In this document: in pieces, positions 1-61,529 of the stretch
Numbering within the stretch: position 1 is the first letter of the stretch
How the letters are laid out: every line of letters starts with the position of its first letter
Source of the DNA: a virus
DNA: 61,529 bases
Reading direction: 5' to 3' (one strand)
IMG/VR virus record: IMGVR_UViG_3300025632_000015
Span: 1 to 61,529 of that record
Made by a program: the position numbers and the translations under genes
The notes under the pieces: generated by a model
The model's database searches: none
Told to the model about the DNA's origin: nothing
What the model saw: only the letters and a program-made list of their open reading frames with translations

Positions 1-2481
1 ACCGCTTCGGAACTTGCCGGCGGTATACCAGCAGGTATACCGATTGCGACAGTCATGCAGATGTTCACAAAACCAGCAAAAACTAGTAGCGGTGTCGATT
101 TTGATAATTTTACTTGGACCGGAAAGAACTTTTTTTACGATACAGAAAAAAAACCTATCTGGAGAAAATCTATTGGCATGCCAATGAAACCAAAAAGTTT
201 TTTCTTACTTGAACCAGAACTAGCAACCGAAGACAAGATAAAAGAGAACACAAGCAGTGATTGGATTCAAAACACTCATCTGTTTTCTACCAGCGATGCT
301 GTATCAACTTTTAGAGTCGGATATAATTCCAGGGAAAGCGTATTCCCAACTAGCCTTGGGAAGAGAGACACGCTTGACAGACAGTTCCACAAAGGAAAGT
401 GGGGCGGACTTAGAACTACAAGTAAAAGCAAAGTAACTTTTGCAGCACAGGTAGAATGGTTAGGTGACAGTGGTGCTTTTAGCGCATATTCAAAACACCC
501 AACAAGCATACCAGATTGTGACAACGAAGGTAAAACAATGGTAATTTACCGCTTCCCAAGACAACTAGACCCTGTTGCAGATAAAAAAGAATTGGAGTTT
601 AATTCCGCAAATCTAATGCCAAATTACGAAGTAACAACTGCAACAAAATATTGCTATCCATATCCTGGGAAAAATGCAAATAAAGATGAATACGCATTAA
701 TAGGAAGACTGAGAGTGGGTAACAAGACAGACAAAAATGTTAGTAGTTCCGATACAGTTGGCGCAGACAAGTACACAGTAGAAATCAATGGGGAAACATT
801 TGGAGCCAGGCAGTCAATTAAATTCATTCCAATGGTCTCTCCAAGTATGCCACCTAGTGACAAACATAGGCCATACCTTGTGTCACACTCCCAGGGTAAT
901 GGAATTGGGGAAGCACTGACAGGCGGAAAAAAAAACTGGTTTGATAAAACAGATTGGTTTTGTTTCGACACATCATCAATGGACGGGGCAGCAATTACAA
1001 TAGCAGATCCACACAAGACTGCGTATTTCAATAACTCAATGATTACAAATGCCTACTTTATAGACAGAGACTTTGATGTTGGAAGCACCGCTTTCGTAAT
1101 CGGTCAATGTATGTTGTCGTATGAAATGGATTCCGCATCAATAGATACTAAGTTAGGTTTGGTTGATGCATCTGAAAGAATGATATTGACAACACGATAC
1201 AGCAATGCGTTTGGTGGACCAATAAATAGTGGTGACGTTGGACAACGTTCTGATAAGTTACAACCAAGAAGCCCAAGAGATGGGACTAACGCTGGTAAGT
1301 TTACCGATGATTATTTAATTCCAACCATGACTATGACAACAGAAGATTTAGTTAACGGCACAGAACCAATAGGTGCATTGGCAGTTAGAGATACTTTCAA
1401 GAAAATATTCGACTATGAGTTAACACCAGAATGGTTTGGTACATTGAGATTGCCTAACCAAGACCCTAATGATCCTACTAGATATATAGTAGATACTAAC
1501 TATGGTAAGTTTAGTTATCCCTATAGTATAGTAGGGTTTACTATACCTGGATATTATAATGGACCCGTACTAAGATATGGAGAAGATGGAAAGCCAGTCG
1601 GTGCAACAGATGAACACCCAGGATTTATTGGTAAGAGCAAAGCGTACGTCAATTACCAAAGTCCATTTGGCACATTACATCGCCACACTATTAATTTCTC
1701 AGAAGAGATAGCAATACAGAACCAAATTATTGATTCGGGTGGTTCGGTAACGGATGTATATGAAAACCAAACAGACTCAGATAGTGGTGCGTTTGGAGAA
1801 GGAATAGAAGACGTTACAAAGTTAAAAGCGGAGACTATTCAATACGAAGAATGGCTAAAAGATAGAATGATGCAAGATTATGGAAGTATACGTTTTACAA
1901 ATACCGTATTTAATCAACACATTAATTTCTTCAATAAAGATTTCGTCACAGGAAAGATGCTACTAGAAGCAGGCTACTCTATCCCTGGAGTAGACACATC
2001 AATGTATGAAAATGAAGCAAAGTATCTTGGTATACCAACAACTGCTGCAGAACTCGAAGAAGAACCAGAACCAACACAAGTGATGGGACTTGGAGCATTT
2101 AGTGATGCATCTGGATTTACAATAACAGACGTTACTTCTAAGTGGGGTGCAATAGGTTCTGCAAGCCCACGTTACACCGGAGATATTGGGATGTCCATGG
2201 TACCATACGCTGCAGACGTTGCTGGAGAAGAAATGGGTTATATGGCAATGAGTAACTTAGATGGTCTAGGATACCCAGGCGAAGGTATCGTAGATGATGC
2301 TAAAGATTTTGCAGCAGAGGTAACACTTGAAGCAGCAAAATACTCCGGACTTGGAATAGGTCTTGGATTAGGTGGAGCAGCAATAATGTTGGCTGGTGGA
2401 GTTGCAGTCGGCATAGCAGCAAAAGGTGCTGGAGAAGGGGTTTGGACTATCTTAAATAAAAAACAACCGTCACCAAATTAA
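1..2481 (+). CDS. Large virion-like protein with C-terminal hydrophobic segment, 5' end outside window
   Basis: The frame is open from base 1 and no ribosome site precedes the first in-window ATG codons at 55 and 61, so the gene most likely begins upstream. At least 808 residues are visible. I do not recognise the family. The body is rich in aromatic, Asn, Asp and Thr residues, as in beta-rich structural proteins. The last 60 residues hold a Gly/Ala/Leu membrane segment followed by a short basic tail (KKQPSPN). Two G-L-G motifs (near 2085 and 2266) lie between body and membrane segment. It opens a series of large rightward genes, with 39 bases to the next. A structural role is inferred from composition and the tail anchor only. 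Confidence 0.7.
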   Translation, partial: TASELAGGIPAGIPIATVMQMFTKPAKTSSGVDFDNFTWTGKNFFYDTEKKPIWRKSIGMPMKPKSFFLLEPELATEDKIKENTSSDWIQNTHLFSTSDAVSTFRVGYNSRESVFPTSLGKRDTLDRQFHKGKWGGLRTTSKSKVTFAAQVEWLGDSGAFSAYSKHPTSIPDCDNEGKTMVIYRFPRQLDPVADKKELEFNSANLMPNYEVTTATKYCYPYPGKNANKDEYALIGRLRVGNKTDKNVSSSDTVGADKYTVEINGETFGARQSIKFIPMVSPSMPPSDKHRPYLVSHSQGNGIGEALTGGKKNWFDKTDWFCFDTSSMDGAAITIADPHKTAYFNNSMITNAYFIDRDFDVGSTAFVIGQCMLSYEMDSASIDTKLGLVDASERMILTTRYSNAFGGPINSGDVGQRSDKLQPRSPRDGTNAGKFTDDYLIPTMTMTTEDLVNGTEPIGALAVRDTFKKIFDYELTPEWFGTLRLPNQDPNDPTRYIVDTNYGKFSYPYSIVGFTIPGYYNGPVLRYGEDGKPVGATDEHPGFIGKSKAYVNYQSPFGTLHRHTINFSEEIAIQNQIIDSGGSVTDVYENQTDSDSGAFGEGIEDVTKLKAETIQYEEWLKDRMMQDYGSIRFTNTVFNQHINFFNKDFVTGKMLLEAGYSIPGVDTSMYENEAKYLGIPTTAAELEEEPEPTQVMGLGAFSDASGFTITDVTSKWGAIGSASPRYTGDIGMSMVPYAADVAGEEMGYMAMSNLDGLGYPGEGIVDDAKDFAAEVTLEAAKYSGLGIGLGLGGAAIMLAGGVAVGIAAKGAGEGVWTILNKKQPSPN

Positions 2482-2520
2482 GCAACACACTCTTAACAAA
2501 CCACCTAGTGGGGATAGACG

Positions 2521-3786
2521 ATGGTAGTCAGTCCTGACTTTGCTAGTAGAGTTATTTACGACTTCAAGGAGAAGTCAAAAGAAATCATCAATACTTATGG
2601 TTTAGATCATTTAAGAGGAACCGAATCGATGGACCCGGTTTCTAAGTTAGGTGAAGAATTTATTACATTAGCAGAAGGCGGATCCATAAATCGAACACTA
2701 ACAGAGTCAATGTTAGAGTCAGAAAAAAGATTATACTTGAAAACAATTGAGCAAAAAGTACTGGAAGTTTCCAGACAACAAAGTGCTACGTTAAACGGGA
2801 TTGCATCGGCACACGCGGCAAAACCACCAGTGCAAGATGCTAATTGGGATAGAACAATTACATCTGTTGCTAGAGAAGTAGACAGAATCGCAGTAAAAAA
2901 CGCAGACTTGATGAATATGTTGCCTAAACAACAACAGCAAGTTATGGACGGCATGTTTTCAAAAGTTGTCGACCAAGTTAGATTTAGTCACAGCAGAGAC
3001 CCTTCTTCACAAAGCGCAGTGAATGCAGAAAAAGCATCAATGAAGGAATTACGTAAAGTAGAATCACACTTAGAGAAAGTTAGTAAAAATGCTTTAAAAA
3101 CAAAGCAAGATATGATTTACAACGACTTCAATGAGCAATTAGGACGCTATATGGCATCTTTTTCACAACTTCGCAAAGCAATGAAGCCTGCGGAAGTAAA
3201 GGCAGCAAATGCACAAATATCTTCAATCAAAGCAATGATGCGAGAAATCAAAACCAACAGAAGATTGGTTAGTGACCAAGAGTTGTTGAAAGCACACATT
3301 AGTGCATTACAAGACCAATTTAGAATACTAAATGATATGGAAGGTAGTGTTAGTGAAACAGTTTCTGCTGTTGCAGGTATATTTGGTTCAACACATAGAA
3401 GAACAAACAAAAGAAACTTTTCATTCGATGGTTTTGGTGCAATGGTATCAGCAGAAGAAATCGCTAATAAACACCCAGAAAGAACAAACCCTGCACACAT
3501 TCGTTCAATGCAGTATTTTATGAATCAAGGGCAAACATTTGAAGAAGCACACGAATCAGCAATAGCATATGGGTTCGAACCCGACGGCGGAGTAATGGCA
3601 ATGGATTTAGACCGCAGAATAAATTATTTGGGCGCAGCCCCTCCAGGATGGAAGCCAGAAGACTACGCTCTAGAAGAGTCTTCGACAGGAAGAAAAGTGT
3701 TAAACGTAGGTGGTATAGGAGTAGGTGGAACAATATTTATTGGAGCGTTAGGGTTGGTAGCATTAGTAGCAGTATCAAGTAGGTGA
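2521..3786 (+). CDS. Coiled-coil protein with C-terminal membrane anchor
   Basis: The product has 421 residues and an ATG start after a G-rich stretch (GTGGGGATAGACG). Residues about 50-290 are rich in Lys, Glu, Gln and Ala with heptad-like spacing, suggesting long helices or coiled coil. The last 30 residues are a Gly/Val/Ile/Leu membrane segment ending in SSR. A G-F-G motif and an RTNP motif lie in the more polar region before it. The stop TGA sits inside the GGTGA ribosome site of the next gene, implying translational coupling. No family is recognised; a tail-anchored virion or membrane-organising protein is plausible. Confidence 0.65.
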   Translation: MVVSPDFASRVIYDFKEKSKEIINTYGLDHLRGTESMDPVSKLGEEFITLAEGGSINRTLTESMLESEKRLYLKTIEQKVLEVSRQQSATLNGIASAHAAKPPVQDANWDRTITSVAREVDRIAVKNADLMNMLPKQQQQVMDGMFSKVVDQVRFSHSRDPSSQSAVNAEKASMKELRKVESHLEKVSKNALKTKQDMIYNDFNEQLGRYMASFSQLRKAMKPAEVKAANAQISSIKAMMREIKTNRRLVSDQELLKAHISALQDQFRILNDMEGSVSETVSAVAGIFGSTHRRTNKRNFSFDGFGAMVSAEEIANKHPERTNPAHIRSMQYFMNQGQTFEEAHESAIAYGFEPDGGVMAMDLDRRINYLGAAPPGWKPEDYALEESSTGRKVLNVGGIGVGGTIFIGALGLVALVAVSSR

Positions 3787-3791
3787 ACAAA

Positions 3792-5804
3792 ATGAATTTT
3801 ATAAGAAACAATGGTGAAGTGGTAGAAGTTAATGACAAAGATGTCAAAACTTTAGAAAAGACTCAAACGTACACACTCTTTGGAGCTAAACATAATCCAA
3901 GCGGTGAACAAATGGTAGGCGTAGTATATAGTAACGACGTGGCAAAAGCAGAAGCCGAATATGCAGACAACGATTCAGGGCAACCAGAATATAACGAAAT
4001 ATTGGCAAATCCTAAGAAGACGTCTAAAATAACATGGCGAAACCTTAGATTACAGAGCGCAATATCAGGAGAGAAAGCAATTAAGGGACTAATTAGTACT
4101 ACTGCTGGTCTTTTTACAAAAGCAGCCAGAAAAGCAGGAAGCAGTATCGCAGCAGGCGGAATTACAAATGAAATGTCTGTAAGAGAAGATCCATTGTTAT
4201 TCATTGCAACTGCGGAAGATTGGTATGCATATATTAAGAATATGAACACAGTCGATATAGGCGCAGAATTTGCTGCCGGTGTGTCACACGCACAACGTTC
4301 TTCTAATGCATTATTCGCACACGAATGGGAGAGTGACCCAGGTCATCACAATCTTATGGGAAGATTACTTCCGGGTTCAGATAGCCAAGAAGCAGTTGCA
4401 AAAGGGCAGATTGCTTATGATATTCTAACACGAGGCAGAGAATTACTTAAACAACAAGGATACGGTGCTACACAACAACAAGTGATGCATAAACTTGTTT
4501 TCGACATACTGCGCTCTATGCCAGTAAAACAGTACAACTATTACACATTATACCAACTTCACCCAGATGAAGGTAATGAAATATACGCTGAATTCAAAAG
4601 CAGATACATTCCTTTAGAGACAGCAGAAGTAGAAATGGTATTAGAAATGCAAAGATCACTAGCATCAGAAGGTGACGCATACGCATTCAGAACTACAACT
4701 AACGAACAAACAGGACTACTCTCTTCACAACTAATGCGAAGAGTAGTTGCAGACTACGAAGTTGGTGATACTGTAAACGTTCGAACATTACTAATGACAT
4801 TACAAGGCCCACCATATAATTACAGAGCAAGAGCAGTTGACATAGCAATGGCATCAGGTCAAAGTAGCGCAGCAGTAGCTAGCGGTACAACGTTTATGGA
4901 GTTCAATCTACAAAACAGAGAGATAATGACTGACATGATTAATAATGGTAGTGGTAAGAAACTAAGCAACGAGAAGGTTGGCGCTTATGCTCTTGGCATT
5001 GAATCAACTCACTTGGATAAAGGCAATGAGTTGAAAATTAGTAAAGACCGCATCGCCGACTATCCTACAATAGTAATTGCAGCAAGTCAGTATGACCCAA
5101 CACCACTGTATGTTGCTGTAGCAGTTTCCGGTGGTAAAGGTGGCAGCAACAAAAACCAACAAGGTAAAAAGAAAGGTGGTGGCGGCAAGTGGAAGATAAT
5201 CAAGTACAACGAAGATTATCTAAAACTTGGTAAAAACGACAATGCTGGTAAAAAAGCACAAGGAATCAGAAGAGGACTTGGTAAGAAAAACCCTACCAAG
5301 AAAGCAAAGAAAAATCCACAACCAACAAAGCGTGGTAACTTTCACTTTGTTCAACTATGGCCAACTACACAATTAGATATTAAGAAAAGAGAACCAGTTG
5401 GAGGAATGGCAGGTGGTACTAGACATGGCACAGGCAAGTCAAAGAAGGGCCAAGGATATTGGACCAGAGGTCTAAACAAAGCAACCAAAGATATGCAAAA
5501 CAAACAACTACTGATGATGGGAACACACAAGAAAACAGGTGAAGAAGCACCTTACAGAATTAAATTCCCAGTCTCTTTGTTCAAAATTGTTAACCATCCA
5601 ACAGCAGGGTACAAAACACTAATGCCCAAGAAAGATATACAAAATAAGAAATTCATCGCAGCATACCAAGATTTCATAAATCATTATGGATTACCAAAAC
5701 ATGCACCTTCGAAAGATACGTATAATCGATTTATTATACCGAAGTCAGAAAGAGCGAAAAGTCCTTACTACATAGATATGCGTAAAAAAAGCGGTAGAAA
5801 GTGA
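3792..5804 (+). CDS. Large protein with KNP-flanked basic linker, unknown function
   Basis: I chose the ATG at 3792 because AGGTGA lies just upstream; a GTG at 3783 is in frame but overlaps that site. The product has about 670 residues. An N-terminal part runs to about residue 440. It is followed by a Gly/Lys-rich linker (about residues 448-520) containing GLGKKNP and AKKNP, then a basic C-terminal domain with aromatic residues that ends in RKKSGRK. HNP and ANP motifs also occur in the first 85 residues. No catalytic motif is clear. The basic tail could bind nucleic acid. The gene is coupled to both neighbours through TGA stops embedded in ribosome sites. Confidence 0.6.
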   Translation: MNFIRNNGEVVEVNDKDVKTLEKTQTYTLFGAKHNPSGEQMVGVVYSNDVAKAEAEYADNDSGQPEYNEILANPKKTSKITWRNLRLQSAISGEKAIKGLISTTAGLFTKAARKAGSSIAAGGITNEMSVREDPLLFIATAEDWYAYIKNMNTVDIGAEFAAGVSHAQRSSNALFAHEWESDPGHHNLMGRLLPGSDSQEAVAKGQIAYDILTRGRELLKQQGYGATQQQVMHKLVFDILRSMPVKQYNYYTLYQLHPDEGNEIYAEFKSRYIPLETAEVEMVLEMQRSLASEGDAYAFRTTTNEQTGLLSSQLMRRVVADYEVGDTVNVRTLLMTLQGPPYNYRARAVDIAMASGQSSAAVASGTTFMEFNLQNREIMTDMINNGSGKKLSNEKVGAYALGIESTHLDKGNELKISKDRIADYPTIVIAASQYDPTPLYVAVAVSGGKGGSNKNQQGKKKGGGGKWKIIKYNEDYLKLGKNDNAGKKAQGIRRGLGKKNPTKKAKKNPQPTKRGNFHFVQLWPTTQLDIKKREPVGGMAGGTRHGTGKSKKGQGYWTRGLNKATKDMQNKQLLMMGTHKKTGEEAPYRIKFPVSLFKIVNHPTAGYKTLMPKKDIQNKKFIAAYQDFINHYGLPKHAPSKDTYNRFIIPKSERAKSPYYIDMRKKSGRK

Positions 5805-5809
5805 TTAAA

Positions 5810-8002
5810 ATGAGAGTAAAGGTACCAAGAGAATTGGCTGGTGGCTCTCTACTTAAAGCACACCAGTGGGTTAAGTCTAATGTAGCCAAAACAAATCCAG
5901 GTAGAGCAAGTAATGATTACACGCTTCAAGCAGTTGATGGTACACCAATCAGTCTTAGTGATTTAACAAGTAGAACATTTGACGAAGTTCTAGTAGTATC
6001 AGGAACAAAAAACAACCCAGGTCAGTACCCGGTTCCAGAAGAATCATGGGGATATCCAACATATAAATCTAAAAACAGATTAGGTAACAAAGTGACTACA
6101 CTGTTAGCAAAAGATATTGATCCATCAATGATAGAAAGAATAGCCGCGCAAAATGGTATGTTCAGTGCACTCAATACTGTGACAAAATTATTGTATACTT
6201 CAAAAAACAACCTGAGGGGTACGGATACTAAAGTCGCTGCACTGCTACAAACATATGCTAACGCATCTGCAGTCAAAAATAATCCAGGAAGACCGTTCTT
6301 TGCAACAGATATAAACAACAAATTTAGAGGAGTTGTATCACCACAAGAAGCAACACGCTCATTTATTGCACAAGAATTTGGGGTAGACCCGTCTGATGGC
6401 GTATTCGATGCAAATAGTGAAGCAAGTACGTACCTAATAGACAAAGCAAGAATTATTAGAATGTATGATTTGGCTAACCCAGACACAATTGAAGATTTTA
6501 TGGATAACGTTTTGTTCCCGTTCCTAGCGATATCAACAGCAAACGCAAAGATGTTGAAAGCAATGAAGCACCAAGATTACAATGACATGACTAGGGATGC
6601 GCTCACAAGAGGCAGAAAAGACAGTGATAGTTTTGATATCAGATGGCAGAAACTAATTTCTATGGTACCAACAAAAGCAGAACAATTCTATGATGGAATG
6701 GATTATGCTTTAGTCGCACATCCTTTGTTCATGAGTGACAGTCTTGGTATAGCAGCAATGAATAGAAATCTTATAAGATACATTGCTAATACAGTTAGAG
6801 ATTATCCAGGTAACGCAAACCGCGCAGTTAGTTCAATACAAAGAAGAGAATTTGCTACACCGTTACAAAAATTCTTGAACATGTTCAGACCAGAAGACGG
6901 CGCCCTGTATGAGATGATGCAAGGCCAAACCGATATATTACGAGCCGGAACCACAGCAGAAGAAACACTAGCAGCATTGCAGTCTATCTATAACCCCGAA
7001 ACAATAGATATTGATATAGCCAAATATACCGCAAATCTGGAGACTGATCGGTTAGTTGGATTCTTTAGAGACGTCGCTGGTTTCAAACCCACCCCACCAC
7101 CATATTGGCCCAAACCAGTTGTATTAGCAATGATGGACGCACTTAGAAATAACATAAACGCAGTCATTATTAATGAACAATTGAACTTCGGCGGAACATT
7201 TATGTCGCATCTAACCAGAGGCAAGCTTCCTGCACAATACTGGTGGCTACAATCGATACAAATTCAATTAGCAAGCCCAGAAACGCTGCCCAAAGCAAAA
7301 AATGAGGTATTAGAGGGGATAAAATATCATAAGAGAAGTACTAAGTTTGGTAAAGTAATGGAAGAACTCTATCCAACTATAGAAGGACAAACCTATGCTG
7401 ACCAACTTAGTAGGACACCGGGAAATCCGTATGATATCTCAGCGAAGAAATTTTCCGAAATCGCAAACAAACTCAGTGATTACATAGACAGAATAAAACA
7501 AGATGGAAAAGGTTCCCTGAGTGACACCGTAAGTCCAACAATACATATACTAAGTGTATTTATGGAAATAGAAGATACTAGTAGAAGTAAGTATAACTAT
7601 ACTATGAGTGAAAACGATAGAGCATTTACACTATATATGCTACAAGAAGTATTTAACTATATAGACCGCAATACACCCGGCAGCTTAGGAGAACTAAGAC
7701 AATCATCAACCCCTGCAGATAACGCTAATATATTGAATATACTACAAGGATATACGGACACCGTCCCTACGGTAAACAACAAAGAACTAACAAATAGAAT
7801 AGAGTTTGAAACAGGAGTACAAGAAATATGGTATCAAGTCCAAGCACTATTAGTTGGATCTGATCCAGGCAATGTTGCGGTCGTCCAAAAAGATGCAAAA
7901 GACGAGTTGCTAGAATATAGGAACGGATTACCAGAGGAATGGCGTCGAATTAGAATAGACACTCTAATAGACACAATAAATGATTGGAGACCAGCCCCAT
8001 GA
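5810..8002 (+). CDS. Large hypothetical protein with N-terminal NPG motifs
   Basis: About 730 residues from the ATG at 5810. The preceding stop and ribosome site read GTGATTAAA-ATG; a GTG at 5801 is in frame but belongs to that site. The first 165 residues contain three similar motifs (KTNPGR, KNNPGQ, KNNPGR) that divide the N-terminus into short modules. The rest is mostly helical in composition with no membrane segment and no recognised domain. A TATAG-rich patch occurs around 7540-7780. The stop overlaps the next start (ATGA). Function unknown; position in the structural-like run suggests a virion or assembly role. Confidence 0.6.
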   Translation: MRVKVPRELAGGSLLKAHQWVKSNVAKTNPGRASNDYTLQAVDGTPISLSDLTSRTFDEVLVVSGTKNNPGQYPVPEESWGYPTYKSKNRLGNKVTTLLAKDIDPSMIERIAAQNGMFSALNTVTKLLYTSKNNLRGTDTKVAALLQTYANASAVKNNPGRPFFATDINNKFRGVVSPQEATRSFIAQEFGVDPSDGVFDANSEASTYLIDKARIIRMYDLANPDTIEDFMDNVLFPFLAISTANAKMLKAMKHQDYNDMTRDALTRGRKDSDSFDIRWQKLISMVPTKAEQFYDGMDYALVAHPLFMSDSLGIAAMNRNLIRYIANTVRDYPGNANRAVSSIQRREFATPLQKFLNMFRPEDGALYEMMQGQTDILRAGTTAEETLAALQSIYNPETIDIDIAKYTANLETDRLVGFFRDVAGFKPTPPPYWPKPVVLAMMDALRNNINAVIINEQLNFGGTFMSHLTRGKLPAQYWWLQSIQIQLASPETLPKAKNEVLEGIKYHKRSTKFGKVMEELYPTIEGQTYADQLSRTPGNPYDISAKKFSEIANKLSDYIDRIKQDGKGSLSDTVSPTIHILSVFMEIEDTSRSKYNYTMSENDRAFTLYMLQEVFNYIDRNTPGSLGELRQSSTPADNANILNILQGYTDTVPTVNNKELTNRIEFETGVQEIWYQVQALLVGSDPGNVAVVQKDAKDELLEYRNGLPEEWRRIRIDTLIDTINDWRPAP

Positions 8003-9084
8003 GTAATTTATCTGATAAAATAGCCGCTCTTAAAAAGCGGGACCAAGAACTCTACGCTGACGGAAAAAAAGACCCATTCGGGCCAGCAACTTATATCAAC
8101 GAAGAGATACAGGCTATTGCCGACAAGGCAGCAACAATTACAGTAAGATACGACGGGATGGATGTAATATCCGACATGCTAGATAAACACACTCACAAAA
8201 CACTAGAATTACTAGATGAAGGAAGTAGAGCAATACAAGCCCATGCAAATGACGTAGTAAGTCATTTCGACGCATTCATTAGAGAAGGCCCAATTACGAT
8301 AAAATACGATAAAGGCGATGGTAAGGCAAAAAAAGAAGCAGAAGAAAAATATGCTCAAGAAAGTCAGAAATACCTCAGTCACATTCACCACATTGTCATG
8401 GATGTTGCAAGATTCGGAGAAGTCAAAAGTTCACTAAGCGGTGCCGAAAACCTACTAAGGATGCAAACAAACTTAGTCGATAAAGACGAAGTATTTACTA
8501 GAAGTGGACATAACGCAACAATATTAAATTTAATCAAATTCATCAAACAAATGGAAGAAGATCTAAACAAAGCAAAACAAGAAAGAGACGGATTAATAAT
8601 CGAACTAAGACAATTCCTGGGCAGAAAACCTTCAGAAGTACCAACAAACAAGGGTTTAGACAAAAATAAATTAGGACCGTTTGTTACAAGATACAAGGCA
8701 TTTGACCCATTATTCTTTGAAATGGCAATTTCATACATCACTTATACAATGGCAATATATAAGTTAGAAGTCAACGCCAGAAAGGTAACTATGGAAATAA
8801 CCAAAATCAAAAATCTACAGTGGTTCCAATCAAGATCTACTCGTCCTATAGCATCAGTATCAACACAGAACCAAATAGATAATATGTTGGCTGACATTGA
8901 TTTTACAAATGCTTCTCTTAATAAATCTTTCAAAAAACTAAGTTCGACAGCAAATAACTTTTTGGAAAAATATGACGTACCAGACTCGATAAAGAACCTT
9001 CCAGCCACGGGTAAGACTAGTAGTGAAGCCATAGATAATGCTGCTGAAGACCTAGTAACCGCACTAAAAAATTCCGTACTTTAA
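7999..9084 (+). CDS. Helical/coiled-coil protein, unknown function
   Basis: The start is the ATG at 7999, overlapping the upstream TGA (ATGA), with GGAGA about 10 bases before it. The product has about 361 residues, almost entirely Lys/Glu/Leu/Ile-rich helix with several heptad stretches. It has no cysteine cluster, no membrane segment and no recognised motif. It ends the first coupled group of the window: a TATA-like element and a new start follow. A scaffolding or tape-like assembly role would fit a long soluble coiled coil, but that is only inference. Confidence 0.6.
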   Translation: MSNLSDKIAALKKRDQELYADGKKDPFGPATYINEEIQAIADKAATITVRYDGMDVISDMLDKHTHKTLELLDEGSRAIQAHANDVVSHFDAFIREGPITIKYDKGDGKAKKEAEEKYAQESQKYLSHIHHIVMDVARFGEVKSSLSGAENLLRMQTNLVDKDEVFTRSGHNATILNLIKFIKQMEEDLNKAKQERDGLIIELRQFLGRKPSEVPTNKGLDKNKLGPFVTRYKAFDPLFFEMAISYITYTMAIYKLEVNARKVTMEITKIKNLQWFQSRSTRPIASVSTQNQIDNMLADIDFTNASLNKSFKKLSSTANNFLEKYDVPDSIKNLPATGKTSSEAIDNAAEDLVTALKNSVL

Positions 9085-9093
9085 TCACTACCT

Positions 9094-9101
9094 GTATAAG
9101 T
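9094..9101 (+). promoter_or_regulatory. Archaeal TATA box for the 9116 gene
   Basis: GTATAAGT lies 15-22 bases before the ATG at 9116 and 21-28 before a second in-frame ATG at 9122. The usual archaeal spacing of about 25 bases would place the transcript start at or next to the second ATG, giving a leaderless message. No ribosome site is seen before either ATG, which agrees with that. Confidence 0.5.
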
Positions 9102-9115
9102 AGCGACCCTCTCCG

Positions 9116-10537
9116 ATGAGTATGATTAGCGCAGTCTATTGTAATGATTGCGGTGATAGAAACGATTCTAGTCACATGCATTGTAAAATGTGCGGAGCTA
9201 AATTACCGGTGATGGCACGACAAAATCCATTGTATGCAAAACTAACAGAAGACAGGCCAAAAGCGGTTGTTTTTGATTTAGACATGACATTATTTGACAA
9301 CTCACAAAGATTCACAGATGCAAGAAGAGCAGGACTTGTTGACAAAGCAGGAAAGCCAAAAGTCAAAGGGATGATGAGTAAAAAACAAGCGTTCAACAAA
9401 AGAAATAAATTCATTTACTCCAAAAAAGAACTTGCAAAAGACGTAGTGATTCCGGGCGCAACCCAGTTGGTTAGTGATTTGAAAAACGATGGCTACACCA
9501 TAATTTATCTTACTGCAAGACCAAACAAGTACCAAGAGCAAACAATCCAACAACTGGAAAATAAAGGCTTTCCATTGTTTAGAGACAGAGATGGTAACCC
9601 ATTAGTATTTTCTAAACCAGCAGATAAAACACAAGTTCCTGCGTTCAAAGGAAATAAAGTTAGAGAATTACTTGGTAATTACACAGTAGAAATGGTCTTT
9701 GATGACAACAAAAGCAATCTAGAAGAAATTTCTAAGTTAGGAATCCCAGGTCTGTATGCATCACTTTCAGATCATGTTAAGCACAATCCAGAAGCACACG
9801 ACTTCAGAGACGGACAGTTCGTAACAGGAACAGACAATGTCGATGTTGCATCTGATATGATGCGTGACCCAGATTTAGGTCCAGACGACAGAGAGCAAAC
9901 CGTAGGAGAAACAGCATATTTAGAAGAAGAACAAATGAAACAAATGAAACAAATGTCAATTGATGACTTCACATCAAACCCCATGGGACCAAACCCACTA
10001 CCAAATCCACTACCAAAACCAAAGAAAAAGAAACTTTCAAACGGTAAGTACCGCAAAGAACCAAAGAAAACTTACGTCAATAGAATGATGGAAACTAAGA
10101 AGATGAAAGAAGATTTCCCAGATAGGAAGCAAAGATATGCAGTTACTATGACATTGGTAACAAAGTTTTACGGTAAGTCTAAAGCAACACCCAAATCAAA
10201 TCCAGCACATCCAAGTAAAGTAGAGAAGGCTAAAAAACTTTACAAGCACATGAATGGTAAAGAACCAGCAAAGATCGAGAAAAAGAAACTTGACTTAGGT
10301 GATGTATGGTATCAAGTTGGTGAAGGAGGATGTTGGCAAATTGGTTACATATCTGGCAAAGATAACGGCAGAGATGACCAAAAGTACACTCATGTTTTCA
10401 ACGAAGAAACCAAAGACGGCAACTTCCCTAAGTTGTACGCAACAATGCCAGAAAACGGCAAACCAATGCTAATCATTACTGGCGGCACATGGAAGATTAA
10501 AACAGACGCCACTGGAACAGCATGGATATACGATTGA
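9116..10537 (+). CDS. Zinc ribbon / HAD-type phosphatase multidomain protein
   Basis: The product has 473 residues; a leaderless start at the second ATG (9122) is possible. Residues 8-31 form a zinc ribbon (CNDCG then CKMCG). After an RQNP motif comes a HAD-superfamily phosphatase: motif I DLDMT (residues 54-58), threonine motif YLTAR (about 130), and acidic motif FDDN (about 195). This arrangement resembles the 3'-phosphatase part of polynucleotide kinase-phosphatases. After HNP and SNP motifs and a proline-rich NPLPNPLP linker come a basic module and a C-terminal domain with a KLYKHMNG motif, of a kind seen in phage mosaic proteins. The likely role is nucleotide or DNA-end phosphate hydrolysis; the substrate is unproven. 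Confidence 0.65.
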   Translation: MSMISAVYCNDCGDRNDSSHMHCKMCGAKLPVMARQNPLYAKLTEDRPKAVVFDLDMTLFDNSQRFTDARRAGLVDKAGKPKVKGMMSKKQAFNKRNKFIYSKKELAKDVVIPGATQLVSDLKNDGYTIIYLTARPNKYQEQTIQQLENKGFPLFRDRDGNPLVFSKPADKTQVPAFKGNKVRELLGNYTVEMVFDDNKSNLEEISKLGIPGLYASLSDHVKHNPEAHDFRDGQFVTGTDNVDVASDMMRDPDLGPDDREQTVGETAYLEEEQMKQMKQMSIDDFTSNPMGPNPLPNPLPKPKKKKLSNGKYRKEPKKTYVNRMMETKKMKEDFPDRKQRYAVTMTLVTKFYGKSKATPKSNPAHPSKVEKAKKLYKHMNGKEPAKIEKKKLDLGDVWYQVGEGGCWQIGYISGKDNGRDDQKYTHVFNEETKDGNFPKLYATMPENGKPMLIITGGTWKIKTDATGTAWIYD

Positions 10538-10546
10538 GGTGATTGA

Positions 10547-10849
10547 GTGAATCATAAATTAGGCATATCTGAGAAAACATGGACATACATTGGTGTGGCA
10601 TCCGGTACACTACTTTTGATGAGTTCTTTGCGCACAGCAGCCAATACTATTGGCAGCGATGGTGTGTTTGGTTACGGGAAGAGTCAAAAACTTGCGACCT
10701 ATGGGAAGGGCAAGGAGAAGACGTGGTCATCAATACAAGCACTTTCATTAGGACTAATTGCATTGACAATGGTAGAAAGTAGTCACGACAATTTAGTCAA
10801 ACTAGCAGAGATTAACGAACGAGGAAAAGAAAAGATACAATTTTGGTGA
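10547..10849 (+). CDS. Small membrane protein
   Basis: The product has 100 residues from a GTG start directly after GAGGTGATT. A hydrophobic segment lies at about residues 11-27 and a weaker one at about 67-82, with a short charged C-terminus. No family is recognised. It is followed after four bases by another one-segment protein, making a membrane-protein pair between the phosphatase and the giant genes. Presumably it is a virion-membrane or assembly protein. Confidence 0.6.
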   Translation: MNHKLGISEKTWTYIGVASGTLLLMSSLRTAANTIGSDGVFGYGKSQKLATYGKGKEKTWSSIQALSLGLIALTMVESSHDNLVKLAEINERGKEKIQFW

Positions 10850-10853
10850 TACA

Positions 10854-11069
10854 ATGGCAGAAATATGGAACCCCTTCGATGACGGAAACCCCGTTTACAA
10901 AGAACTAGCAAAGAAAACCGCAATAAATAATAACACCTGGAAATGGATAGGAAGCATTGCAGTTGTGATGATTGTTGCTGATTACGCTGGCAAAAAAGGA
11001 TTCAGACTCAGTGGAGTGTCAGGATTAGGCAGGGTTAAGAACAATCCATATGGAATAATCCGCAAGTGA
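10854..11069 (+). CDS. Small membrane protein with GLG-KNNP motif
   Basis: The product has 71 residues. A polar N-terminus is followed by one membrane segment (about residues 27-46), then SGLGRVKNNPYG near the C-terminus. This joins the two short motifs that recur in this window, G-L-G and K-x-N-P, within ten residues. The ATG follows the upstream TGA at once (TGATACAATG). No family is recognised. Confidence 0.6.
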   Translation: MAEIWNPFDDGNPVYKELAKKTAINNNTWKWIGSIAVVMIVADYAGKKGFRLSGVSGLGRVKNNPYGIIRK

Positions 11070-11078
11070 GGCGGAGGT

Positions 11079-14000
11079 ATGAGTAAATATGCTTTTTCTG
11101 AATCGTTCGGTGAATTTACCGACAAAGATACAGAAGACGCAGTATTGACTAGATACAAAAAGCACGTCATTGACCATATACTTCAACACTATGAAATACA
11201 CGTCAATAGTCACAATCGTGACAATTTAACTTCACATCAGTTGCTATATTACCATGTTTACGGCGATTATCGTTTAGTATTAGACGACAAGAAACCTAAG
11301 TTTGTTTACAAAACAACAGGATATACAGAAACAAATATATTGTTGGGCGCACCGATAGATGAGTACTATCTAAACAATTTTCTAAATCAAGAAGAAGAAG
11401 GCATTATCAATGGCATATATGATTCTGTAAAAAATGATGGCGCATTAAAATACGACACGGAAAAAGTAGATTGGTTAAACACCGAACTACAAAAAAGAGG
11501 CACAGGAACTAAATTTAACTTACCAAGCATTGGTACAGAGATTGTAAAAATGCATGCTTACGGAAATGCTTCGGATGATATTAAAAAAGGCTTGATTGAC
11601 GAAATGTATGCATTAAGTGAGTTCTTAGACTCAGAAGATAACAGAAATGAGTATCCAGCATTATACGATGAAGACGCTATAGAATTAGTTAACAAATTTC
11701 TCGTAAATCCATTTATGGACTCAAGCGAGTTTAATGGAAGTGTATCAAAATCCATAGCCGTCTTAATAGAATCATTTTTGACAAATTTAGAGTATCGTGA
11801 ACTCTACGACTCATATCCAGACGAAAAAACCAATCCCCTACCACTAGAGAAAAATATTTTTAAAACTTTACGAGATATATATGACATAGACAACGATTAT
11901 GACACAGAAGGAGCCATTAGCAAAATAGTATCGACATTGTTTGCAAAGTCTACGCAGAAGTACAATATTGACGACGAAGTAATGTTTTCAGACAATCTTT
12001 CAAGTGCGAAACTAACCGCAATAGCAGATTTATTAGAAGTAGACCAAGAAGAGATAATGGCGTCCGAGTACGTCATAACCGGATTTAGTGAGACTGGTGG
12101 ATATGTTTTGCGTACAGTAGATTTAGTTGGTGGCGGACCTGTACCGCTAGATTTGAATGACTCACCAGATGACGTAAAAATTGCAGAAAACGATTTGATT
12201 AAATCAACTACACCGAAATTTGATTACGACGAAGATTCTGGTGACGTCACAACCACTGGTGGTAAGAAAAAAAAGAAAGGCGGTGGCAAAGTAGTATTAG
12301 AGCCAGCGTTAATTATTTATCAAAGGATTCTACTCGATACGTTTTCTGCCATACAAATATTGTGTCACACCAATGAATGGGCAAGACAGGGTGGCAACAA
12401 TGCAGAGGCTAAAACCGAAGCAAAAATGCGATTTCTTTCCAGCGGAGTTAACGTATATGCTTCGACACAAAACAACAACCAAAATAAACAGAAAGGAAAT
12501 AACAACAAAAAAGGCAAAATAAAACCAATTCATATTTACGATTCATTCCCCAACATAGCACATTTTGACAGCGGAAGTGTAGTTGGAATACCACCAAATA
12601 AAGACAGTAAAGCAAAATTAGGAAATCGGGGTTTGTTAGATGAATTGGCAGATTGGAGAGGGTTCTACACACTCTCAGTGCTAGCCAAAGCAAGAAAGAA
12701 ATCATACGACAGACAGTCTATGGACACTTTTTACTCATCCGATATTTTACTAAAAGAAATCGCTTGGATGGCGACTGCGTTAAGTGACGGCTCAAAAGTA
12801 CTTTCTAAGAAAGAAGACCCAAGAGACTTAATGTCACAAATTCAATATACATACGTTCGAGGAGTGCCAACAGATAAGGACGGTAACGACTTACTGCAAC
12901 AAACAGCCGTTGCACCAAAGGAAACTGTTTTCTACGAAGTTGACGTACCTTTGTTGAAAGAAGTAATAATGACTTACACAGATGTTTACAATAAATCTGT
13001 TATATATCGTGCGTTCAATACAGCAAAGAACACAAAGGACAAAACCATAACCGTCGAAACTGACAACGTAAAGACATTGGTTGCAAATGCATTTGAGGAA
13101 CATAAAAAAGCCAAAAAAGCAGAGGATGAAGGAAAACCAGATGCAGAAATAAAAGCATTCAAAGATAAAAAAAGCGAATACCTAGGCCAAGCAATGAGGC
13201 AACAGCCCAATGCATTTAGAGTAGATCAACCGAAAGGAAAGTCGGGTCGCGACGAAGACAGTTATCCTGGCATAAAGTATCTGCCGAAAGGTGAGGGAGG
13301 CAAATTCCACGTTGATGTTACACAGATACCTAGTAACGTTACTGGTGCAGATAAAATACCAAAAGACCGGAACAAAAAATCACGTACAGCAGGTCCCGCA
13401 GATGCTGGCGAATCAATATACGACACAACCACAATAACAACTAGAGCCCCTGTGAAAGAAGCCGATCTTGCAAGAACAATATGGCAGTCTGTCAAAACAA
13501 GAACAACAGGACTGTTTGACTTAGAAGGTGCAAGACCTCACGAATTTATGTATCTGTTATTCGAGGAGATGAACAAAGTTCTCTCAAGGTCTAAGTTAAT
13601 CAAAGCACCATACCCTGAAGCATGGTTTGGTACAAACATTGTTGACAAGTTAATTACCGACCCTATGCAATTAGGAGAGAGCGTTGAGATAAGATTTTAC
13701 GAAGAAAAACTAGCAGAATACATTGGTGCATTAGAAAAAAGATACATGAGCAATTTTTTAATTCCATCAGTTTTATTGACACAAACACAAATGGGTCGTA
13801 TCAAATATAGCAAAAACCCAGAGAAACTAAAGATGGCGTTTATGGAAAGACTCGCAAAAGACTCAGCAAGCCCACAATTAGTAACGACTAATTATATTCT
13901 CAAACCATATGCAATAACAGTGGCCATCATGCGCGGTGTTTTACAAATACCCGAAAAAGACAGATCGTCTTTTGTCGCACAAGAAATAGATGAAGATATG

Positions 14001-14105
14001 CGCACGGAGATACGCAGACATATGTATAACAATGACATTAGACCACTGCTTCCTAGAGAACACCCATTGTTTGAACCAAGAGAGAAAATAGAGGAGGAGG
14101 AATAA
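11079..14105 (+). CDS. Giant acidic/helical protein, unknown function
   Basis: 1008 residues. GGCGGAGG precedes the ATG closely. The N-terminal 380 residues are acidic and helical. A Gly/Lys run (GGKKKKKGGG) near residue 396 and an Asn/Lys-rich run near residue 470 act as flexible linkers. The C-terminal 250 residues look globular and include a YSKNP motif. There is no membrane segment and I see no catalytic signature. The end (EEEE-stop) provides the GGAGGAGG ribosome site for the LigD-like gene, and TAATG overlaps its start. Tight coupling suggests the two are needed in fixed proportion, but no function is claimed. Confidence 0.6.
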   Translation: MSKYAFSESFGEFTDKDTEDAVLTRYKKHVIDHILQHYEIHVNSHNRDNLTSHQLLYYHVYGDYRLVLDDKKPKFVYKTTGYTETNILLGAPIDEYYLNNFLNQEEEGIINGIYDSVKNDGALKYDTEKVDWLNTELQKRGTGTKFNLPSIGTEIVKMHAYGNASDDIKKGLIDEMYALSEFLDSEDNRNEYPALYDEDAIELVNKFLVNPFMDSSEFNGSVSKSIAVLIESFLTNLEYRELYDSYPDEKTNPLPLEKNIFKTLRDIYDIDNDYDTEGAISKIVSTLFAKSTQKYNIDDEVMFSDNLSSAKLTAIADLLEVDQEEIMASEYVITGFSETGGYVLRTVDLVGGGPVPLDLNDSPDDVKIAENDLIKSTTPKFDYDEDSGDVTTTGGKKKKKGGGKVVLEPALIIYQRILLDTFSAIQILCHTNEWARQGGNNAEAKTEAKMRFLSSGVNVYASTQNNNQNKQKGNNNKKGKIKPIHIYDSFPNIAHFDSGSVVGIPPNKDSKAKLGNRGLLDELADWRGFYTLSVLAKARKKSYDRQSMDTFYSSDILLKEIAWMATALSDGSKVLSKKEDPRDLMSQIQYTYVRGVPTDKDGNDLLQQTAVAPKETVFYEVDVPLLKEVIMTYTDVYNKSVIYRAFNTAKNTKDKTITVETDNVKTLVANAFEEHKKAKKAEDEGKPDAEIKAFKDKKSEYLGQAMRQQPNAFRVDQPKGKSGRDEDSYPGIKYLPKGEGGKFHVDVTQIPSNVTGADKIPKDRNKKSRTAGPADAGESIYDTTTITTRAPVKEADLARTIWQSVKTRTTGLFDLEGARPHEFMYLLFEEMNKVLSRSKLIKAPYPEAWFGTNIVDKLITDPMQLGESVEIRFYEEKLAEYIGALEKRYMSNFLIPSVLLTQTQMGRIKYSKNPEKLKMAFMERLAKDSASPQLVTTNYILKPYAITVAIMRGVLQIPEKDRSSFVAQEIDEDMRTEIRRHMYNNDIRPLLPREHPLFEPREKIEEEE

Positions 14106-17100
14106 TGAGTGACTTCAACCTTGTATTCGTAGAGTTTGATAAGTTTGCTCGACTAGAAACTGTAGATAAAGAAACATTGACAGAAGACGACATAGATTTA
14201 TTCTTGACTAATTTCCTAGCACCAAACTCATTCTTCTATCACAAAGGTTTGCAGATAAGTTGCGCAAATAAGCCAGACAGAGAGACTGGTGAAAAAGCAT
14301 ATGACATGGACGGTAAGTCTTATGTTGAAGCAGTTAATGAATTAAAACCAATATTAAGTAAAAAGATAAGAGATAGTTATGGTAGCATTTCTAAAGACTC
14401 TAACGCATTTGCATTCGATGCCGCACCTAGAACTGTCAAAGAAATTGCATTAAGTTTGGCATACGGTGCAGGATTAAATGCAGCAAAATGGCAAGCAATG
14501 TCAGAAATAGAAAGAATACAACACCCTGTTTACGCGAATGCACAAATAGAAGCAAATAGAATACAAAGTAGATTGGCACAGTATCATGAAAAGGTATTGC
14601 CTTTTATGCTAAGAAAAACAATGCATCACCCCATTTCGTTTATCAAATATAGCCAAACAAAAGGATACATCCCTACACCAATCAGGAATACTAACGAAGT
14701 TAATGAAGTTACACTATCGTCAGAAGAAGATTTGCAAAACATGCTGAGCAGTAAAAGATACAACGATACTGGATTCCCTGGTGCCAAAGATGAAGAAATC
14801 AGGGGATTAGTCTGGGATCCATCACCAAGCAGAAAGAATTTGAAACTCGCTGTTATTGATATTGACAACCCAGCAGACTTAAGCAAAGCAAAACTAAGAG
14901 AAGTTACGCGTAGTGCTGCCCTAAGAATAGCAAATGCAGGACATCCATACATCATAATGTATACAGGTAAAAATTTTCAAATATGGATGGGTGAAAGTAA
15001 AAACAAACTGGGTGATGCACCGGAAGTTATAGATTATCTTAGAGGACTTTTGAATGGACTTGGTAACTTCCAAGGCAAACAAGAAGCCATTGATGCAAAG
15101 GAAATATGGTTTGACGAAAACATATTAGCAAGTTCAGTAAATAAATTACCAACTAGGATGTTCTTTAGTTTGCACTATCCACTAAAAAACCAAGAGAAGT
15201 CATATAGTGGTTTAGCCGCTGTACCAGTAAGCATTGACAATGTAAAGACATTTGATCCTTACAAGCATGCACATCCAGATATTGTATTACTAAACTTTGA
15301 CAAATATGCTAGTGTCATAGCCGCTTTCTTTGACTCAGTGAAAGTTGGACAAGACTATGGAGAGGATACAGAAACAGATCCAGAGTGCATTAGATTACCA
15401 GAGAAGTACCCTGATAATGAACTAGTATCTCTAATAGATAGTAATAGTAATACTATAGGGGTTAAGTTAGAAGATATAGCTAATAAAGTAGCAGACGAAG
15501 CGTCTACATTTGTATATGCAAAAGCAAAAGGTATAGACGCAGTAATAACATACAATGAGCGAGGCGGACTTAGATTCGGTAAGAATACCTTGACTAGCAC
15601 TAAAGTAAGGTCGACAGGTAACAGAAAAGAAGAAGTTAGCGAGAGTACCTTATCTGCAATCATAACTCGAACAGGTATAGTGATACACAGTGATTACATC
15701 TCTAGGGATTTGCAGCGGTATTGTCAGTCTAAAAATATCAAAGAACTAACTTTGGTTGGTCAACTAACAAGCACAGACTACATTGGTAATGAATTGGAAG
15801 AACAAGAAATACGTGGAGTAGTATCAAGAAAAGAAGGCATCCTTGCCGAAGAGTTCAAGACACTAAGATTCGTAGTCAATAAGATAGCATTCCATAACAA
15901 TGAAATGGTCCCATTAGAGATAATGCATAAAGAAGTTCAGAAATTAAACAGTAGTAGAATACTACCAGGACCCAGCACAAACTTTACAAATCCTATGGGA
16001 GAGAAAATTAAAACATATTACAAAACCATAAGAAGCCTAAGACTGGGTAGAGAACTAGTCGTATTGGGCGAAGAGTCGTATCTCATTTCTGCATCAGACA
16101 CAATGAACATGGTAATATTAGGCATGGACGCCAGGTCAACTGCATACCAACAAAATTCCAAAGAAATCGGTACCGTGTATGTGGGCGTTATCAAAACTGA
16201 TAGAAACAGAGGACCAGTATATTACATCATGGCAAAAGCAGAAATTGCATTAAAGAAAGAAGATAGGATACGACTCAAAGAGTTGGTTGTTGGTGAAGAT
16301 GGTAAAAACATAGTACCAGTCAATGTTAGAGATGACCAGTTCGTAAATGACATAGTGCTTACAGAACCAAATATAGTAGTAGAAGTAGCATATAGTGATA
16401 TTAGCAGTAGAATGACAATTGCACTTCCGTCACAATTTATTCCTGGCACCGCTTCTGGTAGACCTAAACTATACAGAATATTGGATGCGAAGCGATATAT
16501 CACAAAGATGGTCGGAGCAAAAGTTATCAGAATTAACGAAGATCTAAACCCATTAAAACAAACAGATGTCTCTTTCGACCAAGATAACCTAATCAAAATA
16601 CAAGGAACAGCACCAAAAGGAGGTTTTACAATTGTGCAATCGCTACCGAACCCAATCAAGAGAGACGATTTGTACTCAACATATGACAAACTTCTCGGCG
16701 AAGAAATAGATCCTAAGCTACCGTGGAAGATGTCTGAAAAAGCATTTGATAAGTTCAGTAAGTTAACTAAAAATAAAGCACTAATTGGTTATGTCGATGG
16801 AAAGAGAATTTACTACAACGAAGCAGACGATTGGGTAATGCATGGAAATAACGAAGATTTCTTTTGGGCATCAATGACTTTCAGATCGATTATGAGTCCA
16901 TTCAAATTACGAGGCGTTGACATAATGACCGCAGCCAAGATGTGTGCAGAGTATGGCGTGAATTGGCATTTGGTTGTATCAGAAAATACTTTCTACTGGA
17001 TGTACTGTAGCATAGAAAACGATCAGATCCGTAAAGAACATTCTAAGTACATACGTGATGAAGACTACGATGGTGATATAGAAGAAGTTTTATCCGATTT

Positions 17101-18259
17101 ATTACACACAGTTAATTCAACATATTCTCCCAAATCAGTTGTTAAAGATGCAAAAGTTCCGGGGTTTGTGTTTGATGTAACTGTTGTCGAAAAGATTAAA
17201 CAAAACCCTGCTTTTTATGGCGTACCAAAGAAACTCAACTCATGGATGGATGTTTACCTTGATAGCGAAGACTTGGGTCTAGATGAAGACGGCAATCAAA
17301 AATATAGATATGTAGAAGCCGGTGGAACAATAGTACCATTGACTACGTATGGTGGACGTAAAGAAGATGTTCCATTACTAAGCAAGAATTACCTTGTAGA
17401 AAAAGACAGGCGTATACCAGGAGAATTCGATGTCGCAGCTAGGCGACACCATAAAGGCGAACCAGGATACAAAGTATACATTGATGAGGGTTCCGCAAAT
17501 AGTCTAAATGCAACACCCCACTATACTCAAACTAGTTTACCTTTCAGCTTTGCAACCGCAGTAGATGACAAATACGGTTATGGGCAAGACGGTAATAGAG
17601 TACTATTTGGCAAAAGTGGATCTGCTGGTCAGTTAAAACAAATCACAGACAAGTATGATACAAAGTCGTTCAAGACGCAAATGGACAACCATGATCTATC
17701 AAATAAAGAACAAGCAAAAGAAGACGCAAGATTACTCCAGTCGATGTTTAATTATGTACCAGGTGGTAAAGTTTTAGATCCAAATAAAAAAGAAACAGAA
17801 ACTAGATCCGGATCAGGACTAAGTTTAGATTACCAAAAAGCGTATGAAGCCGACAATAAAAGGCTACAGAAAGCAACGACAGAAACTCCTTTTGCACACT
17901 TTAAAGCCAAAACTAACCCACCAATAAAAGCACAAGCATGGGCTGAATATGTCAGTAAGTATGTAGAAACACATAGATTATGGGATGCCGAGCCAGAACC
18001 TAAAGAAACCTGGGAAAGATACAGTCTTGGAGCATTTCCTGCACACTTTGTTGAAATGTTAGAAAAGGAAAGATTATTGTTAAAGGCACAAGACGCACAC
18101 TCGTTAACAGAAGACGAACTGCGAATACTCAACGAATCTTTTAGTGCTGCACCATCAGGAGACTTGTTGGAAAGTGCGCTTAGTGATTTATTTGAAGCAG
18201 TAGAAGAAGAGGAGGAAGTCGAATATGAACCAGATGATGAAGACTACGACATCACATGA
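14105..18259 (+). CDS. LigD-like primase-polymerase / ATP-ligase-like fusion protein
   Basis: 1384 residues. Residues about 200-400 resemble the archaeo-eukaryotic primase/LigD polymerase fold: a hydrophobic strand with DID (LAVIDIDNP, about 246-254), a later YTGKNFQIWMG where LigD has a Gly-Lys-x-x-His segment (the His is Gln here), and FFSLHYPL before AAVPVS, like the end of LigD polymerase domains. Residues about 460-600 sit where the ligase core would be, but the KxDG nucleotidylation motif reads KAKGID. Residues about 660-800 match the ligase OB domain, including VVEVAYSD. The remaining C-terminus is unrecognised. It is probably a replication or repair protein; polymerase and ligase activity are both doubtful because key residues are changed. 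Confidence 0.5.
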   Translation: MSDFNLVFVEFDKFARLETVDKETLTEDDIDLFLTNFLAPNSFFYHKGLQISCANKPDRETGEKAYDMDGKSYVEAVNELKPILSKKIRDSYGSISKDSNAFAFDAAPRTVKEIALSLAYGAGLNAAKWQAMSEIERIQHPVYANAQIEANRIQSRLAQYHEKVLPFMLRKTMHHPISFIKYSQTKGYIPTPIRNTNEVNEVTLSSEEDLQNMLSSKRYNDTGFPGAKDEEIRGLVWDPSPSRKNLKLAVIDIDNPADLSKAKLREVTRSAALRIANAGHPYIIMYTGKNFQIWMGESKNKLGDAPEVIDYLRGLLNGLGNFQGKQEAIDAKEIWFDENILASSVNKLPTRMFFSLHYPLKNQEKSYSGLAAVPVSIDNVKTFDPYKHAHPDIVLLNFDKYASVIAAFFDSVKVGQDYGEDTETDPECIRLPEKYPDNELVSLIDSNSNTIGVKLEDIANKVADEASTFVYAKAKGIDAVITYNERGGLRFGKNTLTSTKVRSTGNRKEEVSESTLSAIITRTGIVIHSDYISRDLQRYCQSKNIKELTLVGQLTSTDYIGNELEEQEIRGVVSRKEGILAEEFKTLRFVVNKIAFHNNEMVPLEIMHKEVQKLNSSRILPGPSTNFTNPMGEKIKTYYKTIRSLRLGRELVVLGEESYLISASDTMNMVILGMDARSTAYQQNSKEIGTVYVGVIKTDRNRGPVYYIMAKAEIALKKEDRIRLKELVVGEDGKNIVPVNVRDDQFVNDIVLTEPNIVVEVAYSDISSRMTIALPSQFIPGTASGRPKLYRILDAKRYITKMVGAKVIRINEDLNPLKQTDVSFDQDNLIKIQGTAPKGGFTIVQSLPNPIKRDDLYSTYDKLLGEEIDPKLPWKMSEKAFDKFSKLTKNKALIGYVDGKRIYYNEADDWVMHGNNEDFFWASMTFRSIMSPFKLRGVDIMTAAKMCAEYGVNWHLVVSENTFYWMYCSIENDQIRKEHSKYIRDEDYDGDIEEVLSDLLHTVNSTYSPKSVVKDAKVPGFVFDVTVVEKIKQNPAFYGVPKKLNSWMDVYLDSEDLGLDEDGNQKYRYVEAGGTIVPLTTYGGRKEDVPLLSKNYLVEKDRRIPGEFDVAARRHHKGEPGYKVYIDEGSANSLNATPHYTQTSLPFSFATAVDDKYGYGQDGNRVLFGKSGSAGQLKQITDKYDTKSFKTQMDNHDLSNKEQAKEDARLLQSMFNYVPGGKVLDPNKKETETRSGSGLSLDYQKAYEADNKRLQKATTETPFAHFKAKTNPPIKAQAWAEYVSKYVETHRLWDAEPEPKETWERYSLGAFPAHFVEMLEKERLLLKAQDAHSLTEDELRILNESFSAAPSGDLLESALSDLFEAVEEEEEVEYEPDDEDYDIT

Positions 18260-21200
18260 TATTGCAACCCTACTGAACTTTCCAGAAATAGGACAAATAC
18301 TTTCTGGTAACAAAGTTACTGATACAGACGTCAAGTATAAAGATGGTGTATTTAGATACAGAATAACTTTACCAAAAGGCGTAAGACGTAGCGACATACC
18401 AAACATACTGCGTGATTTTTACAATATTGGAATTTTTACATTGAATAGCGAAGATCACATAGTAGAGAATCATGACTATCAAACAAGGACCACCAGAAAC
18501 AATGTAGTTGTAATCGGGTCAATGCAGATAACTCCTGTGAGTTTAACTAATCCAGTACTAAAGAAGATGACTGCTCTAGAAGATTTTAACAACGAATATG
18601 ATAAGATGGTCATGACGGCTCCGGAGACTTACTTCAAAGCATTTCCATATAGAGGCTTTAATGGCCCAACATTTAGGGCTAAACTATTTTCTTTCGTATC
18701 AAACATGGGAGAAAACTATGGGTACTGTGATGATAAAACAATCTACCATCGTAGAGCATCATTAGTTATGCCTAAAATAAAAATTACCAAAGCACCGGAA
18801 CAAGCAAAAATGTTCTACCATACACACCCTAAAAGAGACGAACCGTCTCTGAGTTCTGCAGACGACTATCTAATATATTTCGATATGAGTCACAAGCCAA
18901 GAAATATTAGACACTTCTATACTGTAATGGCAGACAGAATGGATTACTTTCACATTGTACCTAAACCGTCAAAGAAGAAAGACTACGTTAAAATTAATGA
19001 AGACAAGTTCATTGCAGAGTTAGATAATCAAATAGATGAAGCCGCAAGCAGATTAGATCAGGTGATGTCTAGTGATTCATACGGTGACGACTTACAATAC
19101 TGTGAAAAAGTAACACGTGAAGTAGTAAAATGGTTAAACAATAAATATAAAAAATACTTTACAATAACTTACAAATGCCACTACCGAGTAAAGAATAACC
19201 CAGATAAACCAACTGGAAACGATTTGCACTTAGATGATGAGTTTATTGGTAAAGCACTAAAAGATCTGAAAACAGGAGCTGCATCTTGGCCAGAGTTTAG
19301 GGAGAAAGACAAGCCACAAGAAAATTATGCATATTGGCATTCAAAATACTTTACTATGAATAAGGATGCAAAAGGCGTTGGTTACATGGGGTTACTTCCC
19401 GGTGACACTAGAAGGTTCAACCATTTCATATATGCTAATTATAGAGGTAGTGAATATACCTATGAAGATATACTAGGTATACTATGTATAAGTAATGATA
19501 TAAAGATTAGAGATGCTAAGATAAGAGATGGTAAAGGAATTACTAGTAGGATAGAAGATATCTTAGATTACTTAGAGATACACAATGAAGAGATTAGAGA
19601 AGACATTATGCTTTATGATTCTATAGTGGCAGTAGATGCTTATGGGTCTATGGCAGAAATAGTTGGTGAAGAACATAATTTTATTTTACCGATAGCAGAC
19701 TTTTCAATGCAAAGTGTAGAAGCAATGAAGCTAGTTCGTGGCGGTAAGAAGAATCTGGAGCGAGCAAAATATGATATCATGGTTACGCTCAAAGAAAAGA
19801 TGGGTAAAGCAGTAGCAGATGCCTTGGGAAAAAGGAATAAGCAACTGGTAGACACTGGAACACCCGTATCAATTAATGCATATCACCCATGGAATGATCC
19901 CACAGACACTCGCAATACCTATCCAGGAGATAGCATAAAATCATCTACATTGGGGATTAATCCTCCAGTTCAAAGAAAAAAACGTGAGTTTGGTATGGTT
20001 TTACCAAAAAACGTATTTGACAATCAAGAGTTGCTATTAGAAGTTTTAGAACCGTTCAAAAAACCAGATAAGGATTTAAGAAACGAAAGAACAAACCAAT
20101 ATAACATTGTTGTGCCTGGGGACAACTCTGCTGTGAATTTTACTTTTTACGACACTGGTACCGTCCAAATATTTGTTCCGGCAAAAGGATACCCAATGCC
20201 AGAAAATCCAGACGAAGCAGTTCTTGTTGCAGTTAGAACACTTATTGAAACAATAAATGACATGGGACTTGCGAAACCCATTGAAACAGATGATATAGCA
20301 TTTGGTACGATAGAACCGATACGTAACCCAAATACTGGAGTTATCGTAGCCTTAGTCGGGCCAATACAGCCGACAAAAAACAAGATACTTGATTCACTGT
20401 CTAAAAGAATGAACGCTAGTGTAGTAACTACGTTCACGACAAAGATACTGAAGGCTTACGAGAGAAGACCAAACATAGTAGAAGTTACTGATGAGATATT
20501 TACTAAGATGGAGAATGGTGGAGAGATAGTCGTAGCAACACAAACATACGATGGTTACAAGCGTGGATTCAGCAGAAAAGATATGCAAAAAGGAGATTTC
20601 ATGATGATAGATGCAGAGGTAAGTGATTTACACTTTCTGATTAATGCAAAGCCGTCTGTGATTAGTTTCTTCTTACATCCAACTAATTCTGAGGCAACAA
20701 TAGAAGGATACATGTCTAAATATGTTTCACCTCAAGAAGCAAAAAGAGTTTCTAGGTCTATCGAACCTTCACAAGATCAAGTAGAACATATTATTGAATA
20801 TGACATTGAAAGACCTGCTTCGGCAATAGAAGAAATCTACAACACAATTCCAAAACCAAACCCAATGCCTAAATCAATTGGTTCTATGATGGTTTCATCA
20901 AATGGTGAATATTACTTACGTGTAAAAAACAATCCTTCACACAATAGTTGTCCAGCAGTAACACAGAACTTGGAATTAAATACCAAGAATAGAAACTCTG
21001 CAATAAAAGCAGATTACATAAAATACGGCCCACTTAATTTAGCAGACGAAGATTACTGGGTCAAAGCAGCGGAACACTGGAACACAACACCAGAAGTTGC
21101 TAAAGAATCAAAGTGTGGTAATTGTGTCGCATTTGACATATCACCAAGAATGTTAGATTGTATGCCAGGATCTGTACAAGATGACGGGCAATTAGGAATG

Positions 21201-23411
21201 TGTTGGATGCACAATTTCAAATGTCATTCTGCTAGAACTTGTTACACTTGGGCAGCAGGTGGGCCAATAACAGAGGATTCTGTTTCTTACGATTGGCAAG
21301 AAAGGTCAGCAAAATCCAACCCTCAAAAAAAAATTTCAATTAGAATAGATGAAAGCACAAACCCAGAAAAGAAAATGATGGCTGTATTTACCAAACCAAA
21401 TGGTAGAACAAAGACCATTCACTTCGGTGCTCGCGGCATGAGTGATTATACTCAACACAAAGATAAATCACGCAGAAAGAACTACCTTGCACGTCACGGT
21501 GGAATGGGAGAAGATTGGAATGACCCAATGACAGCAGGTGCATTGTCAAGATGGATTCTATGGGGCAAGCCGAGTCTAAGGGAATCGTTTAACGACTTCA
21601 AGAAGAGATTCAACTTGGAAGGAGTTATGGCTGTCACGAACACAAAGATGAATCCTTCATACACAACCAAGTTCGACTTTGTTCCAGGCAAGGAATATAC
21701 TTTTGATGAACTACCAGGACATGAAACAGGAAGAATGGTAACTGCACTAGAAGAAGAATATGGGCCACTTGGAACTTCCCTAAGAGAAGATGCACTTCAT
21801 CACTTTAGAAGCAAAGGAATGGAAGGTGGATATGGTTTTCCCGGAACTGCACAAGAGGCAATTTACAAAGCAGTAATTATTCCCAACGAAGAGTTAGTGG
21901 AACGATTTGGACACTTACAAGGAAAGCCAAAACTACAGAAGCATATCGAAAAGTATGGATTAGATTACCCTAGTATTGGTAACGAAGGAAACAATAGAAG
22001 AATTGCTATGGCTAAACTTGGAAGAGATATGCCGCATTTAGAAGTCGTCCCAGCAAAGATGAACCCAAGAATCCCAAAGAAGTACGAAGGACAAGATCCA
22101 AGCGAACATTCAGACCTTTACACCGATGAAGATCCAGAAGGAACAATTCAAGGCTTGGGGTTTAAAGACAAAGCAACAGCAACGAAATCAATTCGATTGA
22201 TTAAGAACTCAGGAAAAACTCACGCACATAAGATACAAGCAGCAATGGCTATGGAACAAAGAGCAAGATTCCACCCTAATGCAACAAAAGGAATCAAAGA
22301 GGCACAGAAAGTTTACAAGCAATTTATTGAAGAAATGAAAGTGAAAACAAAAGAAATGAAAGTAAAACTAAAAGTGAACCCAATGGCTCCCGGCTATCAA
22401 TCATATTCATGGACTACAGAAGACTGGCGTTCAATTAAAGTAAACAACAAAGGAGAAATAGATTACAAAGAAAAGTGTGGGGCAGAAGGAACACAAACAC
22501 CAGATGGTTCTCCTAGACTTTGTTTACCTGTGGAAGTCATTAGGTCTTTGTTAAGAACTGAATCAGGAAAAGATGTTATTCGTACACAAGCAAGGAAAAA
22601 AGCCCGTGCTAAGAAAGGTGAGAGAGTTCCTTGGCATCCAAGGATTAAGAAAATTTGGAAACGTGTAAAGGAACAAAGTCCCAAAGACAAGAAAAATCCA
22701 AATCCATATTACAATGCACATCTTTATGCAAGTGGTAGTACAGACCCATTTTTCCCAGGAGACGTACCTGTGGCTCCACCAGCCTTGTTAAAGAATCCAC
22801 CAAGTAAAGTAATTATTGTAAGTGGCCCATCTGGTTCTGGAAAATCAACCATATCTAAAACAATAGCAAAAGAACTTGGCGGCACACTTGTACCAACTGT
22901 GACAACAAGATCCAGAAGACCAAAAGAAAAAGAAGGAGGAGACAGAATCTTTGTTTCTAAAGATGAATTCAAAGAAATGATAGATAACAATGAGTTTGTT
23001 GAATACAAGCAACACAAAGATGGAGTCTTTTACGGCAGAAGAAAAACAGACATGGATGACATATCAATTGTAGAAGTTAGCCTAAAAGGAATGAAAGAGT
23101 ACAAAGAACTTTATCCAGATTCATTTGCAGTATTCTTAGAGCCAGATAAGTCTCCGAAAGAGATAGAAAAAAGATTATTGTTAAGAGGCGGTATGTCAGA
23201 AGCAAATGCAAAAGCTAGAGCAAGTATAATTCCTAAACAAGTTGCAGCAGCAAAAACAATGCCTTATGATTTATTTATCAAATCAAGAACAGGTAAGTAT
23301 TCAGAAGTAGCAAAAGAAATAATTAGTCAAATACCAATGGCTAATCCACATTGGCGACATGGTGAAGCGATGGACGAAGAAGACGATCCGTTTGCAGACC
23401 AATTTAACTAA
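18225..23411 (+). CDS. Mosaic protein: JAMM protease domain, small viral domains, guanylate kinase
   Basis: 1728 residues; the start overlaps the previous gene by 35 bases with GGAGGAAG before the ATG. Residues 163-213 carry a JAMM metalloprotease pattern: a candidate Glu 163, then HTHP (198-201) and SSADD. Residues about 705-880 are laid out like guanylate kinase but with a broken P-loop (GPIQPTKNK). About 960-1007 is a Cys-rich module (CGNC, GMCW, CHSARTC). About 1028-1140 has an HFGARGMSDYT-HKD-RH pattern known from giant viruses and phages (DUF5754-like). About 1141-1280 ends in an EGNNRRIAMAKLG ParB-like motif. Two further small domains follow. About 1525-1700 is an intact guanylate kinase (GPSGSGKST). 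Most borders carry KxNP motifs. It may be a polyprotein. Confidence 0.6.
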   Translation: MNQMMKTTTSHDIATLLNFPEIGQILSGNKVTDTDVKYKDGVFRYRITLPKGVRRSDIPNILRDFYNIGIFTLNSEDHIVENHDYQTRTTRNNVVVIGSMQITPVSLTNPVLKKMTALEDFNNEYDKMVMTAPETYFKAFPYRGFNGPTFRAKLFSFVSNMGENYGYCDDKTIYHRRASLVMPKIKITKAPEQAKMFYHTHPKRDEPSLSSADDYLIYFDMSHKPRNIRHFYTVMADRMDYFHIVPKPSKKKDYVKINEDKFIAELDNQIDEAASRLDQVMSSDSYGDDLQYCEKVTREVVKWLNNKYKKYFTITYKCHYRVKNNPDKPTGNDLHLDDEFIGKALKDLKTGAASWPEFREKDKPQENYAYWHSKYFTMNKDAKGVGYMGLLPGDTRRFNHFIYANYRGSEYTYEDILGILCISNDIKIRDAKIRDGKGITSRIEDILDYLEIHNEEIREDIMLYDSIVAVDAYGSMAEIVGEEHNFILPIADFSMQSVEAMKLVRGGKKNLERAKYDIMVTLKEKMGKAVADALGKRNKQLVDTGTPVSINAYHPWNDPTDTRNTYPGDSIKSSTLGINPPVQRKKREFGMVLPKNVFDNQELLLEVLEPFKKPDKDLRNERTNQYNIVVPGDNSAVNFTFYDTGTVQIFVPAKGYPMPENPDEAVLVAVRTLIETINDMGLAKPIETDDIAFGTIEPIRNPNTGVIVALVGPIQPTKNKILDSLSKRMNASVVTTFTTKILKAYERRPNIVEVTDEIFTKMENGGEIVVATQTYDGYKRGFSRKDMQKGDFMMIDAEVSDLHFLINAKPSVISFFLHPTNSEATIEGYMSKYVSPQEAKRVSRSIEPSQDQVEHIIEYDIERPASAIEEIYNTIPKPNPMPKSIGSMMVSSNGEYYLRVKNNPSHNSCPAVTQNLELNTKNRNSAIKADYIKYGPLNLADEDYWVKAAEHWNTTPEVAKESKCGNCVAFDISPRMLDCMPGSVQDDGQLGMCWMHNFKCHSARTCYTWAAGGPITEDSVSYDWQERSAKSNPQKKISIRIDESTNPEKKMMAVFTKPNGRTKTIHFGARGMSDYTQHKDKSRRKNYLARHGGMGEDWNDPMTAGALSRWILWGKPSLRESFNDFKKRFNLEGVMAVTNTKMNPSYTTKFDFVPGKEYTFDELPGHETGRMVTALEEEYGPLGTSLREDALHHFRSKGMEGGYGFPGTAQEAIYKAVIIPNEELVERFGHLQGKPKLQKHIEKYGLDYPSIGNEGNNRRIAMAKLGRDMPHLEVVPAKMNPRIPKKYEGQDPSEHSDLYTDEDPEGTIQGLGFKDKATATKSIRLIKNSGKTHAHKIQAAMAMEQRARFHPNATKGIKEAQKVYKQFIEEMKVKTKEMKVKLKVNPMAPGYQSYSWTTEDWRSIKVNNKGEIDYKEKCGAEGTQTPDGSPRLCLPVEVIRSLLRTESGKDVIRTQARKKARAKKGERVPWHPRIKKIWKRVKEQSPKDKKNPNPYYNAHLYASGSTDPFFPGDVPVAPPALLKNPPSKVIIVSGPSGSGKSTISKTIAKELGGTLVPTVTTRSRRPKEKEGGDRIFVSKDEFKEMIDNNEFVEYKQHKDGVFYGRRKTDMDDISIVEVSLKGMKEYKELYPDSFAVFLEPDKSPKEIEKRLLLRGGMSEANAKARASIIPKQVAAAKTMPYDLFIKSRTGKYSEVAKEIISQIPMANPHWRHGEAMDEEDDPFADQFN

Positions 23412-23455
23412 TCTAACAACAAGTTAAAATGAATTATGTAATCATTGCTTGACAT

Positions 23456-24160
23456 ATGCGTCTGACAGGAAGGTTCATTGAATCATTCAAACACAGGCAC
23501 GGTGTTGTATTAGGTATTACTAGAAGTGGAAAGACTTTCTTGGCAGCAAAGGTCTTACAACGAATACAAGAAACAGGTGGTCATACGCTATTTATTGATC
23601 CTAAGCACGATGATGGCTATTCTCACCTCGGTACAATTTGTACATCACCAATAGAAGTTTATGAACAACTTTTGTTAAAGAACCCAGCAATTATATTCAG
23701 AACACCAGGGACTTCAGAAGAAAGAATAGAAGCATTAGATAGAGTAGTAGAGTTAATGTTCACACTACAAAGAACAGCAGGTTTCAAAAGAATTAGGAGA
23801 GTTATAGCAATTGACGAAATACAGTTGTTCGTTAAGAAAGGCAACTCTCGTGCAGTGGAAATGATTTGGACAATTGGTGCAGGTATTGGAATCGTAGGTA
23901 TGGCATTGACCCAAAGAATCCAATTACTTAACGAAACTGCATGGTCACAATCAGACAACAAAGTAATTTTCAGAATAGAAGATAGACCAGAGTATCTTAG
24001 AAGTAGGAACTTAGAACACTATGTTGAGCAATTAGATTTCTTTACCGACCCAATGAATAAATATTGGTTCTATTATACACAAGGCGGTGGCAAGTGGAAA
24101 AAGCACGAACCAGTTCCATTGATTGATGAGACCAAATCACTTAACTTAAGTCGGTTCTAA
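23456..24160 (+). CDS. FtsK/HerA-superfamily ATPase, candidate genome-packaging ATPase
   Basis: The product has 234 residues. Walker A is GITRSGKT (residues 20-27), Walker B is VIAIDE (about 116-121), and a conserved LTQR at about 151 matches the sensor glutamine region of HerA/FtsK ATPases. The small size and single domain match packaging ATPases of membrane-containing tailless viruses rather than chromosomal FtsK or HerA. The start is an ATG 45 bases after the previous stop; no ribosome site is seen and an AT-rich stretch precedes it, so a leaderless start is possible. The inferred role is ATP-driven DNA transfer into the virion. A role in replication or partition cannot be excluded. Confidence 0.7.
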   Translation: MRLTGRFIESFKHRHGVVLGITRSGKTFLAAKVLQRIQETGGHTLFIDPKHDDGYSHLGTICTSPIEVYEQLLLKNPAIIFRTPGTSEERIEALDRVVELMFTLQRTAGFKRIRRVIAIDEIQLFVKKGNSRAVEMIWTIGAGIGIVGMALTQRIQLLNETAWSQSDNKVIFRIEDRPEYLRSRNLEHYVEQLDFFTDPMNKYWFYYTQGGGKWKKHEPVPLIDETKSLNLSRF

Positions 24161-24181
24161 TTGAAAGGCATAATAAGAACT

Positions 24182-24197
24182 AGCCTCTCAGGAGGCT
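24182..24197 (+). promoter_or_regulatory. Hairpin overlapping the ribosome site of the 24201 gene
   Basis: AGCCTC and GAGGCT form a six-base-pair stem with a TCAG loop, ending three bases before the ATG at 24201. The GGAGG ribosome site lies in the right arm, so folding would hide it. This could down-regulate translation or respond to a bound protein. Confidence 0.45.
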
Positions 24198-24200
24198 TAG

Positions 24201-24737
24201 ATGGCCATTACGATTAGCGCACCCCACTTCAAAGAATCAGTAGATGACCCTAATATCAAACCATTTCTAGATCAACTAGAATCTTTTTTAGACCTTAAGA
24301 ATATTCCCCACTACATCGTCAAAGGAACTTCATTGAAAACAATGTTAGACTTAACAACATCAGAAGCAAGGGGCACTAGTTACAATCAAGAACTTGCAGC
24401 GTATCTAAAGATCAGTGACTTGCATCTTGAGTTGCATGCGTATGATTTTGATACACATGAAGATTGGTCTACATCAGATTTGGTTATTGGAAAGCTACTA
24501 GGTTATACAGATGAAGAGTTACTAGGAGATTTTGAAAATGTTTTGGGTTCTAGTGCAACGGTTGAGACAAACATGGTAGTACCAATGGGACACTATGCTA
24601 GTGCATTAAGTGAGTTTGTTTATCAGATACCTAGTATAGTATTATATGTTAATGTAGATAGTAGTCAACTATACCCTAGTATAACAGAAAGTATAACAGA
24701 TATTATTTTGGATTACGAGGAGCGTAAAACTTCATAG
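24201..24737 (+). CDS. Hypothetical protein with LELHAYDF motif
   Basis: The product has 178 residues. The N-terminus reads like a beta strand followed by APHF; the middle contains DLHLELHAYDFDTHEDW, with a cluster of His, Glu and Asp that could bind metal. Remote resemblance to N-formylglutamate amidohydrolase-type hydrolases is possible but I cannot support it firmly. A TATAG-rich patch fills the 3' third. Its last 35 bases overlap the opposite-strand regulator gene. Its ribosome site is inside a hairpin. It follows the ATPase, so a virion-associated hydrolase is one possibility. Confidence 0.5.
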   Translation: MAITISAPHFKESVDDPNIKPFLDQLESFLDLKNIPHYIVKGTSLKTMLDLTTSEARGTSYNQELAAYLKISDLHLELHAYDFDTHEDWSTSDLVIGKLLGYTDEELLGDFENVLGSSATVETNMVVPMGHYASALSEFVYQIPSIVLYVNVDSSQLYPSITESITDIILDYEERKTS

Positions 24738-24930
24738 GTTCGTTTTTTACTGTCCAGCGTAAGAAATCAACAGCAGCGTTGATAGCGTGAGACCTATCTT
24801 TGAATATTTTTTGGTCAATCATTTCATCAACCATATCATAAAGTTCTTTGTTCATAGTAAAAGAAACAGGAACTTTTCGACTAAAATCTCTTTCAGTCTG
24901 TCTTCGAGACACATGTTTCGCATAATACAT
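24703..24930 (-). CDS. Ribbon-helix-helix regulator (CopG/Arc type)
   Basis: About 75 residues from the ATG at 24930; a GTG at 24912 fits better with a leaderless message from the GTATATG element just upstream, and an open frame extends to 24972. The core has a strand (KVPVSF), helix one (about NKELYDMVDEMID) and helix two (about SHAINAAVDFLRW), the classical ribbon-helix-helix layout of dimeric DNA-binding regulators. It is read against the flow of its neighbours and diverges from the basic nucleoprotein-like gene. It probably controls that shared promoter region and possibly its own. Confidence 0.65.
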   Translation of the reverse strand: MYYAKHVSRRQTERDFSRKVPVSFTMNKELYDMVDEMIDQKIFKDRSHAINAAVDFLRWTVKNEPMKFYAPRNPK

Positions 24931-25014
24931 ATACTTATCACACTTTTCAATGGCACAGCAATATCGCAGCATAATCTATAGATGTATGACACGAACATAT
25001 AGTAATGCACGCCC

Positions 25015-25022
25015 CTTATATC
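25015..25022 (+). promoter_or_regulatory. TATA box for the basic repeat protein gene
   Basis: CTTATATC lies 30-37 bases before the ATG at 25052, so transcription would start only a few bases upstream of the codon. This supports 25052 as start rather than the in-frame ATG at 24950, which lies upstream of the box. Confidence 0.5.
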
Positions 25023-25051
25023 CCCCCTCCCCGTCGGACAGGTTAGATCGC

Positions 25052-26089
25052 ATGCCTTTAGCTGAAGTAGTAATACTGAATCCGCGAAGACCCGCTGCAA
25101 AGCGTAAGACGTCTAAGAGGAAGAAAAGCGTACGATCGAAAAACAAAGGAATGAATAAAATGGCAAGAAGAAAATCTGTAAAAAGAGTAAAGTCAACCAG
25201 AAGGAAGACTACTACTCGTCGAAAACCGACTACACGTCGCCGTAAAGTAACCCGTAGAAAAGCTGCCCCTAAGAGGAAGACTACTACTCGTAGAAAAAAG
25301 ACTGCACGCAGAAAAGCTGCACCTAAGAGAAGAGTAGTAAGACGCCGAAAAGTGGCAAGGAAAGCTGCTCCTAAGAGACGCAGAACTACACGTAGAAAAG
25401 CTGCTCCTAAGAGACGCAGAACTACACGTAGAAAAGCTGCTCCTAAGAGAAAGGCTACTACACGAAGGCGTATAGTAAAAAGACGTGCTGCACCTAAGAG
25501 AAGAAAAACTACTCGAAGGAAAACTGCACGTAGGAAGACTACAAGAAGAAAGAGCACATCTCGTGTTCGCCGAAGTCGCCGTTCATCAAAGATGAGCATC
25601 AAAGGATACACTTCATTCGTGAAGACCCACTTAGACCTAAAGGCTCTGGGTGTTGTTGTCCTTGGATTGTCTCTACCTTCGATGGCAGGGTATCTCGCAT
25701 CAACAAATGTTGGTATGAGAGCAATGTCCTACGTGGACATGGTACCTGGTATGACAACAAACGTTGGAAAAGCAGCTCTTGCTGTTGGTCTAACCGCTGC
25801 AGTATCATACGGAATGTCTGGCTTAGGAGTCATTAGTGCTAGTGAAGCATTAACAGCAAACATGATCGCATTAGGTCTTGTAACTGTTGGCGCATTACAA
25901 TCTATGAATCTACCTGTAGGTAGTGGAATAGTTTCTAATCTACCAAGTTCTGGCGGTCTCGCTGGTCTAGGTAGTGCTTCATATGGATACATCGGTAACT
26001 ACCACGACACTGGTATGGGTGTAGGAGCAGAAATGCTTCCTCAACCACAAGGTGCTCAGTTATTCGGCGTCCGTGCTAATATATTCTGA
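25052..26089 (+). CDS. Arg/Lys-repeat DNA-condensing-like protein with hydrophobic C-terminal domain
   Basis: 345 residues from the ATG at 25052. After a short N-terminus with an NPRRP motif, residues about 15-185 are nearly all Arg, Lys, Thr, Ala and Pro, built on repeats of the form RRKAAPKRRRTT, like linker-histone tails, protamines or viral core proteins. The remaining 160 residues switch to hydrophobic segments (about VVVLGLSLPSMAGYL and ALAVGLTAAVSYGM) and end in a Gly-rich tail with GLAGLGSASYG and a polar C-terminus. The inferred role is to condense DNA and tether it to a virion membrane. Sequence alone does not show whether the two halves stay joined. Confidence 0.65.
   Translation: MPLAEVVILNPRRPAAKRKTSKRKKSVRSKNKGMNKMARRKSVKRVKSTRRKTTTRRKPTTRRRKVTRRKAAPKRKTTTRRKKTARRKAAPKRRVVRRRKVARKAAPKRRRTTRRKAAPKRRRTTRRKAAPKRKATTRRRIVKRRAAPKRRKTTRRKTARRKTTRRKSTSRVRRSRRSSKMSIKGYTSFVKTHLDLKALGVVVLGLSLPSMAGYLASTNVGMRAMSYVDMVPGMTTNVGKAALAVGLTAAVSYGMSGLGVISASEALTANMIALGLVTVGALQSMNLPVGSGIVSNLPSSGGLAGLGSASYGYIGNYHDTGMGVGAEMLPQPQGAQLFGVRANIF
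25364..25435 (+). repeat. Two perfect 36-base tandem repeats encoding AAPKRRRTTRRK
   Basis: A 36-base unit occurs twice without a mismatch (25364-25399 and 25400-25435), and the first 15 bases occur again. Flanking copies are diverged versions of the same 12-residue unit. Identical DNA copies point to recent unit duplication, a route for length change of the basic domain. Confidence 0.85.
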
Positions 26090-26125
26090 TTAGTAAAATA
26101 ATTGGGAAGTCTTTACAAAAACATC

Positions 26126-26149
26126 CTAGGGGGCCATCCGGCCTCCTAG
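26126..26149. terminator. Hairpin between convergent genes
   Basis: CTAGGGGGCC and GGCCTCCTAG form a ten-base-pair stem (one G-U pair) with an ATCC loop, between the basic protein gene and the leftward regulator gene. No long T-run follows on the plus strand; on the minus strand a short ATGTTTTG follows. It is probably a transcript end or 3'-processing structure. Confidence 0.5.
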
Positions 26150-26166
26150 AGATGCTCACTATAATA

Positions 26167-26397
26167 TTAAAAAGTCCCTCTCTCATCGAGAGTCTTCATA
26201 GTTATGTTTCTTCTAACATACTCATTTTCTGTAATCTGTTTTTCAACAAGATCACCTGCTATACGCATGAGTACACAAGAGCGGATATATGCAGAGACCG
26301 TTAGTTTAGTACGATTGGCTTCACGTAATATTTCTTGGTACTCTGCTTGACTAAACCTTAGAGTGACTACTTTAGAAGTACTACCTTTGGTGCCCAC
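26167..26397 (-). CDS. Ribbon-helix-helix regulator
   Basis: The product has 76 residues from a GTG start. The N-terminal strand KVVTLRFS is followed by AEYQEILREANRT and TVSAYIRSCVLMRI, a typical ribbon-helix-helix with MobC-like helix two. The rest is charged. It is divergent from the cassette starting at 26575; the shared 178-base interval holds two dyads and a TATA-like box, so it may repress the candidate capsid cassette, itself, or both. It is the second such regulator within 1.5 kb; the two flank the basic repeat protein gene. Confidence 0.65.
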   Translation of the reverse strand: MGTKGSTSKVVTLRFSQAEYQEILREANRTKLTVSAYIRSCVLMRIAGDLVEKQITENEYVRRNITMKTLDERGTF

Positions 26398-26440
26398 ATA
26401 TTATCCAACATGCATTCAGTAATAACCTTGTTGTACTGTT

Positions 26441-26482
26441 TTGTATGACAAACGAATACAATGTAGTCAAACTACTTATACA
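26441..26482 (+). promoter_or_regulatory. Promoter/operator region of the 26575 cassette
   Basis: A perfect dyad GTAGT-CAA-ACTAC (26463-26475) abuts a TATA-like TTATACATAA (26476 onward). A second inverted repeat (TTGTAT at 26441, ATACAA ending at 26461) lies just upstream. The transcript would begin near 26500, leaving a leader of about 75 bases. The dyads are good candidates for binding by the divergent regulator. Confidence 0.5.
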
Positions 26483-26574
26483 TAAGAGGCCAGTGGCACT
26501 GAATAACTCGAACGTCGACAACGTGGTGACAGTGAACTAACAACGAATTAATTAAAAATGGAAGTGAAAAAAAT

Positions 26575-27189
26575 ATGGAACTAAGACCTTACTACGACCG
26601 GCCTACCGGTCAAATTAAGAATTATTTAAGCCTTATTGAGCAAAAAATTGCTAGCAACTTTCCACACTGGGGTCGAGGATCTCAGGGTGTTTGGCCGAAA
26701 GGCGACTACGGTAAGGGAATCCTACGTGCTGATCAATTCAGTATATTAGGAACTTACGGGCAATGGTTAATCCCATCATCCGGTTCATCCGGAAACCCGT
26801 CCTCTGCATCTGTCGATTCCTTCGGTTGGTCATCCAAGACACTCAACTTCAAGTCACTAGAAGAATTTTTCTATTTGACAATGGGTATTCAATATCCGGT
26901 TACACCGCTTTTGATAACAGAACATCAATGGCAAATTTCCGGTATCGAAACACCTGTTATCGATCAGCAAATCTTCGAAGTACTAGAAGAACCGTTTGTG
27001 TGGTATGAATCACCTATTGTTATTGAACCTGAAAAGAACATCGTCTGCAACCACCGTGTGGTTGGAGGGGCTGCTAATTTCGGTAACTCTACAATAAGTG
27101 GCGCAGAAAAGTGGCGTGTAATAGGATCCGTCGTTGGTCAACACCACGAATTGATCCAGCTCACACAGAACATCGGAGAATTGAGTTAA
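26575..27189 (+). CDS. Candidate virion structural protein 1
   Basis: The product has 204 residues. GGAAGTGA lies nine bases before the ATG. Its composition (Pro, Gly, Ser, Trp, Tyr, Ile) and lack of charge clusters suggest a beta-rich soluble structural protein; there is no membrane segment or enzyme motif. A GACCGG-CCTA-CCGGTC hairpin sits at codons 8-13. It shares a promoter with the next gene and the pair ends at a strong terminator. I infer a major virion component, but no capsid fold can be recognised from sequence. Confidence 0.6.
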   Translation: MELRPYYDRPTGQIKNYLSLIEQKIASNFPHWGRGSQGVWPKGDYGKGILRADQFSILGTYGQWLIPSSGSSGNPSSASVDSFGWSSKTLNFKSLEEFFYLTMGIQYPVTPLLITEHQWQISGIETPVIDQQIFEVLEEPFVWYESPIVIEPEKNIVCNHRVVGGAANFGNSTISGAEKWRVIGSVVGQHHELIQLTQNIGELS

Positions 27190-27221
27190 TCCCTTTGGGA
27201 TTGGCATTGGAGTGATATACT

Positions 27222-28067
27222 ATGACATCAATAGGTGGATTAGACGTAGCATTCGGTGCTAGGATGCAAGTCGTTCGTACGAACGTATTGTGCCTCGCTC
27301 TTGCAAATACCGGTCTGGCAAACGCAACCACTGTACCAAAGTTCATCCTTAATACATACAAGGAAGGACTAAAAGGTACTGTGATTGAGCCCGACTTTTT
27401 GTATATCTATGAAGTAGCACAAATTAACGCATCAAGCGGTTACACAACCGCTGCTGTTATGGATGGCCTTTTCAATCAAGATAATTCTGGCGATGGTACA
27501 GCCGATACTACCGCTTTAGAAGTTAACGGTGTCCTTAGGGATATCCGTCAAACTCCTTTAGCAGTGAATAGCGCATTCGCAGACACGACAGCAGCACACG
27601 CTGTTTTCAGTACTGCAACGCCTCTTCACACGTATGACAACATACAAGGTAACCTGGCTCTCGAATCTGTTCTAAGCCTTTCCGCTATGGGACTTGCAGA
27701 CGCAACCGCAGACTTAACTGCTGGTGTGTTTTCAGACGCTGCTGATGCTGATGCAGATGCAGAATCCGGAATATTCCCACAAGCAGTACAGGCTTTGGCT
27801 TTTAAAGACGTATATGACAACGCAATGGCGACAACTGGTGGAAACCTAAACGCCGGTAGCAAATACACTGGTATGCATAAAGGACCGTTTACGGTCAACC
27901 TAACTAAGGCTCTACAACAACTAGAGACTGGAGCAGGTATTGCAACTGGTGCTGCTGCTGCAACTGTAGACGCATATACGGCTTCGACTACCTTTGGCAC
28001 AATGGCTAATGACTTATCTAGCGACGCTGGAATAATCAGTATGACATCTTTTGCTAAAGTAGTCTGA
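27222..28067 (+). CDS. Candidate major virion protein 2
   Basis: The product has 281 residues, with GGAGTGAT before the ATG. It is Ala/Thr/Asp/Val-rich, weakly acidic and without membrane segment, cysteine cluster or catalytic motif. Ala-Asp repeats (ADADADA) lie in the middle. It is followed by the strongest intrinsic-type terminator in the window, which is expected after a highly expressed gene. Together with its partner at 26575 it is my best guess for a major capsid protein. I do not recognise the fold, so this rests on context and composition. Confidence 0.55.
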   Translation: MTSIGGLDVAFGARMQVVRTNVLCLALANTGLANATTVPKFILNTYKEGLKGTVIEPDFLYIYEVAQINASSGYTTAAVMDGLFNQDNSGDGTADTTALEVNGVLRDIRQTPLAVNSAFADTTAAHAVFSTATPLHTYDNIQGNLALESVLSLSAMGLADATADLTAGVFSDAADADADAESGIFPQAVQALAFKDVYDNAMATTGGNLNAGSKYTGMHKGPFTVNLTKALQQLETGAGIATGAAAATVDAYTASTTFGTMANDLSSDAGIISMTSFAKVV

Positions 28068-28093
28068 GATTGAAAGACATCTCAACGCAAGGG

Positions 28094-28129
28094 CGTTGGC
28101 TCCAATTATGGGGCCAGCGTCTTTTTTTT
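28094..28129 (+). terminator. Strong terminator-like hairpin with T8
   Basis: CGTTGGCTCC (28094-28103) pairs with GGGGCCAGCG (28110-28119), with two G-U pairs and a six-base loop, followed by eight T residues (28122-28129). It ends the candidate capsid cassette. T-runs alone can terminate archaeal transcription; the added stem is notable. Confidence 0.75.
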
Positions 28130-28156
28130 ATTTTAAAATCAGAAAATATAGCGCAT

Positions 28157-28163
28157 CTTATAA
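28157..28163 (+). promoter_or_regulatory. TATA box for the 42-residue zinc protein
   Basis: CTTATAA is centred about 27 bases before the ATG at 28187, the spacing expected for a leaderless archaeal message. A G-rich stretch (GGTGGGG) about 17-23 bases before the ATG is too far away for a normal ribosome site. Confidence 0.45.
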
Positions 28164-28186
28164 CGGTGGGGTATTTGTTATAGATT

Positions 28187-28315
28187 ATGTTATATTGCCA
28201 CAACTGTGAATTGCCTATACTAGAACTAGAACACGTCGTCATAAAAGACCTATACAAACAGACCGTAGACTTCTGCGCTACGTGTGAATCAGAGTTAGAA
28301 ATAGCATGGCTTTAA
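28187..28315 (+). CDS. Very small zinc-ribbon protein (42 residues)
   Basis: A short frame starting with ATG and ending TAA encodes two Cys pairs, YCHNC at residues 3-7 and FCATC at 29-33, spaced as in a mini zinc ribbon. The paired knuckles are hard to explain by chance. It lies alone between the terminator of the capsid-like cassette and the promoter of the next operon, with its own TATA element. Small zinc-ribbon proteins in archaeal viruses are often transcription regulators; that role is inferred. Confidence 0.6.
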   Translation: MLYCHNCELPILELEHVVIKDLYKQTVDFCATCESELEIAWL

Positions 28316-28323
28316 TCGACTGA

Positions 28324-28331
28324 CTTATATT
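28324..28331 (+). promoter_or_regulatory. TATA box for the 28389 operon
   Basis: CTTATATT would start a transcript near 28353, about 35 bases before the ATG. A small TGGTC-CCA-GACCA hairpin lies in that leader (about 28354-28366). It is the likely promoter for the following virion and membrane protein run. Confidence 0.5.
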
Positions 28332-28388
28332 CAAGCACTGGCTCGGACAGACTGGTCCCAGACCAACCAGACAAAGAAGTGGTAAATT

Positions 28389-29372
28389 ATGGCAAACCTA
28401 AATCAAGGATATAGAAGTGGAAACGCCTTCGGGCGACTAGCGAACGTGAGTTATGAAAATTATACAGGCGAAGACATAGCGTTGAAGCCTGGGTACTTAC
28501 TTAGAATACGTGATACGTATGCATTAGTAACAGGTGTAGAAGCAATGAGTGTTGACTTATTCTTTACAGATACTGTGAATGTTGGAATTACTGCGGTAAC
28601 ATCGTCAGTAGCAACTAACTTTGACGGTACACATGGTGACGCACTAGAACAATATGGTTTAGCATCAATCAGTGCTTACTACGATTTAGGAACAACAACT
28701 GTCGCAGAAACAGACAAGACTGGTAACATTCTTGCACCTGACTACGATTCTGGTTTTATTACTTTCAAAGCATTAGAACCATATGCAGGTAACTTATATC
28801 ACTTGTGTCCTACACTACCTCTACAACCAAAGTATATGGTTAAAGAAACAGGTGACTGGCATTCTCTAAACGCATTCCCACCGTATGACACATCTAACGC
28901 CGGGCTTCCAGTTGGATTCAGGGGTGACGGTACTTCCGAGCATCTTTCTCAAGTTGGTAGCGTTTCTGCAAAATTATACCTAAAACAACCTAGCGGTGTG
29001 AGCAAGCATACACTCGATGAAGCATCTGACGGTGAGTCTGCAAGAGCAACTGCAAGCGAAACAACGCTAGAAGGCATCTCTGGTTTCTTAGATGGAGAAA
29101 TGTCTCCTCTAGCAAACCCAAACTGGTCTTTTGGTATGATCGTAGAACACGGTGAAGCATCATTACCTGCATTCCGTGTGGTAAACGATTCTGATGAATA
29201 TATTCTAGATGGTCGTGTAAGATTAGTTGGATGGAAATACAAAATCCTAGAACTGTCACAAGAGCAACTTGCTACATTAAAGGCAAAAGCTGGTGGCAGA
29301 CTAAGATTCATGTACTACAACCCAGTTACTTACCAGTCGTCTGGATTCCTTAGCGATTACCTCGCTATGTAA
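28389..29372 (+). CDS. Beta-rich virion-like protein
   Basis: The product has 327 residues. It starts shortly after a promoter with only a weak ribosome site. Regular alternation of polar and hydrophobic residues, many Gly, Ser, Thr and Tyr, and no membrane segment suggest a soluble beta-sandwich structural protein. No family is recognised. It lies between the candidate capsid cassette and a second structural-looking gene, and ahead of eight membrane proteins. It could be a minor capsid, vertex or collar component. Confidence 0.55.
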   Translation: MANLNQGYRSGNAFGRLANVSYENYTGEDIALKPGYLLRIRDTYALVTGVEAMSVDLFFTDTVNVGITAVTSSVATNFDGTHGDALEQYGLASISAYYDLGTTTVAETDKTGNILAPDYDSGFITFKALEPYAGNLYHLCPTLPLQPKYMVKETGDWHSLNAFPPYDTSNAGLPVGFRGDGTSEHLSQVGSVSAKLYLKQPSGVSKHTLDEASDGESARATASETTLEGISGFLDGEMSPLANPNWSFGMIVEHGEASLPAFRVVNDSDEYILDGRVRLVGWKYKILELSQEQLATLKAKAGGRLRFMYYNPVTYQSSGFLSDYLAM

Positions 29373-29394
29373 TTACGACGGTGGGATAAAGTAA

Positions 29395-30996
29395 ATGGCA
29401 TTATTCGATTACGATAGAGACGCACTAAAGCCGTCTATAATTTCGGCTCATGGTCTTAGACGTGAAGTGCAACGTAAAGGCGCATCTGGCGGTCAGCAAC
29501 AACGCCAAGAACAGAAGCAAAATAACATGCGTATCTTACAAAATGTAACATCTAACATATACAATTATGGATCTGGTGGAAATGCTAACACTACTGAAAT
29601 AGAACTAAGAACTGACAAGTTTAGAAACTTAAATATAGACAGTGGTGAAACACTAGAGATACTTGCTAAGAAAGGTGCGGGTCTCCTTCATGGTCTAGAA
29701 GTAGTAATAGATAATCCCTATGGGGCAGTATACCTAGAGATAGATGGATATAAGAATACTACAGATGGTATAGGTGAAACTCCAGCGGAGTTATTACTCA
29801 ATAATAGAACTACTAGAGTAGATGGACAATTCTATGTTAAGAGCGTTGCAACAGATGGAACATTTACTATGCTTTATACACCAACAAAACCAGAACCTTA
29901 CACAGAACAATTAAGAATAATGGTCTCTAACAGAATCAAACCATCAAGAGATGTTTTCGGACACAGTTTGAATTATACAAGTAGAGGTGGTATACCTACA
30001 CCGATTAAAACTGACTTCATGGGCGGTGGTTCTTACGTTCACACTGGACTAAAAGAAGCAAGTTTAGATACTCTAGCTTCGGCAATGGCAAAACCTATCG
30101 GCTCATCAGTCTACTCTGTTGACGATACTTATAACCAAGCAGTTTTTGATTCAAACAGCCACTTAATTGGTACAGGTCATCCATATCAAGGTCAGGCAGG
30201 TAAACCAATATTCACATTGAACGCGGAGTTCGATGGGACAACAGCAACAGTAGAGTTCGCAACAGTTGCTACGACTGGAGAAGATGCCAGCGCAGTAGCA
30301 GGTCCAGCATTAGGTAGTTCAGGTAATTTCCCAGGAACACCAGCCGCTCCGTCACATCAGAATGTATTCATTTACAAAGACACATCAAAAGATGTGACAG
30401 AAGTTGCGACACTTAATTTCGATGAAGCTACGGGTATTTTGCTTAATGAGTCCAACATCGGTGCAGACGCACAAACAACACTAACGGTTGACACAGTAGA
30501 TGCCACAACCAAGTTCGATGTCGGAGATGTTGTCCTTGATAACACAGGACAGAAGATAGGAATCGTGGAGGCTGTGACAGCAACCCTGATTACGCTCACT
30601 GCAAACAATATCGTAGCCGTCGACAACAATGAAAATCTAAGGAGAAAGTCCACGAGCATTCCAAAGGTCGGAGATAGAATATACTTTAGAAATAAAGGAA
30701 CTGTATACTTTCCAGGAATCGTACAAAACATTTTCCGATACAATCGTTCCGGCGACACAGGAGCAGACGGATGGACAAGTGAGACTACAGCAGCCTATGG
30801 AGACTCAACTGGAGCACATTGCTTCCAAGTGTCACCAGGACTTAGAGCGGCGGCATCAGTATTTACCAAAACATCAACCGATAGTAATGAAACTATTTCA
30901 ATGGGAGTAGTGACTTCAAACGCAGACAACAATCCTAAACTAAATGTAAAAGGATTATTCATCAAAAGACAGACAGTTATCGGATCGGAGACTTAA
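29395..30996 (+). CDS. Virion-like protein, possible fibre base or baseplate part
   Basis: The product has 533 residues, with a GGTGGGATAAAGTAA stretch before the ATG. Residues 1-45 are basic with a Gln-rich stretch (GGQQQRQEQKQ), then an Asn/Tyr/Gly-rich turn region. Residues about 60-200 look like one globular domain. The C-terminal half is rich in Thr, Val, Ala and Asp, as in fibre shafts. A TATAG-rich patch lies around 29560-29830, and the segment 30230-30850 has a slightly different base composition. No family is recognised. Neighbours suggest a virion role. Confidence 0.55.
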   Translation: MALFDYDRDALKPSIISAHGLRREVQRKGASGGQQQRQEQKQNNMRILQNVTSNIYNYGSGGNANTTEIELRTDKFRNLNIDSGETLEILAKKGAGLLHGLEVVIDNPYGAVYLEIDGYKNTTDGIGETPAELLLNNRTTRVDGQFYVKSVATDGTFTMLYTPTKPEPYTEQLRIMVSNRIKPSRDVFGHSLNYTSRGGIPTPIKTDFMGGGSYVHTGLKEASLDTLASAMAKPIGSSVYSVDDTYNQAVFDSNSHLIGTGHPYQGQAGKPIFTLNAEFDGTTATVEFATVATTGEDASAVAGPALGSSGNFPGTPAAPSHQNVFIYKDTSKDVTEVATLNFDEATGILLNESNIGADAQTTLTVDTVDATTKFDVGDVVLDNTGQKIGIVEAVTATLITLTANNIVAVDNNENLRRKSTSIPKVGDRIYFRNKGTVYFPGIVQNIFRYNRSGDTGADGWTSETTAAYGDSTGAHCFQVSPGLRAAASVFTKTSTDSNETISMGVVTSNADNNPKLNVKGLFIKRQTVIGSET

Positions 30997-30998
30997 GT

Positions 30999-31403
30999 AT
31001 GAAACTAGGAAAAAAGGTTATGAAATTCGCAGACGACTACCCTCTTGCAGTGTTAGCATTAGGTACGGTTGGAATAATGTATGCTTTTGAAAACGTAGGA
31101 CAAATCAATGGGCTAGGACAAGCAACATTCAAGACTAGTGGTAGCGATATGGATACTCTTTTCCACAAAACCGGACATACAGGAACAGCAGCACCAGGAA
31201 CAGGAAGATGGGACACAGTAATGCCTTCTCCATCCGGTCCACAAGTTCGCTATGATGCAGAGTATCATACACAACCTATAATGATGGATCCAGAATTAGA
31301 AAGAACTTTAGCAGAAAGAGGCAAAAGACCTGTTGTGCAAAGTCCATCAATTAGACATGGGTACGAACCAACAATCTTTGCAGGTATGAGACAAACACTG
31401 TGA
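30999..31403 (+). CDS. Small membrane protein with INGLG motif
   Basis: The product has 134 residues. It has a basic N-terminus (KLGKKVMK), one membrane segment at about residues 16-33, then INGLGQ at about 36-41 and a long polar Pro/Gly-rich tail. It is the first of a run of small membrane proteins. The start follows the previous stop by two bases, so expression is coupled. The G-L-G motif right after the membrane segment is shared with several neighbours. No family is recognised. Confidence 0.6.
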   Translation: MKLGKKVMKFADDYPLAVLALGTVGIMYAFENVGQINGLGQATFKTSGSDMDTLFHKTGHTGTAAPGTGRWDTVMPSPSGPQVRYDAEYHTQPIMMDPELERTLAERGKRPVVQSPSIRHGYEPTIFAGMRQTL

Positions 31404-31413
31404 GGCTTAAGTA

Positions 31414-31794
31414 ATGTTTACGTGGGATTCAGCGAAACGCCAACTAAAAGCGGCTGGTCCTTGGGGAATCACTGGTGCTTTTATTGGCAGCACAGGATTC
31501 GTAATTTTTGAATATTTAGACGGCAGTAGGTTGAGTATGTCGACTGTACTATTAGGTGCTGGCGTAGGTAGCTTAGTTGGTACTGGTATGGGTATGTTAA
31601 TCAACGCTGCGAGAGACCAAAGAATAGAAAATTACACGGTTGTAGCACCTGTTATAGCAACAGGCGTAACAATGGGCGCACTCAAAGCATACCCAGGTAC
31701 ACGTGGTATGTCAAACAAATCACTTATATCTGCTGGCCTAGTCGGTGGTACAGTCGGTTTGACACTAGGTGGAAGTATCGATTACTTAACATGA
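31414..31794 (+). CDS. Multi-pass Gly-rich membrane protein
   Basis: The product has 126 residues. Three or four hydrophobic stretches rich in Gly, Ala, Thr and Val (about residues 18-34, 43-66, 78-92 and 105-122) contain small-residue packing motifs. There are short loops and almost no soluble part. GTGAGG precedes the ATG. A likely virion-membrane protein; no family recognised. Confidence 0.6.
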   Translation: MFTWDSAKRQLKAAGPWGITGAFIGSTGFVIFEYLDGSRLSMSTVLLGAGVGSLVGTGMGMLINAARDQRIENYTVVAPVIATGVTMGALKAYPGTRGMSNKSLISAGLVGGTVGLTLGGSIDYLT

Positions 31795-31803
31795 GGAATT
31801 ATA

Positions 31804-32070
31804 ATGAAGTTACAAAGAAAAATAAAAACGTTCTATAAAAGAAACACCATGTTATCTATAGGTTTAGTTGGCGCTGCGGCGTACATGTATCTACAGAGAC
31901 AAGGAATGATGACAAGCCTTGCACCAGTACCTGTCAAAGCAACGACAAGTAGCGCACCGGTAGCAAGATATGCATACGATGCATACCCTCCGATTAGGAA
32001 TGAACCATACACAAATGCTTCACACTTCTTCGGACCTGCTGACGGAGACCCCGTCTTCTACGGATTCTGA
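31804..32070 (+). CDS. Single-pass membrane protein
   Basis: The product has 88 residues. A Lys/Arg-rich N-terminus (about 15 residues) precedes one membrane segment (about residues 16-30), then an Ala/Pro/Tyr-rich tail ending FYGF. GAGGAATTATA lies before the ATG. The basic-in, polar-out layout matches neighbouring genes and suggests they form one class of virion-membrane proteins. No family recognised. Confidence 0.6.
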   Translation: MKLQRKIKTFYKRNTMLSIGLVGAAAYMYLQRQGMMTSLAPVPVKATTSSAPVARYAYDAYPPIRNEPYTNASHFFGPADGDPVFYGF

Positions 32071-32080
32071 GGTTTTTAGA

Positions 32081-32422
32081 ATGTCAGGATGGTACGGATC
32101 TATGAATATGGGTGACTTAGGTCATCCCCACATGAGCGATGGAGATTTCTTTAGGGCTCACGACATGGCTCAAGAAGACCCAGGTGCTACAATCAACAAG
32201 CTTCACCCAATGCAATACGACAAGATGTCAGAAGCCGGTAAGAAAGCGGCAATGGGATTAGTTGTCGGTGCGATCGTCGGTGGAGTCCTTTTACAAGTTG
32301 GACCTTACAAGAAAATGATGACAAAGCAGAAGTCCTGGCAAGCTGCCGCAATAGGTGCGGCAGTAGCAGTTCCACTAATCGCTGTGTCCGGATCTTGGGC
32401 TCCTTCAAGGAAAGGAATGTGA
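32081..32422 (+). CDS. Two-pass membrane protein
   Basis: The start is the ATG at 32081, preceded by GAGGTTTTTAGA; an ATG further upstream lies inside the previous gene. The product has 113 residues. The first 50 are polar with many Met, His and Asp. Two hydrophobic segments follow (about 57-72 and 88-103) split by a KKMMTKQKS loop, with a basic end. No family recognised. Confidence 0.6.
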   Translation: MSGWYGSMNMGDLGHPHMSDGDFFRAHDMAQEDPGATINKLHPMQYDKMSEAGKKAAMGLVVGAIVGGVLLQVGPYKKMMTKQKSWQAAAIGAAVAVPLIAVSGSWAPSRKGM

Positions 32423-32426
32423 TTAA

Positions 32427-32669
32427 ATGAGCTATTTCGGAAACGGAATCGGAGAAATCACCGCACCAAAAGTAGCGGCTAGTACAGTAATAATTACTGG
32501 TGCAGTAGTTGCATTCGCTGTGGGCGGTGTAATGCAAGCATTAGCTGATGGTTATTTCTTAGGTCGAGCACAGAAGAAAGGTGTTACTTACAAAACTATA
32601 GCAAAGAGAAATGCTGTGCTAGGTGGCGCACTAGGTGCAGTAGCGGCTGCAGGAATTTTATCGGCGTGA
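32427..32669 (+). CDS. Two-pass membrane protein
   Basis: The product has 80 residues. Hydrophobic segments lie at about residues 15-35 and 60-78, with an RAQKKGVTYKTIAKRN basic loop between. The preceding TGA is within the TGATTAA-ATG junction typical of this window. No family recognised; part of the small membrane protein run. Confidence 0.6.
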   Translation: MSYFGNGIGEITAPKVAASTVIITGAVVAFAVGGVMQALADGYFLGRAQKKGVTYKTIAKRNAVLGGALGAVAAAGILSA

Positions 32670-32673
32670 TTAT

Positions 32674-32841
32674 ATGGGAATACAGAAAGACGCTAAAGGT
32701 GCTTGGAAAGATTCCAAAAAGTTTGCAAACAAACATCCAGTTGTATCTATATTAGTCGGTGGTGCAGTAGCATTCACAGCACTAAACATTTATTTTACTA
32801 GTTACATAATGACGAGCGCATTTGAGAAGGTGAATCAATAA
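32674..32841 (+). CDS. Single-pass membrane protein (55 residues)
   Basis: A short frame from the ATG at 32674 (preceded by GTGATTAT) to TAA. The N-terminal 20 residues are Lys-rich (KDAKGAWKDSKKFANK) and HP precedes a membrane segment at about 23-42. The stop overlaps the next start (TAATG). The layout copies the neighbours at 30999 and 32841, where a basic stretch and a short polar turn also precede the membrane segment, suggesting old gene duplication. Confidence 0.65.
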   Translation: MGIQKDAKGAWKDSKKFANKHPVVSILVGGAVAFTALNIYFTSYIMTSAFEKVNQ

Positions 32842-33716
32842 TGGCTAGAAAGAAAGGGATTGTTTCTGGATTAAAAAAGTATGGTAATAACCACCCATAC
32901 GTCACGCTAGCACTTGCTGGAACTTTCGGATACTACTTCTATGATAGTATGAAGCGTGGTGTATCTATACTACCATCTTCTTCTTCTGCATCATACACAT
33001 CTTCCTCTACTCCTATGAGTGATGAGGCATTTGCATTAATGATGGATGATATAGCCAGAATAGACGGAGTTTACAGAGTAAGATATGGAGCAAACTTCTC
33101 TAGTCCAAGTGTCACTACCGATATGGATCAAAGAAGTGCACAGATAATTAAGGCCAATTTAGACGATGCACTCAACTCCAGAGCAGCAATGTCATCAGCA
33201 CAAGTAGCAAAGTTAGAGGCTCTAAATACATTAATGACCAACGCATATCCAGTTGACTCAAACGGATTCAGAAGAATAAATGGACTAGGTGCAACAACTT
33301 CAACTTCAACCACATCATCATCTTCACACAGGATGCCGGGACCAGGCGATGGCGAGACGTCTATGTATATCGACCCTACAAAATCAGGACTGTTCGGAAT
33401 GGGTGCCGCAAAGAATCCACCATCTCACTTGATGTTTGATAAAGCACAAGGTCTGGGTGCGTGTCACAACTGTGGCGCAAGAAGTAACCCACACTGTCAC
33501 TGTGGTGGTTCACATGGTGTGAATGGTTTCTCACCTTCTGCTCGTAGAAGAGTAGGTCATGCTGGAATTGGTATGGCATCAGAATCTTACGAGGCAACAT
33601 TAGACACACAGTTTGAAAACCGTGAAGCAATGATGATGGGCGACTTAAAGAAACACCAAGATATTCTCGGCTTCTCAGGGCTAGCACCCTTAGCAGGCGG
33701 AGACTGGTACGAATGA
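32841..33716 (+). CDS. Membrane-anchored protein with Cys/His cluster and GLG/KNP motifs
   Basis: The product has 291 residues. A basic N-terminus and HPYV precede one membrane segment (about 20-35). Then follows a Ser-rich stretch, a helical domain (about 55-140), INGLGAT, a Ser/Thr-rich linker and FGMGAAKNPP. A small Cys/His module (CHNCG, then CHCGG) at about residues 205-223 probably binds zinc. The tail is polar. The gene starts on the preceding TAA (TAATG) and ends ATGA into the next. Motif positions suggest cleavage or flexible joints between modules. No family recognised. Confidence 0.6.
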   Translation: MARKKGIVSGLKKYGNNHPYVTLALAGTFGYYFYDSMKRGVSILPSSSSASYTSSSTPMSDEAFALMMDDIARIDGVYRVRYGANFSSPSVTTDMDQRSAQIIKANLDDALNSRAAMSSAQVAKLEALNTLMTNAYPVDSNGFRRINGLGATTSTSTTSSSSHRMPGPGDGETSMYIDPTKSGLFGMGAAKNPPSHLMFDKAQGLGACHNCGARSNPHCHCGGSHGVNGFSPSARRRVGHAGIGMASESYEATLDTQFENREAMMMGDLKKHQDILGFSGLAPLAGGDWYE

Positions 33717-34108
33717 TGCATAAGCACGCTCGCAAAGTTCCACGATACCATCCTGATTTAGATTGGGAAAGTCGTACGTTAAGTAATGATTTTATTGACA
33801 TAAATCGCATGGCTTTGGACGATAGTTTTAGTGGAAAGAATGCAGCACCGCTAAGTAAGCGTAGAAATGGTATTGGTTATACAGATAATAAAACACCAGG
33901 ATTATTCGGACTTGGGGCAATAGCGTCAAATGAAGATCCTAGAAAGACTTTTCTAATGGGAAGTTTAGTTGCGGTTGGTACATACACAATCATTGACTGG
34001 GCTACGCACGAGCCAAATCAAACTAAATTTAAAAGAATGATAAAAAGAACGCCAGGCTCCCTAATAGTGGGAGCTTTGGCGCTCAGCTTGTTTAGTACAA
34101 GTTCTTAA
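33713..34108 (+). CDS. Membrane protein with FGLGA motif
   Basis: The product has 131 residues, overlapping the previous gene by ATGA. The first 60 residues are polar and basic, followed by PGLFGLGAIAS, then two hydrophobic segments (about 82-96 and 115-128) with a basic loop. A GCTCCC/GGGAGC hairpin (34056-34074) lies within the 3' end and may act as transcript end for this strand and the opposing gene. It ends directly against the stop of the leftward gene. Confidence 0.6.
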   Translation: MMHKHARKVPRYHPDLDWESRTLSNDFIDINRMALDDSFSGKNAAPLSKRRNGIGYTDNKTPGLFGLGAIASNEDPRKTFLMGSLVAVGTYTIIDWATHEPNQTKFKRMIKRTPGSLIVGALALSLFSTSS

Positions 34109-34264
34109 TCATTCATTAAGATTAGATTCTAAAAGGATTGCAGAATTTAAAAGAGCGGCTACGCCTTCTTCTAATTCATGATTACTTACTGCTTGAGCAA
34201 GATTCACTTCTTTCCCTAATAGGTCTACCTTAATTGTTACCATTGTTGTTTTATCTTCACGCAT
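34109..34264 (-). CDS. Small acidic protein, unknown function
   Basis: 51 residues from the ATG at 34264, preceded by GGAAGGTGACACT; an in-frame GTG at 34300 lies across the TATA and palindrome region and is unlikely. The N-terminal half reads as a strand (MVTIKVDLL) and the rest as an acidic helix (NHELEEGVAALLNSAILL). It could be a small regulator or an antitoxin-like protein, but no motif decides. It is last in a leftward operon and appears to have its own promoter. Confidence 0.55.
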   Translation of the reverse strand: MREDKTTMVTIKVDLLGKEVNLAQAVSNHELEEGVAALLNSAILLESNLNE

Positions 34265-34278
34265 AGTGTCACCTTCCG

Positions 34279-34311
34279 GTAATCTATAGATTACTTGCAC
34301 TTATACTTATA
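34279..34311 (-). promoter_or_regulatory. TATA box plus 16-base perfect palindrome
   Basis: Read leftward, CTATAAGTATAAG (34299-34311) is followed by the perfect palindrome GTAATCTATAGATTAC (34279-34294), then the ribosome site and ATG of the 51-residue gene. The palindrome covers the expected transcript start, as an operator would. Confidence 0.5.
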
Positions 34312-34313
34312 GG

Positions 34314-34898
34314 TTATGATTCTAGTGTGTCTCTGAACTTGGGTAATTTTTTCTCTTCTTTAGTAGGAACCCACTCTAGTTTCCCCTGACCTTGCGTTTT
34401 TTCCTTGGTAATCCTACGTTCTGCACGGTGTCCTTTGCCATAAAGTTCGTCTTCTTTCTTATACTTGTCTAAACCACCACGAAGACCTACTGCTTGCTCG
34501 TTTGACCAAGCAATTGCGTGCTCTTGATTATCGGTTTGCTCTAGTTTTCTTTTGAAGCCAAAAACTTCATCCCACGGCTCTCCTAAACAAACGTGATTTT
34601 GTACAACGTGCGACCAGCCACAACTTTCACACTCGACTTTGAATAGATGATTCCATGGTTGCGTATCACCTCTAGCACCAGTACGCTTGCTTTCAATGAC
34701 GACTTTGTGAAACATTTTAGTTTCTGGATAATCGCACATTGGGCAATGAAGTGGTTCGCCAGTATTAGGATGAAGCATTACTTCTCCATCAAGGTTTATT
34801 TTCTTGTCAGCAATGTCACTACAGATAGGGCACTTACGCCTACTATCCCATTCATTCGCTGTAATCTTCTCGTCTGCCAACGTCCATCTCTCCTGCAC
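34314..34898 (-). CDS. Zinc-binding protein with three CxxC pairs
   Basis: 194 residues if the GTG at 34898 is used; a TTG six codons later has a better-placed GGAGAG. CPIC near residue 20, CPMC near 53 and CESCG near 89, with the HP between them, suggest one or two zinc ribbons in the first 95 residues. The C-terminal half is charged and basic. It overlaps the upstream gene by 47 bases. Possible roles are transcription or nuclease accessory; not recognised as a named family. Confidence 0.6.
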   Translation of the reverse strand: MQERWTLADEKITANEWDSRRKCPICSDIADKKINLDGEVMLHPNTGEPLHCPMCDYPETKMFHKVVIESKRTGARGDTQPWNHLFKVECESCGWSHVVQNHVCLGEPWDEVFGFKRKLEQTDNQEHAIAWSNEQAVGLRGGLDKYKKEDELYGKGHRAERRITKEKTQGQGKLEWVPTKEEKKLPKFRDTLES

Positions 34899-35094
34899 CG
34901 CCGTCTAGTGAGTCGAACATTGCATTCATCAATGCCGACATCGCAAGGAAGCATACTCCTCTTGGATCTCCATCATATTGAATGGCTAATAAACCTGCTG
35001 AACTACCCGCCGCGAATATAAAATCCTCTACACCAAGTTCCTTAAGTTCTTGAGCAAAAGCGTTAACTTTTGCCATAACCATCTCATCGCTCAT
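34852..35094 (-). CDS. Small protein, unknown function
   Basis: About 80 residues from the ATG at 35094, which overlaps the upstream TGA (ATGA). It reads as helix-strand-helix (ELKELGVEDFIFAAGSSAG, then CFLAMSALMNAMFDSL). The long acidic and basic tail overlaps the next gene. No family recognised. It belongs to the leftward zinc-protein operon. Confidence 0.6.
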   Translation of the reverse strand: MSDEMVMAKVNAFAQELKELGVEDFIFAAGSSAGLLAIQYDGDPRGVCFLAMSALMNAMFDSLDGGAGEMDVGRREDYSE

Positions 35095-35504
35095 TGATTT
35101 ACTGACTCCTTCATTATAGATATCAAGTATCGCATTGCCTTCAGTTCGACAGGGAAGTCGTAAGCACGACATATCTCTGTTATCATTTGTATTTTAGAAA
35201 AGTAAGTTTGTGGACTTGCTTCCCACTTTTGGTAATCTTTCAACATCATTTCTTTGACTTCTTTATGTCTTTTCGACCAACAAGAATGACAAGCAACAAC
35301 TGCTTCTGTTACCTTTCTTATTTTAGTAACTTCTTGGGTTTCTTCCCATGCAGTATTGGCATAATCGTCAGATCTACCTACGACAACTTCGCTATTATAT
35401 TCTTCATATTTTGCCTTCTCAAGAACATGGCTTCTGGTGTCTCTACTACATGTGATGCATCTACCATAAACTGTCGCAACATCATCTCTTTCAAACAAGG
35501 CCAT
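35091..35504 (-). CDS. Zinc-finger protein, first gene of leftward operon
   Basis: 137 residues. CITC (about 16-19) and CHSC (about 72-75) form a split Cys4 zinc site around a charged insert, followed by a helical C-terminus. There is no ribosome site before the ATG; a TTAAGTT element about 27 bases upstream fits a leaderless message. The 72-base interval to the divergent gene at 35576 serves both directions. Probably a DNA-binding regulator or nuclease partner. Confidence 0.6.
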   Translation of the reverse strand: MALFERDDVATVYGRCITCSRDTRSHVLEKAKYEEYNSEVVVGRSDDYANTAWEETQEVTKIRKVTEAVVACHSCWSKRHKEVKEMMLKDYQKWEASPQTYFSKIQMITEICRAYDFPVELKAMRYLISIMKESVNQ

Positions 35505-35575
35505 GTATTTACGGTGCTTGCTTTGTAACTTAAGTGATGCGGAATCCTTTTGATTAAGAGTAAGCTGGACAGTAT

Positions 35576-36004
35576 GTGGCGCAGGGAAACGACTCAGACA
35601 AGAGCCAAGTACACGGTACTACTGGTTCCGGTAATATTTTACCTATATCTGCAATTACGCAAGAAAGTGCCACATCTTTACTTTTTACAAGACAAGGTAG
35701 AGAAGACTTTGCTGCAACCAGTCACCCTATAATGACCGTCCCTAGTCACACAATAGGAAAACAGTTACCATTATTGTGTGGATTACAAGATGTAGTAGCC
35801 CAGACAGGCTTTTTGATAACCGCTGATTCCAGTAATACCATTACCGTTATGATTGGTGGAAAGACAGTTAGCGCAACAGATGGCATACCGTTAGTTGCTG
35901 GACAATCTATAATGATAGATATAGTAAGACTATCTAAGATATATGCTATAGCAGCAACAGACCCTAGTGGTGGTACCTGTAACTTATTTTGGTTAGATAT
36001 GTGA
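35576..36004 (+). CDS. Small beta-rich virion-like protein
   Basis: 142 residues from a GTG start; a TTGATTAA element about 24 bases upstream suggests a leaderless message. Its strand-rich sequence, with TVPSHTIGKQLPLL and ITVMIGGKTVSATDG, has no charge clusters or membrane segment. It heads the fibre gene block, so it may be a fibre-connecting or tail-completion type protein. A TATAG-rich stretch lies at its 3' end. Confidence 0.5.
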   Translation: MAQGNDSDKSQVHGTTGSGNILPISAITQESATSLLFTRQGREDFAATSHPIMTVPSHTIGKQLPLLCGLQDVVAQTGFLITADSSNTITVMIGGKTVSATDGIPLVAGQSIMIDIVRLSKIYAIAATDPSGGTCNLFWLDM

Positions 36005-36008
36005 TACT

Positions 36009-37046
36009 ATGGGATATATGACAGCACCCCCAGCATTAGCCGACATAGATGGCGATGGCAGTATAGATGGCGTCTTGCGTCGAATAAAAGATGGTACTGG
36101 CTTAACAATGAGCCTTAGTCAGAATATTCTAACAATAGGAACATCCGGTGGAGTTGTTCAGTATTCAGATGGTGTGCCTTCCAATAGTAACGGTGAGGAT
36201 ACTGACATCAATATAGATTACACTAACGGTGACATATATCGTAAAGTATCCGGCGCTTGGTCTTTGTTTGAAACAATTCCCTCGGTTAAAAGATCCCGTA
36301 CATTCGTGTCGACCTACAATGTTTCTACTTGGGGTGGCGGAAAGTTTGGATTAAACTCTGGAAAGTATTATTTTTACAAAACAAGTTTTCCAGGCTGTAC
36401 AACAGTAGCACACGCAGAGGCTTATTTGGCAACAACTAGTTTTACAGTAGGTACAAGATTTATCTTTCAACGACTAGATGACCTAGACAGTATAGCAGTG
36501 TATAGAGTTACAAACTCAACTATATACACCAACGGTGATGCAGGTTACGATCATGGAACGGTTGGAACAGAACATATTGCTTTAAAATTAACAAAAGAAT
36601 CTGGAGATGATTTTAGTGCGGATGCAAAATACACTATTGCAACGACCATTCCTTTGAACTTCCTTTTCGACTCTAGCGGTAACGCTACAATATCTGCCGA
36701 CTTAACTATAAAAGAGATTATACTCACTACAGCAGCAAGTTCTACTAGCAACACTAACATAACCACAATAGACGAATGGGCTGTTGCAACTTACCGCAGC
36801 GCAAAATATGAATACCATATATCAGATACCGGTGCAGACCCAGATGAATACCAAACTGGGGAAATTATGGTAATACATGACGGTTCTAACACAAAAAATA
36901 ACTCCTATGGGGTAATCTTTACAGGCACCGCTGCACTAGGAACATTCAGTACAGACGTATCGTCAGGAAACTGTCGGCTCAGATTTACGGCAGCAAATAC
37001 AAATGCAATGACAATCAAAGTAGCAAGAAAAGCAATCAAGGTGTGA
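36009..37046 (+). CDS. Fibre-like protein with shared C-terminal domain
   Basis: 345 residues. The first 25 residues include a short acidic Gly motif (DIDGDGSIDG), followed by strands typical of fibre head domains. The last 100 residues (from about DEWAVATYRSAKYEY to KVARKAI) align in spacing with the end of the next gene product (from DTWDASVYTAVKYLL to VRVVAQRI). I read this as a shared C-terminal fibre domain. The stop overlaps a TGATAA-ATG junction with the next gene. Confidence 0.6.
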   Translation: MGYMTAPPALADIDGDGSIDGVLRRIKDGTGLTMSLSQNILTIGTSGGVVQYSDGVPSNSNGEDTDINIDYTNGDIYRKVSGAWSLFETIPSVKRSRTFVSTYNVSTWGGGKFGLNSGKYYFYKTSFPGCTTVAHAEAYLATTSFTVGTRFIFQRLDDLDSIAVYRVTNSTIYTNGDAGYDHGTVGTEHIALKLTKESGDDFSADAKYTIATTIPLNFLFDSSGNATISADLTIKEIILTTAASSTSNTNITTIDEWAVATYRSAKYEYHISDTGADPDEYQTGEIMVIHDGSNTKNNSYGVIFTGTAALGTFSTDVSSGNCRLRFTAANTNAMTIKVARKAIKV

Positions 37047-37049
37047 TAA

Positions 37050-39425
37050 ATGGCAAACGAATTCCGTGTAAAGAATGGTCTTATTGTCGATGAAACATCT
37101 TCTGGTGCTGGTGTTCTTACGATTGCCGACGGTGATATTGCTAACGACGATGGTTCTATCGCAATAACAGTTGTTGATGGCCAGTCCGTAACGATAGGTA
37201 AAGAAGGCGATCACGCTAACATCATTGTCACTCCTCATGGTACTGCTGGAAGCGAATTAATTACCCTATTGAATACATCAGGTACCGATGCTGCCGCAAT
37301 TAAATTGAATGCTGTAGCAGGTGGAATAGATGTTGACGCGGTAAAAGGTCTAACCTTAACAAATGCCTCTGCTGCTGGGGGAGATGACATCACTATTCAA
37401 CAAACAGGTGGCAACGATTCTTCAATCCACATATTAGCAGCAGGAACAGGTACAGATGCGATCAATATTTCTGCCACTGCTGGAGATATGCTAATTGGTA
37501 CGGCCTTACTCAATGCTAAGACTCTGAAAATCGGACCTGCTTCAGCTACGCAAATGATTTTCGCACCACACGGTACTGCTGGAAGCGAGAAGATAACTTT
37601 AACTAACACATCAGGGACTGGTTCAGACGCAATTAAAATCGAGTCTACAGCGGGTGGTATGACACTGACCACAACGACCAATGGAGTCACTATTAATGGT
37701 GGTGGTTTGTATCTTAAAGAACAATCTGCTGCTGCTGCCGACAGAACCTCTTTCGGACAATTGTGGGTTGACGATGCGGAGCCCAACGAATTATACTTTA
37801 CAAATGATGCAGGAACTGACATTCAATTAACAAGTGGTAATACAACACCAAGTGGACCAATAACCGCATTAAATGATGCTACAGCAAATGAATTAGTCAC
37901 TGTTGGTAGTACGACAACCGAATTAGATGCACAGTCTCTCCTCACTTTCGCTAGTGCTACGCTCAATGTTGGTGCTGCTGGCAACGGTGCTGACCTACTA
38001 CTACACTCTGCTACTGCTGCTCATGTTGGTCTGAAATGGGACCACGATGCCGATACCAATGGGACATTAACTGGTGGGGCAGACGATCACGGTGTTGATT
38101 TCAAATTCTTTGGTGAAACTGCTGGGAAGTATATACAATGGGATATGTCTGGCGACGAACTTGTTTTGGCTTCATCAGCAAAAATCTCTTTCCATGACGC
38201 AGCAGGTGGTGAAAACATTGTTGCTTCGGCAGACGGGCACTTGGAGATTAATGCTGGTACGACTTTGGATATGACCTCTGCCACAATTGACATCAACGGC
38301 ACAACAGAAGTACAAGTTGATACTGCTACATTTGACGTTAATGGAACAACAGCAGTCACTATTGATTGTTCTAACACCACGAATGGAGTAACAATTGGTA
38401 CCGCAACAAGCGGTGTACCGATCACAATAGGTCACGGCACTTCCGAAGTTACAGTAGGAGACAATTTGACTGTTTCAGGTGATTTAATCGTATCAGGAAC
38501 TACTACCACTGTTCATGTCGAAACCACAACGACTTCGAGTGGTGTTATTTTCGAAGGCACTACTGGAGACGGTCACGATGGAACACTCAAGTCAGTTGTT
38601 GCAGGTGCAGATGTAACCTATACGTTACCAAACGTTACTGGTCACGTTGCCTTATTCGCTGCAGATCCAAGCACGACAACAATATCTGCAACCCCGGCAG
38701 AGTTAAATTTACTAGATACTGCTGTTGCAAACACCGTAGTAAACTCCAAAGCAGTTATTTATGGAAGTTCTGGTGAAATAGCAGGAACACTAAGTACTGC
38801 CGCACAAGCCAACATTACTAGCGTTGGTACTCTAGGTTCTTTGACTATTGACGATGTTGCCATTGATGGAAAAGTCATAACAATGACTGGCTCTTCAAGC
38901 GACACCGTAACAATGACAGCAGCAACCAACGGTGAATTTACTCTCGCAACAGTCGATGCCGGCGGTGCAGCAGCCCACATGAACCTAGATGCTGACGGAA
39001 AGATTGTTCTCAACACAGCAGATGACGAACACGTCGTATTCGAACAAGCAGGTGTAGACTTCTTAGCAATCGGACAAGGAACAGTAGCCATAGCAAACAT
39101 TGAAGATTCTGCTGGAGCAACAGTTGTTGATACTTGGGACGCAAGTGTCTACACGGCAGTAAAATATCTGCTAGTAGTCGAAAATGTAACAAACTCCAAT
39201 CAAAGAATGGCCGTAGAGATGTTTGTGATGGGAGATGACGAACCAACCAACTCTGCTGCATACTCTACGACTTATGCTGTTTTATTCGATGCAGAAATTG
39301 GTGTATTCTCAGCAGCAGGAAGAAGCAGTTCTGACTTAATAGACTTAAAATATACACCTACCGCAACAGGCGGTACGGTGAATCATAAAGTAAGGGTGGT
39401 GGCACAAAGAATAGCATCAATATGA
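37050..39425 (+). CDS. Long fibre protein A (MANEFRVKNG N-terminus)
   Basis: 791 residues. The first ten residues MANEFRVKNG are identical to fibre B at 39470, indicating a common attachment to the virion. The shaft is rich in Thr, Gly, Ala, Ser and Asp with repeated beta-helical motifs such as TITNGVTI-like and LTNTSGTGSDAIKI-like units. The C-terminal 110 residues resemble the end of the preceding gene product. This is a typical trimeric fibre for attachment to a host surface. Confidence 0.75.
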   Translation: MANEFRVKNGLIVDETSSGAGVLTIADGDIANDDGSIAITVVDGQSVTIGKEGDHANIIVTPHGTAGSELITLLNTSGTDAAAIKLNAVAGGIDVDAVKGLTLTNASAAGGDDITIQQTGGNDSSIHILAAGTGTDAINISATAGDMLIGTALLNAKTLKIGPASATQMIFAPHGTAGSEKITLTNTSGTGSDAIKIESTAGGMTLTTTTNGVTINGGGLYLKEQSAAAADRTSFGQLWVDDAEPNELYFTNDAGTDIQLTSGNTTPSGPITALNDATANELVTVGSTTTELDAQSLLTFASATLNVGAAGNGADLLLHSATAAHVGLKWDHDADTNGTLTGGADDHGVDFKFFGETAGKYIQWDMSGDELVLASSAKISFHDAAGGENIVASADGHLEINAGTTLDMTSATIDINGTTEVQVDTATFDVNGTTAVTIDCSNTTNGVTIGTATSGVPITIGHGTSEVTVGDNLTVSGDLIVSGTTTTVHVETTTTSSGVIFEGTTGDGHDGTLKSVVAGADVTYTLPNVTGHVALFAADPSTTTISATPAELNLLDTAVANTVVNSKAVIYGSSGEIAGTLSTAAQANITSVGTLGSLTIDDVAIDGKVITMTGSSSDTVTMTAATNGEFTLATVDAGGAAAHMNLDADGKIVLNTADDEHVVFEQAGVDFLAIGQGTVAIANIEDSAGATVVDTWDASVYTAVKYLLVVENVTNSNQRMAVEMFVMGDDEPTNSAAYSTTYAVLFDAEIGVFSAAGRSSSDLIDLKYTPTATGGTVNHKVRVVAQRIASI

Positions 39426-39469
39426 TGTTAATGTGTTAAAACCCTTGCACTGGGGAAAGTGAACCGTGC

Positions 39470-42400
39470 ATGGCGAATGAATTTAGAGTAAAAAACGGCA
39501 TAATTGTCTCGAGCATTGCAACCGAGTCTGGAAACTTTACGATTGATTCTGCAGCAGACATAGTATTAGATGCAGGAGGCACAGACATCATCTTTGCCAA
39601 TGCTGGAACTAATTTCGGTAAAATACATGACAGCAGTAGCTCACTCCGTATCAAAGTAATTGTAGCAGATGATGACTTCGTTGTCGCTGGAAATGATAGT
39701 GATGGGGAGTCAAACTTCGACGCATTTAAACTCGATATGTCAGCCGCAGGAGCAGCAACCTTTTCTGGAGGTATAGCCCAAGCAGGAACAATTTCCGCAG
39801 GAACATGGAATGGCGGAGTAATCGCTTCTGCTTACTTAGATGCAGACACAGCACAGCTTTCGGGTACACAAACCTTTACCGGTAATAAAACATTTACTGG
39901 TACAGTGACAGTCGGTGCTGATGACACAGGTAAAGATGTAAAGTTCTTCGGTGCTACGTCTGGTTCGTATATGCTATGGGACGAATCAACTGATGATTTG
40001 ATTCTAGGCGGCGCGGCTAAATTAGGAATAGGTACTGCAAGTCCTTCAAGTGAATTAGAAGTCGCAGGTAATACAACAGGCAATGTGCAAATTACCATAG
40101 ACAATGACAATACGGCAGGTTTGGGTACTTTTGCACTACAAGAAGATGGTTCAACTACTGGAATATTCCAATATAGAGGAAGCACTAATGGAACTTTACC
40201 TAATACAGTTCGTGTAGGCTCTAATGTTGCAGGTGGTAGTCTTGCTTTTACTTATGCAGGTGGTACTACTGGAATGTATATCAAAGGTAGTGATGGTAAT
40301 GTTGGAATAGGTATTACTGCCCCATTGTTCCCACTTCATCTTAAATACACAGATAACAGGACTGACCCACAAGGTAGTAATTCATCTTCCGGTGCAGGTG
40401 CTATTGGGGCTAATGCTCAAGGCGGTGGATTATATATTGAGAATGCCTCAACAACAGACGGCTCTTTTGCAGGTATCACATTCAGAACTGATACTGCTGA
40501 TGGTAGGATTGCCTATCAATCAACAGGTTCAAGTCTTATCAATGAAGGGCAGATGTCTTTCTATTGTGATGCTAACGATACGGGTGGTCAACAATTAGTA
40601 TTGGAAGAAGTTCTAAGATTAACAGGTGGGGGTTCGGGTGCGGCCCAAGCATACAATAGTGCGTACGTCAATGGTAGGCTTGGAATAGGCACTAGCACTC
40701 CTTCTTCTCTACTACATATTCACGGAGATATGGCTGATGGCAAGCAAGGCATACTGATAACAAGAGATGATACTAGCACTGCCGACACTAATCTTCTTGG
40801 GGCGATTGGTTTTGATTCAAGTGACGGTAATATCCCTAGTAAAGCAACAGAGGCATCTGCGGGTATAGCGGCTTATGCTGCTGAAGACCACGGAACAGGA
40901 GATAAAGGTGGAGACTTAGTATTCTTTACTTCACCTATTGACCAAAATGATGATACTGACGCTCTTGAGAGAATGCGTATTGATTCACAAGGTAATGTCG
41001 GAATAGGCACTACGAGTCCTGCCGCGCAACTCCATGTGGGTTCAACCGCATATGAATTGTCAAGCGGGGCTTACTTGACAGGTAGCCATCAACGAACCGC
41101 AAAGATGGTCATCCATGCCGATGATGCAAACACGGATTGGGATGAGCAAGAAATCGGTCTTGCCCTGCATAACGAAGATCCCACCAATAACAACTGGTCG
41201 CCTCATATTGCATTCACCACTCACGAGGATGATGATGGCAACCCTGCTAATGCAAATCCGGTAGCCGTAGCCGCCATCTCAGCCACATACAACACTAGAG
41301 TAGCAAACGGATGGGCTAAGGGAGACTTGGTTTTCTTCACTAACAATGCTGGCTCAGGTAATGCTGAAAGATTGAGGATTACAGGAGCAGGTAATGTTGG
41401 AATAGGTACTGCAACCCCTTCTACTGCATTACAAGTTAGTGGTACTGTAACTGCTACTGCATTTGCGGGTGCTTTAACTGGAAATGTAACAGGAAATGTT
41501 AGTGGTAGTGCGGCAACTGCGACTACGGCTACAAATGCTAATCAAGTAAATGCTACTAATGATAGAGATTTAGCCCCCGAAGATTTAGATTATGCTAACG
41601 ATTTCCAAGTGTTCTTTACTTCTAAGGAAGGATTAGAAGATGGCTCAACAAATGGTAGCAACTACATGGATGCTATTGTCCTGAACACATGGTCTGATGC
41701 ATCCGGGCATGATGCAAACGTGCTTGCTTTCGATAAAAGCACTATGGCAATCTATCATTATCAAGCAGACCAAGCCGCAACCAATTGGGGAACTGCAAAA
41801 CAAATAGCATATACAGATAGTGATAGTACAGGTACTGCGACCACTGTCACAGTATCCAACAGTACTGCAAATACAAACTTCCCAGTAGTATTCCATGATG
41901 AGTCTGATGGATTATTAGATGATACAGGAGCATTAAGATATAATCCCAGCACAGGAACTTTACTTGTTCCAAATTTAAGTGTTGCAGGGACCACGACTCA
42001 GGTGGATACGGTCACTATGCAGGCTCAGAACGCCGTAGTCTTTGAAGGTGCAACTCCTGATGCTCATGAAACTACCTTAACTATTACAGATCCAACTGCT
42101 GATAGAACAATTACTTTACCCAATGCTAGTGGAACAGTAGCAGTATCAGCAGGAACAGGAATAGATTTATCTGCGGCAGGTGCAGTTAGTGTAGATGTAT
42201 CTGACTTTATGACTAATGGTGCTAACAACAGAGTTGTTACCGCTACCGGCACAGATGCTATGAATGCAGAAGCGAATTTAACTTTCGATGGTTCTGCCCT
42301 ACAAGTCACAGGAACAATGACAGTAGGAGTAGACGATACAGGACATGACGTAAAGTTCTTCGGTGCAACTTCAGGTGTACATATGGAATGGGATCAATCA

Positions 42401-43459
42401 GCAGATAAATTAAATGTTACTGGTGCAACTTACGATACTTCCATTACTAATGGTGTTATTCAACTTGGGGCAATAGGAAACATAAGTGGTGCTTCTAGTT
42501 CTATTCTGTCAATTAATTCATTAGGTTCGGTTGACATTAATTTAGATACAAATGCTAATGATACAGGTAGTATCTTTAGAATAAAAGAAGATAGTGATGT
42601 TTTCTTTCATATGGACAATGATGGTAATGTCGGAATAGGATATACAACCCTTGCCGAGAAACTGCAAGTAGCAGGTAATATCCGAGTCAATAACAATGGT
42701 TCATTAAAGGCGAATGGTAGTGGCTATCTAATACTTGGAAATACTAGTGAAGGTGTTATTAAAGTTCATGGAGATTCAGGTTCATCTATTATAGAAGGTC
42801 ATGGTAACTCCTTAGTTTTACAAACAGTACGTGATAATGACGATATTATATTCAAAGTAAACGATGGTGGCACTGATTCAGATGCTACTGTTGTTGAAGC
42901 CATGAGAATAGTAGGTTCGGATGGTAATGTAGGAATAGGTACTACAAGTCCTGGTTTCCCGTTAGACGTTAATGGTTGGATTGCAACTGCAAATGGAATT
43001 GTCCACACAGGAGATACTAACAACACTATTCAATTTGATACTGATATTCAGAAATTCAACACCGCAGGAACCACAAGACTGACAATTGCGGCTAATGGTA
43101 CAGTTACAGTAGCAGGTGCATTCTTAGCCGCTACTAAATCATTCCTTATTCCTCACCCAACTAAGGAAGGAAAAACCTTGGAACATGGTTCTCTTGAAGG
43201 GCCAGAACATGGTGTATATATTAGAGGAACATTAGAAGGTAATAGTGTAATTGAACTACCCGATTATTGGTTAGGATTAGTAGATGAAGATACTATAACA
43301 GTACAACTTACTGGTAAAGGTAGATTCCAAAGATTATATGTTGATAAGATAGAAGATAATAAAGTGTATGTTGAAAATGAAAAGATGCATGATATTAACT
43401 GTTATTATTTCATACAAGCAGAAAGAAAAGATGTGGACAAACTGGTGGTGGAATACTAA
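39470..43459 (+). CDS. Long fibre protein B with repeated NVGIGTTSP motifs
   Basis: 1329 residues. It shares its MANEFRVKNG start with fibre A. The body carries many GNVGIGTTSP-like units (for example near 41000, 41395 and 42925), each followed by a short strand such as LHV or LDV, a pattern well known in marine phage tail fibres. The C-terminal 110 residues (starting near KSFLIPHPTKEGKTLEHG, then EGPEHGVYIRG and ELPDYW) are a domain found at the ends of many phage fibres, where it probably helps trimer assembly. Host attachment is the clear role. Confidence 0.8.
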   Translation: MANEFRVKNGIIVSSIATESGNFTIDSAADIVLDAGGTDIIFANAGTNFGKIHDSSSSLRIKVIVADDDFVVAGNDSDGESNFDAFKLDMSAAGAATFSGGIAQAGTISAGTWNGGVIASAYLDADTAQLSGTQTFTGNKTFTGTVTVGADDTGKDVKFFGATSGSYMLWDESTDDLILGGAAKLGIGTASPSSELEVAGNTTGNVQITIDNDNTAGLGTFALQEDGSTTGIFQYRGSTNGTLPNTVRVGSNVAGGSLAFTYAGGTTGMYIKGSDGNVGIGITAPLFPLHLKYTDNRTDPQGSNSSSGAGAIGANAQGGGLYIENASTTDGSFAGITFRTDTADGRIAYQSTGSSLINEGQMSFYCDANDTGGQQLVLEEVLRLTGGGSGAAQAYNSAYVNGRLGIGTSTPSSLLHIHGDMADGKQGILITRDDTSTADTNLLGAIGFDSSDGNIPSKATEASAGIAAYAAEDHGTGDKGGDLVFFTSPIDQNDDTDALERMRIDSQGNVGIGTTSPAAQLHVGSTAYELSSGAYLTGSHQRTAKMVIHADDANTDWDEQEIGLALHNEDPTNNNWSPHIAFTTHEDDDGNPANANPVAVAAISATYNTRVANGWAKGDLVFFTNNAGSGNAERLRITGAGNVGIGTATPSTALQVSGTVTATAFAGALTGNVTGNVSGSAATATTATNANQVNATNDRDLAPEDLDYANDFQVFFTSKEGLEDGSTNGSNYMDAIVLNTWSDASGHDANVLAFDKSTMAIYHYQADQAATNWGTAKQIAYTDSDSTGTATTVTVSNSTANTNFPVVFHDESDGLLDDTGALRYNPSTGTLLVPNLSVAGTTTQVDTVTMQAQNAVVFEGATPDAHETTLTITDPTADRTITLPNASGTVAVSAGTGIDLSAAGAVSVDVSDFMTNGANNRVVTATGTDAMNAEANLTFDGSALQVTGTMTVGVDDTGHDVKFFGATSGVHMEWDQSADKLNVTGATYDTSITNGVIQLGAIGNISGASSSILSINSLGSVDINLDTNANDTGSIFRIKEDSDVFFHMDNDGNVGIGYTTLAEKLQVAGNIRVNNNGSLKANGSGYLILGNTSEGVIKVHGDSGSSIIEGHGNSLVLQTVRDNDDIIFKVNDGGTDSDATVVEAMRIVGSDGNVGIGTTSPGFPLDVNGWIATANGIVHTGDTNNTIQFDTDIQKFNTAGTTRLTIAANGTVTVAGAFLAATKSFLIPHPTKEGKTLEHGSLEGPEHGVYIRGTLEGNSVIELPDYWLGLVDEDTITVQLTGKGRFQRLYVDKIEDNKVYVENEKMHDINCYYFIQAERKDVDKLVVEY

Positions 43460-44214
43460 TGCACTATGGGCCAAAAGTAGTAACAGATTCTCTTATCTTT
43501 AGCTTTGATGCGGGTAATGCAAAGTGTACTGATGCTGATGATGAAGTAACAAGTATGAGAGATAGTGCTATTGTTTCTCATTCTTCTAGGGAAGATAGAG
43601 CAATTACAGGTGCAGGAACAACTGCATCTTTTTCCTTTCCTACAGATACAGGAGCAGTTAAAACAATTGATTTAGGAATAACAGGAAGAAATAGCAGTAC
43701 AGATGCTACTAATTTTGATAATAGATTGGGCTTAGATGATGATATTCTATTTGCTGATGAAGATGCTTGGTCTTGTGAGTTTTGGGCTAAGCCAAGGGCT
43801 GATGCAGTTCACACATTTCTTAGTTTGGCAGGTAGAGGAGCGACAAGTCCGTGGTTCATTTGGCAACATGGTTCTTCAACGTTCTATCCTAGATTCAGAG
43901 ATAATGATGGAGACTATCTAAGAGATAGTTCTAACACTAATTGTTCCGACCCTGATGATTGGCATCAACTTGTATTTACTGCTGATACTAGTAGAAACAT
44001 ATCCTTCTACAAAGATGGGGCTTTATTAGGTGGTTCTGTACAAAGTACCGATACGGCATTAAGAATAAACAGACTCATGGCAGGATATAGTTCTAGTACT
44101 TCTAGATATGGATTTCAAGGTAGTATGCTTTGTGCTAGAGTATATTCTAAAACACTATCTGCCGCAGAAATTTTACAAAATTTTAATGCAACAAGAGGGA
44201 GAGTTGGAATATGA
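43459..44214 (+). CDS. LamG/concanavalin-like adhesin 1
   Basis: 251 residues; the ATG overlaps the previous TAA. DSLIFSFDAGNAKC near the start, WSCEFWAKP, a DDWHQLVFTAD strand and KDGALLGG mark a LamG-type jelly roll. The end YSKTLSAAEILQNFNATRG is characteristic of such proteins in marine viruses. It is the first of three tandem paralogues and presumably binds surface glycans or proteins. Its codons are more AT-rich than those of the third copy. Confidence 0.75.
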   Translation: MHYGPKVVTDSLIFSFDAGNAKCTDADDEVTSMRDSAIVSHSSREDRAITGAGTTASFSFPTDTGAVKTIDLGITGRNSSTDATNFDNRLGLDDDILFADEDAWSCEFWAKPRADAVHTFLSLAGRGATSPWFIWQHGSSTFYPRFRDNDGDYLRDSSNTNCSDPDDWHQLVFTADTSRNISFYKDGALLGGSVQSTDTALRINRLMAGYSSSTSRYGFQGSMLCARVYSKTLSAAEILQNFNATRGRVGI

Positions 44215-44342
44215 AGTATGAGATAAATGGTAAAGAATATTCTATAAGGCAATTAAATAATATACTTTCAGGTATTGGTAAACATGTTACAGTTGAATTA
44301 CAAACTGCCGCTTTAGATATAATGGAATCATTGGAGGAATAA
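44211..44342 (+). CDS. Small protein (43 residues) between adhesin genes
   Basis: The frame starts with ATG overlapping the previous TGA (ATGA) and ends two bases before the next ATG. Its last codons (GGAGGAATAA) provide the ribosome site of adhesin 2. The product reads as strand then two helices (INGKEYSIRQLNNIL, VELQTAALDIMESL). Perfect fit between coupled genes supports translation. Possibly a small chaperone or regulator for the adhesins; unknown. Confidence 0.6.
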   Translation: MKYEINGKEYSIRQLNNILSGIGKHVTVELQTAALDIMESLEE

Positions 44343-44344
44343 AT

Positions 44345-45061
44345 ATGGGATTCCACAATGGTGCTAGAGTCGTTGACGATGGTTTGGTTTTCGCTTTGGA
44401 TGCGGGTAATTCCAAGTGCTTCACAAGCGGAGACACTACCGCTACTTGTTTGGTGAGTGGAAGCTCTGTTACAGGTGCTAGTGGCTCTCCCGGTAGTGGA
44501 GCGCACACACCCAACACAGCGAACTTCCCTGCTTACTCTAGCGACAAAGGTGGAGTCTTCAATTTTGCAAATGGCAGAGGAATGAACATAGAGGATGACT
44601 TAGGGGCGCATTCAGCCGTTTCGTGGTGTCTGTGGTTCAACAAGAACAACGGAAGCACCCACTACTTCTTCGATTGTAGGGCTGATGGTGGAGATTGGCA
44701 GTTGTCCAACTATCAAAATAGAAGCATCAATTGGGGAAGTGAAATAGAATACAATCCCGGTGGAACCGCAGGTGATTCTGATTATGTGGCACAACCAACA
44801 ATGTTTGGAGATGTGTGGAACTACCTAGTGGTAACTTCTGATTCAAATGGTGGTAAAATGTATCTTAATGGCGCGGAAGTCTCATTGACTCAATCTTCTT
44901 CTACAAGTGAAACATTTGGCAGGAACATGAGAATAGGAACAAGATACACGACTACAGGCCAATGGACAGGTTACATGGGTTGCATCCAACTATACAAGAA
45001 GGTTCTATCTGCGGCAGAAGTGTTACAGAACTATAATGCACAAAAGGGGAGGTTCGTCTGA
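44345..45061 (+). CDS. LamG/concanavalin-like adhesin 2
   Basis: 238 residues with GGAGGAAT before the ATG. The same plan as adhesin 1: DGLVFALDAGNSKCF at the start, SWCLWFNK, WNYLVVTSD and GGKMYLNGAEV in the middle, and YKKVLSAAEVLQNYNAQKG at the end. Sequence identity to the other two copies is moderate, so the set is not a very recent duplication. The last A of its TGA-ATG junction couples it to adhesin 3. Confidence 0.75.
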   Translation: MGFHNGARVVDDGLVFALDAGNSKCFTSGDTTATCLVSGSSVTGASGSPGSGAHTPNTANFPAYSSDKGGVFNFANGRGMNIEDDLGAHSAVSWCLWFNKNNGSTHYFFDCRADGGDWQLSNYQNRSINWGSEIEYNPGGTAGDSDYVAQPTMFGDVWNYLVVTSDSNGGKMYLNGAEVSLTQSSSTSETFGRNMRIGTRYTTTGQWTGYMGCIQLYKKVLSAAEVLQNYNAQKGRFV

Positions 45062-45774
45062 TGGGTGTAGCAGGTGGTCCCACAATCTCACAAAGTGGGT
45101 TGCAATTAACTTTAGATGCCTCTAATTCAAAGTCATATGGTGGTAGTGGAACAACTTGGTCAGATGTGAGTGGTAATGGCAGGGACTTCACCTTCACCGC
45201 CACACCGACTTACAACTCCAGCAACGCCGCTTCTTCTTTCGACACCATCAGGGCCAATGGGCCTAACGCAGATACATTTGGAATAACGTCTTCTTCCGGT
45301 TATACCATAATATTAGTCGCATTGCAGGACGCCCTCAACAACGAGTCGGCATTCAAGTTCCCTATGGGCGATGGTGCTGGAACTGATGCTAGGGGAATAT
45401 TCGCTCACTGCTCTTGGGGTAATGGTGTAGTCTATTTTGACACGAATGGTTCGACTTCTACGGGTTCTGGCGGGGGTAGGGTGAATACCAGTGGAGATGG
45501 CAACTTCGGCACCGATGATATAACCCACTATGCCTTCACTAAATCAAGTAACGGAGCCACGCAGACCATCTACAAGGATGGGGCAAGTGTCTCTCAAGGT
45601 ACTAACCGTGGTAGTGCGGCAACATTGAGCGCACACCCAGTAACCTTCGGCGGCGATGAGCAATACCTAGATGGATGGGATGCCAAAATGCACTACATAC
45701 TGGTTTACAATCGAGAACTGACCGCAGCAGAGGTTAAACAAATATATGAAAGTATGCGAGGGAGGCTTGACTAA
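45061..45774 (+). CDS. LamG/concanavalin-like adhesin 3
   Basis: 237 residues. Starts with TISQSGLQLTLDASNSKS and TTWSDVSGNGRDF, the classical opening of marine viral LamG proteins, and ends YNRELTAAEVKQIYESMRG. The ATG overlaps the previous stop. From about 45180 the coding sequence becomes richer in C and G at third positions than adhesin 1, and this continues into the next gene, suggesting mosaic exchange with another source. Confidence 0.75.
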   Translation: MGVAGGPTISQSGLQLTLDASNSKSYGGSGTTWSDVSGNGRDFTFTATPTYNSSNAASSFDTIRANGPNADTFGITSSSGYTIILVALQDALNNESAFKFPMGDGAGTDARGIFAHCSWGNGVVYFDTNGSTSTGSGGGRVNTSGDGNFGTDDITHYAFTKSSNGATQTIYKDGASVSQGTNRGSAATLSAHPVTFGGDEQYLDGWDAKMHYILVYNRELTAAEVKQIYESMRGRLD

Positions 45775-45775
45775 G

Positions 45776-47725
45776 ATGGCAGACAGCGACAAAGATATCC
45801 TGATCACCCCCAACATAAGCCAGACGGCTCAACCGGAGATCAAGTTCGTCGGAAAGGACAACTCTCCTCTCTACATCAAGGTCCTAGACGACAACAGCCT
45901 GTCCTTCGAGGGCGTTGAGGGACAGATCTTCTCGATCAGCCCGACCATGTCCAGTGGCGATATATTCAGCGTCAGCGACATATCAGGTGTGCAGAGCATG
46001 TCCATAAACGCAGATGGAACTATCTCAATGAATGCCCAAACCAAATCTGTTACTATTGCAAACAACGCAGGTTCTCCGGGTCACTTGACTCTCGCTACAA
46101 ATGAATTGACGGTCGTAGATGGGGATAAGTTGGGTAGGATTGACTTCAAAGCACCCATTGAAGCAAGTGGTACAGACGCGATACTGACAGGAGCATCAAT
46201 TTGGGCCGAAGCAGACGACACGTTTGCAGCCGACAACAACAAAACCGAATTAGTATTCGCAACAGCCGCATCAGAAGCAGCCGCAGAAAAGATGCGATTA
46301 GACTCAACTGGTAATCTGGGTGTAGGTACATCGACCCCATCATTCACATCAGGTATTGGAGTAGAGGTGTCACATGCTACACAAGCCAACTTCCGAGCCA
46401 CTGATAGTAACGGGGCTTCTACTGATTTCGCTACTTCAGGTAATGACACATACATCCTGAACAGACACGCCAGCGGTAAGATATACATCAAGCCGGGTAA
46501 TGGCGACCATAGTATCGAACTAGCCTCTAATGGTCAAGTCAAGTTCAACAACGCATACACATTCCCCACATCGGACGGAAGCAATGGTCAAGTATTACAG
46601 ACAAATGGTAGCGGTGCACTCTCCTTTGCCTCTGCAAGTGGTGGTGCTTCTGATATTGGCGCACTAGATGATGTATTGATGGATGCTAGTGACTTTACTG
46701 ATGGTTTTCTTCTGCAAACTGATAGTGACGGTTCTGCTCCAACAACGGGAACATTAAATGACGCAACAGGTAATATTGGGCTTGGTAAAGACGTGCTTTC
46801 TACATTAACAGCTGGTGACAATAACGTTGCAATAGGATATGAGGCTGGTGCGAGTATCACTGTAGCGTCCAATACGGTCGCAATTGGATATCGAGCTGCT
46901 AGATATCCCACTGGTAATCACAACATAGGGATTGGACTCAATGCTATAAGAGGTGCTGATAGCGGTACGGTAGACGGTCACCAAAACGTAGGAATAGGTG
47001 CAAATTCACTCTATTCTCTCACTGAGGGCCACGACAACGTAGGTATAGGAATAGCTACAGGGACAGCAATCACGACCGGAGATAAAAACGTATTGATTGG
47101 AGTTCAAGCAGGAGATTCAATTGTCGGAGGAGATGAGAACATATGCATAGGTTCGCTTGCTGGGCAGAACATCACCTCCGGTAGTGACAACGTCATAATC
47201 GGTAGCGTGGATGCTCCTAATGCAACTGGGGACCAGCAACTAGTAATAGCTTCCGGTAATGCTGGTGGAGCTACTTGGATTCGAGGCAATAGTGACGGAG
47301 TTGTATTAGGTGCTTTAACACCGCTATTCTTTGAAAAGTCTGGTTTGGATACAAACACAGTTGGTCTTAAAGTACCGATCGCGTTTAATGGCGATGCTAA
47401 CCCTGGTGGTTATTGTATGCCGTATGCTGGTGTAGTCCAGGCAGTAACTTTCATATTTGCTGGTGGTTCTATTGATACGTCGGATAGTAATGCTAATACT
47501 TTTATGCTAAGAAAAAATTCAGCTGATACCACGACGACATTCTCATTTGGTGCTAATGACTTAACTCAAATAGTCACCAACTCACAATACAGAATAGTGG
47601 TAACAGGAAGCGATGTAGGCTTGGAGTTCGACGCGGGTCATACGGTACATCTCAAAAGAACTGTTAGTGGCATAAATTTGCACAATGCAAATGCAATAGT
47701 GTGGGTGAAGTTTAACAGCTTCTGA
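45776..47725 (+). CDS. Fibre protein C with beta-roll repeats
   Basis: 649 residues from the ATG at 45776, which follows GGGAGG. The first 100 residues are a distinct domain in GC-rich codons. The middle has an LGVGTSTP unit like fibre B. Residues about 350-490 contain repeated left-handed roll units of the form NNVAIGYEAG, NTVAIGYRAA and NVGIGANSL, as in trimeric adhesin heads. The C-terminus is a separate strand-rich domain. It is followed by the fibre chaperone gene. Host-surface attachment is the likely role. Confidence 0.75.
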   Translation: MADSDKDILITPNISQTAQPEIKFVGKDNSPLYIKVLDDNSLSFEGVEGQIFSISPTMSSGDIFSVSDISGVQSMSINADGTISMNAQTKSVTIANNAGSPGHLTLATNELTVVDGDKLGRIDFKAPIEASGTDAILTGASIWAEADDTFAADNNKTELVFATAASEAAAEKMRLDSTGNLGVGTSTPSFTSGIGVEVSHATQANFRATDSNGASTDFATSGNDTYILNRHASGKIYIKPGNGDHSIELASNGQVKFNNAYTFPTSDGSNGQVLQTNGSGALSFASASGGASDIGALDDVLMDASDFTDGFLLQTDSDGSAPTTGTLNDATGNIGLGKDVLSTLTAGDNNVAIGYEAGASITVASNTVAIGYRAARYPTGNHNIGIGLNAIRGADSGTVDGHQNVGIGANSLYSLTEGHDNVGIGIATGTAITTGDKNVLIGVQAGDSIVGGDENICIGSLAGQNITSGSDNVIIGSVDAPNATGDQQLVIASGNAGGATWIRGNSDGVVLGALTPLFFEKSGLDTNTVGLKVPIAFNGDANPGGYCMPYAGVVQAVTFIFAGGSIDTSDSNANTFMLRKNSADTTTTFSFGANDLTQIVTNSQYRIVVTGSDVGLEFDAGHTVHLKRTVSGINLHNANAIVWVKFNSF

Positions 47726-47734
47726 GGTGATTAA

Positions 47735-47956
47735 ATGGAAGATTGGACAGACTGGGATGAATTAAGAGGAATAAGAGCAGGGCTACTAAAAAGAGTGGAT
47801 ATTTACCAACTGGTTATTCCATATAGTAAATTAACAGATGCACAAAAAACAGAACTAGAACAATACAGAACAGATTTATTAACACTACCCCAAGACTATG
47901 CAACACCGAAATTAGCATACGCTAACATACCGACAAAACCAAAATGGATGAATTAA
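47735..47956 (+). CDS. Tail-fibre assembly chaperone-like protein
   Basis: 73 residues. The pattern R-(x)-LL-x(3)-D near the start, then a helix with ELEQYRTDLLTLPQ and a Pro-rich end, matches the small phage tail-assembly chaperone family (PF16778-like), where RxxLLxxtDW and YRxxLRdlPxq are conserved. Such proteins are encoded right after fibres and help them fold. GAGGTGATTAA sits before the ATG with the fibre stop inside the preceding CTGAGG. Confidence 0.7.
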   Translation: MEDWTDWDELRGIRAGLLKRVDIYQLVIPYSKLTDAQKTELEQYRTDLLTLPQDYATPKLAYANIPTKPKWMN

Positions 47957-48050
47957 AGCACACAGTATAACTTAATCAAACAATGCTATCAAGAATTGAA
48001 AACATTGGAAGGTTGGACTGACACTATAGATTGCTGATAACCTAGTAATC

Positions 48051-48058
48051 TTTATATC
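48051..48058 (+). promoter_or_regulatory. TATA box of the thermosome operon
   Basis: TTTATATC is centred 27 bases before the ATG at 48082, with no ribosome site between them, so the first gene is probably leaderless. This is the clearest archaeal promoter in the window. Confidence 0.7.
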
Positions 48059-48081
48059 AAAAAGTAAGCCAAGTTTGTTTT

Positions 48082-48441
48082 ATGCCTGAAGAAGCAGCAC
48101 AAGCAGACGCACAACCAGAACAGCCCACGATAAATATACTGGACCCAGTATATCAAGAGGTTATAGACTTACAATTGACAAGAGGTCAAGCACTCTTTGT
48201 TTACAATTTCTTAGAAACAAATATCCAACCACGAGGAATGGCAATGGTTGAGTTTTCTTTTGACATGATGAAGAGATTCCAGTCTGCATTAGTAGTAGAA
48301 CCAGTTAGTGAACCACAAGTAACGGTTGAAACATCGGAAGCAATAGAAGAAACATCGGAAGCATTTGTTACAAAGAAGACAACAGATGGTGCAAAAGTGT
48401 TTGAAAATAACGTAGGAATTAGAGAACTGATGGAGGAATAA
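48082..48441 (+). CDS. Acidic protein upstream of thermosome
   Basis: 119 residues. The acidic, Gln/Pro-rich N-terminus leads to a central helical domain (about residues 25-75) and a Thr/Glu-rich tail with two ETSEA repeats. Leaderless start under a clear TATA box. It ends GGAGGAATAA, providing the ribosome site of the thermosome gene two bases on. No family recognised. Its place suggests a partner or substrate of the chaperonin. Confidence 0.6.
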   Translation: MPEEAAQADAQPEQPTINILDPVYQEVIDLQLTRGQALFVYNFLETNIQPRGMAMVEFSFDMMKRFQSALVVEPVSEPQVTVETSEAIEETSEAFVTKKTTDGAKVFENNVGIRELMEE

Positions 48442-48443
48442 GT

Positions 48444-49997
48444 ATGGCAACAGTAGTTGACGCAAAACAAAATGCATCGGTAGTAACAGCACACGATGTC
48501 AACATACAAGTAGCAATACAATTAGCTGACCTAGTAAAATCAACACTAGGACCATATGGAATGGACAAAGAGATGGTGGACCCTGCTGGCGTAGTTGTTA
48601 TGACCAATGATGGTGCAACAATTCTTAGAGAAACAAAGTTACATCACCCTACTGCTAGAATCATTACAGAAGTAGCACGTACACAAGAAGAAAACTGCTT
48701 TGATGGTACAACAAGTTCTGTAGTAATAACTGGAGAATTAATGTCCAAAGCAAAAGAACTGCTTAACTTAAAAATTCACCCTACACGTATTGCTAAGGGC
48801 TATACTTTAGCAAACAAAAAGGCACAGGTTCTCTTGGAAGAGATTGGTGTAGATATTACTGACGATTTACTCCTTAGTGTCGGCAAGACAGCAATGACTG
48901 GTAAAAGTGCAGAAACAGAGCAAGACCAATTAGCACAAATTGCTTTAGACGTAATTAAAGCAACTCCTCTTGAGAACATCAATATTGTAAAGAGACCCAA
49001 TGGCAAAGTCAAAGAGTCTCTTGCTATATCCGGTTTGCTTATTGACAGAGAAAAGATGGACCACAATATGCCAGACTCTATCAAAGATGCAAAGATTGCT
49101 TTGATTAGTGTTGACGTAACTCTACCAGAGTTTGCACAACAGCTACAGATTCAAGTAACTGACAACAATGCTGTAAAAGAGTTTATTGAAAGTAGAAAGG
49201 CACAATTGCAAGAAATCGCAGAGACCATCTTAGCAACTGGAGCCAATGTTATTCTTTGCAAAAGAGACATTGACCCATTTGTTGTAGAAATATTTGCAGA
49301 GAAAGGAGTTTACGCAGCAAGAAGAGTTGCTATGAGTGACATGGAAGCTGTAGCAAAAGCAGGCAAAGGAAGAATGGTATCTGCAATAGACGGGCTTAAA
49401 AAATCAGACCTTGCTAGTGTGGGATTATTAGAAGAAATTGCTGTTGGTGAGAAGCCACTGATTAAACTTACTGACATAGCAACTGCTGGATCAGTATCAG
49501 TATTACTAAGAGCACCGACACAACATTCGGTTGATGAAATAGGTCGAGCATTCGATGATGCAATTGGTGTCATCAGTGTTGCAATGGACCATGGAAAGGT
49601 TCTTGCAGGTGGTGGTGCACCTTACTTACACCTATCTAAAAACCTACGAGAATACGCTGCTACTGTTAGCGGGCGAGAGCAAATGGCTGTTGAGGCATAT
49701 GCACAAGCACTGGAAGTAATTCCTGCGGCTTTGGCAGAAAACAGTGGGCTAGATCCACTAGATACCCTTATCCGCCTTCGCCAGCTCCATGCATCTGCAG
49801 CAGGCCACTCCCACGGAGTGGACGTGGAGAACGGAGGAGGAGTAAATATGCTAGAACAAGGCGTCATCGAACCACTCAGCGTAGTATCACAAGCACTAGA
49901 TAGTGCTACTGATATCGCATCTCAGTTGCTTCGCATCGATAATATTATCGAAATGCAAAAAGGACCGGAGATCGGAGAAGATGGATACAAATACTAA
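48444..49997 (+). CDS. Group II chaperonin (thermosome subunit)
   Basis: 517 residues, near the normal length. ATP-site motifs are present: GPYGMDK (36-42), TNDGATIL (54-61), DGTT (87-90) and GGGAP (about 389-393). The usual GDGTT reads FDGTT, and the Glu after GGGAP is replaced by Tyr. The C-terminal tail lacks the Gly-Gly-Met repeat and ends GEDGYKY. The segment 49740-49860 is more GC-rich than the rest, hinting at recombination. As a ring-forming folding machine it probably folds virion proteins such as the fibres encoded upstream. The last 17 bases overlap the next gene. Confidence 0.93.
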   Translation: MATVVDAKQNASVVTAHDVNIQVAIQLADLVKSTLGPYGMDKEMVDPAGVVVMTNDGATILRETKLHHPTARIITEVARTQEENCFDGTTSSVVITGELMSKAKELLNLKIHPTRIAKGYTLANKKAQVLLEEIGVDITDDLLLSVGKTAMTGKSAETEQDQLAQIALDVIKATPLENINIVKRPNGKVKESLAISGLLIDREKMDHNMPDSIKDAKIALISVDVTLPEFAQQLQIQVTDNNAVKEFIESRKAQLQEIAETILATGANVILCKRDIDPFVVEIFAEKGVYAARRVAMSDMEAVAKAGKGRMVSAIDGLKKSDLASVGLLEEIAVGEKPLIKLTDIATAGSVSVLLRAPTQHSVDEIGRAFDDAIGVISVAMDHGKVLAGGGAPYLHLSKNLREYAATVSGREQMAVEAYAQALEVIPAALAENSGLDPLDTLIRLRQLHASAAGHSHGVDVENGGGVNMLEQGVIEPLSVVSQALDSATDIASQLLRIDNIIEMQKGPEIGEDGYKY

Positions 49998-50127
49998 ACA
50001 AAAAGTGAATGCAGCACTAGTTGCACTGAAAGAAACTGGCGTTAGTTATATTCTAATGGTACAAGACGAAACTGGCGTTGCTATATTTAGCAACGATAAG
50101 ACCGACCGTCTGTACATCATAGATTAA
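49981..50127 (+). CDS. Small protein overlapping thermosome end
   Basis: 48 residues from the ATG at 49981, with CGGAGAAG before it and within the thermosome 3' end. It reads as helix, then strands YILMVQDETGVAIFSND and RLYIID, like a small alpha/beta fold. No family recognised. Coupling suggests a thermosome accessory protein. Confidence 0.6.
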   Translation: MDTNTKQKVNAALVALKETGVSYILMVQDETGVAIFSNDKTDRLYIID

Positions 50128-50139
50128 GGAGGAAATAAT

Positions 50140-50871
50140 ATGCCAATAGACCCAAGTAGAAGCCCGCTGACAGACGCAATGTTTTCTGGAACAGGTACAC
50201 AACAGTTCCAAGAGATGTCAAATGATGATATTGTTCAATTGCAGAAAGAACAAGAAAACAGACTGATTGGATCTATGATGATTCAGTCCATCTTCCTTGC
50301 ATTGGCATTGATGTTATACGAAAGCTGGTCATGGGGTAAGTTTGACCAAGTGTGGCAATCTGCATTACTATACGGTATGCTTGCCTTCACATTTCAAGCA
50401 TCACTTTACTTACTTTACAGGTCAATGTTTGAAGACTCTACAAACTACCGCCGCCAGATTAAGCGCATGAAGTCTAAAAACAAGCGTCGAATGGCGCAAA
50501 TAAAGTACGAAGTAGATAAGCAGCGTACAGAATGGATGCTAGATCAGCAAGTACAACAATTCCAATCAAATGCCATGATGGCACAAGCAGATGGAGTAAT
50601 GACTCCGCAAGAACAACAAATATTGCAACAACAATATCAACAAGTGCAACAGATGGATCAGCAAGTTCCAGGTGTAAATGCTAACGTACAATATGACTTA
50701 GATGCACTAGCAAAGCAATTGGGATTAGATAGGCACAGAATCGGGCCAATACCAATGGGACCGGCTTTAACTCCTACACCACTAACAGTTACACAAGCCC
50801 CTTTAGGACAATTCCAGGTTCAAACACCGGTGCAGAGCACATTGGATCTGGATCCGACAGCGACCAACTAG
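50140..50871 (+). CDS. Two-pass membrane protein with Gln-rich coiled coil
   Basis: 243 residues with TAAGGAGGAAATAAT before the ATG, a near-perfect ribosome site predicting high expression. Two membrane segments (about residues 49-64 and 76-92) are followed by a very basic helix (RRQIKRMKSKNKRRMAQIK), then a Gln-rich helix (QEQQILQQQYQQVQQMDQQ), and a Pro/Thr tail. A TerB-like MTPQEQ turn occurs at about 145. It likely anchors a multimeric complex in a membrane; the downstream GTPase may act with it. Confidence 0.65.
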   Translation: MPIDPSRSPLTDAMFSGTGTQQFQEMSNDDIVQLQKEQENRLIGSMMIQSIFLALALMLYESWSWGKFDQVWQSALLYGMLAFTFQASLYLLYRSMFEDSTNYRRQIKRMKSKNKRRMAQIKYEVDKQRTEWMLDQQVQQFQSNAMMAQADGVMTPQEQQILQQQYQQVQQMDQQVPGVNANVQYDLDALAKQLGLDRHRIGPIPMGPALTPTPLTVTQAPLGQFQVQTPVQSTLDLDPTATN

Positions 50872-50943
50872 TACAATGTATGGCAATAACAGATATGGGA
50901 ACACAATGCGAGAGATTAACAAGGTCGGGATGGTGTCACCAAC

Positions 50944-51180
50944 ATGGGACTAATATTTCGCGATGAGAGAGACGACCAACAAGAAGCATTGATGCAAACA
51001 ACTGCCGTCGGTTTGACTTGGCAGTATCGCTATCTTACAATGAAGTGGATGGTTTATACTGTTTTATCTGGAATAGGTTCTGCTGCTGCTATGGCAATTA
51101 CAGACTATACTATTTACAAAGTGACCGACTACAATGGACTACTGGACTGGGCATTAACTGCAATCACAGGGGGCTTATAA
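50944..51180 (+). CDS. Two-pass membrane protein upstream of GTPase
   Basis: 78 residues. A charged N-terminus (FRDERDDQQEAL) is followed by hydrophobic segments at about 35-50 and 60-76. The TAATATG junction places it one base from the GTPase gene, so the two are very likely co-translated and may form a membrane-bound pair. Confidence 0.6.
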   Translation: MGLIFRDERDDQQEALMQTTAVGLTWQYRYLTMKWMVYTVLSGIGSAAAMAITDYTIYKVTDYNGLLDWALTAITGGL

Positions 51181-51181
51181 T

Positions 51182-51901
51182 ATGGGCTCAGCAGAAATCA
51201 TCTTAGCACATGGTGTATGGAAAGTTATGAGTGGTGTACTAACACTAGTCCCATATGAAATAAGTGTGATAGGTGCTAGTCAAAGTGGTAAGACTACACT
51301 GGATGCTCAGTTAACAACTAGAGGAGAGATAAGAAAACTATACGACAAAGATCGTACTCACCATGAAAAGAACTGGCTAGGCAGATACAAGTTGCCAGAT
51401 GCAACAAAAAAGCGAATACATTCAGACGGTTTAGCAAAAACAATCGTTTCTAGAGACTTGGGTGGACATATAGAGTATCATTCGAGTTGGTTAAGAGATA
51501 TGATTGACCGTAATTGTAGTAGTATAGTATTAGTAATAGATAATAGACATCTAATAGATACTAATAATGTAGATAATCAAACCGCACTAGGCTATTTATT
51601 AACAGCACTGAGCGATAAAAATAACATTCCTAAAGGACTCACATGGAGAGGATGGTGGCGAGCGAAGAAGTACTATCCTAAGAGAGTGGTCGTACTTGCC
51701 AACAAAGCAGACGAGTGGATGACTGACGCTGACCATGTGACATGGGAGAAAGGATTTATCGCTCGACACAAAATATTTGATGTCTTTAGAGAAGACTTCT
51801 ACCGCTTGCAAGCCATGAATGTTCCTGTATACATGGATGCTATTAGCGCAAAATACGGATGGAATGTACAGGATGCTTTAGTAAAGGGGTTAGCAATATG
51901 A
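51182..51901 (+). CDS. Small GTPase with Arf/Sar-like motifs
   Basis: 239 residues. G1 is GASQSGKT (31-38), G3 is DLGGH (92-96) followed by a Trp nine residues after the His as in Arf/Sar proteins, G4 is NKAD (174-177) and G5 is ISAK (about 221). The strand-helix order between G3 and G4 (IVLVIDNRHLID, then a leucine helix) matches the Arf/Sar/SR-beta group. An N-terminal 25-residue helix could bind membranes. A basic insert (WRGWWRAKKYY) precedes G4. It is embedded among membrane protein genes and overlaps the next gene (ATGA). A role in membrane remodelling or virion assembly is inferred. Confidence 0.7.
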   Translation: MGSAEIILAHGVWKVMSGVLTLVPYEISVIGASQSGKTTLDAQLTTRGEIRKLYDKDRTHHEKNWLGRYKLPDATKKRIHSDGLAKTIVSRDLGGHIEYHSSWLRDMIDRNCSSIVLVIDNRHLIDTNNVDNQTALGYLLTALSDKNNIPKGLTWRGWWRAKKYYPKRVVVLANKADEWMTDADHVTWEKGFIARHKIFDVFREDFYRLQAMNVPVYMDAISAKYGWNVQDALVKGLAI

Positions 51902-52644
51902 CAAACAGAGAAATATTAGATATGATGCAGAATCCTGCTTTAGATGCAGGTGGATATAACGACGTAGTGACACAAGTAGACTTCAGAATGTCTTCAAATC
52001 CGGATCCCAAAAAAGCCAGAAGATCGAATATCAAGTCTGCGATTAAAGCACTCAAGGCAACAAAAAGAAGTTTACTGTCTCCTAAAAGATTTTTTAGAGG
52101 TAGATACACGCATAAGAATCCACACGAGTGTGTTGTTGACGGCATAGATTGCATGAAAGCAGATTACGGTGATTTATTTGACCAATATTTCAGAGATCCA
52201 ATAACATTGGAGATAGAGGCTTTCAGGCCAACATCAGGAGTCTTACCAACTAGTGGTAGAAAACTACCAGGGACATACTGCCCACAGCACATGATGTTAT
52301 ATCATAGTTTAATGGAATGGATTGAGCAAGAAGAAAAAGAAGCGGATCCTGGATTCTTTAGCAAGATGGCAAAGAAGGGTGTTGCTTTCGTACCGATAGT
52401 TAGGCAACAAAAAGAAGCAGAACACCCATTAATTGTAAAATGGACACCAATTATTCAAGAAGCCATGAAAGATGGTATACAAATAGTGCATTATAAAAAC
52501 CCAATAACTAATGAAAATGATTTAACTATGCTAGTATTTGACAATAGACTCCTAAAAAACACTGCACCCCGACAAAATACCATGAAATCAATGGACATGG
52601 CAGAATATTACAAGGTTTTAGAAGAAATGCAGAGGCGAGGATGA
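51898..52644 (+). CDS. GTPase-linked protein with NP motifs
   Basis: 248 residues from the ATG at 51898, overlapping the GTPase stop. NP motifs occur at QNPALD, SSNPDP, HKNPHEC and YKNPITN. The basic region at about 45-70 (ARRSNIKSAIKALKATKRS) may bind nucleic acid or membrane. Three Cys and one His (HECVVDGIDC, YCPQH) could form a metal site. No family recognised. Coupling suggests an effector or regulator of the GTPase. Confidence 0.6.
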   Translation: MTNREILDMMQNPALDAGGYNDVVTQVDFRMSSNPDPKKARRSNIKSAIKALKATKRSLLSPKRFFRGRYTHKNPHECVVDGIDCMKADYGDLFDQYFRDPITLEIEAFRPTSGVLPTSGRKLPGTYCPQHMMLYHSLMEWIEQEEKEADPGFFSKMAKKGVAFVPIVRQQKEAEHPLIVKWTPIIQEAMKDGIQIVHYKNPITNENDLTMLVFDNRLLKNTAPRQNTMKSMDMAEYYKVLEEMQRRG

Positions 52645-52683
52645 TGAGAAACGTTCAATACAAAAGACTAGGGTGGCTCTAAT

Positions 52684-53418
52684 ATGGGATTGTTCGGAAG
52701 AAGCAGCACAACCTCTCCAGTGGCGCTAATACCGCCAGGTGTGGGAGGCGGTATATCAAAAGATCAAATGAATATGTTCGCCCAAGCGGCGAATAACTCG
52801 GGACTGACTGGAATGGGCATGGGAATGCTAGACCAAGTAACTGGTGGAGGAGTCAATACAGAAGAAATAGAACTTATGTATCATCTGATGGCTCGTCATC
52901 CTAACGAAGTAGATTTATTCTTCGTTGGGAACCCAGACTTCTTGTCTGGACTCGCAGAATTGATATCCACCATTATGAAAAGAGAATTGTACCTATGGTT
53001 TAACTCTGCGGCAATAGCAGCAACAGTAGACCCTGCCAAGGCATCAGAATTAGGTTATTCAACAATAACTCAAGAGAATGTAGACGGCATCTTAGGTAAG
53101 ATGTACTCTCCGGATGCTGGGCAACAGAGAATCAATGCAGCAGACGCTGAAGCAATTGGTTTAATCAACCAACATAAATATGGTATGCAAATGGGCGGTA
53201 TGCAAGCTGGTATGGATCAGCAGCAACAAATGTTCCAGCAACAAATGTACCAACAACAAATGATGCAGCAGCAACAGCAACCAGGACTAAGTGGCGCACT
53301 AGGTAGTTTCGGTTCGACTCTACTAAGAGGCTCACTGGGTTTACCACCAGCACCTAACTACAATCAACAATATGCACCACAACAAGGTATGTACCAGCAA
53401 CCAGGCGCAATGCAGTGA
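52684..53418 (+). CDS. Protein with Gln/Met-rich C-terminal tail
   Basis: 244 residues. A Gly/Pro-rich start with MGLFGRS is followed by a Met/Gly stretch, then a folded helical domain (about 60-160), then a low-complexity tail of QQQMFQQQMYQQQMM type, LRGSLGLPPAP, and a Tyr/Gln/Pro end. The prion-like or elastic tail is unusual for a virus this compact. A possible scaffold or matrix component. The N-terminus (MGLFG) could be lipid-modified only if the host has such an enzyme, which is doubtful in archaea. Confidence 0.6.
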   Translation: MGLFGRSSTTSPVALIPPGVGGGISKDQMNMFAQAANNSGLTGMGMGMLDQVTGGGVNTEEIELMYHLMARHPNEVDLFFVGNPDFLSGLAELISTIMKRELYLWFNSAAIAATVDPAKASELGYSTITQENVDGILGKMYSPDAGQQRINAADAEAIGLINQHKYGMQMGGMQAGMDQQQQMFQQQMYQQQMMQQQQQPGLSGALGSFGSTLLRGSLGLPPAPNYNQQYAPQQGMYQQPGAMQ

Positions 53419-53435
53419 TTAAGCGAACCGCTTAA
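53419..53435 (+). promoter_or_regulatory. Hairpin in short intergenic gap
   Basis: TTAAGCG-AAC-CGCTTAA is a perfect seven-base-pair stem directly after the TGA of the Gln-rich protein and before the gene at 53462. No T-run follows, so mRNA processing or attenuation is more likely than full termination. Confidence 0.45.
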
Positions 53436-53461
53436 GTTATAGTCCCCCTTGGGATACATGT

Positions 53462-53827
53462 ATGGTAGCTAGTCGTAACCAACTAAATATGATCTCGCGA
53501 GAGTTTGGAAGCACTCCAAATGGCTCGTTACCTGCATACGGTGCTGTGGGAGAAATGGCTCAGTACCATAATCCTAGAGCACACCTAAAATATAGGAAAA
53601 CAACCGCATTAGGTGAAAAACAAGGACTGTCTGGTATATTTCCAACCGAAGCATTAGGTGGTGCAGGCGTTATTGCGTTAGGTATGATATACGTAGGGCT
53701 TAATTTTCCTTACGCAGAAGGAACCATCGACTGGGTTAAGAAAAGAATCAATCAACCAAAACAAACTACACAAGCAGCCTTGCTGGGTGTAGGAACTTTG
53801 ATATTAATAAATAGAGCAAACAGGTGA
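53462..53827 (+). CDS. Two-pass membrane protein
   Basis: 121 residues. A polar N-terminus with YHNPRAHLKYR and GLSG is followed by membrane segments at about 64-80 and 104-116, with a basic KKRINQPK loop. The start has no clear ribosome site; a GATACATGT precedes it. The TGA lies inside the GGTGATTAAG junction with the next gene. No family recognised. Confidence 0.6.
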   Translation: MVASRNQLNMISREFGSTPNGSLPAYGAVGEMAQYHNPRAHLKYRKTTALGEKQGLSGIFPTEALGGAGVIALGMIYVGLNFPYAEGTIDWVKKRINQPKQTTQAALLGVGTLILINRANR

Positions 53828-53832
53828 TTAAG

Positions 53833-54438
53833 GTGAGCAGTTTCCAGAGATCTAATTTATACGCTAGTGAAGATTTTGGTGGAGAACCAGACACCATGGA
53901 TATGTCCGGATTTTTAGGCTCTCCGCCTCCAGTACAACCACAAGAAAGAGCAAGAGCACCACGAACACCACCGATTTCTGAAAGACCACGACAACAACAA
54001 GCACCATCCAGTAACGCATCCGGTGTAAAACAACCAAACATGGGTTATACTGTCAAAAACCCAATCCCAGTACTAACAGACGAGTTTGAAGATCCCAAGT
54101 TCTATCACGCTCTAAGTCCTTTTTGGGCAGACGATGATTCACTAGGCTCTCCTAAAATACCAGCGATTAGTAAAGTAGCAGGGGTTACAATATTCACACT
54201 GGCTGGTATGTATGCTCTTGGAACACGCAAAACAGGTGGCTCGCCGTATGCTAAAGCACTATGCATAGCAGGTGCCGGAATGTACGTACACCCAATGTTA
54301 GGTGTAAATCACGGACTACTAAAAGTAATACCAGGAGAAGACCACTGGATAGCAAAATACCCTCGATACGGAGCAATAGGTATGGTACACTTAGGTGGAG
54401 CATACGGTTTCCAGAAAGCAATAAGGAGGCAGTTTTAG
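53833..54438 (+). CDS. Membrane protein with Pro/Gln-rich N-terminus
   Basis: About 201 residues from the GTG at 53833, which follows GGTGATTAAG; a GTG at 53824 would overlap that ribosome site. Residues about 15-75 are Pro, Gln and Arg-rich. YTVKNPIPVL precedes a folded part and two or three hydrophobic segments (about residues 118-130, 137-155 and near the C-terminus). It ends GGAGGCAGTTTTAG, which is the ribosome site for the next gene. No family recognised. Confidence 0.6.
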   Translation: MSSFQRSNLYASEDFGGEPDTMDMSGFLGSPPPVQPQERARAPRTPPISERPRQQQAPSSNASGVKQPNMGYTVKNPIPVLTDEFEDPKFYHALSPFWADDDSLGSPKIPAISKVAGVTIFTLAGMYALGTRKTGGSPYAKALCIAGAGMYVHPMLGVNHGLLKVIPGEDHWIAKYPRYGAIGMVHLGGAYGFQKAIRRQF

Positions 54439-56415
54439 ATGAGTGGTTGGTTTGGTACTTCAAATAGGGGGACAAACAACCCTCTTGATGGCATAGCAGC
54501 AGGTCATGCTGCTCGCAGAAATATGCAAAAGCAGAGGTACAGCCCTATGGGTAGAACGACCATCGACCAGATGGCTGCGAAAAACATGAGCCGTTCAAAT
54601 AGTCAAGAATACAAGGGATTCAATCTAGTATCTACTTTTAACAACAACGCTCATACAAGGGATTTAAACAAGAAATACCAAGACTCTTGGAATACTAGAG
54701 CAATTAAAAAAGGAATGACGTCTTTGACGTCAAAGACGTCTTTTAGAGCATCCGGTAGCTCAAAAGGTGAGTCAGTTAATAAAGTTAAGAACCAAATAGA
54801 TAAATCTCTTGGTCAAGAAAAGAAGATGTCAATGTTTACCGATGCTAGTTCAGAATCAATTAGAGAAGTAACCATACCTAAAACAGACCCTGGAGAAGTA
54901 GCAAGATTCAACAGAGCCGCAGCAGCGGCAGAAAAAGCAAGACAGTTCAAACCTGTTCCAATGCCTGCAGACTTCAATACTGGTATATACACAGTACGTG
55001 CAGTATATGGTGAACGCAATAAAACATATACTGTGAGTGTTATTGAAGGAACTGTAGTCAAAGAAGTCAAGACATTCAATCAAAATCAAGGAATGGCGGC
55101 AAAGGTTCTACATCAACAATTTAAGACTCTGGCTGCGAAAAAGACAAATTACGACGGTCAGAAACCACTTTCTGTCTCTAAAACCAACTATAATGTCGAA
55201 CTACAAGTCACAACAGCAGCAGCAGGACTCAGTGGGTTCTTTAACGGTGTAATGAATATGTTTGGTCTAGGTAGAACGACAATAGACCAAATGGCTGCAA
55301 AAAACATGAGAAACGCAGCAAGTCCAAGTCAATCATCAGAAAGAGCAAGATTTGCTAGAAGAGCAGACAGTGGAATAGATAGACAACGAGCAACACAAGC
55401 AGCAACACAAGCAGCAATGCAAAGTCAATCATCAGAAAGAGCAAGATTTTCTAGAAGAGCAGAGTTTGAAGCTCAGCAAAGGATGAAAGCTGCAGCAACA
55501 CAAGCAACACAAGCAGGAGAAGGAGCAAGATTTGCTAGAAGAGCAGAGTTTGAAGCTCAGCAAAGAACGAAAGCTGCAGCAACACAAGCAACACAAGCAA
55601 CACAAGCAGCAATGCAAAGTCAATCATCAGAACGAGCAAGATTTGCTAGAAGAGCAGACAGTGGTATAGACCAACAAAGACTGATAGATGCAAAAGCACA
55701 GCAAGCAGTTATCAATCAAAAAATGCTCGACAAGCAGAAATTCGAAGAAGCAAGTAGAGCATCCGTTGTCATAGCATCAAAGAGACCAGAAGTAACAGCA
55801 AATTGGTCAGCCATGCCAGCAAAATCATTTAAAGTTATCACATCTAGAAAAGATGGTACAGTTGTAAAAGAATCTGGTGTAATTAGTGATTATAAGTCAG
55901 CAGCTGAAGCATTCCAAACAGAAGTTTCTACCATAGAAAACACACCCGATTTCTACGACCAAGATGCACCATTAGTGCCAGAAGTACCTATATCAACTGG
56001 TGACGGTGGAGATATAACAAGTAATTATCAAGATCCAATAATCGCACAAGCATCGGCTGCTCAACAAGCAGCGGCACAGGCGGCTGCTGAACAAGCGGCT
56101 GAAGCAGAAAGATTTGCTCAACAAGCAGCGGCACAGGCGGCTGCTGAACAAGCGGCTGAAGCAGAAAGATTTGCTAGAAGAGCAGAGCTTGAAGCCCAGC
56201 AAAGAGCAGCGGCACAGACAGTATCAGAAAACTACAATGAATTAGTTCAATCTACAGAACCTGAACCGATTTACAGACCACTGAACCTTGAAGACTATCC
56301 TTGGATATTGAAGCAACAAGCAAGTACAGCATTAGCACCTGCTGCCGCACATAGCCATTTGGGATTGGTACTAGTTGGACTTGCTGGATTAGCTTACGTA
56401 ACCAACAGGAAGTAA
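54439..56415 (+). CDS. Ala/Gln/Arg repeat protein with C-terminal membrane anchor
   Basis: 658 residues. GRTTIDQMAAKNM occurs twice (near 54550 and 55270), the second after a hydrophobic FFNGVMNMFGL stretch, suggesting internal duplication. Residues about 300-420 and 535-600 are long helices built on SSERARFARRA and QAAAEQAAEAERFA units, likely coiled coil with alternating charge. A globular module recurs around TYTVSVIEGTVVKEVKTF and SFKVITSRKDGTVVKES. A single membrane segment lies at about 640-655. It is probably an elongated virion-membrane or core-linking protein. Confidence 0.6.
   Translation: MSGWFGTSNRGTNNPLDGIAAGHAARRNMQKQRYSPMGRTTIDQMAAKNMSRSNSQEYKGFNLVSTFNNNAHTRDLNKKYQDSWNTRAIKKGMTSLTSKTSFRASGSSKGESVNKVKNQIDKSLGQEKKMSMFTDASSESIREVTIPKTDPGEVARFNRAAAAAEKARQFKPVPMPADFNTGIYTVRAVYGERNKTYTVSVIEGTVVKEVKTFNQNQGMAAKVLHQQFKTLAAKKTNYDGQKPLSVSKTNYNVELQVTTAAAGLSGFFNGVMNMFGLGRTTIDQMAAKNMRNAASPSQSSERARFARRADSGIDRQRATQAATQAAMQSQSSERARFSRRAEFEAQQRMKAAATQATQAGEGARFARRAEFEAQQRTKAAATQATQATQAAMQSQSSERARFARRADSGIDQQRLIDAKAQQAVINQKMLDKQKFEEASRASVVIASKRPEVTANWSAMPAKSFKVITSRKDGTVVKESGVISDYKSAAEAFQTEVSTIENTPDFYDQDAPLVPEVPISTGDGGDITSNYQDPIIAQASAAQQAAAQAAAEQAAEAERFAQQAAAQAAAEQAAEAERFARRAELEAQQRAAAQTVSENYNELVQSTEPEPIYRPLNLEDYPWILKQQASTALAPAAAHSHLGLVLVGLAGLAYVTNRK
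54717..54740. repeat. 24-base perfect palindrome with three GACGTC units
   Basis: Three GACGTC hexamers nine bases apart are joined by TTT and AAA, giving a perfect 24-base inverted repeat inside the coding sequence (residues read TSLTSKTS). Perfect symmetry over this length is unlikely by chance in a coding region; it could be a protein-binding site or an mRNA hairpin. Confidence 0.75.
55326..55680 (+). repeat. Imperfect tandem repeats coding for SSERARFARRA units
   Basis: The DNA stretch starting TCATCAGAAAGAGCAAGAT recurs around 55335, 55425 and, in variant form, 55530 and 55626, each followed by GCTAGAAGAGCAGA or close variants and runs of ACACAAGCA. The units are 80-110 bases and have drifted. 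They encode the charged helical repeats of this protein. Confidence 0.75.
56062..56175 (+). repeat. Two perfect 57-base tandem repeats
   Basis: A 57-base unit encoding 19 residues (starting QQAAAQAAAEQ) occurs twice in direct succession with no mismatch (56062-56118, 56119-56175). Recent slippage or recombination is likely. Confidence 0.85.
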
Positions 56416-56419
56416 TTAT

Positions 56420-56971
56420 ATGGTTGAATTTGTATGGAGATTAAAACCCAATTGGCCAGGAAGCGGTCAGCCAGATCTTTGGAATAGAACCTCTCCTGTA
56501 AGTAGCGTAGATGCTGATGTTCTTCAAACAAATATTGCTAGGTTAGAGCAAATTGCCATATCATTATCGATAGTAGAAAAAAATATTGTGAATTTTAAAA
56601 ATAGCATAAATGCATTCAATCAAAGAATGAGATTCTCAAGAGATACCAGTGAATTAAGGCGACTTACAGAGGGAAAAAATATTACTGCTAGAAGTTTAGA
56701 GAGTGCTGAGACTGAAAGGGATGTGCTTAAATTACAAGAAAAAACAGCACTGAAAATCGTTAACCAAAATAGAGATGAAATGGCTAAGTTCTACACAGCC
56801 GGACCATATATGAGTGAAGACAAAGCGTCACTTATGACTATCATTGGTATGGTTTGTGTTGCCGGTGGTGCAGCGTATCTTATCAGATCACCAAGTACAT
56901 CACTTCCATTTCGTCGTTCATTTCGTCGTTCAATGAAACAATTGTCGCCTGTTACGGCGGCATTTAGATAG
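56420..56971 (+). CDS. Coiled-coil membrane protein
   Basis: 183 residues. Trp-rich start (VWRLKPNWPG), then a helix from about 40 to 130 with heptads (LEQIAISLSIVEKNIVNFKNS onward in composition), a membrane segment at about 140-155 and a basic tail with a repeated FRRS motif. The basic end after the membrane segment suggests contact with nucleic acid. Starts four bases after the previous stop. No family recognised. Confidence 0.6.
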   Translation: MVEFVWRLKPNWPGSGQPDLWNRTSPVSSVDADVLQTNIARLEQIAISLSIVEKNIVNFKNSINAFNQRMRFSRDTSELRRLTEGKNITARSLESAETERDVLKLQEKTALKIVNQNRDEMAKFYTAGPYMSEDKASLMTIIGMVCVAGGAAYLIRSPSTSLPFRRSFRRSMKQLSPVTAAFR

Positions 56972-57002
56972 ATTTAAGTAGAAAATAATGTGAGGAATTA
57001 AT

Positions 57003-57332
57003 ATGCCAAAGAAAGGATCACACCTGAATAAGCACAAAGTAACACCGAAACCTAAACTCGCAGCAATAATTGGAAAGAAGCCAGTTTCATACGGTCAGGC
57101 AGCAAGCGCACTATGGAATGATAAGCAAATGGGAATCAAGAAACTCGAGTTAAATGGCGAGGCTGGAGATGGTCAAACTCTGAAGGTTGGCGGTAAAACC
57201 TACAAAGGCGGTCAAATCATTCATACTGGCGAAAACGATGTTTGGAAAGCATTTGCTAATGGTAAGAAGAAGATTGCCATGACCCAACTCGGTACACTAG
57301 TCAAGCAACATAGCACCGCTCCAAAGAAGTGA
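57003..57332 (+). CDS. SWIB/MDM2-like domain protein
   Basis: 109 residues with GTGAGGAATTAAT before the ATG. LAAIIGKKPVSYGQAASALW resembles the opening of SWIB domains, and the end (DVWKAFANGKKKIAMTQLG followed by TLVKQH) resembles their closing helix. The middle is more divergent, with a Gly/Lys turn. SWIB domains occur in eukaryotic chromatin remodellers and in some bacteria and viruses. The basic N-terminus suggests DNA association. The match is by eye. Confidence 0.55.
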   Translation: MPKKGSHLNKHKVTPKPKLAAIIGKKPVSYGQAASALWNDKQMGIKKLELNGEAGDGQTLKVGGKTYKGGQIIHTGENDVWKAFANGKKKIAMTQLGTLVKQHSTAPKK

Positions 57333-57348
57333 TTAAATTGAGAGTAGT

Positions 57349-57513
57349 ATGACTGTATTTCCACCATGCGAAAAATGTGGCGAAAAAATTAGTCGAAGAC
57401 CTACAGACAAACTCTGCGGAAAGTGTTATTTGCAAAAAAGAAAGGACGCTAGAGACAAAATTACAAAAAAAACAGGAAAAAGACAGTATTTTGAAGAAAC
57501 TTTTTGGTTTTAG
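57349..57513 (+). CDS. Small zinc-finger protein (54 residues)
   Basis: ATG at 57349 after GAGAGTAGT; TAG stop at 57511. CEKCG (7-11) and CGKC (23-26) form a compact Cys4 site, followed by a Lys/Arg-rich helix. This frame is preferred over a longer overlapping one starting at 57377, because it alone encodes the paired Cys knuckles. It is the last rightward gene, followed by a terminator. Presumably a DNA- or RNA-binding regulator. Confidence 0.65.
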   Translation: MTVFPPCEKCGEKISRRPTDKLCGKCYLQKRKDARDKITKKTGKRQYFEETFWF

Positions 57514-57570
57514 TCAAAAATACCTGTTTAAAAGCGATATAAGCGACTCTGTACTAGTTGGGTCACTCTG

Positions 57571-57625
57571 ATACCTATTACATATCTTGCGTACGACAGA
57601 CGCCACGCAAAAGGGTATGTTTTTT
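57571..57625 (+). terminator. Nested hairpin with T6, end of rightward genes
   Basis: Outer stem ATACC (57571-57575) with GGTAT (57614-57618), inner stem TTGCGT (57587-57592) with ACGCAA (57605-57610), then TTTTTT (57620-57625). It marks the junction between rightward and leftward blocks. The AT-rich stretch to 57656 holds nothing else that I can identify. Confidence 0.6.
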
Positions 57626-57656
57626 CGTAAACTAGCAAAAAATTATGATTTTCTAA

Positions 57657-57902
57657 TTATGGATAAAATTTACCAACGACACTAAGAATGATTCCGGTAG
57701 CCATGATGATTTGAACAATTCGCCAATTATGTAGCATATCATTTTTAGTTTCTTCTAACTTCTCAAGTAAGATTTCTTTATCTTCGTCTTGCATCTTGAT
57801 TGTCAATTCTAAATTATTTGGGATCAGACTAGACAAGTCGAAGAATGATTCTTTATTAGAAACTGTTTTATCCTTATTTTGTCTCTTCCTTTCTTTTACC
57901 AT
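57657..57902 (-). CDS. Tail-anchored coiled-coil protein
   Basis: 81 residues from the ATG at 57902, preceded by AAGGGGGCCCATTG. A charged start (KERKRQNKDK), a helix with MQDEDKEILLEKLEETK, and a membrane segment at about 62-77 make a small tail-anchored protein. Last gene of the leftward operon. No family recognised. Confidence 0.6.
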   Translation of the reverse strand: MVKERKRQNKDKTVSNKESFFDLSSLIPNNLELTIKMQDEDKEILLEKLEETKNDMLHNWRIVQIIMATGIILSVVGKFYP

Positions 57903-57918
57903 CAATGGGCCCCCTTGT

Positions 57919-58299
57919 TTACAGGACGTCTTCCGGTGTAAACCCACCGTTAGCATCTATTAGTAGAAAGTCTTTTTTAGAAAAACCAAAACTTTCGTAC
58001 TTGTGAAATTTATTTCGTAGGAAGTCTTCTGGAGTCTCTGTACCGAGTACTTCTATGAATCTGACAACGTGTGTTGGTGCAACTATATCAGGGATACACC
58101 CGTTCTTTAGTCTAACTTCTGTCCAGAAAGGTATTTTGTTGTCTATCAAGACATTACATATCTCGAAGATTCTAACTCTGTGGTCATTTGTGTGGTCTAC
58201 ATTCAACCTAACAGAGTTCATTGGATTCTTATATGCCCTCTCAACATGCTCCCTAAAGAAGTCGTTGACTATCTTTTGGTCGCTAGAAGGTAACTTCAT
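57919..58299 (-). CDS. Predicted PD-(D/E)xK-like nuclease fold protein
   Basis: 126 residues. FWTEVRLKNGCIPDIVAP then RFIEVLGTET matches a nuclease-like core seen in archaeal and phage proteins (TEaxFxNGxrADixv then vIEVLxsEt). The usual lysine after the second acidic residue is Leu, as in that subfamily, so activity is uncertain. The start overlaps the recombinase-like gene by ATGA. Confidence 0.5.
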   Translation of the reverse strand: MKLPSSDQKIVNDFFREHVERAYKNPMNSVRLNVDHTNDHRVRIFEICNVLIDNKIPFWTEVRLKNGCIPDIVAPTHVVRFIEVLGTETPEDFLRNKFHKYESFGFSKKDFLLIDANGGFTPEDVL

Positions 58300-58877
58300 T
58301 TCTTATTTCTCCAGTAGTTTAGAATACTGTAGATTTTCCATGTGTCTAAACCAGTTTTGATGGATATTTCTGACACCGACATACCAGTTTTCTTCCAATT
58401 TAGCACATTTTCTAAGATTGGCTTCTCAACAGGAGACTCGATTAAGACTCCATCGTTGAACATAAATCCATATGGTGCGGAGCCAGATTGCTTAGAAGAG
58501 GCTTTTATTCCCATGCGTATATTGAGAGAACGCATAGTTTTGTAATACTCTCCTGCAGTTTGTACATTACCTAGTTCTGTTGCTGCTTTAGAACCCTTAA
58601 TCCATGGTGTAGTTATACAATATATTGATTTCTTACCTAGTAGTTTAATCTGTTCTTTAGTTATACCCTCTAGAGAGTATAGTAGTATACCATTATAGTT
58701 ATTAATATCAGATAGTAGTTCTTCTAGACCATTAGGAATCTCATCCCAACCATCTGCGTAAAACTCATCTATCACGACATCTACGTCTTTTGCTTTCAAT
58801 TCCGTGTATTTCACCATCTCGGTGAAGTCATATTGTTTACCCGCTGGCTTGTATAGATACGCTGCTACTTTTGTCAT
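58296..58877 (-). CDS. Degenerate serine recombinase-like protein
   Basis: 193 residues. The N-terminal alpha/beta part starts AAYLYKP where serine recombinases have a strand with the catalytic Ser, which is missing here. Strands at VVIDEFYAD and GILLYSL follow the resolvase order. SGSAPYGFMFNDG and EKPILENVL resemble the following recombinase domain, and SVSEISIKTGL is a helix-turn-helix. It is probably a DNA-binding protein without recombinase chemistry. A TATAG-rich patch lies in the middle. Confidence 0.5.
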   Translation of the reverse strand: MTKVAAYLYKPAGKQYDFTEMVKYTELKAKDVDVVIDEFYADGWDEIPNGLEELLSDINNYNGILLYSLEGITKEQIKLLGKKSIYCITTPWIKGSKAATELGNVQTAGEYYKTMRSLNIRMGIKASSKQSGSAPYGFMFNDGVLIESPVEKPILENVLNWKKTGMSVSEISIKTGLDTWKIYSILNYWRNKK

Positions 58878-58878
58878 T

Positions 58879-59040
58879 TTAATTACCGACCCTATGTGCT
58901 ATGTGTTTGATAAACTCTGCTTCTGTATAACCTAGTCTAATACCCATTCCCCATGCTTGGGAGTAATTGAGTTTTATTCCTATATCACAAAATTCATGCA
59001 ATATTGTTTGTCTGCTGTTCTCTAGTGTTGATGTGTTCAA
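58879..59040 (-). CDS. Small protein with TTG start (53 residues)
   Basis: TTG at 59040 follows GAGGTGG at the correct distance and overlaps the stop of the upstream gene (TTTTTGA). The frame runs to TAA two bases before the recombinase-like start. It is helical (QTILHEFCDIG, then TEAEFIKHIAHRVG). Overlap at both ends supports it. Function unknown. Confidence 0.6.
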   Translation of the reverse strand: MNTSTLENSRQTILHEFCDIGIKLNYSQAWGMGIRLGYTEAEFIKHIAHRVGN

Positions 59041-59282
59041 AAATAGCCACCTCTAAATTGTTCATACCACCAATAAGCCATTATCAAAATCATAACGGCT
59101 CCTATTGTAAAAGTGGAGTGAGTACTAAGATAATCTCCTAGTATAGCATAAGGATAATACCAACTTTCTCCTTCGCTAACAGAGCCCAATGTAGCAAAAA
59201 TACACACAATAAGGGTTATAGTACCAATTCTTACGAGTGCATCTATGTCAATATCCCCAGTAAATGGATCTCTGAACATCAT
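59037..59282 (-). CDS. Two-pass membrane protein
   Basis: 81 residues. A short polar start with DPFTGDIDID is followed by segments at about 16-33 and 55-70, then WWYEQFRGGYF. The start overlaps the previous stop (ATGATG region). Function unknown; possible virus-induced host membrane protein. Confidence 0.6.
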   Translation of the reverse strand: MMFRDPFTGDIDIDALVRIGTITLIVCIFATLGSVSEGESWYYPYAILGDYLSTHSTFTIGAVMILIMAYWWYEQFRGGYF

Positions 59283-59821
59283 CTCGCACGGTCCTGTGGT
59301 TGAACTAGGTTATTCCTATAGTTATAATAATCTCGGTTGTGGTTAGGATTGGGAGTGCTAGTAAGATGATTCATGTTGGTGTTTGGCCCATAGCGATGGT
59401 TAAAGTTGGTAGAGTTATGTGGGTATTTTCTAGGTAGCCTAGATCTTTTTAGCTTGGGTTTAGCTATGTTGTAGTCCATTCTATATCCCAACAGTTCGTC
59501 ATAATCTATTATTAAGGAACTCACTATAGTGGATTTCCATGTAGGAACCACGTATCTTAACATCTTTTGTTGCGGGAATAATATGGGATATCCAGTTACC
59601 TGCGAGTATTTCTTATATTTACAGAAAGAGCGTCTAATAGTATTACACTCGATACAGCGACTTTTCTGAATCAACTTGTTTTCACTGATTATTTTGAAGC
59701 GGTAATCATACTCCATAGAGTATTGCGTCTTGCATTTGCACTTCAAACAATGCTGTTTTTCATGTGTCATAACCGCTATAAAACAACTAGGAACCTTGTA
59801 AACGTTGATTATGCCAGTCAT
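59279..59821 (-). CDS. Zinc-ribbon protein with basic, Asn-rich tail
   Basis: 180 residues from the ATG at 59821 overlapping the upstream TGA; MTHEKQH at 59770 is an alternative start. HCLKCKCKT, then KSRCIECNTIRRSF, follows a pattern seen in small zinc proteins of several large eukaryotic dsDNA viruses (hCxxCkxkT, then ksxCxxCxxkksxF). The tail after residue 120 is basic and rich in Asn, His, Pro and Tyr. Likely a nucleic-acid-binding protein. Confidence 0.55.
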   Translation of the reverse strand: MTGIINVYKVPSCFIAVMTHEKQHCLKCKCKTQYSMEYDYRFKIISENKLIQKSRCIECNTIRRSFCKYKKYSQVTGYPILFPQQKMLRYVVPTWKSTIVSSLIIDYDELLGYRMDYNIAKPKLKRSRLPRKYPHNSTNFNHRYGPNTNMNHLTSTPNPNHNRDYYNYRNNLVQPQDRAR

Positions 59822-60090
59822 TTGCCTTCCTTTCTCCTTTCGTAATATAACTCGACAATACCCTCTCCTGCTAAAGCAGCACCACAGAGTGCCCAGAATA
59901 AGTCTCCACTGAAATTAGTGTAGCCAAACTCATTGCTCATAGCCAAAACGAATAACACTAACCCAGTTAGAACAATCCATTCGTATCTAAATATGAGTCG
60001 GTTCGGCAATTCGTACATTTCATACTGCATCTTATTAAGAACATCGTTTAGTTTATGCTTCTCTAGCCATTCGTTAGGTTTTTTCTTCAT
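59818..60090 (-). CDS. Two-pass membrane protein
   Basis: 90 residues from the ATG at 60090, which follows GTGATTTTT; an in-frame GTG at 60099 belongs to that site. The basic helix KKKPNEWLEKHKL precedes segments at about 40-56 and 63-80, with a charged end (YYERRKEGK). No family recognised. Confidence 0.6.
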   Translation of the reverse strand: MKKKPNEWLEKHKLNDVLNKMQYEMYELPNRLIFRYEWIVLTGLVLFVLAMSNEFGYTNFSGDLFWALCGAALAGEGIVELYYERRKEGK

Positions 60091-60095
60091 AAAAA

Positions 60096-60266
60096 TCACT
60101 TTTTATACCTCTCAGTGACTAAGTCTCGACTTACTTCAAAGTCTGATTTTAGCTGTAATAACTTGTTTTTATAGGAACTGAAGTAAAAAAATATACCCAT
60201 GCTGATTATAAATAACCCCAAGATGATAGCCAGGAGGGTCAGCAGTATAGTTTCATAAATAGCCAT
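60096..60266 (-). CDS. Single-pass membrane protein (56 residues)
   Basis: ATG at 60266, TGA stop inside the next ribosome site (AAGTGATTTTT). One strong membrane segment (residues 5-29) near the N-terminus, then a charged helix (KNKLLQLKSDFEVSRDL). GGAGTAAAATATG gives the ribosome site. Small holin-like topology, but nothing proves lysis function. Confidence 0.6.
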   Translation of the reverse strand: MAIYETILLTLLAIILGLFIISMGIFFYFSSYKNKLLQLKSDFEVSRDLVTERYKK

Positions 60267-60269
60267 ATT

Positions 60270-60452
60270 TTACTCCGTAGTTTGATTTGCGACAACACCT
60301 AACAGGACATTCAGAATTGCTCGATCTTCGTCTGTTTCTGCATTTTGGTACTGCCTGATTCTAAGTTTAAGATACTCTACTGTTGACTTGTGATGCAAAC
60401 ACCACCATAAAGCATCTTCTTTTTCATATTCTTCTAACTTAGTTTTGGTCAT
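60270..60452 (-). CDS. Small helical protein
   Basis: 60 residues. The ATG overlaps the stop of the upstream gene (ATGA). Sequence is charged helix with WWCLHHKS and ILNVLLGVVA. Its C-terminal codons precede the ribosome site of the next gene. No family recognised. Confidence 0.55.
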   Translation of the reverse strand: MTKTKLEEYEKEDALWWCLHHKSTVEYLKLRIRQYQNAETDEDRAILNVLLGVVANQTTE

Positions 60453-60586
60453 GTTGTGTCGTCCTCCTTGTTATCTATAAGTTGCATTTCTTCATTTGAA
60501 TATTTTTTACTTACAACCCATACTATAATCCCATAAACTACTAGAGTGAGATAAAAACACAAATCGCCGATTAACATACTTGTCAT
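60449..60586 (-). CDS. Single-pass membrane protein (45 residues)
   Basis: ATG at 60586 with AAAGGAGGCAAGAAGATT before it. One membrane segment (about 9-25) followed by a charged acidic tail (NKEDDTT). It overlaps both neighbours by ATGA. Part of the tightly packed leftward operon. Confidence 0.6.
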   Translation of the reverse strand: MTSMLIGDLCFYLTLVVYGIIVWVVSKKYSNEEMQLIDNKEDDTT

Positions 60587-60729
60587 AATCTTCTTGCCTC
60601 CTTTGCTCTACGGACACATGTTGCACAATTCGGATTGTTTTGCGATGTCAACCTGAATTTTTTAGCACATGTAGGACAAGTGTGATTACGGCTTTTCCAG
60701 TTAGGCTTTTTAGTTGGTGCAGCAACCAT
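60583..60729 (-). CDS. Small zinc-finger protein (48 residues)
   Basis: ATG at 60729 overlapping the upstream TAA (TAATG). HTCPTCAKKF and NCATCVRR give two CxxC pairs about 14 residues apart, with basic flanks. The frame ends ATGA into the next gene. It is a compact zinc ribbon, likely a DNA- or RNA-binding regulator. Confidence 0.65.
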   Translation of the reverse strand: MVAAPTKKPNWKSRNHTCPTCAKKFRLTSQNNPNCATCVRRAKEARRL

Positions 60730-60932
60730 TATTCTTCCTCCATTTTGAATCCACCAGGGTACATTGCATCGAATTCACAGGCGACTACAGCTAGTGCATA
60801 TAGTACTTTATCGTAAGAGTCTTGGTATTTCAGGCTATTTGGCTTAACATTTAGTACGTGTCTTGCTGCTGCAACCAACGTCATAAACGAATGCCCAACC
60901 TTTGCTTTCCAGAATTCTTCATTCTTTGTCAT
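60729..60932 (-). CDS. Small helical protein
   Basis: 67 residues. Start overlaps the upstream gene by 14 bases and follows AAAAGGAGGTATAAAG. Helix-rich (FMTLVAAARHVLNV, VLYALAVVACEFDAM) with an acidic end (KMEEE). No family recognised. Confidence 0.6.
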   Translation of the reverse strand: MTKNEEFWKAKVGHSFMTLVAAARHVLNVKPNSLKYQDSYDKVLYALAVVACEFDAMYPGGFKMEEE

Positions 60933-61068
60933 CTTTATACCTCCTTTTTGCTAAAAAAGACTTTCCAGGTAGATATTCCATATCCATTGCGGTGTAGATT
61001 ACCAGAACTACAAAATAAAACAAGCATATGCCTGCACAAATGTTACCAATCATGTCTAAATTTGACAT
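60919..61068 (-). CDS. Single-pass membrane protein (49 residues)
   Basis: ATG at 61068 with GGGTGATGTAAT before it. One membrane segment (about 7-26) followed by a basic, Lys/Arg-rich tail (AKRRYKDDKE). The 3' end carries the ribosome site of the next gene (AGGAGGTATAAAG). Confidence 0.6.
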   Translation of the reverse strand: MSNLDMIGNICAGICLFYFVVLVIYTAMDMEYLPGKSFLAKRRYKDDKE

Positions 61069-61095
61069 ATTACATCACCCGCTCCTAAACTCATA

Positions 61096-61230
61096 TTAGC
61101 CCCTCCAACTAATCAATTCTACTATGTTAGTGACTATTTCTTTACACATTAAAATATAAGAGACAGCCCAATAGCTAAATATTGGTACACAAAGAAAAAT
61201 AATAAAAAGACTGAACAGTTCAGCACTCAT
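61096..61230 (-). CDS. Small hydrophobic protein (44 residues)
   Basis: ATG at 61230 overlapping the HNH gene stop (ATGA) with GAGGAGGAAGATCA before it. About 25 hydrophobic residues from position 5, then a short helix (KEIVTNIVELISW). The 27 bases between its stop and the next start hold the ribosome site only. Confidence 0.55.
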   Translation of the reverse strand: MSAELFSLFIIFLCVPIFSYWAVSYILMCKEIVTNIVELISWRG

Positions 61231-61529
61231 TGATCTTCCTCCTCAAAAAACTCATTGTAGACGTACGGCCACGTTCTACCGTATACTATATCAGACACGG
61301 TTCCTCTCTTAATACCTACATCTACATATAACTTTACTATATCTCCTATAGATAGAGGCTCATATATAGGTTCTATACCTTCATAGTATAGAGATAGGAT
61401 ATCCCACACCTCGTCTTCTGTTAGTTTGCTTCTAGGATTGTTCTCTCCAGCGATTCTTTTGGATTCATGTAAATCATCCATATTGTCGATATGATCGCCT
61501 AGTTTGTGATGTGATGGATTACAACAGAG
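61227..61529 (-). CDS. HNH endonuclease, 5' end outside window
   Basis: The frame is open to the right edge. The visible start CCNPSHHKLGDHIDN is the C-terminal half of an HNH motif of the phage and homing type (CxNPxH-x-GxxxxN). It is followed by GENNPRSKLTEDEV and a helix-turn-helix-like part with IVKLYVDVGIKRGTVSDIV and GRTW, as in HNH proteins with DNA-recognition repeats. A shorter frame starting at 61481 would lack the motif. It could be a free-standing homing endonuclease or a genome-processing nuclease. Confidence 0.8.
   Translation of the reverse strand, partial: LCCNPSHHKLGDHIDNMDDLHESKRIAGENNPRSKLTEDEVWDILSLYYEGIEPIYEPLSIGDIVKLYVDVGIKRGTVSDIVYGRTWPYVYNEFFEEEDQ

Follow-up and report, generated by a model that had tools for sequence, protein, structure and literature searches.

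Candidate protease sites at module borders in multi-domain proteins of a probably archaeal virus

Why should one short amino-acid motif recur between unrelated modules in many proteins of a single virus? The question is raised by a 61,529-nt virus record (IMGVR_UViG_3300025632_000015; one genome with 55 predicted proteins), hereafter called the window, meaning the whole stretch of DNA that was analyzed. A first-pass annotation had noticed (K/R/S/M)-x-N-P motifs at domain borders in a 1728-residue mosaic protein and in many other products, and had suggested that they mark either protease sites that release single domains or a spliced-in linker code left by domain shuffling. Below, products are named by the start coordinate of their open reading frames, and motif positions within proteins refer to the asparagine.

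Enrichment and distribution of the motif

Across the whole proteome of 55 proteins, K-x-N-P occurs 20 times, relative to 2.7 copies expected from composition (p 1e-11), and is the top-enriched X.YZ pattern genome-wide, which confirms the recurrence first noticed. K, N, and P are each frequent in loops, and linkers rich in these residues could often yield KxNP by chance. However, shuffling within blocks of 12, 20, or 40 residues produced at most 11 copies in 500 trials, never 20, and most permuted patterns, including KxPN, PxNK, and NxKP, were at expectation; chance is thus refuted, and we give it next to no weight. The excess is sharper when a small or aliphatic residue precedes the lysine ([AVTPILG]KxNP; 18 copies versus 1.3 expected). 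At position -2, clear enrichment was seen for K only (RxNP, 4 versus 1.8 expected), such that the lysine form of the originally proposed motif stands, while R, S, and M fall outside it.

All 20 copies lie inside products encoded between 3783 and 23411, with none in the remaining 11,206 residues. Eight are in the 1728-residue product (residues 325, 879, 903, 1032, 1143, 1280, 1385, and 1491), which additionally carries an LLKNPP variant at residue 1524, and the others are distributed among the products at 3783 (three), 5801 (three), 9116 (two, plus an RQNP), 10854 (one), 11079 (one), and 14105 (two). These are the six smaller carriers that had been named before, two of them from starts at 3792 and 5810. 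The product at 32841, however, holds RSNP and AAKNPP instead, and those at 51898, 53462, 53833, and 54439 have other NP contexts only; both the motif and the protein list had been drawn too widely. The features outside the 1728-residue protein are as follows (from the motif count unless another basis is given).

3888..3899 (+), KHNP, residue 38 of the 3783 product
5283..5318 (+), KKNP twice, residues 503 and 511 of the 3783 product
5888..5899 (+), KTNP, residue 32 of the 5801 product
6008..6019 (+), KNNP, residue 72 of the 5801 product
6275..6286 (+), KNNP, residue 161 of the 5801 product
9116..10537 (+), protein with a zinc ribbon, a polynucleotide-kinase-type phosphatase, and a C-terminal module (domain matches)
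9218..9229 (+), RQNP between the zinc ribbon (to residue 30) and the phosphatase (from 42) of the 9116 product
9779..9790 (+), KHNP after the phosphatase domain of the 9116 product (Pfam end 204-211)
10193..10204 (+), KSNP, residue 362 of the 9116 product
11037..11048 (+), KNNP, residue 64 of the 10854 product (short, with a hydrophobic stretch)
11826..11837 (+), KTNP, residue 252 of the 11079 product
17198..17209 (+), KQNP, residue 1034 of the 14105 product
17909..17920 (+), KTNP, residue 1271 of the 14105 product

The KHNP of the 9116 product, at residue 224, lies past the Pfam match yet inside the PHROG match (to 248). The gene at 14105-18259 shows, by eye, an archaeo-eukaryotic primase-like region and, after it, a weak match to the C-terminal part of DNA ligase (E 0.22); its product is perhaps a LigD-like fusion.

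At the DNA level, the K, N, and P of the motif are encoded in line with the codon usage of the genome, the flanks of the sites are 31% identical, which is near chance, and RVKNNP, present three times in the genome, is spelled with different codons each time. Because the codons vary freely, KxNP is no DNA linker repeat, a candidate that codon usage and the dissimilar flanks rule out. The spliced-in linker code accordingly finds no support in the DNA, and selection on KxNP acts at the protein level.

Modules and borders of the 1728-residue protein

Domain and homology searches resolved the 1728-residue protein into the following modules and sites.

18225..23411 (+), 1728-residue mosaic protein, candidate cargo polyprotein (domain and homology searches)
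18819..18866 (+), JAMM-like motif HTHPKRDEPSLSSADD near the polyprotein N-terminus (pattern search)
19191..19202 (+), KNNP, residue 325 (motif count)
20853..20864 (+), KPNP, residue 879 (motif count)
20925..20936 (+), KNNP, residue 903, N-border of the Cys-rich module (homology border)
20937..21317 (+), Cys-rich module, residues about 909-1030 (homology)
21312..21323 (+), KSNP, residue 1032, where standalone Cys-rich homologs have a stop codon (homology border)
21324..21638 (+), DUF5754 module, residues 1034-1138 (domain search)
21645..21656 (+), KMNP, residue 1143, C-border of DUF5754 (homology border)
22056..22067 (+), KMNP, residue 1280, N-border of the NPRIP module (homology border)
22062..22352 (+), NPRIP module (cyanophage T4-GC-119-type), residues 1282-1376 (homology; confident helical model)
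22371..22382 (+), KVNP, residue 1385, at the end of the last NPRIP-module helix in the model (motif, model)
22689..22700 (+), KKNP, residue 1491 (motif count)
22788..22799 (+), LKNP variant, 4 residues before the guanylate kinase module (sequence)
22806..23321 (+), guanylate kinase module, residues 1528-1699 (Pfam 2e-22; PHROG 8e-29)

The placement of the motif was tested in the 1728-residue and 9116 products, the two with homology-defined borders (domains of the 11079 and 14105 products are undefined). In these, 7 of 11 [KR]xNP sites lie beyond the domains yet no more than 13 residues from a border, a zone that makes up 5% of residues (p 2e-7), and none of the 11 falls inside a domain (p 0.016), which bears out the border location originally described. 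The site at residue 1280 is weak border evidence, because NPRIP is conserved in cyanophages and, in most relatives, this NP belongs to the module itself. A predicted model of the modules was confident only for the NPRIP helices, which end at residue 1384, at KVNP, and for part of the guanylate kinase. By a disorder proxy, the flanks of KxNP are no more disordered than average.

One alternative is that KxNP is a structural linker or helix cap that aids domain independence and that spread through recombination of modules carrying their own ends, as could be the case for NPRIP, whose own N-terminal NP is found in standalone copies too. However, Cys-rich and DUF5754 homologs have no KxNP at their ends, the motif is common to unrelated modules only in this virus, and there is no DNA similarity at the sites. 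We consider this explanation improbable.

The same modules in other viruses

Copies of the Cys-rich module were compared across 80 viral contigs, and in more than 40 of these the protein ends 13-18 residues after GGPI, the point at which the window carries KSNP. Standalone copies open with MKNFDLRKYLAEGRLYEA, MKSIKLFEEFKEA, or similar leaders. The homolog in phage DSL-LC01 is annotated as a high potential iron-sulfur protein. The NPRIP module, in turn, is preceded by MKTFREFTEA, MKTFLEFTEE, and similar stretches that, by eye, are like the T4 capsid targeting sequence, and cyanophage-type copies of the modules stand behind the T4-like leaders MKTFREFTEAPRIP and MKSIKLFEEFKEATSCP or behind LxE sites. 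In T4, the gp21 protease cleaves after L/I-X-E, and a 10-residue N-terminal leader directs cargo into the head (PMC9026906). Where modules are fused, the border is often [LI]xE, as in locus L028, in which GKKEGLEEEPRIP links the Cys-rich and NPRIP modules. Further, the 12 residues preceding the module contain [LIVMF]xE at 66 of 102 and 40 of 57 loci, versus 10% and 21% in controls drawn from other stretches of the same proteins.

The named relatives with the module are Kyanoviridae, in which it lies near head or packaging genes. Among viral contigs of marine type, the Cys-rich and NPRIP modules are abundant (more than 570 each at least) and often stand behind T4-like leaders; they are probably packaged head proteins. 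A search of a genome-contig collection for DUF5754 yielded a single contig, from a Chlamydiae bin.

A second KxNP virus was not found in the collections searched by short patterns, searches that may leave out near relatives. The many phages matched by the DNA pattern KxNPRIP[KR]K were rejected as KxNP viruses because the NP belongs to the module, and KxNP counts among phages selected in this way are biased by that selection. Searches of viral and genome collections with the packaging ATPase, the 14105 product, and the chaperonin returned no relatives.

Host, packaging ATPase, and another border motif

Directly relevant to the kind of virus are two genes of the window.

23456..24160 (+), HerA/FtsK-type DNA-packaging ATPase (PHROG 2666; the ATPase of tectivirus GC1 matches weakly)
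48444-49997, group II chaperonin of the thermosome type, complete, with archaeal proteins as its best PDB matches

Based on the chaperonin, the virus is probably archaeal.

A comparison with one contig of 123 kb (G001) revealed some of the same modules behind a different motif. This contig encodes a 1106-residue mosaic in which DUF5872 is combined with DUF5754 and the Cys-rich module; these last two stand in a different order from that in the window. The module borders of the mosaic read AESFES, MESFEA, AESFDA, and SESFES. The pattern AE[STDEG]FE[AS], written below as AE[ST]FE[A/S], occurs 23 times in the contig versus 0.10 expected (p 4e-46) and not once in the window, and KxNP is not enriched in the contig (8 versus 5.3). 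Four of its proteins have the common leader MCN(T/H)CGC-x-x-AE-x-FE. The packaging ATPase belongs to the same PHROG (2666) as that of the window, although BLASTP cannot align the two, and a TFIIB-like gene was recognized by inspection; together, these suggest another HerA/FtsK-ATPase virus, probably archaeal, with its own border motif. In the stretch covering loci L256-L261, several proteins begin with an MCN(T/H)CGC leader followed by AExFEA or AExFES, resembling a targeting tag plus border motif, and many proteins of the contig end in a hydrophobic, anchor-like stretch.

These leaders bear on a second alternative, in which KxNP is a docking or packaging motif, present once in each module, through which cargo is tethered to a protein of the capsid, core, or membrane, and which stays uncut. 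The window has about one KxNP per module, T4 leaders combine targeting with a cleavage site (PMC9026906), and the N-terminal leaders MCNTCGCxGAExFEA of the 123-kb contig likewise join tag and border motif. Yet targeting alone needs one copy per polyprotein, not eight, the border motifs separate modules at points where standalone homologs terminate, and the T4-phage counterpart is a cut site. On balance, we judge docking unlikely, though less so than a structural linker.

Protease search

The candidate polyprotein shows a single motif reminiscent of a protease, the JAMM-like HxH...SxxD at residue 199, and a single-sequence AlphaFold model of that region, made with no alignment, was too poor to judge the fold (pLDDT 44). 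No convincing Pfam protease match was obtained among the window proteins, a gp21-like protease was not found in the window, and a crude pattern, Q(3-5)C[GAS], for the H-D/N-Q-C signature of SUMO-type cysteine proteases (adenain, pS273R) matched only in the 35576 and 43459 products, though a divergent enzyme of this type may be present. Searches of the PDB with the 24201, 14105, and 11079 products yielded nothing useful, and a literature search for KxNP returned matches that merely contain the word polyprotein.

Sites of described families were also counted. The T4-type site [LI].E[AS] is not enriched in the window (23 versus 20.1 expected), nor is the phiKZ-type site [ST].E[AS] (14 versus 22.5 expected, counted in the S/T-X-E form), and, by inspection, the window proteins share no T4-type N-terminal capsid targeting leader.

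Discussion

We propose, with a probability of roughly 0.6, that the virus's own maturation protease recognizes or cleaves [A/V]KxNP and would in this way free virion-cargo modules from polyproteins. Specifically, the genes between 3783 and 23411 would encode precursors of virion or injected cargo, assembled from shuffled modules, and, as the virion is assembled, the protease would split these into single proteins at the [A/V]-K-x-N-P of each module border, such that the motif would play in the window the role of LxE in T4. Observations in favor of this reading include the excess of KxNP (20 versus 2.7) and its confinement to one gene block, the position of [KR]xNP at borders (7 of 11) and never inside domains (0 of 11), the ending of standalone Cys-rich homologs where the window carries KSNP, and the threefold recurrence of RVKNNP from different codons. 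The cutting itself, its timing, the cut bond, the enzyme, and the entry of the products into the virion are what we infer. Counted against the proposal are the lack of any protease beyond the JAMM-like motif, flanks that are not extra disordered, and the lack of a second KxNP virus in the collections searched. Further, proteases rarely cleave directly before proline; the cleaved bond may therefore be at another position, or KxNP may serve for binding alone.

The comparison among viruses carries the argument further. Some of the same modules are joined by different, virus-specific motifs, as would be expected if every virus had a protease site of its own. Three virus types have three border motifs, each enriched across its own carriers, and one of these matches a known maturation-protease site; most simply, then, a border motif is where the maturation protease of the respective virus acts. 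The domain-releasing protease sites first suggested thus gain indirect support, from homologous modules found behind [LI]xE and leaders or behind AE[ST]FE[A/S], with release itself still conjectural.

By analogy, the system of the window would work like the polyprotein or prohead processing of T4 gp21, phiKZ, SPN3US, and pp220. As in T4, cargo modules, some of them homologous, stand behind a short recurring motif, but that of the window is K-x-N-P, has no glutamate, and marks many borders inside a single chain, and its virus has a HerA/FtsK-type packaging ATPase. In phiKZ and SPN3US, one short cleavage motif is found in many virion proteins and differs between relatives, with S/A-X-E being the site family of phiKZ-type proteases (PMC9026906, PMC5694885). 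The AE[ST]FE[A/S] of the 123-kb contig resembles S-X-E; however, the sites of these prohead proteases (S/A-X-E, A-X-E) mostly remove propeptides in tailed phages, and the motif of the window lacks their glutamate. Because the T4- and phiKZ-family signatures were not found in the window, we do not place its system as a member of either. African swine fever virus, a large membrane-containing DNA virus, cleaves long polyproteins such as pp220 at a short recurrent site (PMC10308890), which matches the recurrent short motif between domains of long precursors seen here, although its products are core-shell proteins, whereas the modules of the window include enzymes shared with phages.

A broader and more tentative picture, which we think somewhat more apt to fail than to hold, is that large, probably archaeal HerA/FtsK-ATPase viruses package multi-enzyme polyproteins, that an undescribed non-glutamate protease acting at [AV]KxNP frees the modules, and that border motifs form a virus-specific code. 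Modules would then be re-stitched with the local protease site on each move between lineages. If true, border motifs read from sequence would reveal the cargo proteins of an uncultured virus, their cut positions, and the specificity of its protease, and polyprotein processing of enzyme cargo would extend to poorly known, probably archaeal viruses with HerA/FtsK-type ATPases. The occurrence of the same cargo modules behind three border motifs provides a testable rule for cargo movement between unrelated viruses.

Additional observations

A second motif, [ILMVR][NSFAM]G[LIM]G (for example, INGLG, LFGLG, MSGLG, and VMGLG), occurs 12 times in the window versus 1.5 expected, with the pattern picked post hoc. 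Its carriers (32841-33716, 33713-34108, 30999-31403, 24950-26089, 54439-56415, 10854-11069, 3783-5804, and 55-2481) are mostly proteins with hydrophobic stretches, and it sometimes stands directly before KNP or KxNP, as in GLGRVKNNP and GLGKKNP. We take the pattern to resemble the adenovirus protease consensus. One carrier, 24950-26089, has a long K/R-rich repeat (RRKTTRRKAAPKRR) followed by hydrophobic segments, and its product may be a DNA-condensing core protein.

Follow-up and report, generated by a model that had tools for sequence, protein, structure and literature searches.

The window, that is, the whole stretch of 61,529 nucleotides analysed here, carries the following genes and features. 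The ORFs stand at the coordinates given in the first-pass annotation.

1–2481, + strand: 5'-truncated ORF, 826+ aa, candidate membrane-anchored virion protein with a C-terminal hydrophobic segment (TM 788–806)
2521–3786, + strand: 421-aa ORF with a C-terminal hydrophobic anchor; relative in contig G005
3783–23411, + strand: succession of ORFs, most of them large (673, 733, 366, 473, 100, 1008, 1384 and 1728 aa), whose domains include HAD phosphatase, DUF5754 and guanylate kinase
23456–24160, + strand: predicted PRD1/B204-type genome-packaging ATPase, 234 aa (profile, PDB, PHROG and Pfam matches)
24201–24737, + strand: 178-aa conserved ORF adjoining the ATPase
24703–24972, − strand: 89-aa conserved ORF within the structural run
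24950–26089, + strand: protein of 379 aa, rich in Lys and Arg and with two hydrophobic segments, proposed to be a membrane protein that condenses DNA
26167–26397, − strand: 76-aa NikA-like/RHH protein, conserved (PF21983, E 1.1e-8)
26575–27189, + strand: candidate small major capsid protein, 204 aa, the group's most conserved virion gene
27222–28067, + strand: 281-aa Ala/Thr-rich ORF, conserved mainly at its N-terminus
28389–29372, + strand: candidate large major capsid protein, 327 aa, conserved, with a jelly-roll-like model of middling confidence
29395–30996, + strand: candidate vertex or minor capsid protein, 533 aa, its ORF conserved in position
30999–34108, + strand: row of small proteins, proposed to be membrane proteins of the virion; several have a hydrophobic span
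36009–47725, + strand: proteins resembling fibres, together with three LamG/ConA lectin proteins; a role in receptor binding is proposed
47735–47956, + strand: 73-aa protein whose weak similarity to a phage tail assembly chaperone stays below the PF16778 cut-off (E 0.0015)
48444–49997, + strand: group II chaperonin (thermosome), 517 aa
50140–53418, + strand: conserved block, with synteny in contigs G004 and G005, made up of a membrane protein, a small ORF, a P-loop/GTPase-like protein and two unknown proteins

By hydropathy, 14 of the 63 listed ORFs have a candidate membrane segment; one of these segments lies in the ATPase core and is probably false. The ORFs starting at 1, 26575, 27222 and 28389 gave no Pfam or PHROG match, and the one at 29395 gave none save a sub-threshold match to LolA (E 0.085). 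In addition, a [KR]xNP motif is enriched among the large ORFs of the group.

The packaging ATPase and the search for tailed-virus genes

The 234-aa ATPase carries what we take to be Walker A, Walker B and TQR motifs, and is similar to known packaging ATPases over its full length. Specifically, the ATPase group profile matched the PRD1/PM2/SH1/STIV-type packaging ATPase family (99.1%, E 7e-19), and the only full-length PDB matches were STIV-type B204 packaging NTPases (4kfr, E 4.1e-5; 4r2h, E 1.1e-4). Further matches were obtained with Pfam (PF13401, E 1.9e-6), with PHROG 2666, which bears the label 'terminase large subunit' (E 2e-13), and, by tblastn, with the packaging ATPase of the tectivirus GC1 (E 5e-3). 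The proposed FtsK/HerA-type ATPase is therefore real and well above chance, and it is of the type found in membrane-containing tailless viruses. At the level of sequence, the comparison shows a packaging ATPase of the PRD1/SH1/STIV type and not a tailed-virus terminase. Among the plasmid matches listed, only weak RecA-type ones appeared. One putative relative of the ATPase (L014/G006) was dropped, the weak match extending over only about 36–39 residues.

Pfam profiles for terminase, portal and HK97 capsid found nothing in any of 11 records (two circular-looking contigs and nine others), while the positive controls were detected, and none of the three was seen in 119 of the 122 ORFs of the relative G014; being profile-based, these searches could be escaped by very divergent forms. 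The lack of this gene set, first remarked on in the window, thus extends to the apparently complete relatives.

These results bear directly on the hypothesis of a tailed, magrovirus-like archaeal virus, with terminase, portal and HK97 capsid too divergent for profiles and a HerA-like ATPase serving another role. Fibre-like ORFs, the weak tail-chaperone match and PHROG 'tail fibre' labels on ORFs of G014 would fit such a virus, and thermosomes are also encoded by tailed MGII viruses, according to passages of PMC5332604. However, the empty searches with working controls and the full-length match of the ATPase to those of tailless viruses make this reading quite unlikely. The first-pass annotation had favoured a mixture of tailless and tailed-virus modules. 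The tailless-type ATPase and the fibre-like ORFs, accompanied by the three LamG lectin proteins, are indeed present, but the mixture itself is not supported, since neither fibres nor lectins are specific to tails, and the supposed tail-fibre chaperone matches PF16778 only below threshold (18.7 bits, cut-off 26.6).

Candidate shell proteins

Among the virion genes, conservation is highest for the 204-aa ORF (50–93% identity), with the ATPase and the 327-aa ORF coming next. Such high conservation would be expected of a main shell protein, and we propose that the 204-aa and 327-aa proteins together are the shell proteins. Two-protein shells are known in the Helvetiavirae.

From the set of products singled out earlier for structure prediction, these two were modelled, with different outcomes. 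The 204-aa model (pLDDT 39) was too poor for structure searching. The 327-aa model (pLDDT 61.5) drew mostly viral jelly rolls, weakly: no Foldseek match in PDB fell below E 0.048, no VIA row reached Z ≥5, and BFVD gave no significant match. A jelly roll is thus tentatively suggested, and for the 327-aa protein only. Direct comparison with SH1 VP7 or VP4 revealed no sequence similarity.

A different assignment would make this a double-jelly-roll (Bamfordvirae) virus, in which another ORF, for example the partial one at 1–2481 or the 533-aa one, encodes the major capsid protein, and the 204-aa and 327-aa products are minor or penton proteins. The closest database ATPase is tectiviral, and the weak VIA rows of the 327-aa model include a chain from a double-jelly-roll virus (PBCV-1, Z 3.6). 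Nevertheless, we consider this assignment unlikely: the conservation of the 204-aa protein, the highest of all, fits a main shell protein, and ORF 1–2481 has no match at E 1e-3 in the searched pieces of relatives.

Taken together, the window probably covers that half of a large archaeal dsDNA virus genome which encodes the virion, with a predicted tailless, membrane-lined shell and PRD1-type packaging, although the weak signal for the capsid fold, the lack of sequence similarity to SH1 VP7 or VP4, the fibre-like ORFs and the PHROG 'tail fibre' labels count against it. In such a particle, the 204-aa and 327-aa proteins would build an icosahedral shell, and the ATPase would sit at one vertex, driving DNA into the preformed, membrane-lined structure. 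The Lys/Arg-rich membrane protein would condense the DNA, fibres and lectins at the vertices would bind the host, and the thermosome would fold virion proteins.

Relatives, host and scattered capsid-gene pieces

Relatives of the window were recovered from IMG/VR and from two MAGs. Exact direct terminal repeats flank two of the contigs (127.6 and 128.8 kb), which appear to be circular and complete. The conserved block comprises the ATPase, the 204-aa and ~327-aa proteins, the basic membrane protein, small membrane proteins and the thermosome. Scans of viral contigs with single queries (the ATPase, the 327-aa protein or the thermosome) yielded no relative, and the 1728-aa ORF matched only a T4-like contig, with one small domain in common. 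The putatively archaeal virus group to which the window belongs has apparently not been described before, in agreement with the earlier proposal: INPHARED contains no match to the 204-aa protein, and a literature search found no paper describing the group.

Could the window belong instead to an extrachromosomal element, large and plasmid-like or Borg-like, some of whose genes derive from viruses? One relative encodes a resolvase and several methyltransferases, the window has the NikA-like protein, and Borgs, in passages of PMC12660748, bear single-jelly-roll proteins without a ubiquitous packaging ATPase. Against this, the relatives covering the region keep the packaging ATPase and strongly conserved structural-type genes, and the window holds fibres and membrane proteins; we regard such an element as highly improbable.

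Genes for the large subunit of an RNA polymerase, for TFB, for PolB and for a thermosome occur in relatives. These genes, together with the archaeal-type thermosome of the window, point to an archaeal host, but of two relatives binned in MAGs, one falls in a Euryarchaeota MAG and the other in a Flavobacteriales MAG. A search of 11 records for Rpb2 (PF00562) found none. In the relatives, the viral polymerase subunit and TFB would redirect transcription.

An unexpected observation was the presence, across seven relatives, of 27 out-of-place pieces of the 204-aa gene, most of them closer to other viruses' copies than to the carrier's own. The pieces, up to ~130 nt long, all derive from this one candidate capsid gene and lie in several carrier genes. 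Profiles of four other structural genes, run on 10 of the 13 sets, revealed no scattered pieces; old pieces of faster-evolving genes would go undetected, since no gene of the group is as conserved as the 204-aa one. Repeats in contig L070 form no CRISPR-like array. The pieces may reflect neutral capture or inheritance without function. If functional, they would be a new form of virus–virus competition, testable by sequence alone. A bolder and rather doubtful extension is that these large, tailless archaeal viruses form a new group of high rank, encode an RNA polymerase large subunit of their own and compete through a genome-embedded set of rival capsid-gene pieces. Kept in fixed slots in early genes, the pieces would serve as guides, as decoys or as templates for sabotage of the rival capsid gene or mRNA, in a MIMIVIRE-like manner on a larger scale.

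Comparison with known viruses and elements

Halopanivirales (SH1, P23-77; Helvetiavirae) have genomes of about 30 kb or less. They share the packaging ATPase family with the group, and resemble it in having a smaller and a larger putative shell protein near one another and near the ATPase; SH1 also has an archaeal host. They differ in size, the P23-77 and SH1 records being 17 and 31 kb against ~128 kb here, as well as in the lack of VP7/VP4 similarity and the unproven fold. The same sizes argue against the main reading, since a 128-kb capacity would be new among two-MCP viruses. If that reading is true, PRD1-type packaging in archaeal viruses serves genomes at least four times those of the known members cited.

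Tectiviridae (PRD1, GC1), Corticoviridae (PM2) and Turriviridae (STIV B204) have the ATPase motifs and full-length similarity in common with the group, in which, with two proteins modelled, no double-jelly-roll capsid was recognised. Prokaryotic double-jelly-roll genomes span roughly 7–18 kb in passages of Yutin 2018 (PMC5894146). Magroviruses and MGII tailed viruses, as portrayed in parts of PMC5332604, share a viral thermosome, PolB and an inferred archaeal host; they are predicted to be tailed, whereas this group has no recognised terminase, portal or HK97 capsid. Borgs and Huracanviridae, archaeal elements with single-jelly-roll capsid-like proteins to judge from portions of the papers describing them, would resemble the group in these respects. 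They differ in the ATPase, which is not ubiquitous in Borgs (PMC12660748, in part), and in completeness, which is left open for Huracanviridae in the portion concerned.

In MIMIVIRE (mimivirus R349), short pieces of a rival's genome lie inside a viral gene, according to part of PMC6538805, while here pieces of up to ~130 nt, all of one candidate capsid gene, occupy several genes of presumed archaeal viruses. If the main reading is true, the group would bridge the small tailless viruses of prokaryotes and the large tailless viruses of eukaryotes.

Packaging ATPase and capsid candidates

The window is a 61,529-base IMG/VR virus record and, since it is classed as linear, may be a fragment. The open reading frames (ORFs) named in the first-pass annotation proved real, and the layout shows a long run of virion-type genes, mostly co-directional. 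Three of them are central here:

23456-24160, plus strand: packaging ATPase, 234 aa
26575-27189, plus strand: candidate small major capsid protein, 204 aa
28389-29372, plus strand: candidate large major capsid protein, 327 aa

The ATPase matched PF13401 (E 1.9e-6) and PHROG 2666 (E 2e-13). Its sole INPHARED match, at E 5e-3 and 25% identity over 91%, is to a tectivirus, Gluconobacter phage GC1, whose packaging ATPase is present there in two records of the one phage. The label of PHROG 2666 reads 'terminase large subunit'; because the GC1 ATPase is annotated likewise in one of its two records, this label is no proof of a tailed virus. Alignment with the ATPases of PRD1, GC1, PM2, P23-77 and SH1 showed that Walker A (GITRSGKT), Walker B (AIDE) and a TQR stretch are kept, and a profile of 12 new-group ATPases matched five known ones over 190 columns (hhalign probability 99.1%, E 7.3e-19). 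The only full-length PDB matches of the ATPase profile were STIV-type B204 packaging NTPases (4kfr, E 4.1e-5; 4r2h, E 1.1e-4); RecA and HerA entries also matched, several at better E-values, over short stretches only.

The first-pass annotation had proposed an undescribed virus group, a proposal that a terminase, portal and HK97 capsid set elsewhere in the same genome would contradict. For the circular-looking relative G014 (128,784 bases), Pfam and PHROG scans covered 119 of the 122 called ORFs with a length of 100 aa or more; three short ORFs were excluded, and ORFs at piece borders were cut. In two of the three batches, the PHROG families listed were 25 of 27 and 25 of 31. The matches listed held no terminase, portal or HK97 capsid; the one exception was PHROG 2666, a label that the window ATPase also draws. 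In addition, PF03237, PF04860 and PF05065 matched none of 11 records and did match control genomes. Literature searches, with PMC5894146, PMC12324425, PMC9894754, PMC12660748 and PMC5332604 used for comparison and most subscription papers outside their scope, returned no description of such a group.

Structure prediction was useless for the 204-aa protein (pLDDT 39) and gave a beta-rich model of the 327-aa protein (mean pLDDT 61.5, pTM 0.65). Foldseek found no PDB match to the latter below E 0.048; its upper rows frequently held what we take to be viral jelly rolls, with P23-77 VP16 recurring from rank 3 (E 0.11-0.39). The VIA comparison likewise returned many viral jelly rolls, including P23-77 VP17 at Z 3.6, with Z below 5 throughout. 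As these scores are weak, nucleoplasmin-like, PHM and other unrelated chains fall in the same range, and BFVD gave nothing significant, the model offers a hint of a jelly roll. Together with conservation and gene position, this hint leads us to infer a two-protein shell of the 204-aa and 327-aa proteins.

Several other features of the structural run were observed. The motif [KR]xNP is enriched in window 3783-23411 and in large ORFs of relatives (in ORFs of at least 350 aa, 22 against 6.9 expected in the window and 29 against 10.2 in the relative G010) and hardly in small ORFs; it is possibly a processing site or a linker of multi-domain virion proteins. In ORF 18225-23411, residues 1281-1348 form a small domain that shares 62% identity with one in the T4-like phage contig L008; we read this as sharing of a domain between unrelated viruses. 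Two conserved small minus-strand ORFs (24703-24972 and 26167-26397), one of them NikA/RHH-like, are possible late-gene regulators.

Relatives, transcription genes and host

A scan with an ATPase alignment that included GC1 and PRD1 found six loci. Four are group members (53-66% identity), one is GC1, and the last, a weak hit, was dropped. The 204-aa protein found 18 loci, 15 with a full-length or nearly full-length protein, on contigs of up to 140,336 bases, plus two genome-collection contigs. It is the window protein most conserved among relatives, above the ATPase and the 327-aa protein, with identities of 93% to loci L009/L010, 76% to G004/G005 and 50-55% to a second clade. This clade includes G014 (3300017746_000001), with an exact 123-base direct terminal repeat, and G013 (3300020446_000001; 127,570 bases), with one of 77 bases. 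The ends of G013 fall within further contigs of this clade, which is what circular maps would give. Repeats of these lengths may stem from assembly overlap, and circles would be indicated even then.

An unsplit virus-encoded RNA polymerase large subunit adjoins PolB in G004, G005, G010, G011, G012, G015 and G017, several of which also carry TFB. One example is:

L095:13748-18619, minus strand: RNA polymerase large subunit

PF04997 matched six of the 11 records, and NAD[YF]DGD, which we take to be the catalytic motif, is present in all four large subunits checked; Rpb2 was not found in the 11 records. By sequence motifs and Pfam match, G017 encodes TFB, PolB and a 1,623-aa large subunit. Neither the ATPase nor an intact 204-aa gene was seen in it; its PolB, TFB and nuclease genes are 81-94% identical to those of G011 and G012, tying it to the group.

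The best PDB matches of the window thermosome are archaeal chaperonins. One relative lies in a 'Euryarchaeota archaeon' MAG, and the thermosomes of all 39 genomes around and including this MAG share up to 48% identity with that of the window. The virus contigs PAND01000026.1 and JAAZXA010000068.1 (101 and 128 kb) belong to MAGs that carry the labels Flavobacteriales and Euryarchaeota. Mis-binning is likely for at least one of the two, and the relative in the Flavobacteriales MAG is probably such a case.

Scattered pieces of the 204-aa gene

Short pieces of the 204-aa gene lie elsewhere in the relatives' genomes. With a DNA profile built from 15 genes of the first clade (cut-off E 1e-3), 29 were found in eight of the 12 relative records and none in the window or G004. 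Removal of two duplicates (G007 and G018 being one virus, 99.9% identical over their main overlap) leaves 27, spread over seven viruses. In the second clade, its own profile found one. These 27 out-of-place pieces, in G010, G011, G012, G015, G017, G018/G007 and G005, are mostly nearer other viruses' genes than that of their carrier. Examples in two loci are:

L095:4361-4411, 9293-9360 and 13444-13563: pieces of the 204-aa gene
L089:6604-6656, 11483-11541 and 15621-15768: pieces of the 204-aa gene

The reversed profile gave no match at E 1. No scattered pieces were found with profiles for four other structural genes, run on 10 of the 13 sets. The search does favour detection of the most conserved gene. 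The pieces sit in gaps or inside other genes, out of the 204-aa gene frame where checked, often at positions common to several viruses, and some occupy fixed slots: in the same slot of one gene, presumably primase-like, G011 carries nt 329-386 of the 204-aa gene and G017 nt 124-191.

Mismatches to the best-matching sampled gene number 57, 45 and 138 at the three codon positions (p 4e-15). Of 19 pieces, only four have the carrier's own gene as a best match. The pieces look, from their sequences, like captures from functional genes of other viruses. One piece is identical to another virus's gene (locus L035) at 31 of 31 bases, against 28 of 36 for its carrier's own; this 31-mer occurs in four viral contigs, three being the carrier and near-copies. 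The pieces may serve as guides, as decoys or in sabotage, or may be neutral captures. For comparable fragments, the literature search led to MIMIVIRE-type work only (PMC6538805).
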